Virus record (IMG/VR): IMGVR_UViG_3300020021_000021
Location: 1 to 44,233 of that record
Source: a virus
Length of the DNA stretch: 44,233 nucleotides
Direction: 5' to 3' (one strand)
Shown here one piece after another: positions 1 to 44,233 of the stretch; position 1 is the first letter of the stretch, and each line of letters starts with the position of its first letter. Under the pieces are notes generated by a model. It was not told the origin of the DNA, did not search any database, and saw only the letters and a list, made by a program, of their open reading frames with translations. The position numbers were made by a program, and so were the translations under genes.

Positions 1-168
1 GTGTTGATCCCATCAGGCAGGGACGTAACGCTTCGCAGGTCTAAGTCGCCGCCCACAGTAGGGTTGAACCCATCAGGCAGGGACGTAACGCTTCCGATGT
101 ATAAGTAGCCGCCCACAGTAGGGTTGAACCCATCAGGCAGGGACGTAACGCTTCCGATGTATAAGTCG
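1..168. repeat. 60-bp tandem repeat array, left part
   Basis: Direct tandem copies with a period of exactly 60 bases sit at about 1-40 (partial), 41-100 and 101-160, with a remnant to 168. Each unit contains the core gggttgaacccatcaggcag. Units are nearly identical and differ mainly in a short segment reading cgcaggtc or ccgatgta. The period is a multiple of three, so copy-number change keeps the reading frame. The array continues at 44030-44233 across the circular join. Confidence 0.95.
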
Positions 169-242
169 CCTTTAATTTCTTCCTTACCTAAAAATTGATC
201 TTCTGTAAGGTTGTATTTTTGTTTAAATTGTTCTTTGTTCAT
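1..242 (-). CDS. 20-residue-repeat protein, N-terminal part (continues at 44233)
   Basis: The gene starts at the ATG at 242-240 and runs off the window at base 1. Its first 24 residues begin MNKEQFKQKYNL and are followed by copies of a 20-residue unit containing SVTSLPDGFNPTVGG. The C-terminal part lies at 43557-44233. Merging the terminal overlap gives one reading frame of about 288 residues with five repeat units. The units alternate between LYIGS and LDLRS versions, and this spacing of short beta strands suggests a solenoid. Many phages carry proteins of the 'TSLPxGLTVGGxLxL' style; their function is unknown to me. The gene lies 22 bases downstream of the 265-654 gene, so it is probably part of the same leftward early operon. 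Confidence 0.85.
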   Translation of the reverse strand, partial: MNKEQFKQKYNLTEDQFLGKEEIKGDLYIGSVTSLPDGFNPTVGGYLYIGSVTSLPDGFNPTVGGDLDLRSVTSLPDGIN

Positions 243-264
243 TTTTATAGTATTAGTAGTAAGA

Positions 265-654
265 TTAAAGTTTTGTTAATTCGTTTCGGGTAAATGGCAA
301 TCTAAAGCCCAGTCCATGCACCATATATGAATTTTGCTCGATAGCAACTATTTTACCCCGCCATCCATTCATTGGTATTTGACTGCCCTGATCGATAGCG
401 TCGGTAGTAATTGAAACCTTATCGCCAATTTTTAAATTGTCTAATATTTTATCAACCTCTAACTGACATTCGCTTGTTAGTTTGTTTAAAACCGAATTGC
501 CATTTACAAATAGCTTTCGGGCATCGTCGTTACATTCTAACAATCGCTGTATAAACCGATGGTTGCCTAATGTGTGCTTTTTGTGTCCGTTGCCATAGAT
601 AAACCATAGCTTTTCAAGTTGTTTCTTTTGGGTATCGGTTAAAACTACTTTCAT
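265..654 (-). CDS. Hypothetical early protein, 129 aa
   Basis: I do not recognise the family. The N-terminal half is helical and charged (MKVVLTDTQKKQLEKLW), and the C-terminal half (about residues 75-129) is beta-rich with a basic-aromatic pattern (GDKVSITTDAI, WRGKIVAIEQNSYMV) like an SH3/KOW-type small barrel. That is a fold impression only. Its ATG overlaps the stop of the upstream 651-809 gene (ATGA-type overlap), so the two are translationally coupled. It lies directly upstream of the 20-residue-repeat gene. Confidence 0.7.
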   Translation of the reverse strand: MKVVLTDTQKKQLEKLWFIYGNGHKKHTLGNHRFIQRLLECNDDARKLFVNGNSVLNKLTSECQLEVDKILDNLKIGDKVSITTDAIDQGSQIPMNGWRGKIVAIEQNSYMVHGLGFRLPFTRNELTKL

Positions 655-809
655 ATAATATCCAAACTTATTTTAATGAATTTATTAATAGCCGAACCGG
701 TCTTATTAAACATTTTCATGGCATTCTTTTCAGAGGTTGCTATAATTGGTTTTGTTGTTGTAAAGCCATCCTTATTAAGGTACGTGATGTAATATATTCT
801 ACTTTTCAT
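651..809 (-). CDS. Hypothetical small protein, 52 aa
   Basis: I chose the internal ATG at 809 (MKSRIYYITYLNKDG) over an upstream in-frame ATG at 839, because 809 lies just after the stop of the previous gene (814-816) and follows an A-rich GAAAAT stretch. The protein is basic and mixed alpha/beta, with a pattern like phage proteins of the 'YxItYxxxDGxxxxkpIiAtse' type. Its end overlaps the start of the 265-654 gene. Function unknown. Confidence 0.6.
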   Translation of the reverse strand: MKSRIYYITYLNKDGFTTTKPIIATSEKNAMKMFNKTGSAINKFIKISLDII

Positions 810-813
810 ATTT

Positions 814-966
814 TCAATCTTTCCCCATCCTATCCTCAATCCAGTTCATCAACCTGTAATATCTACGTGCCATTTCCATATCCTCTAAGGACAGGTAAAA
901 TTCCATCTGAAACAACGCCTGTTGGCGAAATTCTATGAGGCGTTTGAAGCGGTCGAGGCGGGTCAT
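814..966 (-). CDS. Hypothetical small helical protein, 50 aa
   Basis: Reads from the ATG at 966 (MTRLDRFKRLIEFRQQAL) to TGA at 814-816. It is arginine- and methionine-rich and predicted all-helical (LEDMEMARRYYRLMNWIEDRM). It lies between two clear genes of the same operon with short gaps on both sides. No function recognised. Confidence 0.6.
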   Translation of the reverse strand: MTRLDRFKRLIEFRQQALFQMEFYLSLEDMEMARRYYRLMNWIEDRMGKD

Positions 967-984
967 GGTGTTTGGGTTAAGCGG

Positions 985-1104
985 TTAATAACGAAGCAGG
1001 TTAATGCAATTGGTAAATCTGCAATATTTAGTGTACCAATACATGGTATCATTGCCGTTCATTTTAGATAGGGAAACTTTTATCTTTTTTCTGTAAGTTT
1101 TCAT
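985..1104 (-). CDS. Hypothetical small basic protein, 39 aa
   Basis: Starts at ATG 1104 inside the stop of the preceding gene (ATGA overlap) and ends at TAA 985-987. The sequence begins MKTYRKKIKVSLSKMNGND and has two cysteines near the C-terminus. The overlap with the upstream gene is the main support. Function unknown. Confidence 0.5.
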   Translation of the reverse strand: MKTYRKKIKVSLSKMNGNDTMYWYTKYCRFTNCINLLRY

Positions 1105-1232
1105 TTCACCGACTCCTTTCCACGTTTAAGGCTTTCGGCAAGTGCCTTCAATCCCGGATGTTTCCTAACCGGACTTTGTGCCATGCGTTTATCGTCGCCC
1201 TTGTATTGGAATTTTTTTGTTGAGGTTTTCAT
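1101..1232 (-). CDS. Hypothetical small basic protein, 43 aa
   Basis: First gene of the leftward operon after the promoter at 1291-1298. It reads from ATG 1232 (MKTSTKKFQYKGDDKRMAQS) to TGA 1101-1103 and is preceded by a purine-rich GAAAGGATT that could be a ribosome binding site. The protein is strongly basic (about one third Lys/Arg), which would suit nucleic-acid binding, but nothing specific is visible. Confidence 0.55.
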   Translation of the reverse strand: MKTSTKKFQYKGDDKRMAQSPVRKHPGLKALAESLKRGKESVK

Positions 1233-1290
1233 AATCCTTTCAATTAATGTATAATAACAGGACAAATTTAAATTTAAGTTTTTATATATG

Positions 1291-1298
1291 CAAATATA
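1291..1298 (-). promoter_or_regulatory. Putative -7 element of leftward early promoter
   Basis: On the minus strand this reads TATATTTG, an exact match to the Bacteroidota -7 consensus TAnnTTTG, followed at once by CATATA. The predicted transcript start is about 50 bases before the ATG at 1232. No clear TTG/TTTG is seen 19-20 bases upstream, so the match is one-sided. Confidence 0.5.
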
Positions 1299-1303
1299 TT
1301 TGA

Positions 1304-2008
1304 TTATTTTTTGATTATTTTTTTATATGGCCCCCTTTTTATAAATGTTAATTGAAATATTTCTTCATAGGTAAGACCCTTTTTAAGTCTATTTTTTATA
1401 AAAAAAACAGGGAGATTTAATAAACGCCCCCATTGGGTTAATGTGTGAGTTTCACCCTGTATGGTTATAATAATATTGCTGCGCCTATTATTTGCCTGCT
1501 CTCTTTGGGTCACCCATCTAACATTGCCTGGTTCATAATTACCATCGTTATTAATCCTGTCTATAGAGTATTTTTTAGCGGGCCGTTTCCCTATATGAGA
1601 TAAAAATAACTCGAAGCTATTTATCCAGCCTGAATATACGGTTATTCCGCGCCCTCCGTAATTTTTGTAATATCGGTGCTTTTCATTATAACACCTCAAT
1701 ATCATATTTCTAAAACACAAAAATTCAGCCCGGTATGATTTTTTAATGGAAAATATAGAATGTGTAGGTATCTTTTTTGTTTTTATCGGTTTTGATTTAG
1801 GATTACAAATTTTACACTTGTGTGGGCTTACATTAAAACTACCTATGGTTATGGTTTTAGTTGTACCACAGCCATTACACCGACACACTAAAAATGCACA
1901 ATCATGAAAATATCTTCCATTCTTTATTGGTTTTCTTTCAATTGAAATTACTTCGTGATTGTTTTTTATCTCACCTATTTTATATGAAAAATCTTTTCGT
2001 AATGCCAT
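1304..2008 (-). CDS. HNH/AP2-type putative homing endonuclease, 234 aa
   Basis: The central-to-C-terminal part holds the signature of a common phage endonuclease family: an RCYN..YYKNYGGRGITVYSGW stretch, then SIDRINNDGNYEPGNVRWVT and EQANNRRSN. The N-terminal region (about residues 40-75) has four cysteines in CRCNGCG and CKICNP, typical of a zinc-binding module. The tail from about residue 180 resembles a small helix-turn-helix or intron-encoded nuclease repeat. Such proteins are usually free-standing selfish endonucleases; activity here is inferred. The start at 2008 is only four bases after a TAnnTTTG promoter element, so the mRNA may be leaderless. Gene and flanks are very AT-rich. Confidence 0.8.
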   Translation of the reverse strand: MALRKDFSYKIGEIKNNHEVISIERKPIKNGRYFHDCAFLVCRCNGCGTTKTITIGSFNVSPHKCKICNPKSKPIKTKKIPTHSIFSIKKSYRAEFLCFRNMILRCYNEKHRYYKNYGGRGITVYSGWINSFELFLSHIGKRPAKKYSIDRINNDGNYEPGNVRWVTQREQANNRRSNIIITIQGETHTLTQWGRLLNLPVFFIKNRLKKGLTYEEIFQLTFIKRGPYKKIIKK

Positions 2009-2012
2009 ATTA

Positions 2013-2020
2013 CAAATATA
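2013..2020 (-). promoter_or_regulatory. Putative -7 element for the endonuclease gene
   Basis: The minus strand reads TATATTTG, an exact TAnnTTTG match, ending four bases before the ATG at 2008. Bacteroidota transcription usually starts about 4-7 bases after this element, so the transcript would begin at or beside the start codon. No obvious TTG lies 19-20 bases upstream. Confidence 0.45.
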
Positions 2021-2048
2021 CGCTTTTTATTTTTATTTTACCATTGTA

Positions 2049-2079
2049 TTTGTTTTTTAAAATACTTTATATATATTTG
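2049..2079 (+). promoter_or_regulatory. Promoter of the 2.1-4.9 kb rightward operon
   Basis: TTTG at 2049-2052, a 19-base spacer, then TATATTTG at 2072-2079. This is a full match to the Bacteroidota primary-sigma promoter (TTTG, about 19, TAnnTTTG). The predicted start of transcription lies about 15 bases before the ATG at 2099. The -7 element is followed by CATATA, as at the leftward promoter near 1290. Confidence 0.75.
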
Positions 2080-2098
2080 CATATAATTTTTAATAAAA

Positions 2099-2299
2099 AT
2101 GGCAGATATAAAAGAAAAGTTACACGGAAGGGTGATTTATAAATTTAAACACCTGCATAATATTGGTGAGTTTTTTGTAAGCGATAGGCCACGAAATAAT
2201 ATACTTACCTCTTATAGGACATATAAGAAGAAACATAATATCTTATGTTCTTTTACCTCTTATGAAGACGGAACAACCATAATAACACGCATAGCATGA
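2099..2299 (+). CDS. Hypothetical small protein, 66 aa
   Basis: First gene of the rightward operon behind a full promoter. It is basic, begins MADIKEKLHGRVIYKFKH and contains a VSDRPRNN stretch. No family is recognised. Its TGA overlaps the ATG of the next gene. Confidence 0.65.
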   Translation: MADIKEKLHGRVIYKFKHLHNIGEFFVSDRPRNNILTSYRTYKKKHNILCSFTSYEDGTTIITRIA

Positions 2300-2406
2300 T
2301 CACCCTCGCCGACTTCTACGCGTATTGCCTTGAAAATCCAGGCATTGACATTTTGGAAGAGATGCGGGGAGCGGTGGAGGGGAATGAAAGATTGAAAGCA
2401 GGTTAG
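2296..2406 (+). CDS. Hypothetical small acidic protein, 36 aa
   Basis: Starts at ATG 2296, overlapping the previous stop (ATGA), and ends at TAG 2404-2406. It begins MITLADFYAYCLENPGIDIL. The pattern 'tladFyayclenP' looks like short phage proteins of unknown role. Tight packing between two other genes supports it. Confidence 0.55.
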   Translation: MITLADFYAYCLENPGIDILEEMRGAVEGNERLKAG

Positions 2407-2408
2407 AT

Positions 2409-2606
2409 ATGAATAATCAAGATTATAAAGAAATCGATATTGCATTACAGAAATGTATTGATAGGGGATACATGGCAAGATTAACTGGAAAGTCAAAGTA
2501 TGAAAACGAATTTGAGCCGGGTAGCTTAAGTTTTGATGCGTGGCGGTGTGGATATGAATTACCTGACCTCACCCCCGACATATTGGGGATGGGGATAACG
2601 GATTGA
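2409..2606 (+). CDS. Hypothetical small protein, 65 aa
   Basis: Begins MNNQDYKEIDIALQKCIDRG two bases after the preceding stop. It is acidic and mixed alpha/beta. The middle (SLSFDAWRCGYEL) resembles conserved phage proteins in which a DAWRxGYE segment follows a hydrophobic helix. Function unknown. Confidence 0.6.
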   Translation: MNNQDYKEIDIALQKCIDRGYMARLTGKSKYENEFEPGSLSFDAWRCGYELPDLTPDILGMGITD

Positions 2607-2610
2607 AGAA

Positions 2611-2679
2611 ATGACGGCCGTAATAATCATATTGATAATAGCTAATATAATTGTGTTTATAAATAATAAGTATAAATGA
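2611..2679 (+). CDS. Membrane microprotein, 22 aa
   Basis: ATG 2611 to TGA 2677-2679. It is one hydrophobic helix (MTAVIIILIIANIIVFI) followed by a short basic tail (NNKYK), so predicted to be an inner-membrane peptide with the basic tail in the cytoplasm. The stop overlaps the ATG of the next gene at 2676, which supports real translation. Similar peptides occur at 3642, 3930 and 4850. Confidence 0.55.
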   Translation: MTAVIIILIIANIIVFINNKYK

Positions 2680-2873
2680 AAAAATACAAGATAATCATCA
2701 AAAACCACAAAAGACAACACCGCGCCGATGTACTAAAACTTAAAAAACTTTGGATATGGACATGGTGGGAGCCGATATTAACAGAAGTTGGTAGCCGGTG
2801 GATGATAAACTATTATATAACGCAATGGTGCAAGGAGTTTGGTGTGGATGAGGTGGAGGATTTGACGAAGTAA
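2676..2873 (+). CDS. Hypothetical basic protein, 65 aa
   Basis: Starts at ATG 2676 in an ATGA overlap. The N-terminal half is strongly basic (KKYKIIIKNHKRQHRAD), followed by a tryptophan-rich segment (WIWTWWEPIL) and an acidic tail. No family recognised. Confidence 0.55.
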   Translation: MKKYKIIIKNHKRQHRADVLKLKKLWIWTWWEPILTEVGSRWMINYYITQWCKEFGVDEVEDLTK

Positions 2874-2881
2874 ATAAGACA

Positions 2882-3157
2882 ATGTAAAATAAAGAGTTAA
2901 CAATAGAAGTAAGGGCGGAAGCACATGCAAAAAAATACGCCTATCCACTAACTGCAGCCAGTGCTTACATCGCCGGCGCAACCGACCAATACCCTATCTC
3001 TACCCAAAAAGAGCAGAATAGGATCTGTGGGTTGATCAATGATGAAATAAAGAATATTGAAGGCAATGGACATACTGTAATAACAGTCGAAAAAGTTCAC
3101 GCCTTAACCGACCTTTTAACCAAAATAAAATCAACATGCAACCCTTCGACGAACTAA
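2882..3157 (+). pseudogene. Small phage gene with a stop at codon 2, about 90 codons
   Basis: The frame from ATG 2882-2884 reads TAA at the second codon and then stays open to TAA 3155-3157. The open part has protein-like composition: NKELTIEVRAEAHAKKYAYP, then a helix-rich body containing TAASAYIAGATDQYP and GNGHTVITVEKVHAL. Repairing TAA to AAA or GAA would restore a normal gene of about 91 residues. As it stands there is no standard start for the open frame. Possible explanations are a recent nonsense mutation, a sequencing error, or initiation at a non-standard codon. The next gene overlaps its 3' end by 22 bases. Confidence 0.55.
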
Positions 3158-3291
3158 AAGACCTTACCTTTGACGAACTTTGCGAAAGGTTAAAGGCGGC
3201 ATACGAAGCAAAGGAAATAGAGATGGATATCCTGGTTTCCATTGCCGGGCAATATGCAGTATATCATTATCAAAAACAATTAAAACAATAA
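3136..3291 (+). CDS. Hypothetical small acidic helical protein, 51 aa
   Basis: ATG 3136 to TAA 3289-3291. Begins MQPFDELKDLTFDELCERLK and is predicted all-helical with heptad spacing. It sits four bases before the next ATG (3295). Function unknown. Confidence 0.6.
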   Translation: MQPFDELKDLTFDELCERLKAAYEAKEIEMDILVSIAGQYAVYHYQKQLKQ

Positions 3292-3294
3292 CAC

Positions 3295-3645
3295 ATGAAA
3301 AAAGCAACACTACTCACAGCCTTAATAGGCTTATCATTCGCCGGGATGGCGCAAAGCAAAAAAGTTTATCAGCCCGATTTAACAAAGAAAGTAACCCTAC
3401 AAGTTACCGTAAGCGCACTTGACCTAAACAACTACATGTATGTAGTGCAACAAGGCGGCCCCCAGGCTATTTCAGCCAGCCAAACATTAACCGGCGACAA
3501 AATAACCCGTTTCTTAAAAGGATTTGGGGCGGTAGCAGACAGCCTAACCAACATCCCCGCAAGATCGTGGCTTCAATTTTATAAAGATGGAGAAAGTAAA
3601 TGGACTGCCGATACCTTAAAGGATTCTAAAACCATTAAGAAATGA
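3295..3645 (+). CDS. Exported small protein, 116 aa
   Basis: The N-terminus is a classical Sec signal peptide: MKKA, a hydrophobic core TLLTALIGLSFAG, then MAQS before a charged mature domain. The mature part (about 95 residues) has amphipathic beta strands and no cysteine. The product is predicted to be secreted to the periplasm or cell surface. A lone secreted protein in a phage early operon could act in superinfection exclusion or envelope modification; that is inference. The stop overlaps the next ATG (3642). Confidence 0.7.
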   Translation: MKKATLLTALIGLSFAGMAQSKKVYQPDLTKKVTLQVTVSALDLNNYMYVVQQGGPQAISASQTLTGDKITRFLKGFGAVADSLTNIPARSWLQFYKDGESKWTADTLKDSKTIKK

Positions 3646-3710
3646 ACCCCATCACAGTAATACTATGCCTGATCGGCATGTGGATAGTTAGAGGGCCGTA
3701 TGAGGATTGA
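3642..3710 (+). CDS. Membrane microprotein, 22 aa
   Basis: ATG 3642 overlaps the stop of the exported-protein gene (ATGA). It reads MNPITVILCLIGMWIVRGPY and then ED: one hydrophobic helix with a short hydrophilic end. Coupling to the upstream gene supports translation. Role unknown; a partner of the exported protein is possible. Confidence 0.5.
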   Translation: MNPITVILCLIGMWIVRGPYED

Positions 3711-3726
3711 TTAAATTAAGGAAAAA

Positions 3727-3927
3727 ATGGAATGGACAAAAACAAGCGATGCCCTACCCGAAAAATACATAAGGGTATTAGTCTACGATAATAAAAATGA
3801 TGTTATAAAAATAGATATGTGTGTTAATGAAATTATAGCAACACCAATTGGTTATTCATGGCAGACCTCGTATAGGGGTCATATTACACATTGGATGCCA
3901 CTTCCATTACCACCATCAATTAAGTAA
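3727..3927 (+). CDS. DUF551-like protein, 66 aa
   Basis: The pattern is that of DUF551: WTKTSDALPEKYIRVLV at the start, and the end THWMPLPLPPSI matches the family's closing tHWmPLPxpP motif. These proteins are frequent in phages and prophages and have no established function. Length is close to the family's usual 60-80 residues. Confidence 0.8.
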   Translation: MEWTKTSDALPEKYIRVLVYDNKNDVIKIDMCVNEIIATPIGYSWQTSYRGHITHWMPLPLPPSIK

Positions 3928-3929
3928 CC

Positions 3930-4016
3930 ATGAAACTCGATATTATCTCCTTTTTAGCCGCAATAGGTTTAGCAACTATAATTTTACTTATAACTTATTT
4001 TATATGCAAACATTAA
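3930..4016 (+). CDS. Membrane microprotein, 28 aa
   Basis: ATG 3930 to TAA 4014-4016, two bases after the preceding stop. The peptide is a single hydrophobic helix (FLAAIGLATIILLITYFI) with a short basic end. Its end overlaps the start of the next gene by 13 bases. Confidence 0.5.
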   Translation: MKLDIISFLAAIGLATIILLITYFICKH

Positions 4017-4147
4017 AAGACTTCCTAAACAGGATAAAGCCAAAGAAAACGCCTGTAATGACAAAGGCTGACCGTATAAAAACAGGCCGTGAAATGCACC
4101 GCCAAATGGCAACAATGGAATTGGAGAAAAAGGAGGAGAAGAAATGA
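4004..4147 (+). CDS. Hypothetical basic helical protein, 47 aa
   Basis: Starts at ATG 4004 and reads MQTLKDFLNRIKPKKTPVMT. It is very rich in Lys, Glu and Met, with a charged helical C-terminus (MATMELEKKEEKK). An upstream in-frame ATG at 3848 would overlap two other genes and is unlikely. Function unknown. Confidence 0.55.
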   Translation: MQTLKDFLNRIKPKKTPVMTKADRIKTGREMHRQMATMELEKKEEKK

Positions 4148-4356
4148 AAACGCCCCCATATATAGTATATAACCCTAAATATGGAACGTATAGCAAAAAC
4201 GCACGGTTCAAATATTGGGATATGCTTAACGATGTTGGCATAATGAAAAATGAGTTGGAAGCCTATATCAAATCCCACCCACCCATGATATACTGGCAAA
4301 CATGGCAAGCCTATCAGAAAGCGAAAGTAATTCGCATACATGCATTATATCAATAA
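4144..4356 (+). CDS. Hypothetical protein, 70 aa
   Basis: ATG 4144 overlaps the previous stop (ATGA). The sequence starts MKTPPYIVYNPKYGTYSKNA and is rich in Tyr and Lys. No family recognised. Confidence 0.6.
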   Translation: MKTPPYIVYNPKYGTYSKNARFKYWDMLNDVGIMKNELEAYIKSHPPMIYWQTWQAYQKAKVIRIHALYQ

Positions 4357-4388
4357 TTAATTAACTTTACACTTTAAAAATTAACATT

Positions 4389-4850
4389 ATGTCACTAAAA
4401 AACCTAATCGCCTCAATAGGCCATTTTTTTGAACACTTATTTAAAACCACCCAAACCGCATTTAACGATTTGCCAAAAGAGCAACAGGATGCAATCATTA
4501 GCGGTGTAAACGTTAGTCAGATTATAAAAGAAGGCTATTCTAAAGGCGAAACAGCGATTGTAAGCGAAGTTGCCGAAAAGCTGAGTGTAAGTACGGATGT
4601 TGCAGAACAGGTTATCCTTCATGTCCTTAATAGCATACCAGGCATTAACGTTTTCAGTATCCAGGTTGGTTTAAATAGATTAGCAGACCATATACAAACA
4701 GGCATAACAGATGAAGGATGGAATGGCCTATGGGAAACGGTTGCTAAAGCAGGGGCATCATGGTTGGCAACTGGCTCATTAAATTGGGTAACACTCGGAT
4801 TGGGTGTGGTTGAGTTCGCCTTTCAGCACTTTATAAAGGGCATAAAGTAA
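4389..4850 (+). CDS. Hypothetical amphipathic protein, 153 aa
   Basis: It has an N-terminal amphipathic helix (IASIGHFFEHLFKTTQTAF), a helical acidic middle, and a C-terminal hydrophobic stretch (SWLATGSLNWVTLGLGVVEFAF) before a basic end. It does not look like a standard holin, and the membrane character is moderate. It is followed with a TAATG overlap by a one-helix membrane peptide, so a two-part membrane-associated unit is possible. I cannot name a family. Confidence 0.65.
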   Translation: MSLKNLIASIGHFFEHLFKTTQTAFNDLPKEQQDAIISGVNVSQIIKEGYSKGETAIVSEVAEKLSVSTDVAEQVILHVLNSIPGINVFSIQVGLNRLADHIQTGITDEGWNGLWETVAKAGASWLATGSLNWVTLGLGVVEFAFQHFIKGIK

Positions 4851-4933
4851 TGATCGCCGCCCTGATAGTCGGAGCCATTTTAGGCGGTTGCTTTGTGGTG
4901 GTAATAGAGTGGTTACTAAAGGAATGGCTATAA
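4850..4933 (+). CDS. Membrane microprotein, 27 aa
   Basis: ATG 4850 shares bases with the preceding TAA (TAATG). It reads MIAALIVGAILGGCFVVVIE then WLLKEWL: a glycine-containing transmembrane helix. Last gene before the terminator at 4980. Confidence 0.55.
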   Translation: MIAALIVGAILGGCFVVVIEWLLKEWL

Positions 4934-4979
4934 CAAACGGTTTTCACTTATCCGTCTAAAGTGAATTTGGTTTAGGTTA

Positions 4980-5006
4980 GCCCCGATTGATTATCGGGGC
5001 TTTTTT
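4980..5006 (+). terminator. Rho-independent terminator of the rightward operon
   Basis: Perfect 8-bp stem GCCCCGAT (4980-4987) and ATCGGGGC (4993-5000) with a 5-base loop, followed by six T. It ends the 2.1-4.9 kb operon where it meets the leftward lysis genes. Confidence 0.9.
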
Positions 5007-5009
5007 ATT

Positions 5010-5036
5010 AGGCGGCCTCCCGAAAGAGAGCCGCCT
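5010..5036. terminator. Second hairpin between convergent operons
   Basis: Stem AGGCGGC (5010-5016) with GCCGCCT (5030-5036) around a 13-base loop, followed on the plus strand by ttgttattt. It lies just past the stop of the leftward holin-like gene, so it may block readthrough from either side. The T tract is weak on both strands. Confidence 0.5.
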
Positions 5037-5044
5037 TTGTTATT

Positions 5045-5335
5045 TCAATTTGTAATCTTAATGCCGAAAAAATCCTCTGCTTTTTGCAGGATCAGTCCAA
5101 TAAATACGGTATACTCCAGGATATGTTTTTGCACCGCTTCTGGTATTTCCCGAAAACTCGTTGCGCCCAGGGCTACAATGCCTATAAAAAACGCGATCAT
5201 TTTAAATATAGCCTTTATCCTGTCGGGTGTGGGTAGGGTTAATGCACCGATACCAACTACTATTTTGGTATCGGCTTCGTTGGTAACTACGTTTTTTTGA
5301 GTTACTATAGGGTCGTTTGGTGTTTCGTTTGCCAT
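5045..5335 (-). CDS. Holin-like membrane protein, 96 aa
   Basis: A hydrophilic N-terminus is followed by two hydrophobic segments, about residues 42-60 (AIFKMIAFFIGIVALGA) and 70-85 (ILEYTVFIGLILQ). Size, two-helix layout and position two bases after the GH25 lysozyme gene fit a class II-type holin that would release the lysozyme. No sequence family is recognised, so the call rests on context and topology. It is the last gene of the leftward lysis operon. Confidence 0.6.
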   Translation of the reverse strand: MANETPNDPIVTQKNVVTNEADTKIVVGIGALTLPTPDRIKAIFKMIAFFIGIVALGATSFREIPEAVQKHILEYTVFIGLILQKAEDFFGIKITN

Positions 5336-5337
5336 GA

Positions 5338-5976
5338 TTATACAATATTAGCTAATTTATTTAATTCTTGTTGCGTCCCAAAAAACCTATCTAAGTCTTG
5401 GTTACCCCCGGAAACACTACCATTTATTTGCCCGAATTGGCTATACTGCCAAAATTTATAAGGCCACGCAGAATTAACCGGTGGTGGATTGGTTTGATAA
5501 CTTGCAACCCAATAAATACAATCAGGCCATATATGACCGCCTAAATTATTTTTAATAAAATTATTATAACTATAAATAATAATCTCATGCCTCCCGCAGT
5601 TGGCTCTCATATAAGCAATGCAATCGTTAACACGTTGGATGCAGGCTACTTTGTTTTTAGATACATAAACCCCCTTATCGCCATCACCCTCTAAATCTAT
5701 CATTATTGGGCCGCATCCCGTGCCAGTAAAATCAATACCCCTCGATAATATGTTTTTAGCCTGTGTAACACCATCTACTGCCCAGTCGATAAAATGATAG
5801 GGTATTCTTACTATTTCTGGACGAAATGTTTTTAGATCATGGTAAAACTTTTGGAATAGAGCATCGTGCATCGTTGTCCCCTGCGTTGCTTTAAGTGATA
5901 CAAAAGCAATATCTTTTGGCAATGTAGCTATGTTTACACCGTCATTAAAATGAGATAAATCTATTCCACGTATCAT
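5338..5976 (-). CDS. GH25 lysozyme (endolysin), 212 aa
   Basis: The protein is a single glycoside hydrolase family 25 domain. It opens with RGIDLSHFNDGVN (Asp6 in the family's DvS motif), has AFVSLKATQG near residue 25 and the catalytic PIMIDLEGD (Asp94, Glu96), and ends with FWQYSQFGQINGS and DLDRF. These are the standard GH25 landmarks and the length is normal for one domain. No signal peptide or cell-wall-binding domain is visible, so export would need the holin. It cleaves the MurNAc-GlcNAc bond of peptidoglycan. Its ATG overlaps the stop of the upstream membrane peptide gene (5973-6050). Confidence 0.93.
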   Translation of the reverse strand: MIRGIDLSHFNDGVNIATLPKDIAFVSLKATQGTTMHDALFQKFYHDLKTFRPEIVRIPYHFIDWAVDGVTQAKNILSRGIDFTGTGCGPIMIDLEGDGDKGVYVSKNKVACIQRVNDCIAYMRANCGRHEIIIYSYNNFIKNNLGGHIWPDCIYWVASYQTNPPPVNSAWPYKFWQYSQFGQINGSVSGGNQDLDRFFGTQQELNKLANIV

Positions 5977-6050
5977 TTCTTATATTCATAATTACTATAA
6001 AGCCACCCTAAAAGTAGCAATATCACAGCACAAAATACAAATAATTCCAT
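5973..6050 (-). CDS. Membrane microprotein, 25 aa
   Basis: ATG 6050 to TGA 5973-5975, in ATGA overlap with the lysozyme start. It reads MELFVFCAVILLLLGWLYSN then YEYKK: one transmembrane helix with a charged tail. Position beside the lysozyme suggests a lysis accessory role (inference). Confidence 0.55.
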   Translation of the reverse strand: MELFVFCAVILLLLGWLYSNYEYKK

Positions 6051-6051
6051 A

Positions 6052-6168
6052 TCAATTCACCGCTTTACTACTCGCCATGCTATAATAATTACCTTTAATA
6101 TCAAAACAGGTTATTTCAACGCGACCGTCATCAAAGGTTGTCGTCGTCTGAAGCCTTATTATTTTCAT
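6052..6168 (-). CDS. Hypothetical small protein, 38 aa
   Basis: ATG 6168 to TGA 6052-6054. It reads MKIIRLQTTTTFDDGRVEIT and is beta-rich. It overlaps the end of the upstream gene by 38 bases in another frame and ends just before the membrane peptide start at 6050. Moderate support from packing only. Confidence 0.45.
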   Translation of the reverse strand: MKIIRLQTTTTFDDGRVEITCFDIKGNYYSMASSKAVN

Positions 6169-6322
6169 CGTAAGTATAATATTTAATCAGTTCTATTATA
6201 TCGGTATATCCTTGTGTTTCGGCTATTTCAAGTATTTGTTTTTGCCTTATCTTATAAAATGTTAGTTCGTCAACAACGTTATCAAAAGCGTGTTTGCACC
6301 TGTTCAGTTCATTATCTTCCAT
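6131..6322 (-). CDS. Hypothetical acidic helical protein, 63 aa
   Basis: I take the ATG at 6322 (MEDNELNRCKHAFDNVVDEL); the longer frame from 6379 would overlap the upstream membrane peptide. The product is acidic and helical with a poly-Asp C-terminus (KASDDDNL). Function unknown. Confidence 0.6.
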   Translation of the reverse strand: MEDNELNRCKHAFDNVVDELTFYKIRQKQILEIAETQGYTDIIELIKYYTYDENNKASDDDNL

Positions 6323-6399
6323 ATCAACAAATATACAAAATACCAAAATATAATTGCAAGTACTGGAATTGCTATCCAAACGAGGCGTTTAATCATCAT
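6304..6399 (-). CDS. Membrane microprotein, 31 aa
   Basis: Starts in a TAATG overlap with the stop of the upstream gene (ATG 6399, with a second ATG at 6396). It reads MMIKRLVWIAIPVLAIIFWY followed by more hydrophobic residues: one transmembrane helix. Part of the lysis-side operon. Confidence 0.55.
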   Translation of the reverse strand: MMIKRLVWIAIPVLAIIFWYFVYLLIWKIMN

Positions 6400-6881
6400 T
6401 AATGTTGAAAGGTAGGATTACTGGTCGGGGTATTTTTATGCTCTGTAACCCATCCTTTTATATAATAATCGCATTTTTGATTTATGACCTTTAATGCAAA
6501 ATCGTGTTGAACCAAATGATAATTAATGGTATTGAAATTCTTAATGTATGAAGCCTGATTAACTGCCTGATTATGTTTTATACTATTTATAGTATCGCTC
6601 TGATCTTTAAGTTTTGCATCAATATGGCTCCTAAGTTCAATAATTTCTTTGTGAAATTCGGCTGTTTGGGTAACTATATCATTATGGTTATTGGTCGTTC
6701 CGGTTTTTGTGTTAAAAACAAACATGGCTAAATACCAAAGAATACCACCAAGAGTAAACAAAGCACTGCAAACGGCTAATATAAAAAGTACATTACCCTT
6801 TAGCTTTTCAAAGGCATTCCTTACATCAGTAATATGCTGTGTATTATTATCTACTTTTGTTACCAATTCGTCGTGTCCCAT
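6399..6881 (-). CDS. Membrane-anchored coiled-coil protein, 160 aa
   Basis: Topology: an N-terminal cytoplasmic helix (about residues 1-30), a hydrophobic region at about 31-56 (VLFILAVCSALFTLGGILWY), then a long polar, probably coiled-coil region (EFHKEIIELRSHIDAKLKDQ) and a polar C-terminus. A membrane anchor with an extended helical domain in a lysis operon is compatible with a spanin-like or holin-accessory role, but I see no lipobox and no defined family. Confidence 0.65.
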   Translation of the reverse strand: MGHDELVTKVDNNTQHITDVRNAFEKLKGNVLFILAVCSALFTLGGILWYLAMFVFNTKTGTTNNHNDIVTQTAEFHKEIIELRSHIDAKLKDQSDTINSIKHNQAVNQASYIKNFNTINYHLVQHDFALKVINQKCDYYIKGWVTEHKNTPTSNPTFQH

Positions 6882-6971
6882 ATTTATTGTTTATTTGCTG
6901 CAAAAATTATGCTAATTATTTATTCCTATCATTTTCTATGCAAACAGCGTTATTTTCGGGATGAAATGGGG

Positions 6972-9899
6972 TTAATAAACCCTTTCTATAAGCCCCTCAA
7001 TGCTGTAAGTAACGGTTGTAAACGTCCCGGTTGTAGCAATTGTTACGGCCGTACCCGCCTTTGCCCGTATGTGTATTGGTACACCCTCGTATGCGCTTGC
7101 GCCAGTAACGTTAGTGATTGCTGTAATAAAGGCCCCTGTTAATTGCGATGTATTTAGTGTTACCACACGGGCTGTATTGCTCTGATCTGTATACGCACAT
7201 GTGATACTAAAATTATGAACAGTTGATGTTGTTACAACGACATTTGCAGATATATCAAAAGACTCGTCTCCCGCCCCTACTGTATAGGTTGCTACCGATG
7301 ATTGTGCATTTGTTGCATTTGTTATTTCGCCCCTTCCTACTATGCGCGGTGTGAAAAGACCAAGACCAGCGCTAACAGCTGCAGCTACAAAGGCTGTATT
7401 CGCCGCCTTTGTACTATTATCCCCTGCGCTTTGGGTTGTAGTTGTTAATTTAGGTATAGCCACATTTTGGCTACCATCGATATCAATAGCCTGTGCTTGG
7501 TTGGTGCCCAAAGAAAGGTGGGTATTATTGGCGGTTGATAAGGAAGTTGCATAAGGAGCAGCACCTGCATTAATTGAAGCCGAACTACCCTCTATACCCA
7601 ACAGCATATCGCCACCAGTATTTTTAAGCCTCATAAATTGATATCCGGTTGTTGCTGAACCGTTATAAAATATATTGGTATTATTACCCATTGTGGATGT
7701 TATCAATCCACTTGCGTCTATTGTTCCAAAAGAAGGGTTATCTGCTGATTTATAATAAGTAGAATTATCATAACTTAAGGTAGGTCCAGATGATTTTACA
7801 AACCCTGTACCATTTATAGGATTAATGTCGACAGAGCCATTAAAAGCTACGCCTTGTATATTTCTAGAGGTTGTTAATGTAGCTGCACTTCCCACGGTCA
7901 GCCCAATAGCCGTGCCTGTTATATTCGTGCCAGTCATACTAGAGGGAGTACCACTCGCACCATTATATAAAATAGGCGACCCCGCAGAACCAATGTTATT
8001 TCCTAATGCAGACTGTACACCAGTCCCGAAAGTGATGGCCGATTGTTTAGCGAACCAAGTTGAGGCAGAAGATATATAACTATCCGCTAACGTAGGTGTA
8101 CTTGATACAGTACCCGATGTATTATTAATTAATACCCCCGCTGTCGTAAGTGGCGACAAGATTAAACTATTTGAAATTATAGTATTTTGGTTAGTATCAA
8201 TATGTAATGCCTGATGCTGATTAGTTCCTAATGATAATTCCGTTTTGGTTGCTGTTGTTAACGACGTAGCATAACCCTTAGCCCCTGCATTAATAGTGGC
8301 AGAGCTTCCTTCTATGCCAATTACCATGTCACCTGACGTATTTTTTAATCTAATATCCTGAAATCCAGTAGTAGCAGAACCACTGAAAAATATACCAATG
8401 TTATTACCTGCTGTAGATGTAATTGCACCCGGAACTGAAATATCATTAATATCGCTACCCAATCCAATAGCAGCCTTTGCAGTTACTGGTGTAACTATTC
8501 TCATTACCCCATCTGCTGTTTTCCGCATAAAGAAGTTGTCTACGCCACTATTATAGACAGTGGATCTATCTAATTGGTACATATTCAATCTTTGCGAATT
8601 ATACACCCCACTATCTAAGTAGGTTGACAAGCTATCCATTGAGTTATTCTGCTGAAAAAGCAAATGTTGTTTTTGTGTAGAAGTGCCATGCAATGTTGGG
8701 GCTGCACCATAAAAAAATATATCCCTGATATAATTATAACCTGTGAATGTGCCATCAACATAAATGTTCATAGGTGCAAGCATTGACCCCCCTGTAAAAT
8801 TAACACCTCTTGATGATTTAATATAAATGGTAGTATCTGTTGTAGCGTATGGATAAACTCCAGCTATAATATTACCTGTAATTTGCTCCCCTATGGTCAC
8901 ATTTTTTACGTAGATGGCCGATATTCTATTATGCGTTATTTGATTACCAGTTACTGCGCCATGCCCCTCGTTACCCAAAAGGCTGCCGTCCATATATATA
9001 CCATAGTCATTTTCTGATATACTGCTTCCTGTAATGTTCAAATTGCCAGCGGGGTCATTAATACCAATGGTATTATATCTTATAGTACTGCCGCTAATTT
9101 TCCAATATTCAGCAACAAAATCAACGCCTATTCTATTGTATTTAAGAGCACAATTAGTTATTATGCTTCCCGAAAAATATTGCGTACTATCGCTCCATAT
9201 ATTGTTTGCGTATATAGCACGCCCCCTGAAATTGTTTATAGTCAAGCCTTCAATTTTAATATTATCAGAATTCCCCTCTATATTAATTCCTATTTCTGAT
9301 TGCGTAGTGCCATTTGGCACACCCGAGCCTGTTATAGTACCGTTCCCCTTTATTGTAGCATTGTGAACGTTATTTAGATAAAATACGTTTATCGCATTGT
9401 TGGTATGGTATATCGTACCGTTTAAAACTATAGACTGCCCATCCTTAACCGATAAAGCTGTTGTTACAAAATAAGAACCCGCACCAATTGTTATCGCATC
9501 CCCGGTACTTGAAAATGTAAATGCGTTTTGTAATGCTATTCCACGCGCTGCATCGGTGTTCGCTGTAGGGATAAATGTTTTTATCTTACCCGTGCTGGCT
9601 ATATTTACAGATACATAACCTAAACTATCTAAGTTAATCTTTGTATTTATCTGCGCCTGCGTACTCGTGCCTGTATAGTGATTGAATTGATAGCCTGTAA
9701 GTAATTGCACCCAATCCCCTGTAATGGTATTCAGGAAACCGATCTGCGCATTGCTGGCATTGCCGCCACGCTGATACCACGAATTTGGGGTGAACGATGA
9801 TATAACGGGGGGTACTGTTAATTTGGTACTATCGCTTGTCGGGGCTTGCGCCGAAGCGAAAAAAGGCAATAACAGTATGAGAAATATTAATCTGCGCAT
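6972..9899 (-). CDS. Beta-helix tail spike/fibre with signal peptide, 975 aa
   Basis: I chose the ATG at 9899 (MRRLIFLILLLPFFASAQ) because an upstream in-frame ATG has no good context. These residues form a textbook signal peptide. From about residue 110 to 400 the chain has the short repeating strands of a right-handed beta-helix (IKIEGLTINNFRGRAIYANN, SGSSISENDYGIYMDG), as in phage tail spikes and pectate-lyase-like enzymes. Two related segments of about 85 residues follow (near 490-575 and 726-811). Then comes a DNSTKAANTAFV motif common in fibres, and a beta-rich C-terminal domain (845-975). The role is probably receptor binding or polysaccharide degradation. The signal peptide is odd for a virion part. 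Upstream of the lysis genes on the same strand. Confidence 0.8.
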   Translation of the reverse strand: MRRLIFLILLLPFFASAQAPTSDSTKLTVPPVISSFTPNSWYQRGGNASNAQIGFLNTITGDWVQLLTGYQFNHYTGTSTQAQINTKINLDSLGYVSVNIASTGKIKTFIPTANTDAARGIALQNAFTFSSTGDAITIGAGSYFVTTALSVKDGQSIVLNGTIYHTNNAINVFYLNNVHNATIKGNGTITGSGVPNGTTQSEIGINIEGNSDNIKIEGLTINNFRGRAIYANNIWSDSTQYFSGSIITNCALKYNRIGVDFVAEYWKISGSTIRYNTIGINDPAGNLNITGSSISENDYGIYMDGSLLGNEGHGAVTGNQITHNRISAIYVKNVTIGEQITGNIIAGVYPYATTDTTIYIKSSRGVNFTGGSMLAPMNIYVDGTFTGYNYIRDIFFYGAAPTLHGTSTQKQHLLFQQNNSMDSLSTYLDSGVYNSQRLNMYQLDRSTVYNSGVDNFFMRKTADGVMRIVTPVTAKAAIGLGSDINDISVPGAITSTAGNNIGIFFSGSATTGFQDIRLKNTSGDMVIGIEGSSATINAGAKGYATSLTTATKTELSLGTNQHQALHIDTNQNTIISNSLILSPLTTAGVLINNTSGTVSSTPTLADSYISSASTWFAKQSAITFGTGVQSALGNNIGSAGSPILYNGASGTPSSMTGTNITGTAIGLTVGSAATLTTSRNIQGVAFNGSVDINPINGTGFVKSSGPTLSYDNSTYYKSADNPSFGTIDASGLITSTMGNNTNIFYNGSATTGYQFMRLKNTGGDMLLGIEGSSASINAGAAPYATSLSTANNTHLSLGTNQAQAIDIDGSQNVAIPKLTTTTQSAGDNSTKAANTAFVAAAVSAGLGLFTPRIVGRGEITNATNAQSSVATYTVGAGDESFDISANVVVTTSTVHNFSITCAYTDQSNTARVVTLNTSQLTGAFITAITNVTGASAYEGVPIHIRAKAGTAVTIATTGTFTTVTYSIEGLIERVY
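7465..8430 (-). repeat. Duplicated ~85-residue module inside the spike
   Basis: Two copies lie at about 8175-8430 and 7465-7720. Both contain GSATTG, then IRLKNTSGDM or MRLKNTGGDM, then GIEGSSA.INAGA, YATSL, LSLGTNQ and A..ID..QN. The protein similarity is high but the DNA has diverged, so the duplication is old or reshuffled between fibre genes. Boundaries are approximate. Confidence 0.8.
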
Positions 9900-9925
9900 A
9901 GTTGTTTTGTTTAGGTATAAAGGTA

Positions 9926-9956
9926 TTTGAAATATCAATACGATTGCCTATGTTTG
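9926..9956 (+). promoter_or_regulatory. Promoter of the 10-13 kb rightward operon
   Basis: TTTG at 9926-9929, 19 bases, then TATGTTTG at 9949-9956: full match to the Bacteroidota promoter. The ATG of the first gene is only five bases further (9962), which predicts a nearly leaderless transcript. The element lies in the divergent region shared with the leftward spike gene. Confidence 0.7.
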
Positions 9957-9961
9957 CTTAT

Positions 9962-10132
9962 ATGCAAATAGAGATACCCGAAAACATAAACAAAGGCTGG
10001 CTTGCACGCAATTTATGGCCTGAAATGAAAAAAGAAAGTGCAAGGGCTAAGTTCCATAATAAGCTGAAAAATGAGTGTAGGATGCGCTTTTTAGATGATG
10101 AGATAAAAAAAATCAAAGAATTATTAAAATAA
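9962..10132 (+). CDS. Hypothetical basic protein, 56 aa
   Basis: I chose the ATG at 9962 (MQIEIPENINKGWLARNLWP) because an upstream start would lie before the promoter's -7 element. The protein is helical and very rich in Lys/Arg/Glu (KKESARAKFHNKLKNECRMR). Function unknown; a nucleic-acid-binding or regulatory role would fit the charge but is not shown. Confidence 0.6.
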   Translation: MQIEIPENINKGWLARNLWPEMKKESARAKFHNKLKNECRMRFLDDEIKKIKELLK

Positions 10133-10137
10133 ATTTG
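10130..10137 (+). promoter_or_regulatory. Possible second -7 element
   Basis: TAAATTTG matches TAnnTTTG and is followed by CATATA as at other promoters here. No clear -33 element. It would give a leader of about 60 bases before the 10206 gene. Confidence 0.35.
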
Positions 10138-10205
10138 CATATACCAATATATATGCTTACCTTTACATCATCAATAGGGTTGATTGGTGTTAAAACTTAT
10201 CAAAA

Positions 10206-10481
10206 ATGAACACAGAACAATTAGAAGATGTAGTATTTACATTTTGGCGTGAAAACAAAGTGGCCAACGAATTCACTATTACAGGAAATGAATTTAAAAA
10301 CAACTTTAAGGCGTGGCTTGAAAAGCAGGACAAGGATTGGATAGCTTATTTAACTGGCGATGCTCTTGTGTTGCAATTTATAACCCAACGAGAAGGATTA
10401 AATTCTGTATTTGATAATGAATTAGAAACCATTAAAAAGCTATATCAATTAGCAAAAATAGTTATACTGGAAGTAATGTAA
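10206..10481 (+). CDS. Hypothetical protein, 91 aa
   Basis: Begins MNTEQLEDVVFTFWRENKVA; predicted mainly helical with aromatic-rich segments (NNFKAWLEKQDKDWIAYLTG). No family recognised. It is followed by about 90 bases containing two potential hairpins before the hexapeptide-repeat gene. Confidence 0.6.
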   Translation: MNTEQLEDVVFTFWRENKVANEFTITGNEFKNNFKAWLEKQDKDWIAYLTGDALVLQFITQREGLNSVFDNELETIKKLYQLAKIVILEVM

Positions 10482-10496
10482 GACACCTTGTTTTAC

Positions 10497-10559
10497 CTTG
10501 ATACGTTTTTCAAGGTCCCCCACTCCATCGCTCACAAGGCATGGAGTTGAGGTGGTAAA
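10497..10559 (+). promoter_or_regulatory. Tandem hairpins ahead of the hexapeptide gene
   Basis: A first hairpin pairs CCTTGA (about 10497) with TCAAGG (about 10512). A second pairs CCACTCCAT (about 10522-10530) with ATGGAGT and GAGGTGG (about 10541-10556). They are followed by taaaaaaac and the ATG at 10575. This could be a leader structure, processing site or attenuator. Neither hairpin has a terminator-type T tract. Confidence 0.4.
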
Positions 10560-10574
10560 AAAACATTCAGAAAC

Positions 10575-11249
10575 ATGGAAAAGAAACAAATTTACTTAAG
10601 AGACAAAAACTACAATTATCACCTATTTGAATATGATAATTTAGAAGAAATTACAGACAAGCTTACCGAATTTGAAATCAAAAAAGGATTAAGAGGAAAC
10701 ATCGGCAACCGCGCTAAAATCGGCTACGGCGCTAACAACGGCGACCGCGCTAACATCGGCAACGACACTAACATCGGCGACGACACTAACATCGGCAACC
10801 GCGCTAAAATCGGCTACGGCGCTAACATCGGCAACGACACTAACATCGGCGACGGCGCTAACATCGGCAACGACACTAACATCGGCGACGGCGCTAACAT
10901 CGGCAACGGCGCTAACATCGGCAACGGCGCTAACATCGGCGACGGCGCTAACATCGGCGACGACACTAACATCGGCAACGACATATGCCTGGGGATTTTA
11001 TCAAAAGTGTTAGACGGCACCGAATTACTAATTGGTTTTTATTTGAAAGGATCAAATCATTCTGTTACCTATTGCGGAAAAGGATTAATATCAATTGGTT
11101 GTCATTCAAAAACAATCGAAGAATGGAAAGAATTATATATTTCAGTCGGCAAAGAAAATTCATACAATGAATTACAATTGGCAGAATATTATCAATATAT
11201 TCTTATGGCTGAAATGTTCCATAATTTGAATTATAAAGAAATTGTATAG
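10575..11249 (+). CDS. Hexapeptide-repeat (left-handed beta-helix) protein, 224 aa
   Basis: Residues 1-40 are charged and helical. From about 41 to 137 the chain is a run of about 16 hexapeptides of the form I-G-[ND]-x-[AT]-[NK] (for example IGNGANIGDGANIGDDTN). This is the pattern of left-handed beta-helices seen in acyltransferases. The remaining 85 residues (LLIGFYLKGSNHSVTYCGKG, then EEWKELY and LAEYYQYI) form a conserved-looking end domain. No catalytic acyltransferase His is evident within the helix and the repeats are far more regular than in enzymes, so a structural or binding role is more likely. Phages commonly carry such proteins; their role is unknown. The repeat DNA is GC-richer than its surroundings. 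Confidence 0.8.
   Translation: MEKKQIYLRDKNYNYHLFEYDNLEEITDKLTEFEIKKGLRGNIGNRAKIGYGANNGDRANIGNDTNIGDDTNIGNRAKIGYGANIGNDTNIGDGANIGNDTNIGDGANIGNGANIGNGANIGDGANIGDDTNIGNDICLGILSKVLDGTELLIGFYLKGSNHSVTYCGKGLISIGCHSKTIEEWKELYISVGKENSYNELQLAEYYQYILMAEMFHNLNYKEIV
10698..10984 (+). repeat. 18-bp repeat array coding hexapeptides
   Basis: About 16 tandem 18-base units of the type aacatcggcgacggcgct run through the gene. A longer block (ggcaaccgcgctaaaatcgg and onward) occurs twice, near 10705 and 10795, showing duplication of groups of units. The unit length keeps the frame, so copy number can change without inactivating the gene. Confidence 0.9.
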
Positions 11250-11279
11250 TTTCTGAATGTTCTATATCGATCTGTCACT

Positions 11280-11295
11280 GGCTCTTAATTGAGCC
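11280..11295 (+). terminator. Possible weak terminator or processing hairpin
   Basis: Stem GGCTC (11280-11284) and GAGCC (11291-11295) with a 6-base loop, followed by tttggcagtaaaaat. The stem is short and the T tract poor, so partial termination or RNA processing after the hexapeptide gene is the most I would claim. Confidence 0.35.
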
Positions 11296-11323
11296 TTTGG
11301 CAGTAAAAATAAATTGTAACAAC

Positions 11324-11422
11324 ATGAAAACACTAACAACAAATCAAAAACAGTTAATCGCTTTTTGCGTACTATTTATAGCCTTAATGGGCTATTTGGT
11401 TAAGAATGGGATGTTGAAATGA
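11324..11422 (+). CDS. Membrane microprotein, 32 aa
   Basis: ATG 11324 to TGA 11420-11422, overlapping the next ATG at 11419. It has a polar N-terminus (MKTLTTNQKQ) and one transmembrane helix (LIAFCVLFIALMGYLV). The ATGA coupling supports it. Confidence 0.55.
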   Translation: MKTLTTNQKQLIAFCVLFIALMGYLVKNGMLK

Positions 11423-11634
11423 AAACAGAACCTAATGACAGCGCACATCCTATTGTGCTTGACCATGCAGAGCAGGACTACAGCAATGGTTTAACCAAAA
11501 GAGAATACTTTGCAGTAATGTTTACAGCAGCGTTTATACAAAGTCCAGGAAATCATCAACCTAATTGGGTAGACGATAATGCTAAAATCGGATTACAGCA
11601 AGCAGATGCACTTATAGCCGAACTTAACAAGTAA
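11419..11634 (+). CDS. Conserved small phage protein, 71 aa
   Basis: Contains the pattern GLTKREYFAVMFTAAFIQ followed by a C-terminal ADALIAEL helix. This is a widespread small phage/prophage protein in which 'GLTKREYFA' is the landmark. Its function is not known to me. ATGA overlap with the membrane peptide upstream. Confidence 0.75.
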   Translation: MKTEPNDSAHPIVLDHAEQDYSNGLTKREYFAVMFTAAFIQSPGNHQPNWVDDNAKIGLQQADALIAELNK

Positions 11635-11636
11635 CC

Positions 11637-11831
11637 ATGAAAGACCGCCACTACCGTTTTACAATTAACATTATCGGGCATAAGCGCCATAGCGTTGGTA
11701 TCTATGCTTTGGATAAATATGTAGGCAAAAACAGGGGCGAATTTATCCGTAAAAAAGCGGCAAAAATGACTACCGATAAAATTACAATAGTAGTGCAAAA
11801 TAAGGGGCGTGTTGACGTTTATTTACGGTAG
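11637..11831 (+). CDS. Hypothetical basic protein, 64 aa
   Basis: Two bases after the preceding stop; begins MKDRHYRFTINIIGHKRHSV. Strongly basic with alternating beta strands and a helix (GEFIRKKAAKM). No family recognised. Confidence 0.55.
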   Translation: MKDRHYRFTINIIGHKRHSVGIYALDKYVGKNRGEFIRKKAAKMTTDKITIVVQNKGRVDVYLR

Positions 11832-11869
11832 GTATAGTATGATACCAAAAGCTAATAATAATTAATCCT

Positions 11870-12028
11870 ATGGCAAAAACGACCTCAAAACTTTGTGAGC
11901 ATAAAAACACCATCCAAATCGGCACCGAAACAACGGTTGAGGTTTATTGCGTGGACTGCCGGGAGGTGGTTAGGGTTGGTAAAACTATAAAATTAAAACA
12001 AAATGGAAGAAAGAAAGAATTACGCTAA
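11870..12028 (+). CDS. Small putative zinc-binding protein, 52 aa
   Basis: ATG 11870 to TAA 12026-12028. Cys9 and His11 (LCEHKN) and Cys27/Cys30 (YCVDCREVV) give a Cx1H...CxxC arrangement like a small zinc ribbon. The basic tail overlaps the start of the next gene by 26 bases. Metal binding is inferred from the pattern. Confidence 0.55.
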   Translation: MAKTTSKLCEHKNTIQIGTETTVEVYCVDCREVVRVGKTIKLKQNGRKKELR

Positions 12029-12245
12029 AATTGAATTTAAGAATTACAACTTAGATTATGATTATTGTATTTGTGAATTTCACGATATAAAAAACCAATT
12101 AGAGGCGGTTGACTCTGCTTTCCACGATGCGGATTATTTGGAATTTGAAGAATTTGGCACACCTGAAATTATCATTACAATTGAGTGCATGACCGATGGT
12201 GAGTATGCTGAATATCTACGGATTTGTCAGGAAGAAAATGATTAG
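12003..12245 (+). CDS. Hypothetical acidic protein, 80 aa
   Basis: Begins MEERKNYAKIEFKNYNLDYD and is highly acidic with many Tyr and Phe residues (DADYLEFEEFGTPEIII). Ends at TAG. An acidic, compact product of this kind could mimic DNA, but nothing specific supports that. Confidence 0.6.
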   Translation: MEERKNYAKIEFKNYNLDYDYCICEFHDIKNQLEAVDSAFHDADYLEFEEFGTPEIIITIECMTDGEYAEYLRICQEEND

Positions 12246-12252
12246 GAACGTT

Positions 12253-12390
12253 ATGGAAGCAACCTACACGCCCGAATACCTAATCAACGCCCTAGCAGCA
12301 AAGAGCAACCCAATCATCGACGGCTTCTTCTACGGCTATTATGACGGTGAATTGTTTGTTTTGTTTACTAAGGATATTTGCGCTAATTGA
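12253..12390 (+). CDS. Hypothetical protein, 45 aa
   Basis: I prefer the ATG at 12253 (MEATYTPEYLINALAAKSNP), preceded by AGGAACGTT, over the ATG at 12238, which would overlap the previous gene. The product has a C-terminal aromatic-rich strand pair (GFFYGYYDGELFVLF). Function unknown. Confidence 0.5.
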   Translation: MEATYTPEYLINALAAKSNPIIDGFFYGYYDGELFVLFTKDICAN

Positions 12391-12391
12391 G

Positions 12392-12709
12392 ATGAAAATA
12401 ACCAAAAGGCTACATCATAACGAAAATTATAAAAGTGATGTTAATTTATTTGGCAGTGTGGTTGCTAAATTTAATATACAACCATTTGCAGATGGATATA
12501 TGGCTTATGTTACCTTTAGGTATAAAGTTAATAGCTATGATGAAAATGAAATACAATACTACGGCAATAGCCTTTTTGGATTAGATGTAGTTCCAAAAAG
12601 CAAACTTATAGCGTGTATTGAAATGTATACTAATATACATCAGGTTTTTAAAGATTTTAAACGTAATATTTATGAAAGCAGGGTCTTTAGTGGAGTGCAT
12701 AGACAATAA
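12392..12709 (+). CDS. Hypothetical protein, 105 aa
   Basis: Start at ATG 12392, one base after the previous stop; a longer frame from 12341 would overlap the previous gene. Begins MKITKRLHHNENYKSDVNLF; beta-rich with many Tyr and Asn. No family recognised. Confidence 0.55.
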   Translation: MKITKRLHHNENYKSDVNLFGSVVAKFNIQPFADGYMAYVTFRYKVNSYDENEIQYYGNSLFGLDVVPKSKLIACIEMYTNIHQVFKDFKRNIYESRVFSGVHRQ

Positions 12710-12989
12710 ATCGTTCCCAGATTTTATTAATCTTAAAACAATTTATACTGTTAGGGATATTTATAATACGGGTGATTATATACAAAGCTTACCTGAAAAT
12801 ATATATCAAGTAAAATACTCTTTTATAAGGGTCGATGAGGTCACTGCCCAAAATATAACTATGCAATATGCAGTTCTTATTGATTTCCCATTCCCTATGA
12901 AATGTTTTCGTGAATTGCAGGAGCCAATAGCAAATATTGAAGAAAATATTAATAATAATGTTTTAGAGTTAGAGACTATTCCTAAATAA
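12672..12989 (+). CDS. Hypothetical protein, 105 aa
   Basis: Start at ATG 12672 (MKAGSLVECIDNKSFPDFIN), which gives the N-terminus usual for a group of small phage proteins ('G..V.CIDN......L..G..Y.V'), probably a small beta-barrel. It overlaps the previous gene by 38 bases and its end overlaps the convergent tail gene by 8 bases. Function unknown. Confidence 0.55.
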   Translation: MKAGSLVECIDNKSFPDFINLKTIYTVRDIYNTGDYIQSLPENIYQVKYSFIRVDEVTAQNITMQYAVLIDFPFPMKCFRELQEPIANIEENINNNVLELETIPK

Positions 12990-13416
12990 CCCTCACCCAA
13001 GTATCAACATCAACCGTAGTGCCGTCTGATGTGGTGGTCAGCACATCGATACTTGCTAATACTGTTTTAGTATTATCGGTGAAGTTATATCTGCATAACT
13101 GACTTGCCCCCTCGTTGGTATCTTGTGTAGATGTTGCCCCAGCCACAACTTGTAAAACTAAAGGGTATAGCGAATTAGTAACAAAGTCAACACCGCGTAC
13201 TAAGTTAGCGGGCCATGGGTCGCCTGCATGTATTAGTATTGGGTCGTTGCTTATTATACCTGCATCTACATACTGTTTATCTGGTATATCCTGCGGATCG
13301 GTAAATAGTTTTGGTGCATCATAGCGCAGTATGGGCGTTACAATTACCGGGATGGTTAACGGACTATCAATCTCATTAACCTGTAACTTATCAAATTTGC
13401 CGTCCTGCCCTTCCAT
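12982..13416 (-). CDS. Putative tail-tip/fibre-associated protein, 144 aa
   Basis: Last gene of the leftward late operon; its start shares bases with the stop of the fibre gene (TAATG). The middle contains LFTDPQDIPDKQYVDAG, which resembles the 'xxP.tp.D..nKgYVDa' linker of phage fibre proteins. The rest is beta-rich (TKTVLASIDVLTTTSDGTTV). Probably a small virion protein at the tail tip; this rests on position and the YVD motif. Confidence 0.6.
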   Translation of the reverse strand: MEGQDGKFDKLQVNEIDSPLTIPVIVTPILRYDAPKLFTDPQDIPDKQYVDAGIISNDPILIHAGDPWPANLVRGVDFVTNSLYPLVLQVVAGATSTQDTNEGASQLCRYNFTDNTKTVLASIDVLTTTSDGTTVDVDTWVRVI

Positions 13417-15089
13417 TACGCTGAAATCCGTTTAAAGAATAGTGTAACCATAGACCGCTGTATAATTGACATAGGCGCACCCAATCCTGTACTATCCGCG
13501 TTGCCTCCTGTTATCTGAATAGTTTTATCGTCAACAATACCGTTGTTTGCTTGCCCTTGTGGAACAGGTACAGTTCCAGGGAGGCTACCCCGTACAGGGT
13601 CAGCATTGCCACTTCCTGAACCGGGCGAATTTGTTGACCTTACAGCATGACCATGTGGCGTCATTTGCGCCTTAGTTTGGCGTATGCTATCAGCACCTAT
13701 AATATTATTCAATTCAGCTAACCCATATATCGGGTCGCCGTCAATATATCCTATGGCAACTGTACCGCCCCTATCTGCGCTATCATTCCTTCCATCACAT
13801 ATAACACAACCCTCATATGGGCTTCCTGCTTGCCCTAATCCTGTGCCAACGTTCCAATCAGTTACTAATGGCCGCCCGGTAACTTCTTCATACATACCAA
13901 CAAAACCTGGCGGGAATGTTGGCGGCGTTGCGCCTGGTATGCCGCTAGCAGGGTCTTCATCATATTGCAAATAATCAAAGCAAAAATCTGTTACCGTACC
14001 CTCTCCTGTAATTCCTGATAGGTATACTATTGTTGCAGCATCAAACGGAAACCCTATATTATAATTATGTTTACCAACCGGAATATAAAACGTGCCAATT
14101 TCAGTACCTAACGGTGTTGTTCCAATATTCAGCGTAAAAGCGAAGTCATTGCCAAAAATTGTTAAGTTCTTTAACAATGAGTATTTTCTGAATACATCAA
14201 CCACCGCAAAGTCTGCTGCCTGATCGAAATAGTTTTTTGCTTTTTCCACTACTGTAAATCCTTCGGGTATATCTCCTGTTATTAGCTTTTGTAAAAATAC
14301 ATTTAAAACCGGCATAATTACAATACGTTGCCCGATAAATGGCGTACCGTCCGGTTCTGCCCTTACCACTTCCCATTCGCTACCCTCTGTATTTTGATAA
14401 TATTCGCCGTCAATCTTTATTTGGTCGCAATCAAACAGCATATTTACCTTATCGCCTATCCAGTTAGGTATACCTTCCGCATTGCCTATAAACAGCGTAA
14501 ATTTACGGTATGAAACAGCGTTAAGTTTGGTTGTATTCTTTAATTGGTCGTTATAAATAACATCGTCACGGCTCGGTGTATACAGGTGTATGCCACCCTC
14601 AACCCGCATCACAATTATAAAATCATCCTCGAAAACAATACCAAAATTGTTTTCTGAATTGGTGCACTCTAATAATATAGTTCCGGGCTGATCATCTGCA
14701 ACATTAATAGGTTCACTTTGGTAAACATGGTATGCGCTCGTATCATCACTATAATCTAATTCGCAATAATAATCTCCTTCACCATAGTTTGAAAAATCTA
14801 ACTCAACCTCATAACATTTGAACGTAAAGTCGGGAAAGTTTTTGCCAGTATCAGTTGGTATAATCGTATCAATTAAAGCGTTGGTATGCAAGTCACGCAC
14901 ATAAAAACGGCTCTCATAATCAGCTAAAAACTGTATTTTAGTGGTATCGTTTGTTTGGAATTTCTGAAAATAACATTTATCATCCGAAAATAAGTCAAAC
15001 GGAATTGTTTGATAACGGGGATCTAAATCGGTTAATTCAACCAATCGGATGGGATTTATTAAAGGAACTTCAAATATTTTTGTTGCCAT
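13416..15089 (-). CDS. Tail fibre/collar-domain protein, 557 aa
   Basis: The N-terminal part (1-370) is a beta-rich virion-type region (MATKIFEVPLINPIRLVELT). From about residue 390 the sequence becomes a tail-collar-like end: GFVGMYEEVTGRPLVTDWNV, CVICDGRNDSADRGGTVAIG, then IRQTKAQMTPHGHAV and the final SIIQRSMVTLFFKRISA. The 'CdGr...D.rg....G' and 'Q...M..H.H' landmarks are typical of phage tail collar and fibre tips, where the histidines often bind metal. Likely a host-contact component of the tail tip. Confidence 0.8.
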   Translation of the reverse strand: MATKIFEVPLINPIRLVELTDLDPRYQTIPFDLFSDDKCYFQKFQTNDTTKIQFLADYESRFYVRDLHTNALIDTIIPTDTGKNFPDFTFKCYEVELDFSNYGEGDYYCELDYSDDTSAYHVYQSEPINVADDQPGTILLECTNSENNFGIVFEDDFIIVMRVEGGIHLYTPSRDDVIYNDQLKNTTKLNAVSYRKFTLFIGNAEGIPNWIGDKVNMLFDCDQIKIDGEYYQNTEGSEWEVVRAEPDGTPFIGQRIVIMPVLNVFLQKLITGDIPEGFTVVEKAKNYFDQAADFAVVDVFRKYSLLKNLTIFGNDFAFTLNIGTTPLGTEIGTFYIPVGKHNYNIGFPFDAATIVYLSGITGEGTVTDFCFDYLQYDEDPASGIPGATPPTFPPGFVGMYEEVTGRPLVTDWNVGTGLGQAGSPYEGCVICDGRNDSADRGGTVAIGYIDGDPIYGLAELNNIIGADSIRQTKAQMTPHGHAVRSTNSPGSGSGNADPVRGSLPGTVPVPQGQANNGIVDDKTIQITGGNADSTGLGAPMSIIQRSMVTLFFKRISA

Positions 15090-15112
15090 TTCTTATCAAA
15101 TATATACAATTA

Positions 15113-15865
15113 TCACCTAATCAGGTTTAACAAATTATTATCCTTAGTTAGCAATAATTTAAATTCCCTCGGCGTATTTTTAGCTACATCAACCCCAGCA
15201 CTTATAATAAAGCCCCTGTACGAATTGCCGTCAAGCGTATAAGATATGTAAGCACTCGGTAAACTTCGTATCAAAGCATAGGCATCACGGGGTAATTTAG
15301 TAGTTATATCAACCAAATAAGGCAAAAATAACTTATCAGCCAAAGCCGATACATTCCAGTTTGAATTTTCCGTATAACGTATGCCATCTAATCCAACGGT
15401 TGAAACCGCCGTATTTTTCAACGCGGATGTGAATTTTATTAAATAGCCATCATATTTATCCAATATACCGTGTAAATAGTCACCGTGTCGCACTAAATTA
15501 CGTTTTGGGGTAAGTAATAGGTTGTAAACACTGCTGCCCCCTGCCAGCCCCGTAATGCTTGTAAACGCCTCACCCTGTATCGGCTGATAATAAGTATGTC
15601 CGCTTTCTGGTGTATCGCGTATCATAACAAAGAACGGGTCATTATCACTTTTGGTTGTTTCGGGCGTGTTGCCCTGTATGCGGATAAACTCAATGCCGTA
15701 ACTATCGGCACGAATAACCGACATTAAATTCAATTCTTTTGCTATCCTGATTATTGGCAACGAGTAATTTTGCTCACTATTCGGCTCATCCTTTCCGTTA
15801 ACCACATCATACGTTTGGTCGGGATAGCCAATTTTAACGGCATTGTAAATATAGGCTTCATACAT
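15113..15865 (-). CDS. Tail protein, C-terminal fragment (frameshifted), 250 aa
   Basis: The open frame begins MYEAYIYNAVKIGYPDQTYD, but the same frame extends upstream as VIGNVQDAKLS before this ATG. In Bacteroidota phage tail-tip proteins as I know them, a 'viGN..d.k....eaYiyNsikiGYPnQ.Yd.vNG.dE' segment is internal to a protein of about 650 residues. The upstream 406-residue gene supplies the missing N-terminal part in the frame one base away. The two are probably one gene, broken in or near the GGG run at 15898-15900. The product would be a distal-tail or baseplate-hub structural protein. Confidence 0.7.
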   Translation of the reverse strand: MYEAYIYNAVKIGYPDQTYDVVNGKDEPNSEQNYSLPIIRIAKELNLMSVIRADSYGIEFIRIQGNTPETTKSDNDPFFVMIRDTPESGHTYYQPIQGEAFTSITGLAGGSSVYNLLLTPKRNLVRHGDYLHGILDKYDGYLIKFTSALKNTAVSTVGLDGIRYTENSNWNVSALADKLFLPYLVDITTKLPRDAYALIRSLPSAYISYTLDGNSYRGFIISAGVDVAKNTPREFKLLLTKDNNLLNLIR

Positions 15866-15872
15866 AGATAAT

Positions 15873-17093
15873 TTAGCATCCTGTACATTGCCAATAACCC
15901 TTAGCTTCTAAAACAGCCGTATCGTTCTGTATGCCAAACCCGGCGTTCGTTACGCTGTTGATTGATTGAAAGAAATCCTTAAAGCTGATCTTAATTTTCG
16001 CATCCGTAATTTGCCTGATAGCATCCCCGCAAGTAATTGTCAATTGCGGCCATGTGGTATCTAAATGATAGGATAAGGTAGGGTAAACAGCATCGTTCAT
16101 TAACTCGATCAGCTTATCAAATACATATTTCGGGCGCAATCCCTTGCACATTGATGCGGGGGTAATTGTTTGATAGGCTAATGATAATGTGCCATCGGTA
16201 ACCTGAAAGCCAACGTTAGTATTATTATCGGTAACGTTTTTGAAGTAAAAAAACAACCGTTCGTCTTTAAGTATTGAAGTTGTAAAATCCCATGAAAAAT
16301 CAAATATTCCAAAATTTGTAGTAACATCATATAGCGTAGCAACCAATATATTATCGCTCTTATATACATTAACCTGAAAGTGCTTTGCGCCCCCTGGCAA
16401 CGTAGAAACATTACCCTTTAAATTACCCTGTAACCTGATATCGGTATCAACCGTTGCTTTGTAGAAGAAATTATCATTTAAGTTATCAAATGAAGCGGCA
16501 CTATCAGCCACAAAACCGCTATCCTGTACAGACGGCGTTACCGAATTTTGCTGATTATTAACTACCTGTAATGCGAAAAAAGCATCCGAACGATGGTCGA
16601 TATTCAGTAAAAATATTAAATCGGCGGTTTCTGTTAATGATATGGGCGTTAACTGAATATCAATCGCTTCGGGTACATTAACAGGTATTTCATACACCTG
16701 ATTTTCGTATGCCTTTATAGCCGCTGATATGCCGCCTTCCATAACATTTACCGTAAATGTATATCCCTCTAAAGAACTCGCATCAACAACAGTTGAAAAA
16801 TCTATATCGCCCCGATATATTTCTGAATATGTCCAATCCGAGTTATTCAGTTCCTCAATAATAAACTCAACCCTACCCGCTAACCCATATTGATAAAATT
16901 CTGTACGTAATATCTTTGCGCCATCCAACACGAAATCCATAGGTATGGTAAACGTGCGTATCATACCGTAATAACTTTCAGAACGGTCAAAAGTGATCAA
17001 TGAGCCTTCCCATCCCTTAGGTGCTTCGGGAATAACATAGTTAAACAACCCCCGCACTGCAAGTGTATATCTAAATTGGTTGGGTTGTGTCAT
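15873..17093 (-). CDS. Tail protein, N-terminal fragment (frameshifted), 406 aa
   Basis: Immediately downstream of the tape measure gene (one base gap), the usual place of the distal-tail/tail-associated protein. It begins MTQPNQFRYTLAVRGLFNYV and has a beta-sandwich-rich middle. It ends DTAVLEAKGYWQCTGC, where the last residues look out of frame. Dropping one G after GCTAAG would continue EAK-VIGNVQDAKLSMYEAY into the 15113-15865 gene, for a single protein of about 659 residues. Either a real frameshift, programmed +1 frameshifting or a sequence error explains the split. Confidence 0.75.
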   Translation of the reverse strand: MTQPNQFRYTLAVRGLFNYVIPEAPKGWEGSLITFDRSESYYGMIRTFTIPMDFVLDGAKILRTEFYQYGLAGRVEFIIEELNNSDWTYSEIYRGDIDFSTVVDASSLEGYTFTVNVMEGGISAAIKAYENQVYEIPVNVPEAIDIQLTPISLTETADLIFLLNIDHRSDAFFALQVVNNQQNSVTPSVQDSGFVADSAASFDNLNDNFFYKATVDTDIRLQGNLKGNVSTLPGGAKHFQVNVYKSDNILVATLYDVTTNFGIFDFSWDFTTSILKDERLFFYFKNVTDNNTNVGFQVTDGTLSLAYQTITPASMCKGLRPKYVFDKLIELMNDAVYPTLSYHLDTTWPQLTITCGDAIRQITDAKIKISFKDFFQSINSVTNAGFGIQNDTAVLEAKGYWQCTGC

Positions 17094-19880
17094 TTAATTT
17101 ATATTGCGCCTAACATAATTATTCCATTTTTCGGTATTGGTCACGTACCCTTTTACCCCCTTGCTGGTTAGGATTGTGCCGTGTACAGGCTTCGCTTTTG
17201 CCAGGTGGCTGTTTACTTTCCTCATCTCATCCAACAACTTATCATCAACTTGCCCACCTGCGAAATTTATCTTTTCGGGCCGGGCTATCATGTTCACCAA
17301 ATCCTTATTTGATATAAATTTAGTACCGGCTTTTACCATGCCGATAGTTTCTGTGCTCGGTGTAAATGATTGTGTACCGTCCGGGTCAATACGTAATTCT
17401 GTACCGTGTCCGAAGGCGGCTAATCCTGTTTTTTTCATGGTGCCGCCGTGTTCAAATTTGGGTATTGGAGTAGCTAATAATGTCGCTACCTGTACTGCAC
17501 CAATAGCCTCAATCAATATCGCTAAAGGCGTTATCCAGCCAGCAGCAGAGGCGGCAATTAATGTATTTTCAACAATTTTAGCAATAGATACAGCCTTATC
17601 GAATTTAGCTTGCTTTTCCTGTACTTGCCTCCGTTGCATATCGAGCGCATCTTGTTGGGCGGATGCCTTAGCATTAATAACCGCTATTTTATTTGCCTTA
17701 TCTTCCTGCGATAAAGCAGAACGATCAACCGCATCAATCTCGTTTTTTGTCTTAACAGTTAAAGCATCTTTTTCATCCTGTATACGGTTAATCTGATTTG
17801 TATATCCCGCATTAATAACTGCTACAAAAAAAGCACCTACATCGTCCGCTAACTCTTTTCGCTTATCTGCTAATTCTTTTTCATCGGCCTTTAACCGTTC
17901 ATTGTCGGCTATTTGAGCATCGGTAGCCTCTTTAGAGTAACGGCGTTTTAGATCAGCTAATTTGCGTTCATCTTCGGCGGTATCTGCGCCTGTCTTTTTT
18001 TCAACTTCGAGTAAAAACTCAATGCCCTCAATTTGGATTTTTATACTTTCTAAATTGGCCTGTGTTTCAATATCTTTTTTCTGTTTTTGGTATTCTTTAG
18101 TAGATATTAACCCTTTTGCATATTGCTCTGATAATGCTTGAAGGGCATCGTTGGCATCGTCTTGATTAGCTTGTAAACGCTGTTGAGCATATTGTTTAGC
18201 CGTATCCTTGCTATTTTCCTGAATATCTTTTTGATTTTTAGCATCATCCCTTCTTGCCTTATCGATTTGGGTATTGTATTCTTTTTCCAAATCAGCTAAT
18301 TCTTTTAAGCCATCCTTTGCTATTTTTTGGCGGTCTTTTGCAACATCGTTATCCAAAGAAAGTAATAGATTTTTTCCTTCTACATTACTAAAAATGTGTG
18401 ATTTTATTCCGGCCTGTATAATGGCTTTTGAATTAGTATAATATTTTGTAATAGCATCTAACCGGGCTTGTATAAAACTTTCATCGTTCTGCAATACCTT
18501 ATCTTCGAGTTCTTTTTCGGTTTTAAGGCGATCATTTAGGTCTGATTTTACGTTATCGGGGGTCTTTGTATTGTCTTTGGCAGACAGTGCTGCGGCTATT
18601 TTATTATTCCCTCCAGCAAATTTTATTAAAAAATCAATCTGATCTTGCAGGTCTTTTTTATTGGCATCTTGTAATGCTGTAGATAAATCAGCCCTTTTAT
18701 TGATCACCTTGCGTTGTTCTGCTTCGGACAACCCTATAGATGTGCCGGACGTACCTGTAGTACCGCCGCCGCCTAAAATAAGTTGATTTGCAACCCCTTT
18801 AACCCTTGATAGTTCAGATTGCCGTGCATTTTCTATTTTTTGTTTTTGAAACTCAATATCTAACTGTTTAGCAGCCAATTCGCTTATTTTAGTAGCGGCG
18901 GCTTTTGCTTTTGCGTTCTCAAGTATGGCAGTAGTGGCTAAATTATAAGCATTAGCAGCACCACCGTTTAATATGGTTTCTGTTGTTATATTGCCAAATA
19001 AGGATGGAAATTCTTTTTGCAATTCCTTAGCTGCTAATAATCTGTTTTGCTCTGAATTGGTTACATCCTGTGTGGCTGAATAGAGGATACGTAAATTGGT
19101 TGATTGCTCACCATATTGCTTAGAGGTGTTGGCAGTAACAGCATTAAAATTAGATAGGTTTTTTTCTGAAAGAGAAAGCTTATCGTTGAATATTCCCAAC
19201 GCATCTGCCGCTTTACCTATCACCCCAAAAGCCAACGTAAAAATACCCGCAATACCTATCCCCGGCAATATATAAGCTAACGTCCGCAAATAGCCCAATC
19301 CTTTAGTTAGCTGTCCTCCTATCTTATCCAATCCGCTTGCTTGCACTGCCGTATTAGTTTCAATAGCCGCTGTTTCTGCTGATATTTCAGCAGTTGTTAT
19401 AGCTTTTGCAGCCCCTACCTGTTGCGTTTGCGTTTTATACGCCGCCGCCCTTGCCGCCGCCCTGCCTTGCGCAATATCATTTTCATTAACGGCGGTGGTC
19501 ATAGCATTTTGGGTAGCGATTGCCTTTTGTGCCGCCGCTATTTCAGCCGCCGTATTTTCTGTTACAACCCTGCGCCTTTTAGCGGCAATAGTCTCTTGTT
19601 TTGCAGCAATCTCATCCCGCTTTGCTTGTAACCTTATTTCAGAGGCTTTTATCTTTTCAGAATTATCAATAATTTGTTTGGTTGCCGCATCGCTCTCCTT
19701 CGCAGCCTTAGTAAATTGACTAAATGAAACAGCGCCGCCAGTAGCTTTAACCAAAGCATCAGCCTGTTTTGCCGTCGCCACAAACTGCGCCTCTAAAGAA
19801 ACTAACGCTTTCTCTAAATCGGCGACCTGCTTATTACTAATCGGGTCTACTACTTCGGTTATCGCTCCGCTATTTGACAT
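17094..19880 (-). CDS. Tail tape measure protein, 928 aa
   Basis: A very long helical, Ala/Lys/Gln-rich protein following the chaperone-like genes. Residues 1-170 and about 440-740 are coiled coil (KIKASEIRLQAKRDEIAAKQ). A hydrophobic segment sits at about 200-230 (LRTLAYILPGIGIAGIFTLA) and a second at about 770-810 (AAGWITPLAILIEAIGAVQV). The C-terminus has GHGTELRIDPDGTQSFTPS. This is the classic tape measure layout. It fixes tail length; 928 residues at about 1.5 angstrom each predict a tail of roughly 140 nm. It identifies the virion as long-tailed. Confidence 0.92.
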   Translation of the reverse strand: MSNSGAITEVVDPISNKQVADLEKALVSLEAQFVATAKQADALVKATGGAVSFSQFTKAAKESDAATKQIIDNSEKIKASEIRLQAKRDEIAAKQETIAAKRRRVVTENTAAEIAAAQKAIATQNAMTTAVNENDIAQGRAAARAAAYKTQTQQVGAAKAITTAEISAETAAIETNTAVQASGLDKIGGQLTKGLGYLRTLAYILPGIGIAGIFTLAFGVIGKAADALGIFNDKLSLSEKNLSNFNAVTANTSKQYGEQSTNLRILYSATQDVTNSEQNRLLAAKELQKEFPSLFGNITTETILNGGAANAYNLATTAILENAKAKAAATKISELAAKQLDIEFQKQKIENARQSELSRVKGVANQLILGGGGTTGTSGTSIGLSEAEQRKVINKRADLSTALQDANKKDLQDQIDFLIKFAGGNNKIAAALSAKDNTKTPDNVKSDLNDRLKTEKELEDKVLQNDESFIQARLDAITKYYTNSKAIIQAGIKSHIFSNVEGKNLLLSLDNDVAKDRQKIAKDGLKELADLEKEYNTQIDKARRDDAKNQKDIQENSKDTAKQYAQQRLQANQDDANDALQALSEQYAKGLISTKEYQKQKKDIETQANLESIKIQIEGIEFLLEVEKKTGADTAEDERKLADLKRRYSKEATDAQIADNERLKADEKELADKRKELADDVGAFFVAVINAGYTNQINRIQDEKDALTVKTKNEIDAVDRSALSQEDKANKIAVINAKASAQQDALDMQRRQVQEKQAKFDKAVSIAKIVENTLIAASAAGWITPLAILIEAIGAVQVATLLATPIPKFEHGGTMKKTGLAAFGHGTELRIDPDGTQSFTPSTETIGMVKAGTKFISNKDLVNMIARPEKINFAGGQVDDKLLDEMRKVNSHLAKAKPVHGTILTSKGVKGYVTNTEKWNNYVRRNIN

Positions 19881-20460
19881 TTTTCAAGCTTGCTTTATAT
19901 TTGTTCATAATAGCACAATATTCAGAAACGGTAACGATATGGGTATCTAAACGATAGCCCATAAACTTTGATAATTCCACCATTACCGCATCGTAATCAC
20001 TTTCTTTAACGGCACCACCTTTTTTGCTTTGTATGGCTTCCAATTCTTTTAACCTATCATTTTTACGGATTAGCATAGCCTTTGCCCTGGTAATTATCAT
20101 GCGTAGATCACGTTCGTAATGTTCGGATTGCTTAATCGGAAAGCCGTTTGAGGCTAATATAGTAGCTAACTCTTCATTATATCGTATAGCTAATTGCTGT
20201 ACAATAGCCTCAATAAGTATAATTTTGTTGGTTAATACCGATATATCCTTTAAAACAGCTAATAAATGTAATTGATGGGTATCTTTTGAGAGCACCGCAT
20301 ACTCTGAATATATTTCTTCCCAATTCTCAATGCGGGATATATCGCCCGTACAAACCGCCTTAATGAAGTAATACATAGGCAAATCAGAACATGACTTATA
20401 CTTAGCTAAAAGTAAGACCTGTTTTTTCCGTAATATATTGGCGAATTTTAGCATATACAA
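19870..20460 (-). CDS. Putative tail assembly chaperone-like protein, 196 aa
   Basis: Helical protein between the tail tube genes and the tape measure. It contains LLLAKYKSCSDLPMYYFIKA, a pattern seen in Bacteroidota phages and conjugative elements (KYKs...LP.Y.F.k....gD). The position is that of tail assembly chaperones. The start at 20460 or 20454 (MLKFANIL) overlaps the upstream gene by 53-59 bases; a shorter start at 20376 is possible. It ends inside the start of the tape measure gene. Confidence 0.6.
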   Translation of the reverse strand: MYMLKFANILRKKQVLLLAKYKSCSDLPMYYFIKAVCTGDISRIENWEEIYSEYAVLSKDTHQLHLLAVLKDISVLTNKIILIEAIVQQLAIRYNEELATILASNGFPIKQSEHYERDLRMIITRAKAMLIRKNDRLKELEAIQSKKGGAVKESDYDAVMVELSKFMGYRLDTHIVTVSEYCAIMNKYKASLKNVK

Positions 20461-20848
20461 TTTCCGAATATACGATTTTGTTTTCTTTTGTTAATCCCCA
20501 AATATATTTGCCGTATTTAGCTTCTATTTCAGGCTCTTTAAAATCCTTGCTGCCAACCGTAAATGCGTTGGGCGTTACTTCTACATACATTGCGCCGTAC
20601 AGTGAGCCTGTTAGTTTTAAATCGGGGTGTAGAAAACCAGGCAATGGGTTTTGTTTTTCCTTTTGCAAGGCATATATAGGGCTTGAATACAACGCTAATC
20701 TCAACCCGTTACTATCAATAGATTTTTCATATAGTTGCCCCTGATTAAGCGCAATTATCTCACCTGAAGTTGCTTCAATGATTTTAGGTACCTCCGTTTC
20801 GAGGGATACCGATTGTACGGCTTTTAATAGTTGTGATATTGTTCCCAT
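20402..20848 (-). CDS. Putative tail-region protein, 148 aa
   Basis: Begins MGTISQLLKAVQSVSLETEV; mixed alpha/beta with SPIYALQKEKQNPLPGFLHP and GAMYVEVTPNAFTVGSK. Lies between a terminator and the chaperone-like gene. It has no recognised family; position suggests a tail completion or assembly role. Because a terminator precedes it, it would be transcribed by readthrough or from an unseen promoter. Confidence 0.6.
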   Translation of the reverse strand: MGTISQLLKAVQSVSLETEVPKIIEATSGEIIALNQGQLYEKSIDSNGLRLALYSSPIYALQKEKQNPLPGFLHPDLKLTGSLYGAMYVEVTPNAFTVGSKDFKEPEIEAKYGKYIWGLTKENKIVYSEIVYAKIRQYITEKTGLTFS

Positions 20849-20853
20849 AACCT

Positions 20854-20878
20854 AAAAACCCGGCTCATCACCGGGTTA
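20854..20878 (-). terminator. Rho-independent terminator after the tail tube genes
   Basis: On the minus strand AACCCGG (20877-20871), a 7-base loop, CCGGGTT (20863-20857), then more T. It lies between the small tail gene (20923-21066) and the 20402-20848 gene. Partial termination here would make capsid and tube mRNA more abundant than tape measure and tail-tip mRNA. Confidence 0.8.
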
Positions 20879-20922
20879 GTTTAATTGTTTTCTTCTTCTT
20901 CTGATGAGGGCATATCGGCTTC

Positions 20923-21066
20923 CTATTGCTTAACTTTCGCCTTTACCTTCTTCTCCTGCAAATCTTCCCAAACTTTCGCCAGGTCAAATTTGTCTGCATG
21001 GTGCTTATGTTGCTTAATAAATACAGCCTTGCTATGTTTATTAGCCCACTGTTTATTAAACCCCAT
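20923..21066 (-). CDS. Small tail-region protein, 47 aa, with in-frame stop
   Basis: ATG 21066 shares a base with the stop of the tail tube gene. The product reads MGFNKQWANKHSKAVFIKQH and then a Lys-rich helix ending KAKVKQ at TAG (20923-20925). The frame stays open for 13 more codons after the TAG, giving EADMPSSEEEENN before TAA (20881-20883). The acidic end looks like a natural C-terminus, so the TAG may be a recent mutation or be read through. Function unknown. Confidence 0.6.
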   Translation of the reverse strand: MGFNKQWANKHSKAVFIKQHKHHADKFDLAKVWEDLQEKKVKAKVKQ

Positions 21067-22001
21067 TACAACGTCAATACAGGAATACCCTCGAAGCCCT
21101 CAATACCGGCATTGAACAAATCCAACGCTGAAGCCAACCCGATCAACACACCGCCCGAAGTAGGGTAGTTAGGATCACCGCTATCAACCGTTACCGTCCA
21201 CGCTTTCAATGTAGCGTCAACCACAACCGAGGTTATAGCAATAACTTCACCATTATCATTTACCGCAGTCCATAACGCATCATCCGCTAACTCCGCAGAA
21301 TAGGTATCATAAAGATCAAAGCCGTTACAGCCTGTTTTAGCTTTGATTTTAAGGATAGGCAAGTTACTGCCTGTTGTTTCATACAAAACAATGTTTTGCA
21401 GTCCACGCAGGGCTACCAAATCCCCAATATTCATTTGCACAAAACCTATCAATTCATTAAGGTATGGTTTTAAAAATGAAATATCGGTAACGTAGGCAGT
21501 CGGGTTTGAACCGTCTGATAGCTTTAACGGGTTTTGATAAAATAAAGTAAGGGGAATACCTTTTAAGGTATCGTCAACTTTATATCCTGCCATTACACCG
21601 TTTGCGTCCCAAAGGATTACGGCTTTGTTTTGTGTATTGAACTTGCGCAAGGCATTACTTAGGCAAAGTCCGCCATCAATAAATTGAAACGATAGGTTAT
21701 AAAACCCCTCCCTCGTAATGGCTACCCTTCCATAGCCCAATGTTGCCTTAGTTGGCGCATCTGAACTATCTGTTAAGGCCTCATAAGTACCCATGGGATA
21801 TGCCCGAAGCGATGCCGCCGCAAGTATATCAGCTTTGATAGCCTCTAATAGAGTAGCTGGTGTAGCCAACTCCAAAGCGGTATAAACACGCCCAACAGGG
21901 ACTAAAACCCCCCCGACTATGTTTTTCAGGTCTATGAAGCAATCCCCATAGCCCGTATTTGCGCCGCTTACCTCGCAATTTTTATAGTTTAATATGCTCA
22001 T
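21066..22001 (-). CDS. Putative major tail (tube) protein, 311 aa
   Basis: Beta-rich protein placed after the neck genes and before the chaperone/tape measure genes, the normal place of the tail tube protein. It begins MSILNYKNCEVSGANTGYGD; the middle has GRVAITREGFYNLSFQFIDG and the C-terminal third has repeated Val/Thr-rich strands (SVVVDATLKAWTVTVDSGDP), possibly an Ig-like add-on. The call is from position and fold character; no signature motif is visible. Confidence 0.65.
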   Translation of the reverse strand: MSILNYKNCEVSGANTGYGDCFIDLKNIVGGVLVPVGRVYTALELATPATLLEAIKADILAAASLRAYPMGTYEALTDSSDAPTKATLGYGRVAITREGFYNLSFQFIDGGLCLSNALRKFNTQNKAVILWDANGVMAGYKVDDTLKGIPLTLFYQNPLKLSDGSNPTAYVTDISFLKPYLNELIGFVQMNIGDLVALRGLQNIVLYETTGSNLPILKIKAKTGCNGFDLYDTYSAELADDALWTAVNDNGEVIAITSVVVDATLKAWTVTVDSGDPNYPTSGGVLIGLASALDLFNAGIEGFEGIPVLTL

Positions 22002-22002
22002 T

Positions 22003-22557
22003 TTAACAATTTTTTAAGTTAAGTTTTAATTGTAAACCCTTAATTTCAATACAATCTAAAAAGTCATTAAAAACATTTCGATCATTCTTGTAAAGCCCGT
22101 CACGCCCCCAATATAGCCTGTCATATTTAGTATGGCCTAACGAATTAGCGCCATAATTTAAGAACGTTTTACTTAAACTTATCTGTTGTAATAACTCCTG
22201 GTATATCGGATATAATACAGGTTTAAAGTTATTCGTATAACGCTCATCGGCTTTATAGGTTGCCAGCGTGGCTCTTGCAATAATGATATTCAGCGTAACA
22301 GTACTGTCAAGCCCTATTACATTACCATGCCGCTCCGGGAAGTCCTGAAACAATGCTACTAACGGATATTTCTTAAACTGAAAGGTTGAAGATTTATCCC
22401 TTTGGCCTAAAGTTTCGATAATTTCAATAGGGTGGCCGTATAAATAATTTACGGCCTCTATTTTATCGTCAAATTCCCTAAGCGTGGGTAACAATATTTC
22501 GGATACCTTGCTAACAATACCACCGAACACATCAACTACAACAAACGGCGGTTTCAT
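22003..22557 (-). CDS. Putative neck/tail-completion protein, 184 aa
   Basis: Follows the adaptor-like gene with an ATGA overlap and precedes the tail tube gene by one base. Contains LPTLREFDDKIEAVNYLYGH and YPLVALFQDFPERHGNVIGL. Size and order fit a tail terminator or head-tail joining protein; family not certain. Confidence 0.6.
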   Translation of the reverse strand: MKPPFVVVDVFGGIVSKVSEILLPTLREFDDKIEAVNYLYGHPIEIIETLGQRDKSSTFQFKKYPLVALFQDFPERHGNVIGLDSTVTLNIIIARATLATYKADERYTNNFKPVLYPIYQELLQQISLSKTFLNYGANSLGHTKYDRLYWGRDGLYKNDRNVFNDFLDCIEIKGLQLKLNLKNC

Positions 22558-23153
22558 ATTCCTAAAGAATTAATCTTCCTGAATATAACAGGCAATTCAT
22601 GGCACATTGTACGATAATAGTTGTAAAACCATAAATCATACCGTTCATAATTCATACTCGGATATGGCACCCATTCAGGATATAAAGCCTTATGGGTATC
22701 TAAATAATGAATTAATGAATGTTGCCACTCTACCATTTCGTTCCATACCCTTGTTAACTTTTGGGTAGGGTTTACATTCGCTGCATTTTCTGCTAACGGC
22801 TTAACCTGTCCTATACCGGCTGTTTGTTGAACTTCTTTGGTGACGTAGCTATAATATACATAATTGGCAATCACGCTTTCTTTAAGGTCGTTTGTAAAAC
22901 CCATCCATTCGTAATCTTTGCCTTTATTTGTATACGCAACTCCTTCCAATAAATCAATCCAACGATCCTCTGCGCCTGAAACCGGGTCTATTCCTGCTAT
23001 AAAAGCATTGTAGAAACCTAAGCTCAACAGGAGCTTTAAGTATTTCGGTTCATACTTATTAATAAGTATCTCCAAATCCTCCATAACTGCCTGTTGGCTA
23101 AGCTGGGCGATAACAATATCCCCCCTGAAATAGGTGTAGTCGATAATTGACAT
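22554..23153 (-). CDS. Putative head-tail adaptor, 199 aa
   Basis: Helical, Tyr/Trp-rich protein (YLKLLLSLGFYNAFIAGI, NEMVEWQHSLIHYLDTHKAL) two genes after the capsid. Resembles the helical connector/DUF6712-like proteins of Bacteroidota phages; I am not certain of the exact family. The adaptor would join portal and tail. Confidence 0.6.
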   Translation of the reverse strand: MSIIDYTYFRGDIVIAQLSQQAVMEDLEILINKYEPKYLKLLLSLGFYNAFIAGIDPVSGAEDRWIDLLEGVAYTNKGKDYEWMGFTNDLKESVIANYVYYSYVTKEVQQTAGIGQVKPLAENAANVNPTQKLTRVWNEMVEWQHSLIHYLDTHKALYPEWVPYPSMNYERYDLWFYNYYRTMCHELPVIFRKINSLGI

Positions 23154-23383
23154 TACTTGTCTTTAGCGTTAGCTTCCTCGAACTGCTTTTTTAATTTAGC
23201 AACAGCACCTTTTTCGTCAAAGTTTTTCGACTCGAATTTCGCCCCGGCACTCTTTAGTTTTTCAACCAATTTGTGATGGATTGCATATTCTTGTCCTTTG
23301 CTGTAAAGTGGCGTTGGTCTGCCTTTAATAAAGTAATCTTCCTTGAAGTTTACTACACGGGTGTTGTCTAAACGATTGCTCAT
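23153..23383 (-). CDS. Small virion-region protein, 76 aa
   Basis: Directly after the capsid gene. Beta-rich N-terminus (NTRVVNFKEDYFIKGRPTPL) then a Lys-rich helical tail (KGAVAKLKKQFEEANAKDK). Could be a capsid decoration or small head protein; inferred from position only. Confidence 0.55.
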   Translation of the reverse strand: MSNRLDNTRVVNFKEDYFIKGRPTPLYSKGQEYAIHHKLVEKLKSAGAKFESKNFDEKGAVAKLKKQFEEANAKDK

Positions 23384-23396
23384 ATAATTATATTGA

Positions 23397-24824
23397 TTAA
23401 GATACTGGTGCTGCTATCCCTGCTTCCACATTCGCCCATGTATCATAAAGAACAGAGTTCTCACGATTTGAAGGAATGTATGACAGGAACCGTTGATACC
23501 CCCGGAATGATGTACGGTCATAACGGAAATCTTCGCCGTTTAACCCACGCTCGAATACCAGGTTGCCATAAGCCTTAATTTTAAAGCCTAAGTCCTTGCC
23601 TATTACCAACACGTTGGTTGAAGGCACATCATCCTGATCTACCCAAACAACATGCACCCCGGCGATGTATAGTTCGCCTAAGTTATTGGTGTAAACCAAC
23701 GGGTTGTTTTGGTAACGCTCATTCAAATCCTTTAGGTTCTGAATACGGTAATACACATCAGCGGAAACGAAAGCTAAAGCTGCTTCTTCGCGGTTATTAG
23801 CGAATAAGGCAAAAATAGCTATCAGATCGTCGATGTAATTCGGGTTTTCCACGCTATCAGCGAAAGCAGGGGTTGTTTGGTACTGGATAGCATTTTGTTT
23901 TAAGCCCAATGGCGCATCGGGGTTAACGCCAGGATTGTTGTTTAACAAGCCGTCGTTAATTGCCTCACGCATTTGCTGCATAAAATCTTCACGTATCCAA
24001 TTCTCCAAAGACGAAACGTCTTTCAACAATTCATCCTCAACAGTTCCGAAGATAGCTACCTTTTTAGCCTCTACCTTACCTGTTGATACACGGAATGAAC
24101 GTTTTGGTTTTAATGCTCCTGAAACTATCCAGTCTGCACCACCGGGGTTGCCTGAAACGCTTGCGCTATCGCCAATTTCTTCTTTTTGAAGATACAGTAA
24201 CGTAGGCACATTGATTTGCTGAATATCGAACCAATCCAGTATAAGGTTACGTTTGTGGCGTATTTTATATAGTTCAGGATCAATAAACCTGCCTGTAAAG
24301 GCGGTCATGTCGGTATCAGGCGCACCCTCAAAGAATTGAGGATAACCGAAGTTTTCGGCTGCTTTTATCTCGATACGGGCATCTTCTTTTGTTTTTACAC
24401 CGTCTTTGAAGGTGGCGGCAATAAAATCTTCTACTAATTTAGTAGTAACTAATTGCCCTTTTTTCAGTTTTTTACCAGTTTGCTCCTTCGCTTGATCGGC
24501 ATCTTCCTGCAATTCTAAAATCTGCTTGTGCAAACTTTCGTTTTGCTTGTTGATCTTATCCAATAGGTCGGTTACTTGTTTCCCGGTTAAAGTATCAATA
24601 CCTTCTTTTAAAGCCAATAAATCGGCCTTTATTTGGGTAATTTCGGCTTCGTCCGCCTTTTCGCCGAGCATTGTATTGAATTTCTCCACCTGGTCGCCGA
24701 TTTCTTTTATGGCTTTCAGTTCAGGGGTTTCGGTTCCTCCACCTCCCCCGCCATCTTCGCCAGCCCATAAAGCCATACGCATAAAATGCGGGGCGCTTTT
24801 GTTATCTAAAAATTTCTTTTTCAT
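23397..24824 (-). CDS. Major capsid protein, HK97-like, 475 aa
   Basis: Residues 1-30 are a linker with a six-glycine run. Residues about 35-120 form a coiled coil (EIGDQVEKFNTMLGEKADEA, DLLDKINKQNESLHKQILEL) typical of the scaffolding delta domain of HK97-type capsids. From about 170 on there is a capsid fold region with NLILDWFDIQQINVPTLLYL, then NWIREDFMQQMREAINDGLL and a C-terminal RDxxRFRGY-like end (FRYDRTSFRGYQRFLSYIPS). The delta domain is normally removed by the prohead protease, whose probable gene is just upstream. Confidence 0.9.
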   Translation of the reverse strand: MKKKFLDNKSAPHFMRMALWAGEDGGGGGGTETPELKAIKEIGDQVEKFNTMLGEKADEAEITQIKADLLALKEGIDTLTGKQVTDLLDKINKQNESLHKQILELQEDADQAKEQTGKKLKKGQLVTTKLVEDFIAATFKDGVKTKEDARIEIKAAENFGYPQFFEGAPDTDMTAFTGRFIDPELYKIRHKRNLILDWFDIQQINVPTLLYLQKEEIGDSASVSGNPGGADWIVSGALKPKRSFRVSTGKVEAKKVAIFGTVEDELLKDVSSLENWIREDFMQQMREAINDGLLNNNPGVNPDAPLGLKQNAIQYQTTPAFADSVENPNYIDDLIAIFALFANNREEAALAFVSADVYYRIQNLKDLNERYQNNPLVYTNNLGELYIAGVHVVWVDQDDVPSTNVLVIGKDLGFKIKAYGNLVFERGLNGEDFRYDRTSFRGYQRFLSYIPSNRENSVLYDTWANVEAGIAAPVS

Positions 24825-24829
24825 GTTTT

Positions 24830-25648
24830 TTAAATTTGGTTTTTTAATTTATTCAAAGCATCCATGATACGAGTGTCTTTCAACGGCTGCGTGGTATGGT
24901 GAGTGGAATTAACCGGCTCCTGTTTTTCTTCTTCAATTGATTGTGTAGGGGTAACAAAGTTACTCCCCTTTGGTACTGCGCTGCCCTCAACTACCTTAGC
25001 CTCGGTAACAGCGAAAAAGTACCCTTGTGCGTCAACATCGTCCTTGTTGGCTATTAAGGGATAATATTTGTTCCAATTATCGTATTCAGAACTATATCCT
25101 TCATCGTTAATGCACATGTATATCTTAACATATCGCATCCCCACGGAATGATTTTTAACATATTTTTTTAGATATTGCCCGAACATATATTCGTTACGGT
25201 TTTTATCTATAACAACATCGAAAACTAAAGCCTGTGTGCTACCCTCGTAAGCTGCCCCTAAAGACTTCCAACTCATTGTTTTTACTGAGGCTTGGATATC
25301 ATCTGATATTATACCTTTGAAAGTCATGTTATGCTCTTGCAATAGGTATAATAATGGCGTTTCGGCTAATGATTTGCCCCATAACCCATCAATATGAACG
25401 TCTGAATGGCTATCGAATAGCTTAGTTGTGTTAATAATCAGCCTTGCCTTTAACTTAGTAGCATCAGATGATATGTTTTGATCTGCTGCTTTTTTAGCAT
25501 CGCCCTTATCGTTTAAAAATTCCACATAAGAACAAATAGCATCCGCTTTCTTTATCTCGAATTTCTTTTGAGATATAAGTGTTTTCTTGTTATCAACAAG
25601 CCAATCGAAAAGCTTTTTACCTGTTTTATTTGGAATTTCTAAATTCAT
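24830..25648 (-). CDS. Putative prohead protease, 272 aa
   Basis: Located between portal and capsid, the usual protease slot. Residues about 85-100 read FDSHSDVHIDGLWGKSL and about 165-175 read YVKNHSVGMRYVKI, with a His and Ser spaced as in HK97-type U9/U35 proteases. The C-terminal tail is long and polar (QSIEEEKQEPVNSTHHTTQP), often a scaffold-like extension. Catalytic assignment is inferred from motif and position. Confidence 0.7.
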   Translation of the reverse strand: MNLEIPNKTGKKLFDWLVDNKKTLISQKKFEIKKADAICSYVEFLNDKGDAKKAADQNISSDATKLKARLIINTTKLFDSHSDVHIDGLWGKSLAETPLLYLLQEHNMTFKGIISDDIQASVKTMSWKSLGAAYEGSTQALVFDVVIDKNRNEYMFGQYLKKYVKNHSVGMRYVKIYMCINDEGYSSEYDNWNKYYPLIANKDDVDAQGYFFAVTEAKVVEGSAVPKGSNFVTPTQSIEEEKQEPVNSTHHTTQPLKDTRIMDALNKLKNQI

Positions 25649-25693
25649 TTCTTTATAATTTGTTGTTGTTTTACAGCTTTTTCTTTAGCTTCC

Positions 25694-26980
25694 TTAATTT
25701 GTTGTAGCTGATTGTTGCTCTTGTCCTTTTGCTGGCTTGATGACCGCTGTTGATGCGACATAATTACGTTCTCCCTTACTAAAATTAGTATCTAAATATT
25801 CATTAACTTCGTCTAAAGGTACGCCTTGATTTATCAGATTTGCAAATGATATAGATTTTAATTTTTCAATTTCGGCTGTATCGCGGGCAAATACCTGCAT
25901 AAATGGCAGGTGATCCCACTTCATTACCAGTTTTTTACCCTCGGCCGTATATCCCCAACGGTCACTTAATCGGTTCATCAAATCATCGCCTTTCGGCTGT
26001 AAGGTATAGGAAACCTGCGCACCCCTTGCCTTCTCCTGGTTCTCGTATGTTGCCGAACCTGACACAAAAGCCTCTAATACGTCCTTTGGAATATTGTACA
26101 TATTGCCTATCAGAAAGTAAGCAGATAAATATTTTTCATTGAGTTGCAGTTGGGCCATATTCTCAACAAATCGTTTAATTTCAATCATTGACTTAACTGC
26201 GGTAACTTGCTCGCGCCCGTTTACTTTTTTCTCTATATCTTTTTTCTCGTCTTCGGCCAATGGCAGTTTAGTTACATCGTTGGGGTCTGATGTGCCAGCC
26301 ACTAAAAATTTACCTGAATAGCGTAAATTAATATTCTCGCTGTCTAACGCCGCTTCGGTATTGCTAACAACCTTATACAAAGCATCAATACGGCTGTTTG
26401 ACTTGAACCAATTTCCGTTGCCGTTGGTCAGATCGGTAAAGGTTATGATTTTAGATAGCGGTATCTCAATTGTTGAGCCATCCTGATAACGGTAAATTAT
26501 TTTTTGATCGTTAAACTCTTTCTCCAATGATTTAGAGAATATCATCTTATCTGCATTCCTTTGCACCCATAACGGAAACTCCATTTTATTCGTTTCGAGG
26601 AAGTATAGCTTATTATTTTCCTTATCGGCTAAGTCGCTATCAACATAGAGATATGCGGTATTTAACATCAGCCAAAACATATAATCCCAAAGCCATTGAT
26701 TTTGAGATTGCATAGGATTGGGGTTTTTCAGCCTATCCAATGCAGGGTCGGCTCCTATATCCTTGCCATCTTTGTAAACATAAATCTTACCTAAACTGAA
26801 TAAATCACATTGCAGGGCAAATACTTTTAATAAGGCGGGGTTAGAAAAAACGGCTTGAAGTTTTTTAAGGTCATCGCCGTAATTGTTAAATATTGGTGTC
26901 GCCGACCATAGGTTAAATGGCATGAAACCATCCCAAGTACGTGTAAACCTTTGCCTGACATTGTTAAACCAATCCCACAT
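25694..26980 (-). CDS. Portal protein, 428 aa
   Basis: Between large terminase and protease/capsid genes. It begins MWDWFNNVRQRFTRTWDGFM. The sequence AYLYVDSDLADKENNKLYFL and the stretch SKIITFTDLTNGNGNWFKSN correspond to the portal's typical 'P...i.h.....g..G.sri' region. ALDSENINLRYSGKFLVAGT follows. Length fits phage portals of the HK97/SPP1 sort. It forms the dodecameric DNA gate at the capsid vertex. Confidence 0.85.
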   Translation of the reverse strand: MWDWFNNVRQRFTRTWDGFMPFNLWSATPIFNNYGDDLKKLQAVFSNPALLKVFALQCDLFSLGKIYVYKDGKDIGADPALDRLKNPNPMQSQNQWLWDYMFWLMLNTAYLYVDSDLADKENNKLYFLETNKMEFPLWVQRNADKMIFSKSLEKEFNDQKIIYRYQDGSTIEIPLSKIITFTDLTNGNGNWFKSNSRIDALYKVVSNTEAALDSENINLRYSGKFLVAGTSDPNDVTKLPLAEDEKKDIEKKVNGREQVTAVKSMIEIKRFVENMAQLQLNEKYLSAYFLIGNMYNIPKDVLEAFVSGSATYENQEKARGAQVSYTLQPKGDDLMNRLSDRWGYTAEGKKLVMKWDHLPFMQVFARDTAEIEKLKSISFANLINQGVPLDEVNEYLDTNFSKGERNYVASTAVIKPAKGQEQQSATTN

Positions 26981-27012
26981 TAATTTATAATTTGCGTAAA
27001 TATATAATAATT

Positions 27013-28374
27013 TTATATTGTTTTAATAATTCCTTGACTTTTCAGAAAAGCATAAATATACCTGGCACAATCCATCAGGTGATTGTCAACATCTTCCGGC
27101 TCTTCCAGCACTATGCCGTAACGGTCAACCTGTCTGCTATAATTTTCCTGTTCATATTTCAGGTTTTCGCTACATGAAGTATAGCATACTTTCATATTGT
27201 TTAGCCCGGATATGCCGTCAATTACTGAACCTGGGGGCTTTTGAGCGGCTATTGAGTAGTCATAACCAGCAGCACGTAACGCACGTATTTTAGTAGGCCT
27301 GTTAGGGTCACAAACTATAACCCTATCCTTATTTATCCCCAATCGGTTAAATACCCACGAAACAATACCCTCTTCCATTGAGTTAATCATTTCAAGCTCT
27401 TTTAGGCTAAGTTTTGGCTTTAAAATGTTCTCACTGTCATAATGTCGCTCATGTAAATACAGGCAACCATCATAATATTTAGCATCAAGTATAGCCCACG
27501 GGTCAACAGCCCCCCAATCGGATGCGGAATGTACGGTTGTACCAATGGCGTTATACTCATCCAACGATATTTGTTGCCAATGGAATATCCTGTTAGGACG
27601 TTCTGCTTTCAAGCCCCTGCCGTAGACATGCCAGTTAAATTGCGAAGCGGTGCCTATGCGCTCATTCTCCTTACACCTCGACAATTCCTTTAATTGCTTT
27701 TCTGTAAAATTTAACTCATTAAGTAAAATATCGTATTTTTTAGCTTCGTGCTCATTTATCTGCTCTGCTATACTACAATCAGAAACCGGTTGATAAGAAA
27801 GTATTTTAATGCGCTGTTCGGGTGGGCAAAACGGGTTGTCCTTAAATGTAGAGTGAATTACCAATGTGCGGGGGTCTTTCTTTAAATCATCAATCCAGTG
27901 GGCTTGCTTTGGGTTCCAATCTATAAATACAATGTCTGTTGTACGCATATCCAACTGATCAAATGTTGCCCGGCTTATTTTATACGGTTCATTTAACCAA
28001 ATAACATCACCCTGGTAACCGTGTACTTTATCAATATCATCCGTTCCGCATATCTCAATATTGGTTTTAGTAGGGAAGTAGAATACTGATTTTGAAATAT
28101 TAAACCTTACTTGTTGCCACCTTGTTAGCGATGGGTATACTTTATGCATATCGTGCATAACAGTATCTCTGCAATCTTTTGCGGTATCTCGCCAAACAGA
28201 TAAACGTGAATTTTCGGTTTCGTTGGCATAGCAGTAAAATACCTGCAATAAAGATTGTGTTTTGCTTGATCGGCTGCTACCTTCCAAAAGTATGTAACGA
28301 TATTTTTTATTACCTTCGTTATCACGGGCCTTAATGCCTTCCCATATACGCTGAAACACAATAGTAGCTTGCAT
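27013..28374 (-). CDS. terL: Terminase large subunit, 453 aa
   Basis: ATPase motifs: Walker A GSSRSSKT at residues 32-39, Walker B VIWLNEP at 124-130 (Glu129). The nuclease half has SDWGAVDPWAIL (about 285), VIVCDPNRPTKIRALRAAGY (about 365) and DNHLMDCARYIYAF near the end, supplying the acidic residues of the RNase H-like domain. This is the Terminase_3 (PBSX/SPP1-like) layout and usual length, which suggests headful packaging and agrees with a circularly permuted contig. Its ATG overlaps the ATG of a divergent glycosyltransferase gene. Confidence 0.93.
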   Translation of the reverse strand: MQATIVFQRIWEGIKARDNEGNKKYRYILLEGSSRSSKTQSLLQVFYCYANETENSRLSVWRDTAKDCRDTVMHDMHKVYPSLTRWQQVRFNISKSVFYFPTKTNIEICGTDDIDKVHGYQGDVIWLNEPYKISRATFDQLDMRTTDIVFIDWNPKQAHWIDDLKKDPRTLVIHSTFKDNPFCPPEQRIKILSYQPVSDCSIAEQINEHEAKKYDILLNELNFTEKQLKELSRCKENERIGTASQFNWHVYGRGLKAERPNRIFHWQQISLDEYNAIGTTVHSASDWGAVDPWAILDAKYYDGCLYLHERHYDSENILKPKLSLKELEMINSMEEGIVSWVFNRLGINKDRVIVCDPNRPTKIRALRAAGYDYSIAAQKPPGSVIDGISGLNNMKVCYTSCSENLKYEQENYSRQVDRYGIVLEEPEDVDNHLMDCARYIYAFLKSQGIIKTI

Positions 28375-28939
28375 GTTAATTAATATACTTATCCGAACAT
28401 CCTACCGTCCCTCCGGCTTCAAACGTGCCTTACAATCGGTATTAAACCAAACGCACAAAGATATACGAATAATTGTTAGTTATGACAATCATAATGCGTT
28501 ACGATATATTCCCGATACGGTGGAAAAGGTAAAGGTGCTGCGTGTCCCTGGTAATTACTTCTATGATGATTATTGTAATAAGCTGAAAGAGTTGGTAACG
28601 GACGGCTATTTTTTGTTCTTGGATGACGATGATTATTTATCTAATCCAAAAACACTTGCCAACCTGCCACTATCAGAGGATTACGGGCTGATAGTACAAC
28701 TTCGCCGGGGCAATGTTATCCGTCCTGAAACATCTGAAATATTACCGGGTAAAATCGGTATGCCCTGTTTGATATTGCACCACTCACATAAACATTTAGC
28801 CAACATACCACCAACAGGGCAAGGTGATTATTATTGGATAAAGGCGATTAGTGAAAAATTGCCTATGCGATTTGAGCCCATTGTTGTAGTTTGTAGTGAT
28901 AGGCGAGGTAATGGGAAGCAGGAACGGCCTAACGGGTAA
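28373..28939 (+). CDS. Family 2 glycosyltransferase, 188 aa
   Basis: Begins MLINILIRTSYRPSGFKRAL, the standard GT2 opening (ILIRTsyRp..f.raLqSvlnQT), followed by HKDIRIIVSYD and YFLFLDDDDYL near residue 80-90, the metal-binding DxD region. It lacks a membrane segment, so it acts in the cytoplasm. It is the only plus-strand gene in the late region. Its start codon overlaps that of the terminase on the other strand (CATG), and its end overlaps the convergent FkbM gene by 11 bases. Sugar and acceptor are unknown. Confidence 0.85.
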   Translation: MLINILIRTSYRPSGFKRALQSVLNQTHKDIRIIVSYDNHNALRYIPDTVEKVKVLRVPGNYFYDDYCNKLKELVTDGYFLFLDDDDYLSNPKTLANLPLSEDYGLIVQLRRGNVIRPETSEILPGKIGMPCLILHHSHKHLANIPPTGQGDYYWIKAISEKLPMRFEPIVVVCSDRRGNGKQERPNG

Positions 28940-29525
28940 AGATTAGATTCTCCGCATTCTTAACAGCAACTTTAAAGCCCTTGCAGTAATCGGTAAATAG
29001 CCTGTACAAATCCGTGTCACTATTCCATTCGATGCAAAGGCATTTAGTATACGTAAGGTCAATTTGTTGTAATATCTCCCAATCTTTTGACTCTGCATCA
29101 ATGGATATGAAATCAAACTTATCTGTAAGATCATAAGGCTTAACATCAACTATTCTTTCTGTAAACTGAACCCCTGATTTTCGCCATTTTAAGGTTTCGT
29201 TATAATCAAGCGTTGACACTAAACCCCTGTCGCTTCCCCCTTTTATATGGGCGTTGCTTTCATAAAAGGTCATTGTGCCGGGCTGCTTGCCGATAGCGTG
29301 GTTATGCAATGTAATTTTTGGGTTATCTTTGTATAACTTCTCTAACTGGTCAAATGTTGTGCCCGGCTCTACCAATGTGGCTGAAAACCCATGTTCGATT
29401 AGTAGTTTAGAGTTGCTTAAATCGACGCCGTTGTTACTGCCAATTTCCAGTAAATTTCCCCTAAGCTTACCGAAGTAATTAAGAATAAACAAGTCTTCTT
29501 TATTTTGTGAGTAAGTTTTTAACAT
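28929..29525 (-). CDS. FkbM-family methyltransferase, 198 aa
   Basis: SAM-binding motif NLLEIGSNNGVDLSNS (about residues 24-39), then TLVEPG, then the family's FISIDAESKDWEILQQIDL (about 138-156; compare lkiDvEGhE..vl). FkbM enzymes usually O-methylate sugars or other small acceptors. Lying with five glycosyltransferases, it probably methylates a glycan made by them (inference). Its start overlaps the end of the upstream glycosyltransferase by seven bases. Confidence 0.85.
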   Translation of the reverse strand: MLKTYSQNKEDLFILNYFGKLRGNLLEIGSNNGVDLSNSKLLIEHGFSATLVEPGTTFDQLEKLYKDNPKITLHNHAIGKQPGTMTFYESNAHIKGGSDRGLVSTLDYNETLKWRKSGVQFTERIVDVKPYDLTDKFDFISIDAESKDWEILQQIDLTYTKCLCIEWNSDTDLYRLFTDYCKGFKVAVKNAENLIFTR

Positions 29526-30133
29526 ATACCATCGGCTAACAACAATGTTTTTTCTGAAATAGTCGGCTCATCCATCTTGCCATATACCATAAATGTATTG
29601 CCATCTTGAAGTTTTAATCCCATTTTATATGCTATAAGACTTGCACAGGTCTGATCGTGTCTAAAATTATCCCATGATCCGTTAAACACACCGTCCTGCA
29701 TAGCCTGTAACCAATCGGATAAGAACTTGCGCCCAATCTCTGTTTCTAAATTCAACCCTAATACCCCGCTTGATAGCATCCTGCCTTCGTTTGTGCCAAA
29801 ATACTCCTTTGCCTTATCGTTAGTCCACCTATCATTCATCCACCCGCTATCCTGAAAGAAATAACCGTCCTGCTCAATAATATCAAATATAGGCTGTAAG
29901 TCTTTAATAACCAACATTGAGGCATCAAGCCACAGCAAATGCTTATAACCTATGCGCATGGCATCAACAAACGTAGCTGGCTTAAAGCCGTAGTTATTCT
30001 CACTATGTAACGGTGCATTAACTTGCAACTCCGAAGTGTAGAGGATGCAATCATACGACCCTTTAAGGCTATTAAACAGCCGTTGTTGCCCCTTGCGGTA
30101 TTTCTCCGTGCTTAAATTAATTACCGCCCTCAT
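29519..30133 (-). CDS. Putative glycosyltransferase (GT8-like), 204 aa
   Basis: I prefer ATG 30133 (MRAVINLSTEKYRKGQQRLF) over 30187, because the longer N-terminus is polar and would overlap the previous gene by 71 bases. Contains HLLWLDASMLVIKDLQPIFD, the 'lwlDaD..v..dl.pl' motif of GT8/GT-A enzymes (here Asp-Ala-Ser), then GMLSSGVLGLNLET-like and FRHDQTCASLIAYKMGL. The DxD is partly changed (DAS), so activity is less certain. Confidence 0.75.
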   Translation of the reverse strand: MRAVINLSTEKYRKGQQRLFNSLKGSYDCILYTSELQVNAPLHSENNYGFKPATFVDAMRIGYKHLLWLDASMLVIKDLQPIFDIIEQDGYFFQDSGWMNDRWTNDKAKEYFGTNEGRMLSSGVLGLNLETEIGRKFLSDWLQAMQDGVFNGSWDNFRHDQTCASLIAYKMGLKLQDGNTFMVYGKMDEPTISEKTLLLADGIC

Positions 30134-30734
30134 TGGGGTTTTGCCAATAGGGGTTGCTTTTAGTTGAGGCTTCCGTTGTTTGCGCATTGAAATTATATTT
30201 GAATAATACCTTATCTATAAAATGTTCTGTTGTAGCTTCGGTTAGGCATTGTTCAATGAATACCCAATCTTCGCCGTAATTGATTGCCGGGAATTGAAAC
30301 TTCTTGAACTTGTTATGCCAGGCACAATTCGGGAACGGGGGCCGGTTGCAGTCGAGGTACTTACCATTAAATGTATTATGTTCCACTTCGTTACCCAATC
30401 GCTGCGTAACGATATATGTTGATCCGTTCTCATTCCTACATTTAGCCTTAAAATCAATTACATCTACATCGTTAAATGTAGCTTCGTAAATTTCTTTAAT
30501 GTTAATTAGCCAATCATCGTCATGTATAAACATGAAGTATTTGCCGCGCGCCGCAGCCTTTAGTTGATTATGCTTTTCCCCTATGGTGCAAACCTTATTA
30601 TCGGTTAACATAAGTATCTCCACCCGCTTTTTACCTACCATCTTTAAGCAATGGTTGTATAGCTTAATTGCCTTATCGAACCTGCTCGGGATTGAGGGTA
30701 TGAGTATGGATAGTTGTATTACTTTTTCATCCAT
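30117..30734 (-). CDS. Family 2 glycosyltransferase, 205 aa
   Basis: Begins with QLSILIPSIPSRFDKAIKLY and has GKYFMFIHDDDWLINIKEIY near residue 80 (the acidic metal site) and PAINYGEDWVFIEQCL near residue 150. The GT-A fold and short length resemble the neighbour at 30719-31255, so the two probably arose by duplication. Start overlaps the previous gene by 16 bases. Confidence 0.8.
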   Translation of the reverse strand: MDEKVIQLSILIPSIPSRFDKAIKLYNHCLKMVGKKRVEILMLTDNKVCTIGEKHNQLKAAARGKYFMFIHDDDWLINIKEIYEATFNDVDVIDFKAKCRNENGSTYIVTQRLGNEVEHNTFNGKYLDCNRPPFPNCAWHNKFKKFQFPAINYGEDWVFIEQCLTEATTEHFIDKVLFKYNFNAQTTEASTKSNPYWQNPNEGGN

Positions 30735-31255
30735 CTGTAATGATATAAATTGCCTTTAATGATATTTTCAGTCTTCAACCACGGCAATAATGCCATGCTA
30801 TACCCGTAATCTTCACCGAACGCTATTTCAGGGAACCTTGCTTGCAAAGCTAATTCCCTACGTACAGGGCTTATATGATTAGGAGTTCTGTAATAGATTG
30901 AGTTTCGCTCATACCACTTACCATAATCTTTAGATATATGCCATTGCCGTTCATTGCGCCCATTGGTGGTAATTGTTCCTGATATACCTATACAATCTGC
31001 GCCCATTGCGTTTAAGATGCTTGATATGTATTTAGGAGATACTAAGTCGTCATCATCTATAAATACGATATAATCACCGGCTGCACGTTGGAGTAGCTTA
31101 TTTCGTTTTACCCCGATGTTATATTCCATTGACGGGTCGGTGATAATCTCAACTTCGTTACCTGTGTACTGCCTGCCTAACAGCTGAATTAACCCCGCTA
31201 ATTGCAAGCGCCTGGTTGGCATGGTGGCTATAAGGATGGATAGTTTTATCGCCAT
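30719..31255 (-). CDS. Family 2 glycosyltransferase, 178 aa
   Basis: Opens KLSILIATMPTRRLQLAGLI; the metal site is DYIVFIDDDDLVSPKYIS (about residues 65-80), and FPEIAFGEDYGYSMAL lies near 150, matching the GEDW segment of the next gene. Cytoplasmic, no membrane helix. Start overlaps the previous gene by ten bases. Confidence 0.85.
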   Translation of the reverse strand: MAIKLSILIATMPTRRLQLAGLIQLLGRQYTGNEVEIITDPSMEYNIGVKRNKLLQRAAGDYIVFIDDDDLVSPKYISSILNAMGADCIGISGTITTNGRNERQWHISKDYGKWYERNSIYYRTPNHISPVRRELALQARFPEIAFGEDYGYSMALLPWLKTENIIKGNLYHYRWMKK

Positions 31256-31884
31256 TTTATATCAGTATATTTTATTAAAGGATTTTCAATTCCAAAGTTA
31301 TTAATTAATCTGCGTGCAAGTGTGCGCTCGCCCTGTGGAAAGGTTGCATCATTCTTTATGTTTATAGCGTCTTTTCGGGTACGCTTAGTTGAGTAATGAT
31401 TATGAGGGAATATTAAATCCGATTTAATCACTCGCCCTAACATATGTCCGACAATTGTTAATTCTTCATCAGCGTGCATATGTAAATAATCAGGATGATA
31501 AACATAACCAAACCTTTCATAATACACCCTGTCCATTATCGGTAACGTAATTAAGGTTGGTTGTATGCCGTCATATGTTTTTACCAAAAAGTCTTGTTTA
31601 CCTTCCAATTCAGCAAGCAATAACGTATCCCAATGGTTAGGACAATCGAAATCATCGCTACAGACTATAAATAATCCACCCTGTGCTAACTTCGCTGCGT
31701 TATTGATAGCATCTATTGCCGAACGGTTATCGTGTCTTACACCGCCTATATACGTGCTATTATCTGATTTATCTATACTTAGTATATATTCGGGGTTGGT
31801 ATCTGCTTTTGACAGCCAATTCTGCATTGTTTCGTATGCTTGCTTGGGACGGCCCCGGCTTGGATGGATTAACGTTATGGTCAT
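31246..31884 (-). CDS. Glycosyltransferase-like protein, 212 aa
   Basis: Begins TITLIHPSRGRPKQAYETMQ, a GT-A-type opening, with LFIVCSDDFDCPNHWDTLLL (about residues 75-95) as the likely metal/nucleotide site. The C-terminal half has HMHADEELTIVGHMLGRVIK and a basic end. Less typical than the other cassette members but clearly related in plan. First gene of the cassette, 39 bases after the putative small terminase. Confidence 0.7.
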   Translation of the reverse strand: MTITLIHPSRGRPKQAYETMQNWLSKADTNPEYILSIDKSDNSTYIGGVRHDNRSAIDAINNAAKLAQGGLFIVCSDDFDCPNHWDTLLLAELEGKQDFLVKTYDGIQPTLITLPIMDRVYYERFGYVYHPDYLHMHADEELTIVGHMLGRVIKSDLIFPHNHYSTKRTRKDAINIKNDATFPQGERTLARRLINNFGIENPLIKYTDIKWR

Positions 31885-31923
31885 TTCGCTCCGCCTTTAT
31901 CTTGGTAGTTTCCTTTTTGTTTT

Positions 31924-32187
31924 CTAATCGTCATCTAATGGCTTGATAATTTCAATTTCGAGTTTGTTGTTAAGTTCACCTTGTATATCAGCGTTGATTT
32001 GGGTGGGTATTAGCTTACTGGCTAATTTATAGAACTCTGTTGGCTCGGCAATAGCCCATACCTTTAACTTAGCTGTTGGATGCTCCTGTAATTCTGCAAA
32101 TACATCAGCAAATACCTCTTTAACTAACTTGGTAGTTTTGTTTGTTGCACCCTCTGGCCTGCCGCCTTCGCCCGGTTTAAATGCCAT
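31924..32187 (-). CDS. Putative terminase small subunit, 87 aa
   Basis: Starts MAFKPGEGGRPEGATNKTTK, the 'FkpG.sGrPkGatNktt' opening frequent in small proteins at the head of phage packaging modules. A helical body (LVKEVFADVFAELQEHPTAK) and KLIPTQINADIQ then follow. First gene behind the late promoter, in the place of a small terminase, but separated from the large subunit by the 3.5-kb glycosyltransferase cassette. The assignment is from the motif and position. Confidence 0.65.
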   Translation of the reverse strand: MAFKPGEGGRPEGATNKTTKLVKEVFADVFAELQEHPTAKLKVWAIAEPTEFYKLASKLIPTQINADIQGELNNKLEIEIIKPLDDD

Positions 32188-32211
32188 AACCTAAAATTGC
32201 CTATTTATAGT

Positions 32212-32242
32212 CAAACCTACAAACTTTTATTTACAAATGCAA
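32212..32242 (-). promoter_or_regulatory. Late operon promoter
   Basis: On the minus strand TTG (32242-32240), 20 bases, then TAGGTTTG (32219-32212), matching TTG/TAnnTTTG. Predicted transcript start is about 20 bases before the ATG at 32187. It lies in the gap between the nuclease gene and the first packaging gene. Confidence 0.65.
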
Positions 32243-32779
32243 TTTATCAAAAAAATCATCAGCCACCTTTTGGGTTTTATCAGCCCTTAACGTAAAAACC
32301 TGTTGAGGCTCATATATGCCCGCTACGGCACTATCGATTATGTGGATAGCTTCTTGTACACCTACTGCAAAATAAGCCCTGTGGCCTAACGAAAATAGGC
32401 GACAGTGGCATTTATACTGGTGTTGTAAATGATCGGATGCTAAAGTTTCGCCATCTTTGAGGGTTAAGGCGGTTCCGAGTGGCTTCTGCTCGATCAATAA
32501 GACTATGCCGTTCGGCAAAAATATAGTTGTATCAGGATAGCCCGGTTCGCTGTTCTGCTTCTTGAGCCTGTTTTGGGCGCCGTAGCTTTTGGCGCTTTCT
32601 GTTGTTGATGTGTGAAATACGATGTGCGGATAGTATTTCTTGAGGTGTCCGGCGACTGTTCCTTGTTCGCCGCTTTCCTTGTAAACCCTATCCTTCGCCT
32701 TCGCTTCCTGCTCCGTCATCACGCCCTGGTATTTTCGGGGGTTGCGGAATAGTAGGTTGATTGGGTCGTTATTCTCCAT
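32231..32779 (-). CDS. VRR-NUC-like PD-(D/E)xK nuclease, 182 aa
   Basis: Residues about 80-125 read EPGYPDTTIFLPNGIVLLIE then QKPLGTALT and HLQHQYKCHC. This is the G.PD....(I/L)..EqK....S..Q...h arrangement of VRR-NUC nucleases, with Asp, Glu and Lys of the PD-(D/E)xK site in order. VRR-NUC proteins in phages are structure-specific nucleases, often Holliday-junction resolvases. It would clear branched DNA before packaging, which fits its place at the end of the replication operon. Confidence 0.8.
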   Translation of the reverse strand: MENNDPINLLFRNPRKYQGVMTEQEAKAKDRVYKESGEQGTVAGHLKKYYPHIVFHTSTTESAKSYGAQNRLKKQNSEPGYPDTTIFLPNGIVLLIEQKPLGTALTLKDGETLASDHLQHQYKCHCRLFSLGHRAYFAVGVQEAIHIIDSAVAGIYEPQQVFTLRADKTQKVADDFFDKLHL

Positions 32780-33002
32780 ACATCGATAAATAAGTTAATT
32801 TTAAAACTACAGCATATTCCGGCACTTCAAATATCTTAGCTATTTGTTTAATGCATTCATCCTCCGTATCTATTTTTTTACTTTTTGGAGGTCGCCTGAG
32901 TTTTATCCATTCTTTTTCAAATAGTTCTGTGGGTAATAATAATGATACAGCAAACATATTGGCCTGATCCTCTTGGATACGTTCTTTCTTTGATTGAAGC
33001 AT
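32769..33002 (-). CDS. ImmA/IrrE-like C-terminal fragment, 77 aa
   Basis: Contains EDQANMFAVSLLLPTELFEK, the segment that follows the HExxH helix in ImmA/IrrE metallopeptidases (E..AN.FA..LLmP...f), and ends IAKIFEVPEYAVVLKLTYL, the family's 'la..F.Vs..Av..Rl' helix. The zinc-binding HExxH is absent here and in the gene upstream, so it should not be a protease on its own. It may be a truncated remnant or a regulatory/decoy domain. Overlaps its neighbours at both ends. Confidence 0.75.
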   Translation of the reverse strand: MLQSKKERIQEDQANMFAVSLLLPTELFEKEWIKLRRPPKSKKIDTEDECIKQIAKIFEVPEYAVVLKLTYLSMYGE

Positions 33003-33175
33003 TATAATATTTTTTTAAACTCGTCTAACTGCCTAATATCATCTAATAGGTTTTCTAATTCAAAAATCATAACCTTGCATATTTTTTTACCCAAGTCGCC
33101 ATCATCTAACAGCGGTTCAAGTGCCTTATGAATTTTAATTTTGTATTTAATCAATTCTATTATTTTACTTTCCAT
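33002..33175 (-). CDS. Hypothetical helical protein, 57 aa
   Basis: ATG 33175 lies in TAATG overlap with the upstream stop, and its own TAA overlaps the next ATG (33002). It begins MESKIIELIKYKIKIHKALE and is all helical (VMIFELENLLDDIRQLDEFK). Double coupling makes it a convincing gene. Function unknown. Confidence 0.65.
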   Translation of the reverse strand: MESKIIELIKYKIKIHKALEPLLDDGDLGKKICKVMIFELENLLDDIRQLDEFKKIL

Positions 33176-33369
33176 TATAATCCTCCCTTTATAGTAAGTA
33201 CTTTACTTAAACAATGTTCATATCTCCATGCGGATGACTTATTACTATCCATAATACAATATGCGTTTCTTTCAATATTATAATCTATAATCATCCCGAA
33301 CCAAATATCACCGTGTTCATTTACCTCAACAAAGTCGCCAATTTTATATTTTGGTATTTTACTTTCCAT
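33175..33369 (-). CDS. Hypothetical SH3-like small protein, 64 aa
   Basis: MESKIPKYKIGDFVEVNEHG followed by IWFGMIIDYNIERNAYCIMD: the 'ykvGd.V........G.I..i......Y.v' pattern of small SH3/Tudor-like barrels common in phages. Overlaps both neighbours. Its first four residues (MESK) equal those of the next gene, perhaps a trace of duplication. Confidence 0.6.
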   Translation of the reverse strand: MESKIPKYKIGDFVEVNEHGDIWFGMIIDYNIERNAYCIMDSNKSSAWRYEHCLSKVLTIKGGL

Positions 33370-33556
33370 ATCTGCTTAATATCTGTTGTTTACTTTCTTC
33401 ATCCTTAGTAGTCCTGAATATCACACAATCGCGTTCAAGCCAATAGTTTTCAAGCCATGAGTTATCAACCGGCTTAGCCTTATACTTACCTTTCGCCTGC
33501 TTTATATCCGTTACATCCCCTTGTAGGTTGCGGGTGACTTTAGGGGGTTGTTTCAT
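33359..33556 (-). CDS. Hypothetical basic protein, 65 aa
   Basis: MKQPPKVTRNLQGDVTDIKQ then a Lys-rich segment and WLENYWLERDCVIFRTT. Overlaps the upstream stop (ATGA). No family recognised. Confidence 0.55.
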   Translation of the reverse strand: MKQPPKVTRNLQGDVTDIKQAKGKYKAKPVDNSWLENYWLERDCVIFRTTKDEESKQQILSRYGK

Positions 33557-33762
33557 AATTGCGCTAATATTGCCTGTTCATAAATACCTGCCATCTGCAT
33601 ATTGTAATCATACAGGAAATAACAGTGTTCCAATGATAATCCTTCATACGGTATCCCAGCTTCCGATATACCGCCTTTATCAAGGTCAAGACACTGTTTT
33701 GCATGGGCATGGTAATGGTTGAACATGCGAATTAAACAGTCTATGGGTGGGTTGGCGATCAT
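33553..33762 (-). CDS. Hypothetical protein, 69 aa
   Basis: I take ATG 33762 (MIANPPIDCLIRMFNHYHAH). Helical, His-rich, ending MQMAGIYEQAILAQL. It overlaps the upstream gene by 77 bases in another frame; both frames look protein-like there. If the upstream gene is real to its stop, a start further down is possible. Confidence 0.5.
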   Translation of the reverse strand: MIANPPIDCLIRMFNHYHAHAKQCLDLDKGGISEAGIPYEGLSLEHCYFLYDYNMQMAGIYEQAILAQL

Positions 33763-33913
33763 GATCCATCCCCTCATAAATACCCTTACTACAATTATCG
33801 CATTGATATACATAACAACGATCCTGATAATCTGGGTATATCAACTTTTTATCCTCATGGATACAGTACCTAACTGTTAACCATTTGCCGAAGTAGTATA
33901 GTAGTTTTTTCAT
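33686..33913 (-). CDS. Small putative zinc-binding protein, 75 aa
   Basis: I take ATG 33913 (MKKLLYYFGKWLTVRYCIHE). Cysteines occur in YQCDNCSKG (CxxC) and PLPCPCKTV (CxC), a possible zinc site. The GIYEGMDHDRQP segment looks conserved-like. It is the first gene after the candidate origin and overlaps the next gene by 77 bases. Confidence 0.5.
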   Translation of the reverse strand: MKKLLYYFGKWLTVRYCIHEDKKLIYPDYQDRCYVYQCDNCSKGIYEGMDHDRQPTHRLFNSHVQPLPCPCKTVS

Positions 33914-33926
33914 GTTATTATTTGTC

Positions 33927-34216
33927 TTATGCACTTATGCAAGTCTTATGCAGCCCTTGCATAAGTGTAACTATTATGATTATCAGCAAGTTAAGCCCCT
34001 CTTATGCACTTATGCAACTTTTTGCGTATAAAAATATATATAATATAATATAGTAAAAAACATTATCCTGTTGTTTTGCATAACTTGCATAACAATTTAA
34101 AAAGAGGCGAAAACTTTTGCATAACTGCATAACTCGCCAAAAAACCGCGTTTTTGATAGCGTAGGGGCGGTTTTTCGTTATGCAAACCGTTGCATAACTT
34201 TTGCATAACTGCATAA
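33927..34216. other. Candidate replication origin with iterons
   Basis: About 333 bases without a convincing gene. It holds 14 copies of TTGCATAA or its complement/short form. Left block on the plus strand as TTATGCA(A): 33927, 33935, 33946, 34002, 34010, with one inverted copy at 33957. Right block as (T)TGCATAA: 34076, 34085, 34117, 34126, 34190, 34201, 34210, with one inverted at 34178. Between the blocks is a stretch of nearly pure A/T (34026-34060), and within the right block an inverted repeat aaaaaccgc/gcggttttt (34140-34148 and 34167-34175). Iterons, an AT-rich unwinding zone and the adjacent primase-helicase gene are the features of an origin. A large regulatory operator is the alternative. 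Confidence 0.65.
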
Positions 34217-34246
34217 CTCGATTTTTAGTAGTTAACATATTGATTA

Positions 34247-36553
34247 TCAGTATAGTTTGCTATAAATTGCGCTAATATGTTGCCCTTTTCGCTCTAAAAT
34301 TTGGTTCTTTTTTTCGCACCACCTTAAAAGCAAAGAGCGGATATTTGTTTCCTTCATTTTTAAAGAAGTGCCTATTTCGATAGCTTTCATGGCCGAAAAT
34401 TCAGGCGGCAATCCTTTATAAAAAGTTTCCGTAATACCACGCAATTTATCAACAGGGGTTACAGGGGTTAATATTTTCATGGCCTTTTGCATATTGCCTA
34501 AAAAATACTCTGTCAACCTTATAGCCCGCTCCATACTTTGTACACTAACAGCGTTCCTGAAATCATCGGGATTATTCATTATCTCTATTATTAAGGCAAA
34601 TCGCAAACAATAATCCTGGTACTTAGCTATTACACCTTTTACCTGATCGGACGTAGAAATATTATACTTCCTGTTTTTATTATTAAACCATGTGGCATAT
34701 AAAATATTAGCATCCTCTGTTAATTTATAAGTCCTATCGGTGTCCCTATATGCTGTAATCTTATCAATCAAATCATAATAACCTTTTTGCAATGGGCTGT
34801 TTGGCTCTCTTTGCGTCCAGTCAGCTTTTAATTCTGGTTCGGGGTATAAGAATAAAAACCTATGGAAAAATCCGTTATGCTCATTTTCACCGTTACTTAA
34901 CACATCTAAAACACCGGGCTGAATGCCGCCGATAATTGTACAAAAGGGATCTTCCACCTTATCCTCATCCCTGCTTATACGCTGAATTAAAACAGGAGAG
35001 CCGCTCCATAATTCAAGCCATTTCTGTAATTCGTCGCCGTCACCGTATCGGTTCATGCGCTTCATGAAGCCCGAAAACTCATCAGCATATAAGGCACAAC
35101 CACGTTTGTTATAAGAAAGTATTTTAACAACCATTTCAATAGTGCTGTCCTTTATTAAAAGTTGGTTCATTATAGGCTTGACGGGTTCTTCTATATTATC
35201 GCCTTTTTTCTGATTTTTATATATAGCTAATTTTTTAAAGTAATCCTGCTTATCTAATTGATAATCTTTGTACCATTTATCATCTATTAACTCTAAAGGC
35301 TTGAAGATGCACTTCATAGCAGGTGTTTTAGATGCCCCTGGAGGCGCTATCACTGTCATGTATAGTATTGGCTTGACAAAGTACCCTGTATTAGCCTTAA
35401 GACGGCATGAATTACCAATAAGTGTAGAGATAGCACCCAAAGCGAAGCCAGCTAAATACTCGTGCTGAATAAACTGGCAACGTATATAATTCAGTAATTC
35501 GTCAGGGAAAATATCATAAGGAAATTTTAACCGATCCTCTGTTATCAAAGGTTGATTAGTTACTGGCTGCTGCGCAATAATGGATATTCCGGCGCTATCG
35601 CATATTAGATTTATCTCATCAATAGTTAATATCCAATCCTTATCATTTTTATAGAAAAGTATTTTTGACGGACTTAAATTCCATGAGGTATCATCTTTAT
35701 CAACCCGGTCACTAAATGAGGGAAAACAGCCGATTGACGATGTGAATAATTGCAGGTTTTTTGTAGAATAATAAGCCTTGCCGGAATAGGTGGCCTTTGA
35801 GCCAACGCGTAAAACAGGCTGAAATTTATCGGTTTTTTTGAGTTTGTAATCAGGTGCATTAACCAATCCTATGGAGCTTAATAAATGCGTAAAAATTTCA
35901 TCGGTACACTTACTGTCAAACTGCAAACATACACTCTCGTATTCTAAAGGATAGGATTTTATAATTGTTGATTGCTGACTGTTTAGTTCGGGCTTATATT
36001 TATCAAAATGAATACAGCAACTTGTAATAATGTCGTATTGATCTGCTGTTAATTCAGCCAGGTCGATAAACTCATTATGCACCATTTCATAACCAGGTGT
36101 AGGGTCGCAATAGGATAAAGTACCACCTGTATAGATAGCAATTACTTCTGCTCCAGCCTCGGTACGTGCTAAACTTAGCTTGCTTGAAAGTTTTGGGTAT
36201 TTTATGTAAACATGGTATCCACCGTTACGTGTGGTTTCAATGCAAATTTTATCGAAAATATCACCATCCAAAGAGTTAACCGCTTTTTTCCATATCTCAA
36301 AAACGGCCTTATCTTCTGTGTTTTTCAGGTCAAAGTCAATACAACCGAAAGGCGGGAATAACTTAATAGCCATCCCGTTGGCTTGATGTAGATTTTTAAT
36401 AACTGTACCAAAATTTGCGGCATTATAGTTTTCTGCTGTTATTTCAGAATGAGCGATATAATGGCTTGAAGCGGATTTTAAATCAGTATCCCAAATTAAG
36501 GGGATAGGCATTAAGCCGAGTTTAAAAAGGTCAATAAAGTTGATTTCGTTCAT
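34247..36553 (-). CDS. PrimPol-DUF3987 primase-helicase, 768 aa
   Basis: Residues 1-190 resemble a primase-polymerase (PrimPol/AEP) domain: CIDFDLKN (Asp73, Asp75) and GGYHVYIKYP (His114) are the expected metal and nucleotide motifs. Residues about 345-640 are a DUF3987-type ATPase: Walker A APPGASKT (403-410), Walker B CALYADE (Asp492/Glu493), and GGIQPGVLDVL downstream. The C-terminal part (about 700-768) looks like a winged-helix end (EIGTSLKMKETNIRSLLLRW). Such fusions prime and unwind DNA for phage and mobile-element replication. The gene borders the iteron region and its start overlaps the DUF3820 gene by four bases. Confidence 0.85.
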   Translation of the reverse strand: MNEINFIDLFKLGLMPIPLIWDTDLKSASSHYIAHSEITAENYNAANFGTVIKNLHQANGMAIKLFPPFGCIDFDLKNTEDKAVFEIWKKAVNSLDGDIFDKICIETTRNGGYHVYIKYPKLSSKLSLARTEAGAEVIAIYTGGTLSYCDPTPGYEMVHNEFIDLAELTADQYDIITSCCIHFDKYKPELNSQQSTIIKSYPLEYESVCLQFDSKCTDEIFTHLLSSIGLVNAPDYKLKKTDKFQPVLRVGSKATYSGKAYYSTKNLQLFTSSIGCFPSFSDRVDKDDTSWNLSPSKILFYKNDKDWILTIDEINLICDSAGISIIAQQPVTNQPLITEDRLKFPYDIFPDELLNYIRCQFIQHEYLAGFALGAISTLIGNSCRLKANTGYFVKPILYMTVIAPPGASKTPAMKCIFKPLELIDDKWYKDYQLDKQDYFKKLAIYKNQKKGDNIEEPVKPIMNQLLIKDSTIEMVVKILSYNKRGCALYADEFSGFMKRMNRYGDGDELQKWLELWSGSPVLIQRISRDEDKVEDPFCTIIGGIQPGVLDVLSNGENEHNGFFHRFLFLYPEPELKADWTQREPNSPLQKGYYDLIDKITAYRDTDRTYKLTEDANILYATWFNNKNRKYNISTSDQVKGVIAKYQDYCLRFALIIEIMNNPDDFRNAVSVQSMERAIRLTEYFLGNMQKAMKILTPVTPVDKLRGITETFYKGLPPEFSAMKAIEIGTSLKMKETNIRSLLLRWCEKKNQILERKGQHISAIYSKLY

Positions 36554-36831
36554 AAAGAAGCTAAATGTTTGTGAATAGCTTTCTTTACGTTCTCTCTCAA
36601 ATCAGGCATATCGGCAAACCATTGCAGATACCTGATTTCTTCTCCATCCAACATGGATGAAATTTCGCGGCCTTTGTATTTGCCAAATGGTACGATTTTT
36701 ATTTCGTTGTTTTGCGGAAGATGCTTAATGTAGTTATCGCACCCGTTGCAATATGCGGAGTCGTGGGGGCCTGACTTTTTTACGGTGTAGTCGTTTACGT
36801 TCCCGCAACGCTGGCAAATTATATCTTGCAT
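36550..36831 (-). CDS. Zinc-ribbon DUF3820 (ExoX C-terminal-like) protein, 93 aa
   Basis: An N-terminal zinc ribbon (IICQRCGNVND with YCNGCDNYI, two CxxC knuckles) is joined to a DUF3820-like domain: VPFGKYKGREISSM, YLQWFADMP and AIHKHLASL. DUF3820 is the small domain also found at the C-terminus of exodeoxyribonuclease X-type proteins and in many phage recombination genes. Coupled by ATGA overlap to the primase-helicase, so a replication helper role is likely. Confidence 0.8.
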   Translation of the reverse strand: MQDIICQRCGNVNDYTVKKSGPHDSAYCNGCDNYIKHLPQNNEIKIVPFGKYKGREISSMLDGEEIRYLQWFADMPDLRENVKKAIHKHLASL

Positions 36832-36836
36832 TATAC

Positions 36837-36857
36837 AATTAATTATGATAATTAATT
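36837..36857. promoter_or_regulatory. Perfect inverted repeat at the DUF3820 start (possible operator)
   Basis: aattaattat-g-ataattaatt: ten bases on each side of one central base, ending five bases before the ATG at 36831. As DNA it is a good candidate operator; as RNA it could mask the start codon. Confidence 0.5.
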
Positions 36858-36866
36858 ACTAAACAT

Positions 36867-36878
36867 GGCTTTAAAGCC
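36867..36878. promoter_or_regulatory. 12-bp palindrome ggctttaaagcc
   Basis: Perfect palindrome ten bases upstream of the larger inverted repeat, in the 116-base gap before the DUF3820 gene. A possible -7 element (TATATTAG on the minus strand near 36890, with TTG 19 bases upstream) lies just before it, which would put the palindrome near the transcript start. Confidence 0.35.
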
Positions 36879-36947
36879 GTAGGGCTAATATAGCAAAACT
36901 TTATCAAAAAACAACAATTATTTTTTCATAACAAATGCAAAAAGGTG

Positions 36948-37169
36948 TTAAAAACCGTGCCGTCTTAACCTGATACGCTCCCGGCATCTTCGTATATTCA
37001 GCTTGATTTTAGTAGCTTCGGCAGAATAGCAATTAAGCGTATTTTCTAAATATACCTCATTGGCGTATAATATATAGCCACCATTATCGGCAATCATACG
37101 ATTTATGCGGTCAAGCAAGATTAATCCGTTTTCGCTCCACTCAAACTGTTCTAATATTTGCGGGGTCAT
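36948..37169 (-). CDS. Hypothetical basic protein, 73 aa
   Basis: I take ATG 37169 (MTPQILEQFEWSENGLILLD), because the ATG at 37223 lies inside the helicase gene. The C-terminal half is very basic (KLNIRRCRERIRLRRHGF), which suits nucleic-acid binding. No family recognised. Confidence 0.55.
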   Translation of the reverse strand: MTPQILEQFEWSENGLILLDRINRMIADNGGYILYANEVYLENTLNCYSAEATKIKLNIRRCRERIRLRRHGF

Positions 37170-37182
37170 GTTAAAAGAGGGG

Positions 37183-39396
37183 TTAGGAAAATAATAAATG
37201 TTGGCCCTTAGATAATTCAGCATTTTGGCAATTCTTTACAGCCACGTCAAAATAAGACGTTTTCAGTTCGCCACCAACTGCCTTTCGATCCATTTCTAAA
37301 GCCTTAAATAACTCGCTGCCAATACCTGCAAATGGAGTGTAAACAGTATCGCCTTTGTTTGTCCATAAATGCAAGCTGCGCTCAATTGTATCAAGCTGTA
37401 AAGGGCAAATGTGCTTTTCATCTTTATCATCTCTTGCACCTTTTAGGTTAAGCGTATTGCCATAATCAATATCCATCCATACAGGTGACGCTATTTTTTG
37501 CCACATATCAACCGGTAGATAACCAGGTATCAACGGGTCTTTATCCTGATGTACAACAGGGTGCAAATGTTCACCAGGCTTACGGAATACCATCAAATAA
37601 TCAGGAATACCCACCCGGCTCATGGCAGCATCTTTTTTAATCTGCTTATGCAATAAGCCCAGCGCCTTTGTACGCGTCATTTCGGTTACGGGATTTTTCC
37701 AAAGTGTAACCCTGCTATGGTAAATAAAACCCGCTTCTAAAAATGCCTGTAATATCATGCCGCTAAAGTCACGAAGTCCAATATAACCCTCTTTGCCTTT
37801 TTGAATAGGCAAGTCCATGCAATGCACAGCCACGTTACGGCCCGACCATAATATACGGTACAGGTCTTGCACAATAAATTTAAAGGCATATAAAAACTCG
37901 TTATAATCTTTTGAGTTTCCCATATCTTCTAATTCCGAGCTGTACGTATATAATTCGGCAAAAGGCGGACTAAATATTGAAAAACCAATACTATCATCCG
38001 GTATGTTTTTTATAGTTTTTACACTATCCCCTAAAAACAATTTAAAGTTTTTACCCTCAACTGTTTTAATTTCACGGGTGGTTTTTTCTTTAGTTTCAGA
38101 TTTTACATTTTTCATAATCGCTTTTGCCATGCTTTGTTGCATATGCTCAAATTGTTTCTGTTTTTTATAAATTGATTGAATAACGTTAGTCATAGTATCG
38201 GTGACTAAAATATAGATATTAACAGGATGTAGTTGCCCGAAGCGGTAAGATCTACGTATGCCCTGGTATAAGCCCTCAAAGCTAAAATCAGGCGATGCAA
38301 ATACTTGGTTATGGCAATTCTGATAGTTCATACCCATCGCTGCCACTTTTGTTTTAGTAATTAAAACCCGAAACTCATTGTTAGCAAATCCGAGTAATTT
38401 TTCTTTTTTATATTCGGGATTATCAGACCCTTGCACATTTATACTACCTGGTATAAGTTTTCGCAATTCATCCGCTTCATCATTATGCTTTACCCACACT
38501 ATAAAGGTTTCAGGCGAATTATTAACAATATCAATTACTTGCTCAATGCGGGCTAATTTGGTTGCCCGTAATTCAGAATTGAAGTTTGTTGCAGATACGG
38601 CCATATCATTAAATAAGCGATTGCCTTTTACTTCGGTTCTTATTTTTCGCTCAATTAACTCTAACTTGGGTAAGTTATACCCGTCCATGTGAAAGCCTAT
38701 ATCTTCCGGCTTTGAAAGCATGACAGCCCATTCCGATACCCATTCATAAAATCGCTCTTTAGCATGTCCTTTTAATCTCCACTTTGCCGTATCGCCGCCG
38801 TCGTGTACAAAATACATAGCCAGCATTTCATTGTACGGCATAACGTTTAAAAACTCGGCATGGTTACCCAATTCCATCGGGTCGTTTGGGCTGGGCGTTG
38901 CTGTACAAGCTAATTTATATTGCGTATCTGCGAAATTATCAATTATGAGTTTTCGGGTGGCGCCATCAAAGTTTTTAATGATACTGCTTTCATCGAGTAC
39001 TATGCCCCCAAATAGTGAACAATCTATATTGTGAAGTTGCTCATAGTTAGCAATATAAACACATTCGTCTGTAGCATCCGCTAATTCCGATAACTCTCTT
39101 ACTGTCACGCCAAACTTAATACCCTCTTGTATTGTTTGCGCAACAACCGCCAAAGGCGCCAAAATCAACACATCTAAATCAGTATGTTTAACAACCCGAT
39201 GCGCCCATTCGAGCTGCTGAAAACTCTTGCCCAGGCCACAGTCTTGAAATAATGCAAATCGGCCCTTTCGTAAGGCGGTTTGAACGCAAAAAGCCTGAAA
39301 CGGGAATAACAACGGGTTTAAATCGGCTATTTTAACATGAAAGCCCGTATCAGATACCGTTCGTTTTTTCGATAGTAAAAATTCGTTGTATGTCAT
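37183..39396 (-). CDS. SNF2-type helicase fused to DNA methyltransferase, 737 aa
   Basis: Residues 1-430 are an SNF2-like superfamily 2 ATPase: Walker A DCGLGKS (52-58), motif II LDESS (134-138), motif III CTATPSP (164-170) and motif VI QGIRRSYRFGQ (378-388). Residues about 445-737 are an N4/N6-type DNA methyltransferase: SPPF catalytic motif (476-479), target-recognition middle, and SAM-binding TPFAGIGSELF (687-697) at the end, the beta-class motif order. The product could methylate phage DNA, protecting it from restriction, while moving along it. Similar fusions occur in other phages. Coupled by four-base overlap to the clamp gene. Confidence 0.88.
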   Translation of the reverse strand: MTYNEFLLSKKRTVSDTGFHVKIADLNPLLFPFQAFCVQTALRKGRFALFQDCGLGKSFQQLEWAHRVVKHTDLDVLILAPLAVVAQTIQEGIKFGVTVRELSELADATDECVYIANYEQLHNIDCSLFGGIVLDESSIIKNFDGATRKLIIDNFADTQYKLACTATPSPNDPMELGNHAEFLNVMPYNEMLAMYFVHDGGDTAKWRLKGHAKERFYEWVSEWAVMLSKPEDIGFHMDGYNLPKLELIERKIRTEVKGNRLFNDMAVSATNFNSELRATKLARIEQVIDIVNNSPETFIVWVKHNDEADELRKLIPGSINVQGSDNPEYKKEKLLGFANNEFRVLITKTKVAAMGMNYQNCHNQVFASPDFSFEGLYQGIRRSYRFGQLHPVNIYILVTDTMTNVIQSIYKKQKQFEHMQQSMAKAIMKNVKSETKEKTTREIKTVEGKNFKLFLGDSVKTIKNIPDDSIGFSIFSPPFAELYTYSSELEDMGNSKDYNEFLYAFKFIVQDLYRILWSGRNVAVHCMDLPIQKGKEGYIGLRDFSGMILQAFLEAGFIYHSRVTLWKNPVTEMTRTKALGLLHKQIKKDAAMSRVGIPDYLMVFRKPGEHLHPVVHQDKDPLIPGYLPVDMWQKIASPVWMDIDYGNTLNLKGARDDKDEKHICPLQLDTIERSLHLWTNKGDTVYTPFAGIGSELFKALEMDRKAVGGELKTSYFDVAVKNCQNAELSKGQHLLFS

Positions 39397-40490
39397 ATCT
39401 CAATATTAACCGGCATAACCAAAATTAAATTAGTCAACTCGCTGTTATCGGCTTGCTCACGGATAAATATAGGCTTGGTGCTTTCCGAAAAGTACAGATA
39501 TACCACCCCGCTAAGTTTAGACAAAGCCGTTATCATGAAGTTGCCATTAACACCAATCACAAAGTCGCCACCAGAATAATCGCCGTCAATTTCTTCTTTC
39601 GCATCACGGCCAAAGTCCTTATCAGTAGCTTTTACAAGACTACCTTTTTGCGATAAAAACAACCCAATCAGGAACGAATATTTATTAGCCATTACCCGCG
39701 TAACCTCACAGGCGCGACGTAATACATCGGCATCGATAACTAAACATTTATCCTGATCTAAAGTAACATTTTGCTTAAAGTCTGGGAATTTCATGTCAAG
39801 TAAAACAGAACGGATAAATAGGGTATCATCAATAATGAAGTCAACAGAATTTTTATCAAATTTCACTTCGATACTTTCGCCAAATTCAGTAGTTTGTAAA
39901 ATATCAACCGTTTTTTTGGTAAGTAGAATATCTTTTGTTATTTCGCCATTGTAAGTTATCGATTGCGTAGATAAGGTGTTATTACCATAGGCCGTTAACG
40001 TCATTTGCCCAGGTGTTAACGAAATGTCTAGCCCATCAAACGGCGTAGGTACAGAGTTATTAAGTACACAGAAAGCCGTTTTAGATAGTGCCGACTGAAA
40101 AGACTTGCCATCGATTTGCAATTCGCTTTTAGCGGTATTCTTAATGCCGGGGAAGTCATTGCCATCTTCAGCCGACAATTTATATACGCCACCTGCCGAT
40201 TTGATAGTCACCTGCAAATTATCTATCTCAAATATTAGTGGTTGTTCAGGCAATAGTTTCACCTGCTCATACACCTCTTTTGGCATGGCGATTTTAAGCG
40301 AACCGTCCGCCGTACAGGCAATAGTTTTGCAGATATATCCCTCTTGATTGCTGCCCGATATGGACAGGCTTTCCGGCGATATATCGAACAAAAAGTTTTC
40401 GAGGATGGGTATTACAACGTTCGGGTTAATGCCTTTTGAGGCGATTGCCATTGCATTGAGTAGTTGTTTTGAGTTGAGGGTTAGTTTCAT
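39393..40490 (-). CDS. dnaN: DNA polymerase III beta sliding clamp, 365 aa
   Basis: Begins MKLTLNSKQLLNAMAIASKG and VVIPILENFLFDISPESLSI, the standard start of bacterial beta clamps (l...l..v...v.....lPil.n.l.). It has three repeated domains and the usual length of about 370, and ends NLILVMPVNI, like the family's closing 'vlMPm.l'. It should encircle DNA and hold the host replicase, since no phage DNA polymerase is seen. Start and stop each overlap a neighbour (ATGA). Confidence 0.92.
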   Translation of the reverse strand: MKLTLNSKQLLNAMAIASKGINPNVVIPILENFLFDISPESLSISGSNQEGYICKTIACTADGSLKIAMPKEVYEQVKLLPEQPLIFEIDNLQVTIKSAGGVYKLSAEDGNDFPGIKNTAKSELQIDGKSFQSALSKTAFCVLNNSVPTPFDGLDISLTPGQMTLTAYGNNTLSTQSITYNGEITKDILLTKKTVDILQTTEFGESIEVKFDKNSVDFIIDDTLFIRSVLLDMKFPDFKQNVTLDQDKCLVIDADVLRRACEVTRVMANKYSFLIGLFLSQKGSLVKATDKDFGRDAKEEIDGDYSGGDFVIGVNGNFMITALSKLSGVVYLYFSESTKPIFIREQADNSELTNLILVMPVNIEI

Positions 40491-40726
40491 GATAAAACAG
40501 CCTCCGTCACCTTAGTAATTTCAAAATGATCATTCATAGCATTTCGTAGTTTCACAGGTAAATCACCCTTAAAAATATAGTTTTGGTTAACGTGTTCGCT
40601 AATCTTTTCGATTAGTTCTTCAATATTTATATCGTCGCCGACAATATCTTTTATATCTTGTATTGCCAAATAGTTATTTTCTATTCTTTCTGAAAATTCT
40701 GGTTTATCTTTTAGTAATGTGTTCAT
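40487..40726 (-). CDS. Hypothetical acidic protein, 79 aa
   Basis: MNTLLKDKPEFSERIENNYL, helical, acidic. Overlaps both neighbours by four bases in the clamp operon. No family recognised; may assist the clamp or the OB-fold protein. Confidence 0.65.
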   Translation of the reverse strand: MNTLLKDKPEFSERIENNYLAIQDIKDIVGDDINIEELIEKISEHVNQNYIFKGDLPVKLRNAMNDHFEITKVTEAVLS

Positions 40727-40884
40727 TTCTTCAATTTTAATAGTAATTTTTCAATTTCGGCATCTTTGCCGTAAACCACAACGTCGTGATCAATCTTAAT
40801 CTTGCCGTTCGTAAAGTGGCGGTTTGCCTCGATATATACCATCCCGGCATCGATCAGGGCGTGTACTCGCTGTTTGGTGGTCAT
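40723..40884 (-). CDS. Small hypothetical protein, 53 aa
   Basis: ATG 40884 and TGA 40723-40725, both in ATGA overlaps. Begins MTTKQRVHALIDAGMVYIEA and ends with a Lys-rich helix (EIEKLLLKLKK). Coupling on both sides makes it a real gene. Function unknown. Confidence 0.7.
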   Translation of the reverse strand: MTTKQRVHALIDAGMVYIEANRHFTNGKIKIDHDVVVYGKDAEIEKLLLKLKK

Positions 40885-41132
40885 GAAACTTTCCAAGCCT
40901 GCAAGGTATTATAATAATTACCCTTACTTTCACGACCATTCAGGTTAAAATGTACGTCTACATCTTGACCGATTTGTAAACCGTCAAAGATACTCACCTT
41001 ATCCTGTACGGCCTCAAACTTGACATATTGCGGGTACATGCCTGGTATTTCCAATATTAATTCACGCTTTTTGAAAGATGCGCTAACTTGTTCTGTTTCG
41101 CCTATGCGAAATACTTTACCTGGTTGGTTCAT
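40881..41132 (-). CDS. DUF3127 OB-fold protein (putative ssDNA-binding), 83 aa
   Basis: Matches the DUF3127 pattern: GKVFRIGETEQVSASFKKRE, YPQYVKFEAVQDK, then GQDVDVHFNLNGRE and a closing YYNTLQAWKV. DUF3127 is a small OB-fold family of Bacteroidota and their phages, usually annotated as single-stranded DNA-binding-like. Here it lies between exonuclease and clamp, so a role in coating ssDNA during replication or recombination is likely. Confidence 0.85.
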   Translation of the reverse strand: MNQPGKVFRIGETEQVSASFKKRELILEIPGMYPQYVKFEAVQDKVSIFDGLQIGQDVDVHFNLNGRESKGNYYNTLQAWKVS

Positions 41133-41983
41133 AAATATTGATTTAAATTAAGCGTTAAAATATATTTTCTGATTAGTTCTACCTTTTCACGTATTGCCAA
41201 TTCGGCAACAATGTTTTGCTCAAAGTAGTATGATTTTAAGCGAAGTTTGGCGGGTAAATGCGAATAGGTCATTTTTGCCCTGACTTCTTCAAATAGGTCA
41301 TATTCTACTTCATCCATGCCGAGGCGGTTCGCTTCTTTTCGGGATTGCATATCTATAAACTTTTCGGGCGCATCCATTAAGCAATAATGCAAACCAAATT
41401 GTTTCTTTTTAGCGATTGCCATGTACCCGTTGCCCTGCCATTCGTAATCCTTATTCGGCAAATCCTTATCAAATATAGGAAACGTAAAGCACCACCAGGG
41501 GCATTTAATATCCTCAACAGATTGCGCCCTGATTATATCAGGTGTACCCTCCATGTGTTCATCCTCAATAAATCGCTCCTGATTTTTAGATACAGACCCC
41601 CAATTATATTGTGCTGCCACAAACTTAATGGCATCATCCTCGCACTCGATACCCTTATCGGTATATTTCGATGTAAATTCTTTTTGCCGTCCGTAAAATT
41701 CGGGTTGCTCTTTTATCCACTGGTCAACAACGGATAGGCAGGTTTTCGATAGGAATATATCGTTTTTGTGCGCTTCCAATTCGGGTAATTCTGCGGTATA
41801 TCTTGTTACCTTTTCCAAATAAGTTAATGCCGGTTTTGTTTCCTTATTGGCACACGCATCATATTTAGCCTGATTGTCTTTTACAGATTGCAGCTTATCC
41901 ATATAGTTTTTTAACGGGCTGTTTTCTTTAGGTTCGGTCATTATATCACCGATACTACTGCATCTTATTTTAAACTGTTTCAT
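41129..41983 (-). CDS. YqaJ/Cas4-like PD-(D/E)xK exonuclease, 284 aa
   Basis: The N-terminus has RCSSIGDIMTEP (a 'rcSs.g.im' opening seen in phage YqaJ-like nucleases). Residues about 150-175 contain MEGTPDIIRAQSVEDIKCPW: the G-T-P-D and x-D-x-K acids and lysine of the PD-(D/E)xK core. YEWQGNGYM then supplies the Q of the last motif. Such enzymes are the 5'-3' exonuclease partner of a strand-annealing protein. Four-base overlaps on both sides link it to the neighbours. Confidence 0.85.
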   Translation of the reverse strand: MKQFKIRCSSIGDIMTEPKENSPLKNYMDKLQSVKDNQAKYDACANKETKPALTYLEKVTRYTAELPELEAHKNDIFLSKTCLSVVDQWIKEQPEFYGRQKEFTSKYTDKGIECEDDAIKFVAAQYNWGSVSKNQERFIEDEHMEGTPDIIRAQSVEDIKCPWWCFTFPIFDKDLPNKDYEWQGNGYMAIAKKKQFGLHYCLMDAPEKFIDMQSRKEANRLGMDEVEYDLFEEVRAKMTYSHLPAKLRLKSYYFEQNIVAELAIREKVELIRKYILTLNLNQYL

Positions 41984-42465
41984 GCCAGTAATAATTTTTC
42001 GTTATCAGCCGAAAGGGCGTAAGCCTTACGTATAGCCTCTATGGTGGCTTTTCCGTCTTTTACGGATTGTTTAGCATCATTCCATTTTGGATGCTTTATA
42101 TCAAGCGTAGGCAACGCTGGGGGGGCATATAATACGTCTTTGATACGCAGAGCATCTAAGGTTTCGCCAAACGCCCTAACTTTTGCTACATAAAGCGTAA
42201 CTGTTTTGCCTGTCCAGTCCTCAATAAATGGGCTTCCGATTGCTTTAGTTAGCGTTTTTTGGTTTGTAGCGTTTAGTATCATTGGTTTATGCGGCGGGAT
42301 TGTCATTATTGTACACTCTTCTTTTTTGCCGTCCGGGCCCTGCACCATTTCACGCTTAACGGTTTCGATTTTTACAGGCAGTTCTTTGTTCGTTTCTCCT
42401 GTCATTAATTCGTAAGCACCTATATATAACGGGTGACTTAGCTTTTTCCAATGGGTCTTTTCCAT
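41980..42465 (-). CDS. Conserved phage DNA-metabolism protein, 161 aa
   Basis: A recognisable phage family near recombination genes: W..L....YIGAYEL, then PHKPMILNATNQKTLTKAIG, DWTGKTVTLYVAKVRAFGET and DALRIKDVLY. The conserved 'KPmiLN.tN...i....gs....dW.Gk.v.LY...v..fG' body looks like an OB-fold or annealing-partner domain. No firm function known to me; the position beside the exonuclease supports a recombination or ssDNA role. Confidence 0.75.
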   Translation of the reverse strand: MEKTHWKKLSHPLYIGAYELMTGETNKELPVKIETVKREMVQGPDGKKEECTIMTIPPHKPMILNATNQKTLTKAIGSPFIEDWTGKTVTLYVAKVRAFGETLDALRIKDVLYAPPALPTLDIKHPKWNDAKQSVKDGKATIEAIRKAYALSADNEKLLLA

Positions 42466-42605
42466 AAAATAATAAAGGCCATCCCCAAAAGTGTGCGCTT
42501 CCAGTTCAGGCCAGTTTCTTTAAGTTATTAAATGATACGCACATATCTAACTTGTTATAAATATAGTGAATTAATTTGATTTATTCATTCCTAAATGCCG
42601 CAACG

Positions 42606-42887
42606 TTATTCCTCCCATAAATCATATTTGTGACAAATGCCAACAATCGCTGGTATTCCCCTAAAAACATATCCGCTACCGTCATAAAAACCACATTGGG
42701 TAACATATATTTCACCTTTTAAAATACGAAATCTGTTTGCCTTTGCTAATTCCCATGCTTGTTGTTCTTCAATGGGTAATGCCAATATATCGGCTTCATT
42801 CCACGCACAGGATATAGTTTCGCAAGCCATGCAACTATAATCTTTTCTTGCACGTACTTTTTTCGATGGGTAAGTAAAATCGCTCAT
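42606..42887 (-). CDS. Putative zinc-binding phage protein, 93 aa
   Basis: KVRARKDYSCMACETISCAW at residues 10-29 gives CxxC plus a third Cys, and later Cys residues occur (TQCGF, GICHKYD). Phage proteins of the 'aRK.y.C..C...I..Ge.Y' sort share this layout (GEIYVTQCGFYDG). Binding of zinc is inferred; function unknown. Confidence 0.65.
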   Translation of the reverse strand: MSDFTYPSKKVRARKDYSCMACETISCAWNEADILALPIEEQQAWELAKANRFRILKGEIYVTQCGFYDGSGYVFRGIPAIVGICHKYDLWEE

Positions 42888-42918
42888 AATATTTAGTTAT
42901 TTAGTTATTTAATTATTA

Positions 42919-43140
42919 TCACTTCCAAACCTCCCACCACTTCTTTTCAGAAACAACAACCCGCTTTCCTTTTTTCAATTCGTTTAACCTGGCCTTAACC
43001 GGGGTGATCTCTATTGGGTGCTTTGACGCATCGGCAAAGTAAGGCATCTTATACCGGTATTCATTCGGCTTATCGTCAATAGCCCAGCCAACGTGCTTTG
43101 TAGGCTCATCTTGAGGTATTATTTTTAGGTTTGGTTTCAT
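42919..43140 (-). CDS. Hypothetical basic protein, 73 aa
   Basis: MKPNLKIIPQDEPTKHVGWA then a Lys/Pro-rich body ending SEKKWWEVWK. No family recognised. Six bases from the next upstream gene. Confidence 0.6.
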   Translation of the reverse strand: MKPNLKIIPQDEPTKHVGWAIDDKPNEYRYKMPYFADASKHPIEITPVKARLNELKKGKRVVVSEKKWWEVWK

Positions 43141-43146
43141 AGTTAT

Positions 43147-43392
43147 TTAAAGTTTATTTACCTGAATTAAAAACTCATCTAAAAAAGATGCTTTATAATC
43201 TTTTCCATATTTAAGAGCAATTAACTGATCGTTAAGGGAATGCCTAAAATCATTAAGTAAGGACTCTAACTTATTATTGGCTTTATCGACCGACCGCATA
43301 ATAGAAATATGTACATTTTGGCGACTATCAAAAAATGCGTTTATTTCGTATTTTTGTTGCATCATTTGTTCATATGTTTCAGGTTTTTTCAT
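43147..43392 (-). CDS. Hypothetical helical protein, 81 aa
   Basis: MKKPETYEQMMQQKYEINAF, with heptad-like helices (DKANNKLESLLNDFRHSLND) suggesting a coiled-coil dimer. Starts three bases after the upstream stop. Function unknown. Confidence 0.6.
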   Translation of the reverse strand: MKKPETYEQMMQQKYEINAFFDSRQNVHISIMRSVDKANNKLESLLNDFRHSLNDQLIALKYGKDYKASFLDEFLIQVNKL

Positions 43393-43395
43393 AAT

Positions 43396-43560
43396 CTAAG
43401 CATTAAATACCGCATACACCAATCCCGAAGAAGTAAACCATACCTCCTCAATCGTCATCACTCTTTTCAAAAACGAGGCGTAATATTCCACCTCTGCCAC
43501 CTGCTGATAATTCGGCGACAATTCGCTGTATCGGTATAGGGTTGTTGTTACGGTTTTCAT
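43396..43560 (-). CDS. Hypothetical small protein, 54 aa
   Basis: ATG 43560 overlaps the stop of the repeat gene (ATGA); ends at TAG 43396-43398. Reads MKTVTTTLYRYSELSPNYQQ then a beta/alpha body containing RVMTIEEVWFTSSGL. The pattern 'lYrysELs...Q..a' resembles short phage proteins. Function unknown. Confidence 0.65.
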   Translation of the reverse strand: MKTVTTTLYRYSELSPNYQQVAEVEYYASFLKRVMTIEEVWFTSSGLVYAVFNA

Positions 43561-44233
43561 GCAAAAAATGCCTTAAATTCATTATTACCAAATCTACCTT
43601 TTGTCAATTCTATTATCTCTTTAACAGTATAGCCTTTTTTAGCAACGTTATTTGATTTAACAAAATCTTTCGTTCCAAAAGCACAAGCCCCAGTAATTGA
43701 CCGATAAGCCTCGATAGCTTCTGAAAAAGTAAATAAGTGAGATAATTTCAATCCTTTAAATTTAGTGGTATCCCGATTAGATATTTTATAGATCAAATTT
43801 TCTCTCGCCTCTTTCAAATTATCGCCGTGCGCCCATTTGTTATTACCATCGGTTACCAGGTAAATAACCTTTTGTTGGTTTATTTTTCTTACCTGATAAA
43901 CATTACCCTTTTTGCGTACTATTTCAGTAAAGATACCATCAGCTTTTATATATTTATTATCAGGCCATACAATCGGGTTTTTGATTATCGGCGTTGTAAG
44001 TTTAGTCCATTTTGCTTTAGCTTTTAAGTCGCTTCCGATGTCTAAGTCGCCGCCCACAGTAGGGTTGAACCCATCAGGCAGGGACGTAACGCTTCGCAGG
44101 TCTAAGTCGCCGCCCACAGTAGGGTTGAACCCATCAGGCAGGGACGTAACGCTTCCGATGTATAAGTCGCCGCCCACAGTAGGGTTGAACCCATCAGGCA
44201 GGGACGTAACGCTTCGCAGGTCTAAGTCGCCGC
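43557..44233 (-). CDS. 20-residue-repeat protein, C-terminal part (joins 242..1)
   Basis: This is the rest of the gene that starts at 242. It enters at 44233 inside the repeat, carries full TSLPDGFNPTV units, then leaves the repeat near GSDLKAKAKWTK. The final 150 residues form a conserved-looking domain: KGNVYQVRKINQQKVIYLVT, NKWAHGDNLKEARENLIYKI, then FSEAIEAYRSITGACAFGTK and a helical end. This last domain is the usual partner of such repeats in phages; its function is unknown. An internal GTG at 44177 is not the true start. Confidence 0.85.
   Translation of the reverse strand, partial: GDLDLRSVTSLPDGFNPTVGGDLYIGSVTSLPDGFNPTVGGDLDLRSVTSLPDGFNPTVGGDLDIGSDLKAKAKWTKLTTPIIKNPIVWPDNKYIKADGIFTEIVRKKGNVYQVRKINQQKVIYLVTDGNNKWAHGDNLKEARENLIYKISNRDTTKFKGLKLSHLFTFSEAIEAYRSITGACAFGTKDFVKSNNVAKKGYTVKEIIELTKGRFGNNEFKAFFA
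44030..44233. repeat. 60-bp tandem repeat array, right part
   Basis: The same 60-base unit as at 1-168, here about 3.4 copies. Bases 44182-44233 match 1-52 with mismatches only at the second and eighth positions, so these 52 bases are best read as the overlap of a circular contig. Confidence 0.95.

Follow-up and report, generated by a model that had tools for sequence, protein, structure and literature searches.

The window analysed here, a 44,233-nucleotide stretch of viral DNA (IMG/VR record IMGVR_UViG_3300020021_000021), belongs to a virus whose host is a Bacteroidota bacterium. Positions 28373–31884 are occupied by six open reading frames with no space left over, lying between a TerS-like gene and the gene for the large terminase subunit (TerL), exactly where an earlier note on this DNA had placed a glycosyltransferase cassette. 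Five genes on the minus strand encode three GT2-type glycosyltransferases (GTa, GTb and GTc), one GT8/GT6-like glycosyltransferase (GT8) and one FkbM methyltransferase, while a further GT2 gene (GTd) is on the plus strand. The overlapping minus-strand run described in the note thus comprises five of the genes and not GTd.

Coordinates of the cassette and of the bordering head and packaging genes in the window
Feature	Position	Strand	Description
GTa	31246-31884	-	GT-A glycosyltransferase that opens the cassette core
GTb	30719-31255	-	GT2 glycosyltransferase, DDDD motif
GTc	30117-30734	-	GTb paralogue; PHROG 8858
GT8/GT6-like	29519-30187	-	Glycosyltransferase; true start probably 30133
FkbM	28929-29525	-	FkbM-type O-methyltransferase; PF05050
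GTd	28373-28939	+	GT2 glycosyltransferase, convergent with FkbM; PF00535
TerS-like	31924-32187	-	PHROG 11043; 5' border of cassette
TerL	27013-28374	-	PF04466, 39.3 bits; 3' border of cassette
Portal protein	25694-26980	-	PF04860, 50.7 bits
Probable major capsid protein	23397-24824	-	Gene order; 99% identical in L003

Enzyme identities were assigned using the curated Pfam cut-offs as pass marks (22.7 bits for PF05050 and 24.3 bits for PF01501). GTb (43.1 bits) and GTd (30.8 bits) exceed the cut-off for PF00535 and FkbM exceeds that for PF05050 (24.3 bits), while GTa falls below the PF00535 cut-off (16.0 bits). The GT8 protein scored 14.6 bits against PF01501, so membership of the GT8 family was rejected by Pfam, and the Pfam search gave no credible match for GTc. 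By PHROGs, GTa (PHROG 14945, E=1.4e-9), GTb (PHROG 14775, E=4e-32) and GTc (E=8e-22) are all glycosyltransferases, with E values from 1e-9 to 4e-32, and FkbM matches a methyltransferase family (PHROG 8156). GTc is 27–28% identical to GTb and is found in only a minority of cassettes. The earlier count of four GT2 enzymes is therefore correct if the PHROGs assignment of GTc is accepted, and is not obtained with Pfam.

AlphaFold models were searched against solved structures with Foldseek for GTa and GT8, a check proposed in the earlier note, and both match GT-A glycosyltransferases. The best matches of the GTa model (pLDDT 84.5) are the fucosyltransferase WrtF, TarP and GalNAc-T2, and those of the GT8 model (pLDDT 87.6) are BoGT6a, glycogenin, LARGE1 and the PBCV-1 capsid glycosyltransferase. 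Hence, the predicted fold of GT8 is GT-A with GT6 and GT8 enzymes as its closest structural matches. Its first ∼18 residues are modelled with low confidence and are missing from most relatives, and translation therefore probably starts at the ATG at 30133 rather than at 30187. The profile of FkbM matched no solved structure, and its EIGxNxG and FISIDAE motifs are retained in 12 relatives.

The TerS-like gene has no match in Pfam or among TerS families, and its PHROG is annotated as unknown function. In 10 other cassette contigs a homologue lies immediately 5' of GTa, and in contig L049 and Rhizobium phage RHph_N2 a homologue immediately precedes TerL, the latter arrangement supporting its identity as a TerS. 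The label of small terminase is supported by synteny and not by family assignment. TerL is ∼40% identical to the TerL of Flavobacterium phages, and is followed by the portal gene, the gene at 24830 and a gene whose product is weakly similar to capsid proteins in three contigs (L005, L006 and L012). This product is probably the major capsid protein and, as such, would be a candidate glycan acceptor.

The ATG of GTd overlaps that of TerL within the palindrome CATG (28372–28375), and its 3' end overlaps FkbM by 11 bp. In every relative located, GTd and the rest of the cassette lie on opposite strands, as in contigs L042, L076, L121, L129, L188, L194 and L196. In view of its strand and both overlaps, GTd does not share a transcript with the remaining five genes. 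Transcription with the late genes, which the earlier note had argued for the whole set, accordingly applies to five genes by orientation only and not to GTd. With respect to timing, the opposite strand of GTd counts against the virion glycosylation proposed below. The Bacteroidota −7 motif TAWNTTTG is not enriched (43 occurrences versus 43.15 in shuffled sequences), and therefore neither the cassette nor GTd was given a promoter assignment.

At least four of the six genes are carried by 58 non-redundant contigs, nearly all from IMG/VR. This recurrence, together with purifying selection on all six genes (dN/dS of 0.04–0.16 versus the closest relative, with GTa at 0.16), indicates that the gene set is more than a chance association. 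Of the 36 contigs whose flanks are adequate (3 kb), 30 have the cassette no more than 3 kb from a gene for TerL, portal, protease, capsid or sheath, and in 31 the distance to such a gene is at most 5 kb; as a baseline, ∼25% of positions in the window would qualify as near a head gene. In the remaining 5 of the 36, no gene for head or packaging functions was recognized over this 5 kb distance, which counts against a role in the virion. In contigs of at least 35 kb, where selection bias for viral hallmarks is small, the cassette is near such a gene in 15 of 19. The adjacent terminases are of several types (PHROGs 2, 15, 979 and 6681 and the TerL type of the window), as are the portals (PHROGs 12 and 11226), and these unrelated families are scattered over the cassette tree. 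Insertion sites include terS/terL, terL/portal, portal/protease and positions beside protease and capsid genes on the opposite strand. The order TerS-like gene, cassette, TerL is shared by two distant cassette clades, so that the location between terS and terL is found both in the closest relative and in distant contigs, as the earlier note had suggested should be sought. GTa and FkbM are also present in an operon for an extracellular contractile injection system (eCIS) of Mucilaginibacter flavidus, where they adjoin sheath, baseplate and eCIS_core genes. The co-location in this operon could relate to another product of that locus.

The TerS–TerL site itself tolerates insertions. In four TerL relatives that have no cassette (L004–L007), TerL is immediately adjacent to TerS or to a candidate for it, and in one of these (L007) a different set of glycosyltransferase and methyltransferase genes lies just upstream of TerS. 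Such cargo is what would be expected if the head siting reflected a recombination hotspot near the terminase, with the enzymes glycosylating a cytoplasmic host or phage protein such as a defence or takeover factor. A single hotspot fails, however, to explain cassettes at multiple sites across the head module and one in an eCIS operon, and we consider this reading unlikely.

Phage glycosyltransferases of the T4 type act on DNA, and with this precedent the siting beside the terminase could suggest a modification linked to packaging, in which a base would be hydroxylated and then receive a methylated sugar as protection from restriction. A hydroxymethylase of the thymidylate synthase type (PF00303) was found in none of 36 records, namely the window and 35 related records, many of which are fragments, whereas the same search matched in 9 of 14 control genomes. 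A search for a TET/JBP dioxygenase (PF12851) matched in 0 of the 36 and in no control. Contractile injection systems are particles without a genome, yet related enzymes are encoded in the eCIS operon, and the cassettes found elsewhere adjoin capsid genes or lie between those for portal and protease, and not with replication genes. Packaged DNA is thus disfavoured as the target, and we regard its glycosylation as very improbable.

The six proteins contain no transmembrane-like stretch (19-residue Kyte–Doolittle windows, highest mean 1.21), in agreement with the earlier note. This bears on the option that the enzymes exclude superinfecting phages by altering LPS, capsule or a glycoprotein of the host surface, which is what GtrABC-type phage enzymes do and is in keeping with the PHROGs classification of these families under moron and host takeover. 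GtrABC serotype-conversion cassettes are likewise phage-borne sets of glycosyltransferase genes, but they comprise membrane enzymes and a flippase. The present cassette encodes neither a membrane anchor nor a flippase, so an identity of this type was rejected and the host-surface option is left without positive support. Its position in the late module and its sharing with an eCIS also argue against a surface target, which appears improbable.

The cassette core was not found among 50,697 deposited phage genomes. Since deposited phages contain no match to GTa, GT8, FkbM or GTd, only GTb provides a link to phages that have been studied experimentally. GTb is 34% identical to a sequence of Che8 (tblastn, 1e-18), and its profile matches the N-terminal half of Che8 gp108 (4e-39). 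Like the cassette, Che8 gp108–110 (cluster F) is a small set of soluble glycosyltransferases, but these genes lie in the right arm outside the head module. Full homology to this set was rejected, as only the GTb family (GTb and its paralogue GTc) matches; gp109, gp110 and the C-terminal half of gp108, which by profile is not FkbM-like, are not detectably homologous to the rest of the cassette. Freeman 2023 is cited in PMC12363180 and in PMC11600133 for glycosylated virion proteins in Che8, Corndog and Myrna, and PMC11256854 also attributes the report on Che8 to Freeman 2023. In Corndog (cluster O), three glycosyltransferase genes and one for an O-methyltransferase lie between those for the portal and the capsid protease (PMC4351075), and the products, gp35–38, are said in PMC11600133 to modify capsid and tail tube. 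By these published descriptions Corndog resembles the cassette in combining such enzymes within the head genes, but differs in its actinobacterial host and insertion point. At the gene level, LittleE (cluster J, genes 15–21) carries a homologue of GTb immediately downstream of its major capsid gene, with further glycosyltransferase genes behind it, but no homologue of GTa, FkbM or GT8 among genes 15, 16, 17, 18 and 21. The chlorovirus PBCV-1, unlike these a eukaryotic giant virus, also decorates its capsid protein with soluble virus-encoded glycosyltransferases, one of which (PDB 2p72/2p73) the GT8 model resembles at the level of the GT-A fold only. The cassette thus has in common with Che8 and Corndog soluble glycosyltransferases without a membrane anchor, homology (GTb and GTc only) to an enzyme of a phage with reportedly glycosylated virions, an O-methyltransferase (FkbM, with a predicted sugar substrate) in the same cluster, and an association with head and packaging genes that is not obligatory, the Che8 genes being located elsewhere. 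The best reading is that it resembles actinobacteriophage virion glycosylation, but with a core new to deposited phage genomes.

The earlier note had named the virion, the host surface and the DNA as possible destinations of a methylated glycan. The head-gene position across unrelated phages, the homology of GTb to Che8, the presence in an eCIS operon and the lack of a hydroxymethylase favour a virion protein, and a short, O-methylated, phage-made glycan on the virion is the best-supported reading of these genes. We therefore propose, with reasonable confidence, that the six genes form a modular virion-glycosylation cassette that modifies a protein of the particle during its assembly. Working in the infected cell's cytoplasm, presumably late in infection, the soluble GT-A enzymes would draw on nucleotide sugars of the host and assemble a short oligosaccharide stepwise on a particle protein, and the FkbM enzyme would then O-methylate one sugar of this chain. 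The most likely acceptor would be the major capsid protein, with the major tail protein, whose candidate gene spans 21066–22001, as the alternative. The cassette moves among unrelated head modules with exchange of its middle genes, and different phages would therefore carry different coats.

More tentatively, and at somewhat less than an even chance, Bacteroidota phages and extracellular contractile injection systems may share one exchangeable particle-glycosylation module, with a core of GTa, GTb, FkbM and GT8 and variable middle genes, that gives protein particles interchangeable methylated coats ('phage serotypes'). The openly licensed papers searched contained nothing relevant on glycosylation of eCIS particles or on a virion-glycosylation cassette of Bacteroidota phages.

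Phage-encoded virion glycosylation has reportedly been described in a few actinobacteriophages and is said to be discussed mainly as a shield from mammalian antibodies. If the proposal is correct, a mobile, diversifying cassette in environmental Bacteroidota phages would mean that sugar-coated particles are common, and that the coating is selected for reasons apart from animal immunity, such as adsorption, stability or protection from proteases or predators. The siting in an injection-system operon makes the hypothesis of a protein-particle target directly testable.

The six open reading frames that the earlier note had placed between a TerS-like gene and the large terminase gene (TerL) are present at its coordinates, and the most likely reading of them, one we hold to be rather probable, is a modular virion-glycosylation cassette. 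Pfam matches lie above the cut-off for GTb, GTd and FkbM and below it for GTa and GT8; GTc has no Pfam match, and PHROGs classifies GTa, GTb and GTc as glycosyltransferases. AlphaFold modelling, with 12 aligned relatives for GTa and 11 for GT8, yields a confident GT-A fold for each. All four GT2-type proteins retain an acidic DD/DxD-type motif. The GT8-like protein has DAS at the expected DxD position, and the best fold match of its model is BoGT6a, described as metal-independent in its PDB entry.

The gene order from the TerS-like gene toward TerL is GTa, GTb, GTc, GT8 and FkbM on the minus strand, followed by the plus-strand gene GTd. FkbM and GTd are convergent and overlap by 11 bp, and the start codons of GTd and TerL overlap in the four bases CATG. 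Joint transcription with the late genes, proposed for the whole cassette, may hold for the five minus-strand genes but is invalid for GTd because this gene lies on the opposite strand, as it does relative to the other cassette genes in all relatives that carry it. Ten other cassette contigs have a homologue of the TerS-like gene directly before GTa; such homologues also sit immediately ahead of TerL in Rhizobium phage RHph_N2 and in L049, where the cassette is elsewhere. In the cassette-free TerL relatives L004, L005 and L007 a recognised TerS abuts TerL (L006 has an unrecognised candidate there), and therefore the cassette separates the TerS-like gene from TerL in the window.

Features of the window and of related loci (L-numbers)
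Feature	Location	Description
TerS-like gene	window 31924-32187	87 aa; no named family
Helicase and N6/N4 DNA methylase fusion	window 37183-39396	Helicase_C, N6_N4_Mtase; adjoined by a DNA polymerase III beta-clamp gene
Tandem-repeat protein	window 10575-11249	~20 NIGDGANIGN hexapeptide-like repeats in one protein
Record ends	window 1-60 and 43557-44233	both within one short repeat that encodes GGDLDLRSVTSLPDGFNPTV-like units
Different glycosyltransferase/methyltransferase set	L007:4621-8463	PF13704, PF13489, Stealth-like PHROG 7999; immediately before TerS-TerL
Split TerL	L184:12028-14010	split by intein-type domain PF14890; downstream of cassette
GroEL-like gene	L047:15112-16698	judged by eye; after cassette
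GTa-GTb pair beside 2493-aa ORF	L216:10001-11149 and 11927-19408	Bacteroidetes MAG; ORF on other strand
GTa and FkbM homologues	L223:12046-19198	Mucilaginibacter flavidus; further glycosyltransferase/methyltransferase genes

IMG/VR was searched with GTb, GTa, FkbM and GTd, giving, with loci from the TerL search and the genome collection, 133 non-overlapping locus groups, 59 of which contain four or more of the six genes by alignment-built profiles. Gene order is almost always GTa and GTb first, next a middle section that varies (GTc, a TylF-type methyltransferase PF05711, another methyltransferase-like protein), and finally GT8 and FkbM, either of which may come first. At 1e-5, no INPHARED record (of 50,697) matches GTa, FkbM, GT8 or GTd; GTb matches 59-60 of them, from actinobacteriophages and related phages.

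For genomic position, 58 groups were taken (including L217, a prophage locus of a bacterial genome), neighbouring genes were clustered and cluster representatives named by PHROGs and Pfam. Where a contig reaches 3 kb or more to either side of the cassette (36 contigs), a head or packaging gene (TerL, portal, maturation protease, head-morphogenesis, capsid or sheath) lies within 3 kb in 30 and within 5 kb in 31; by our own arithmetic about a quarter of window positions would pass the 3-kb test, and as the contigs are not independent no p-value is claimed. Short contigs are biased, viral contigs being picked partly by hallmark genes; of those of at least 35 kb, 15 of 19 pass at 3 kb. Cassettes lie between TerS-like and TerL, TerL and portal, or portal and protease, or else on the opposite strand next to protease and capsid. 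Their TerL backgrounds (PHROGs 2, 15, 979, 6681 and the window's type) and portal backgrounds (PHROGs 12 and 11226) require at least 12 changes on the GTa+GTb+FkbM tree, with PHROG-2 and PHROG-979 backgrounds in several separate places.

Against the closest relative, L003 (46,136 bp), dN/dS is 0.04-0.16 across the six genes, synonymous divergence is 0.5-1.5 compared with 0.35-0.41 for the TerS-like, TerL, portal and capsid genes, and identity dips to 55% inside FkbM. The cassette is functional, with alleles exchanged.

The window, an IMG/VR virus record of 44,233 bp, encodes TerL, portal, probable capsid and tape-measure proteins, all on the minus strand, indicating a tailed phage. The closest deposited TerL proteins (~40% identity) are from Flavobacterium phages, which points to a Bacteroidota host. 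The record may have been cut in, or joined at, the repeat in which both its ends lie.

Cassette position, Che8 homology and an extracellular contractile injection system (eCIS) operon all point to a particle protein as the probable target. In Mucilaginibacter flavidus, sheath-like genes are followed downstream by a GTa homologue (57% identical) and FkbM, flanked by a DUF6519 baseplate-region gene on one side and eCIS_core (PF13699) genes on the other. As contractile injection systems are genome-free, the glycan made by these enzymes would go on the particle. L213 likewise has GTa and FkbM homologues with extra glycosyltransferase/methyltransferase genes before the eCIS_core genes of such an operon. 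DNA as the target is disfavoured by the absence of PF00303 enzymes from 36 records, and modification of the host envelope by the lack of membrane segments in the cassette proteins. A particle protein as target is favoured by the homology of GTb to the N-terminal part of Che8 gp108; glycosylated capsid and tail proteins are reported for Che8, Corndog and Myrna in PMC12363180, PMC11600133 and PMC11256854, citing Freeman 2023. The Corndog methyltransferase and glycosyltransferases sit between portal and protease (PMC4351075).

This type of system is already known from actinobacteriophages. Judged by these collections and papers, what is new is the core enzymes, the host group, the wide spread in head modules and the sharing with an injection-system operon.
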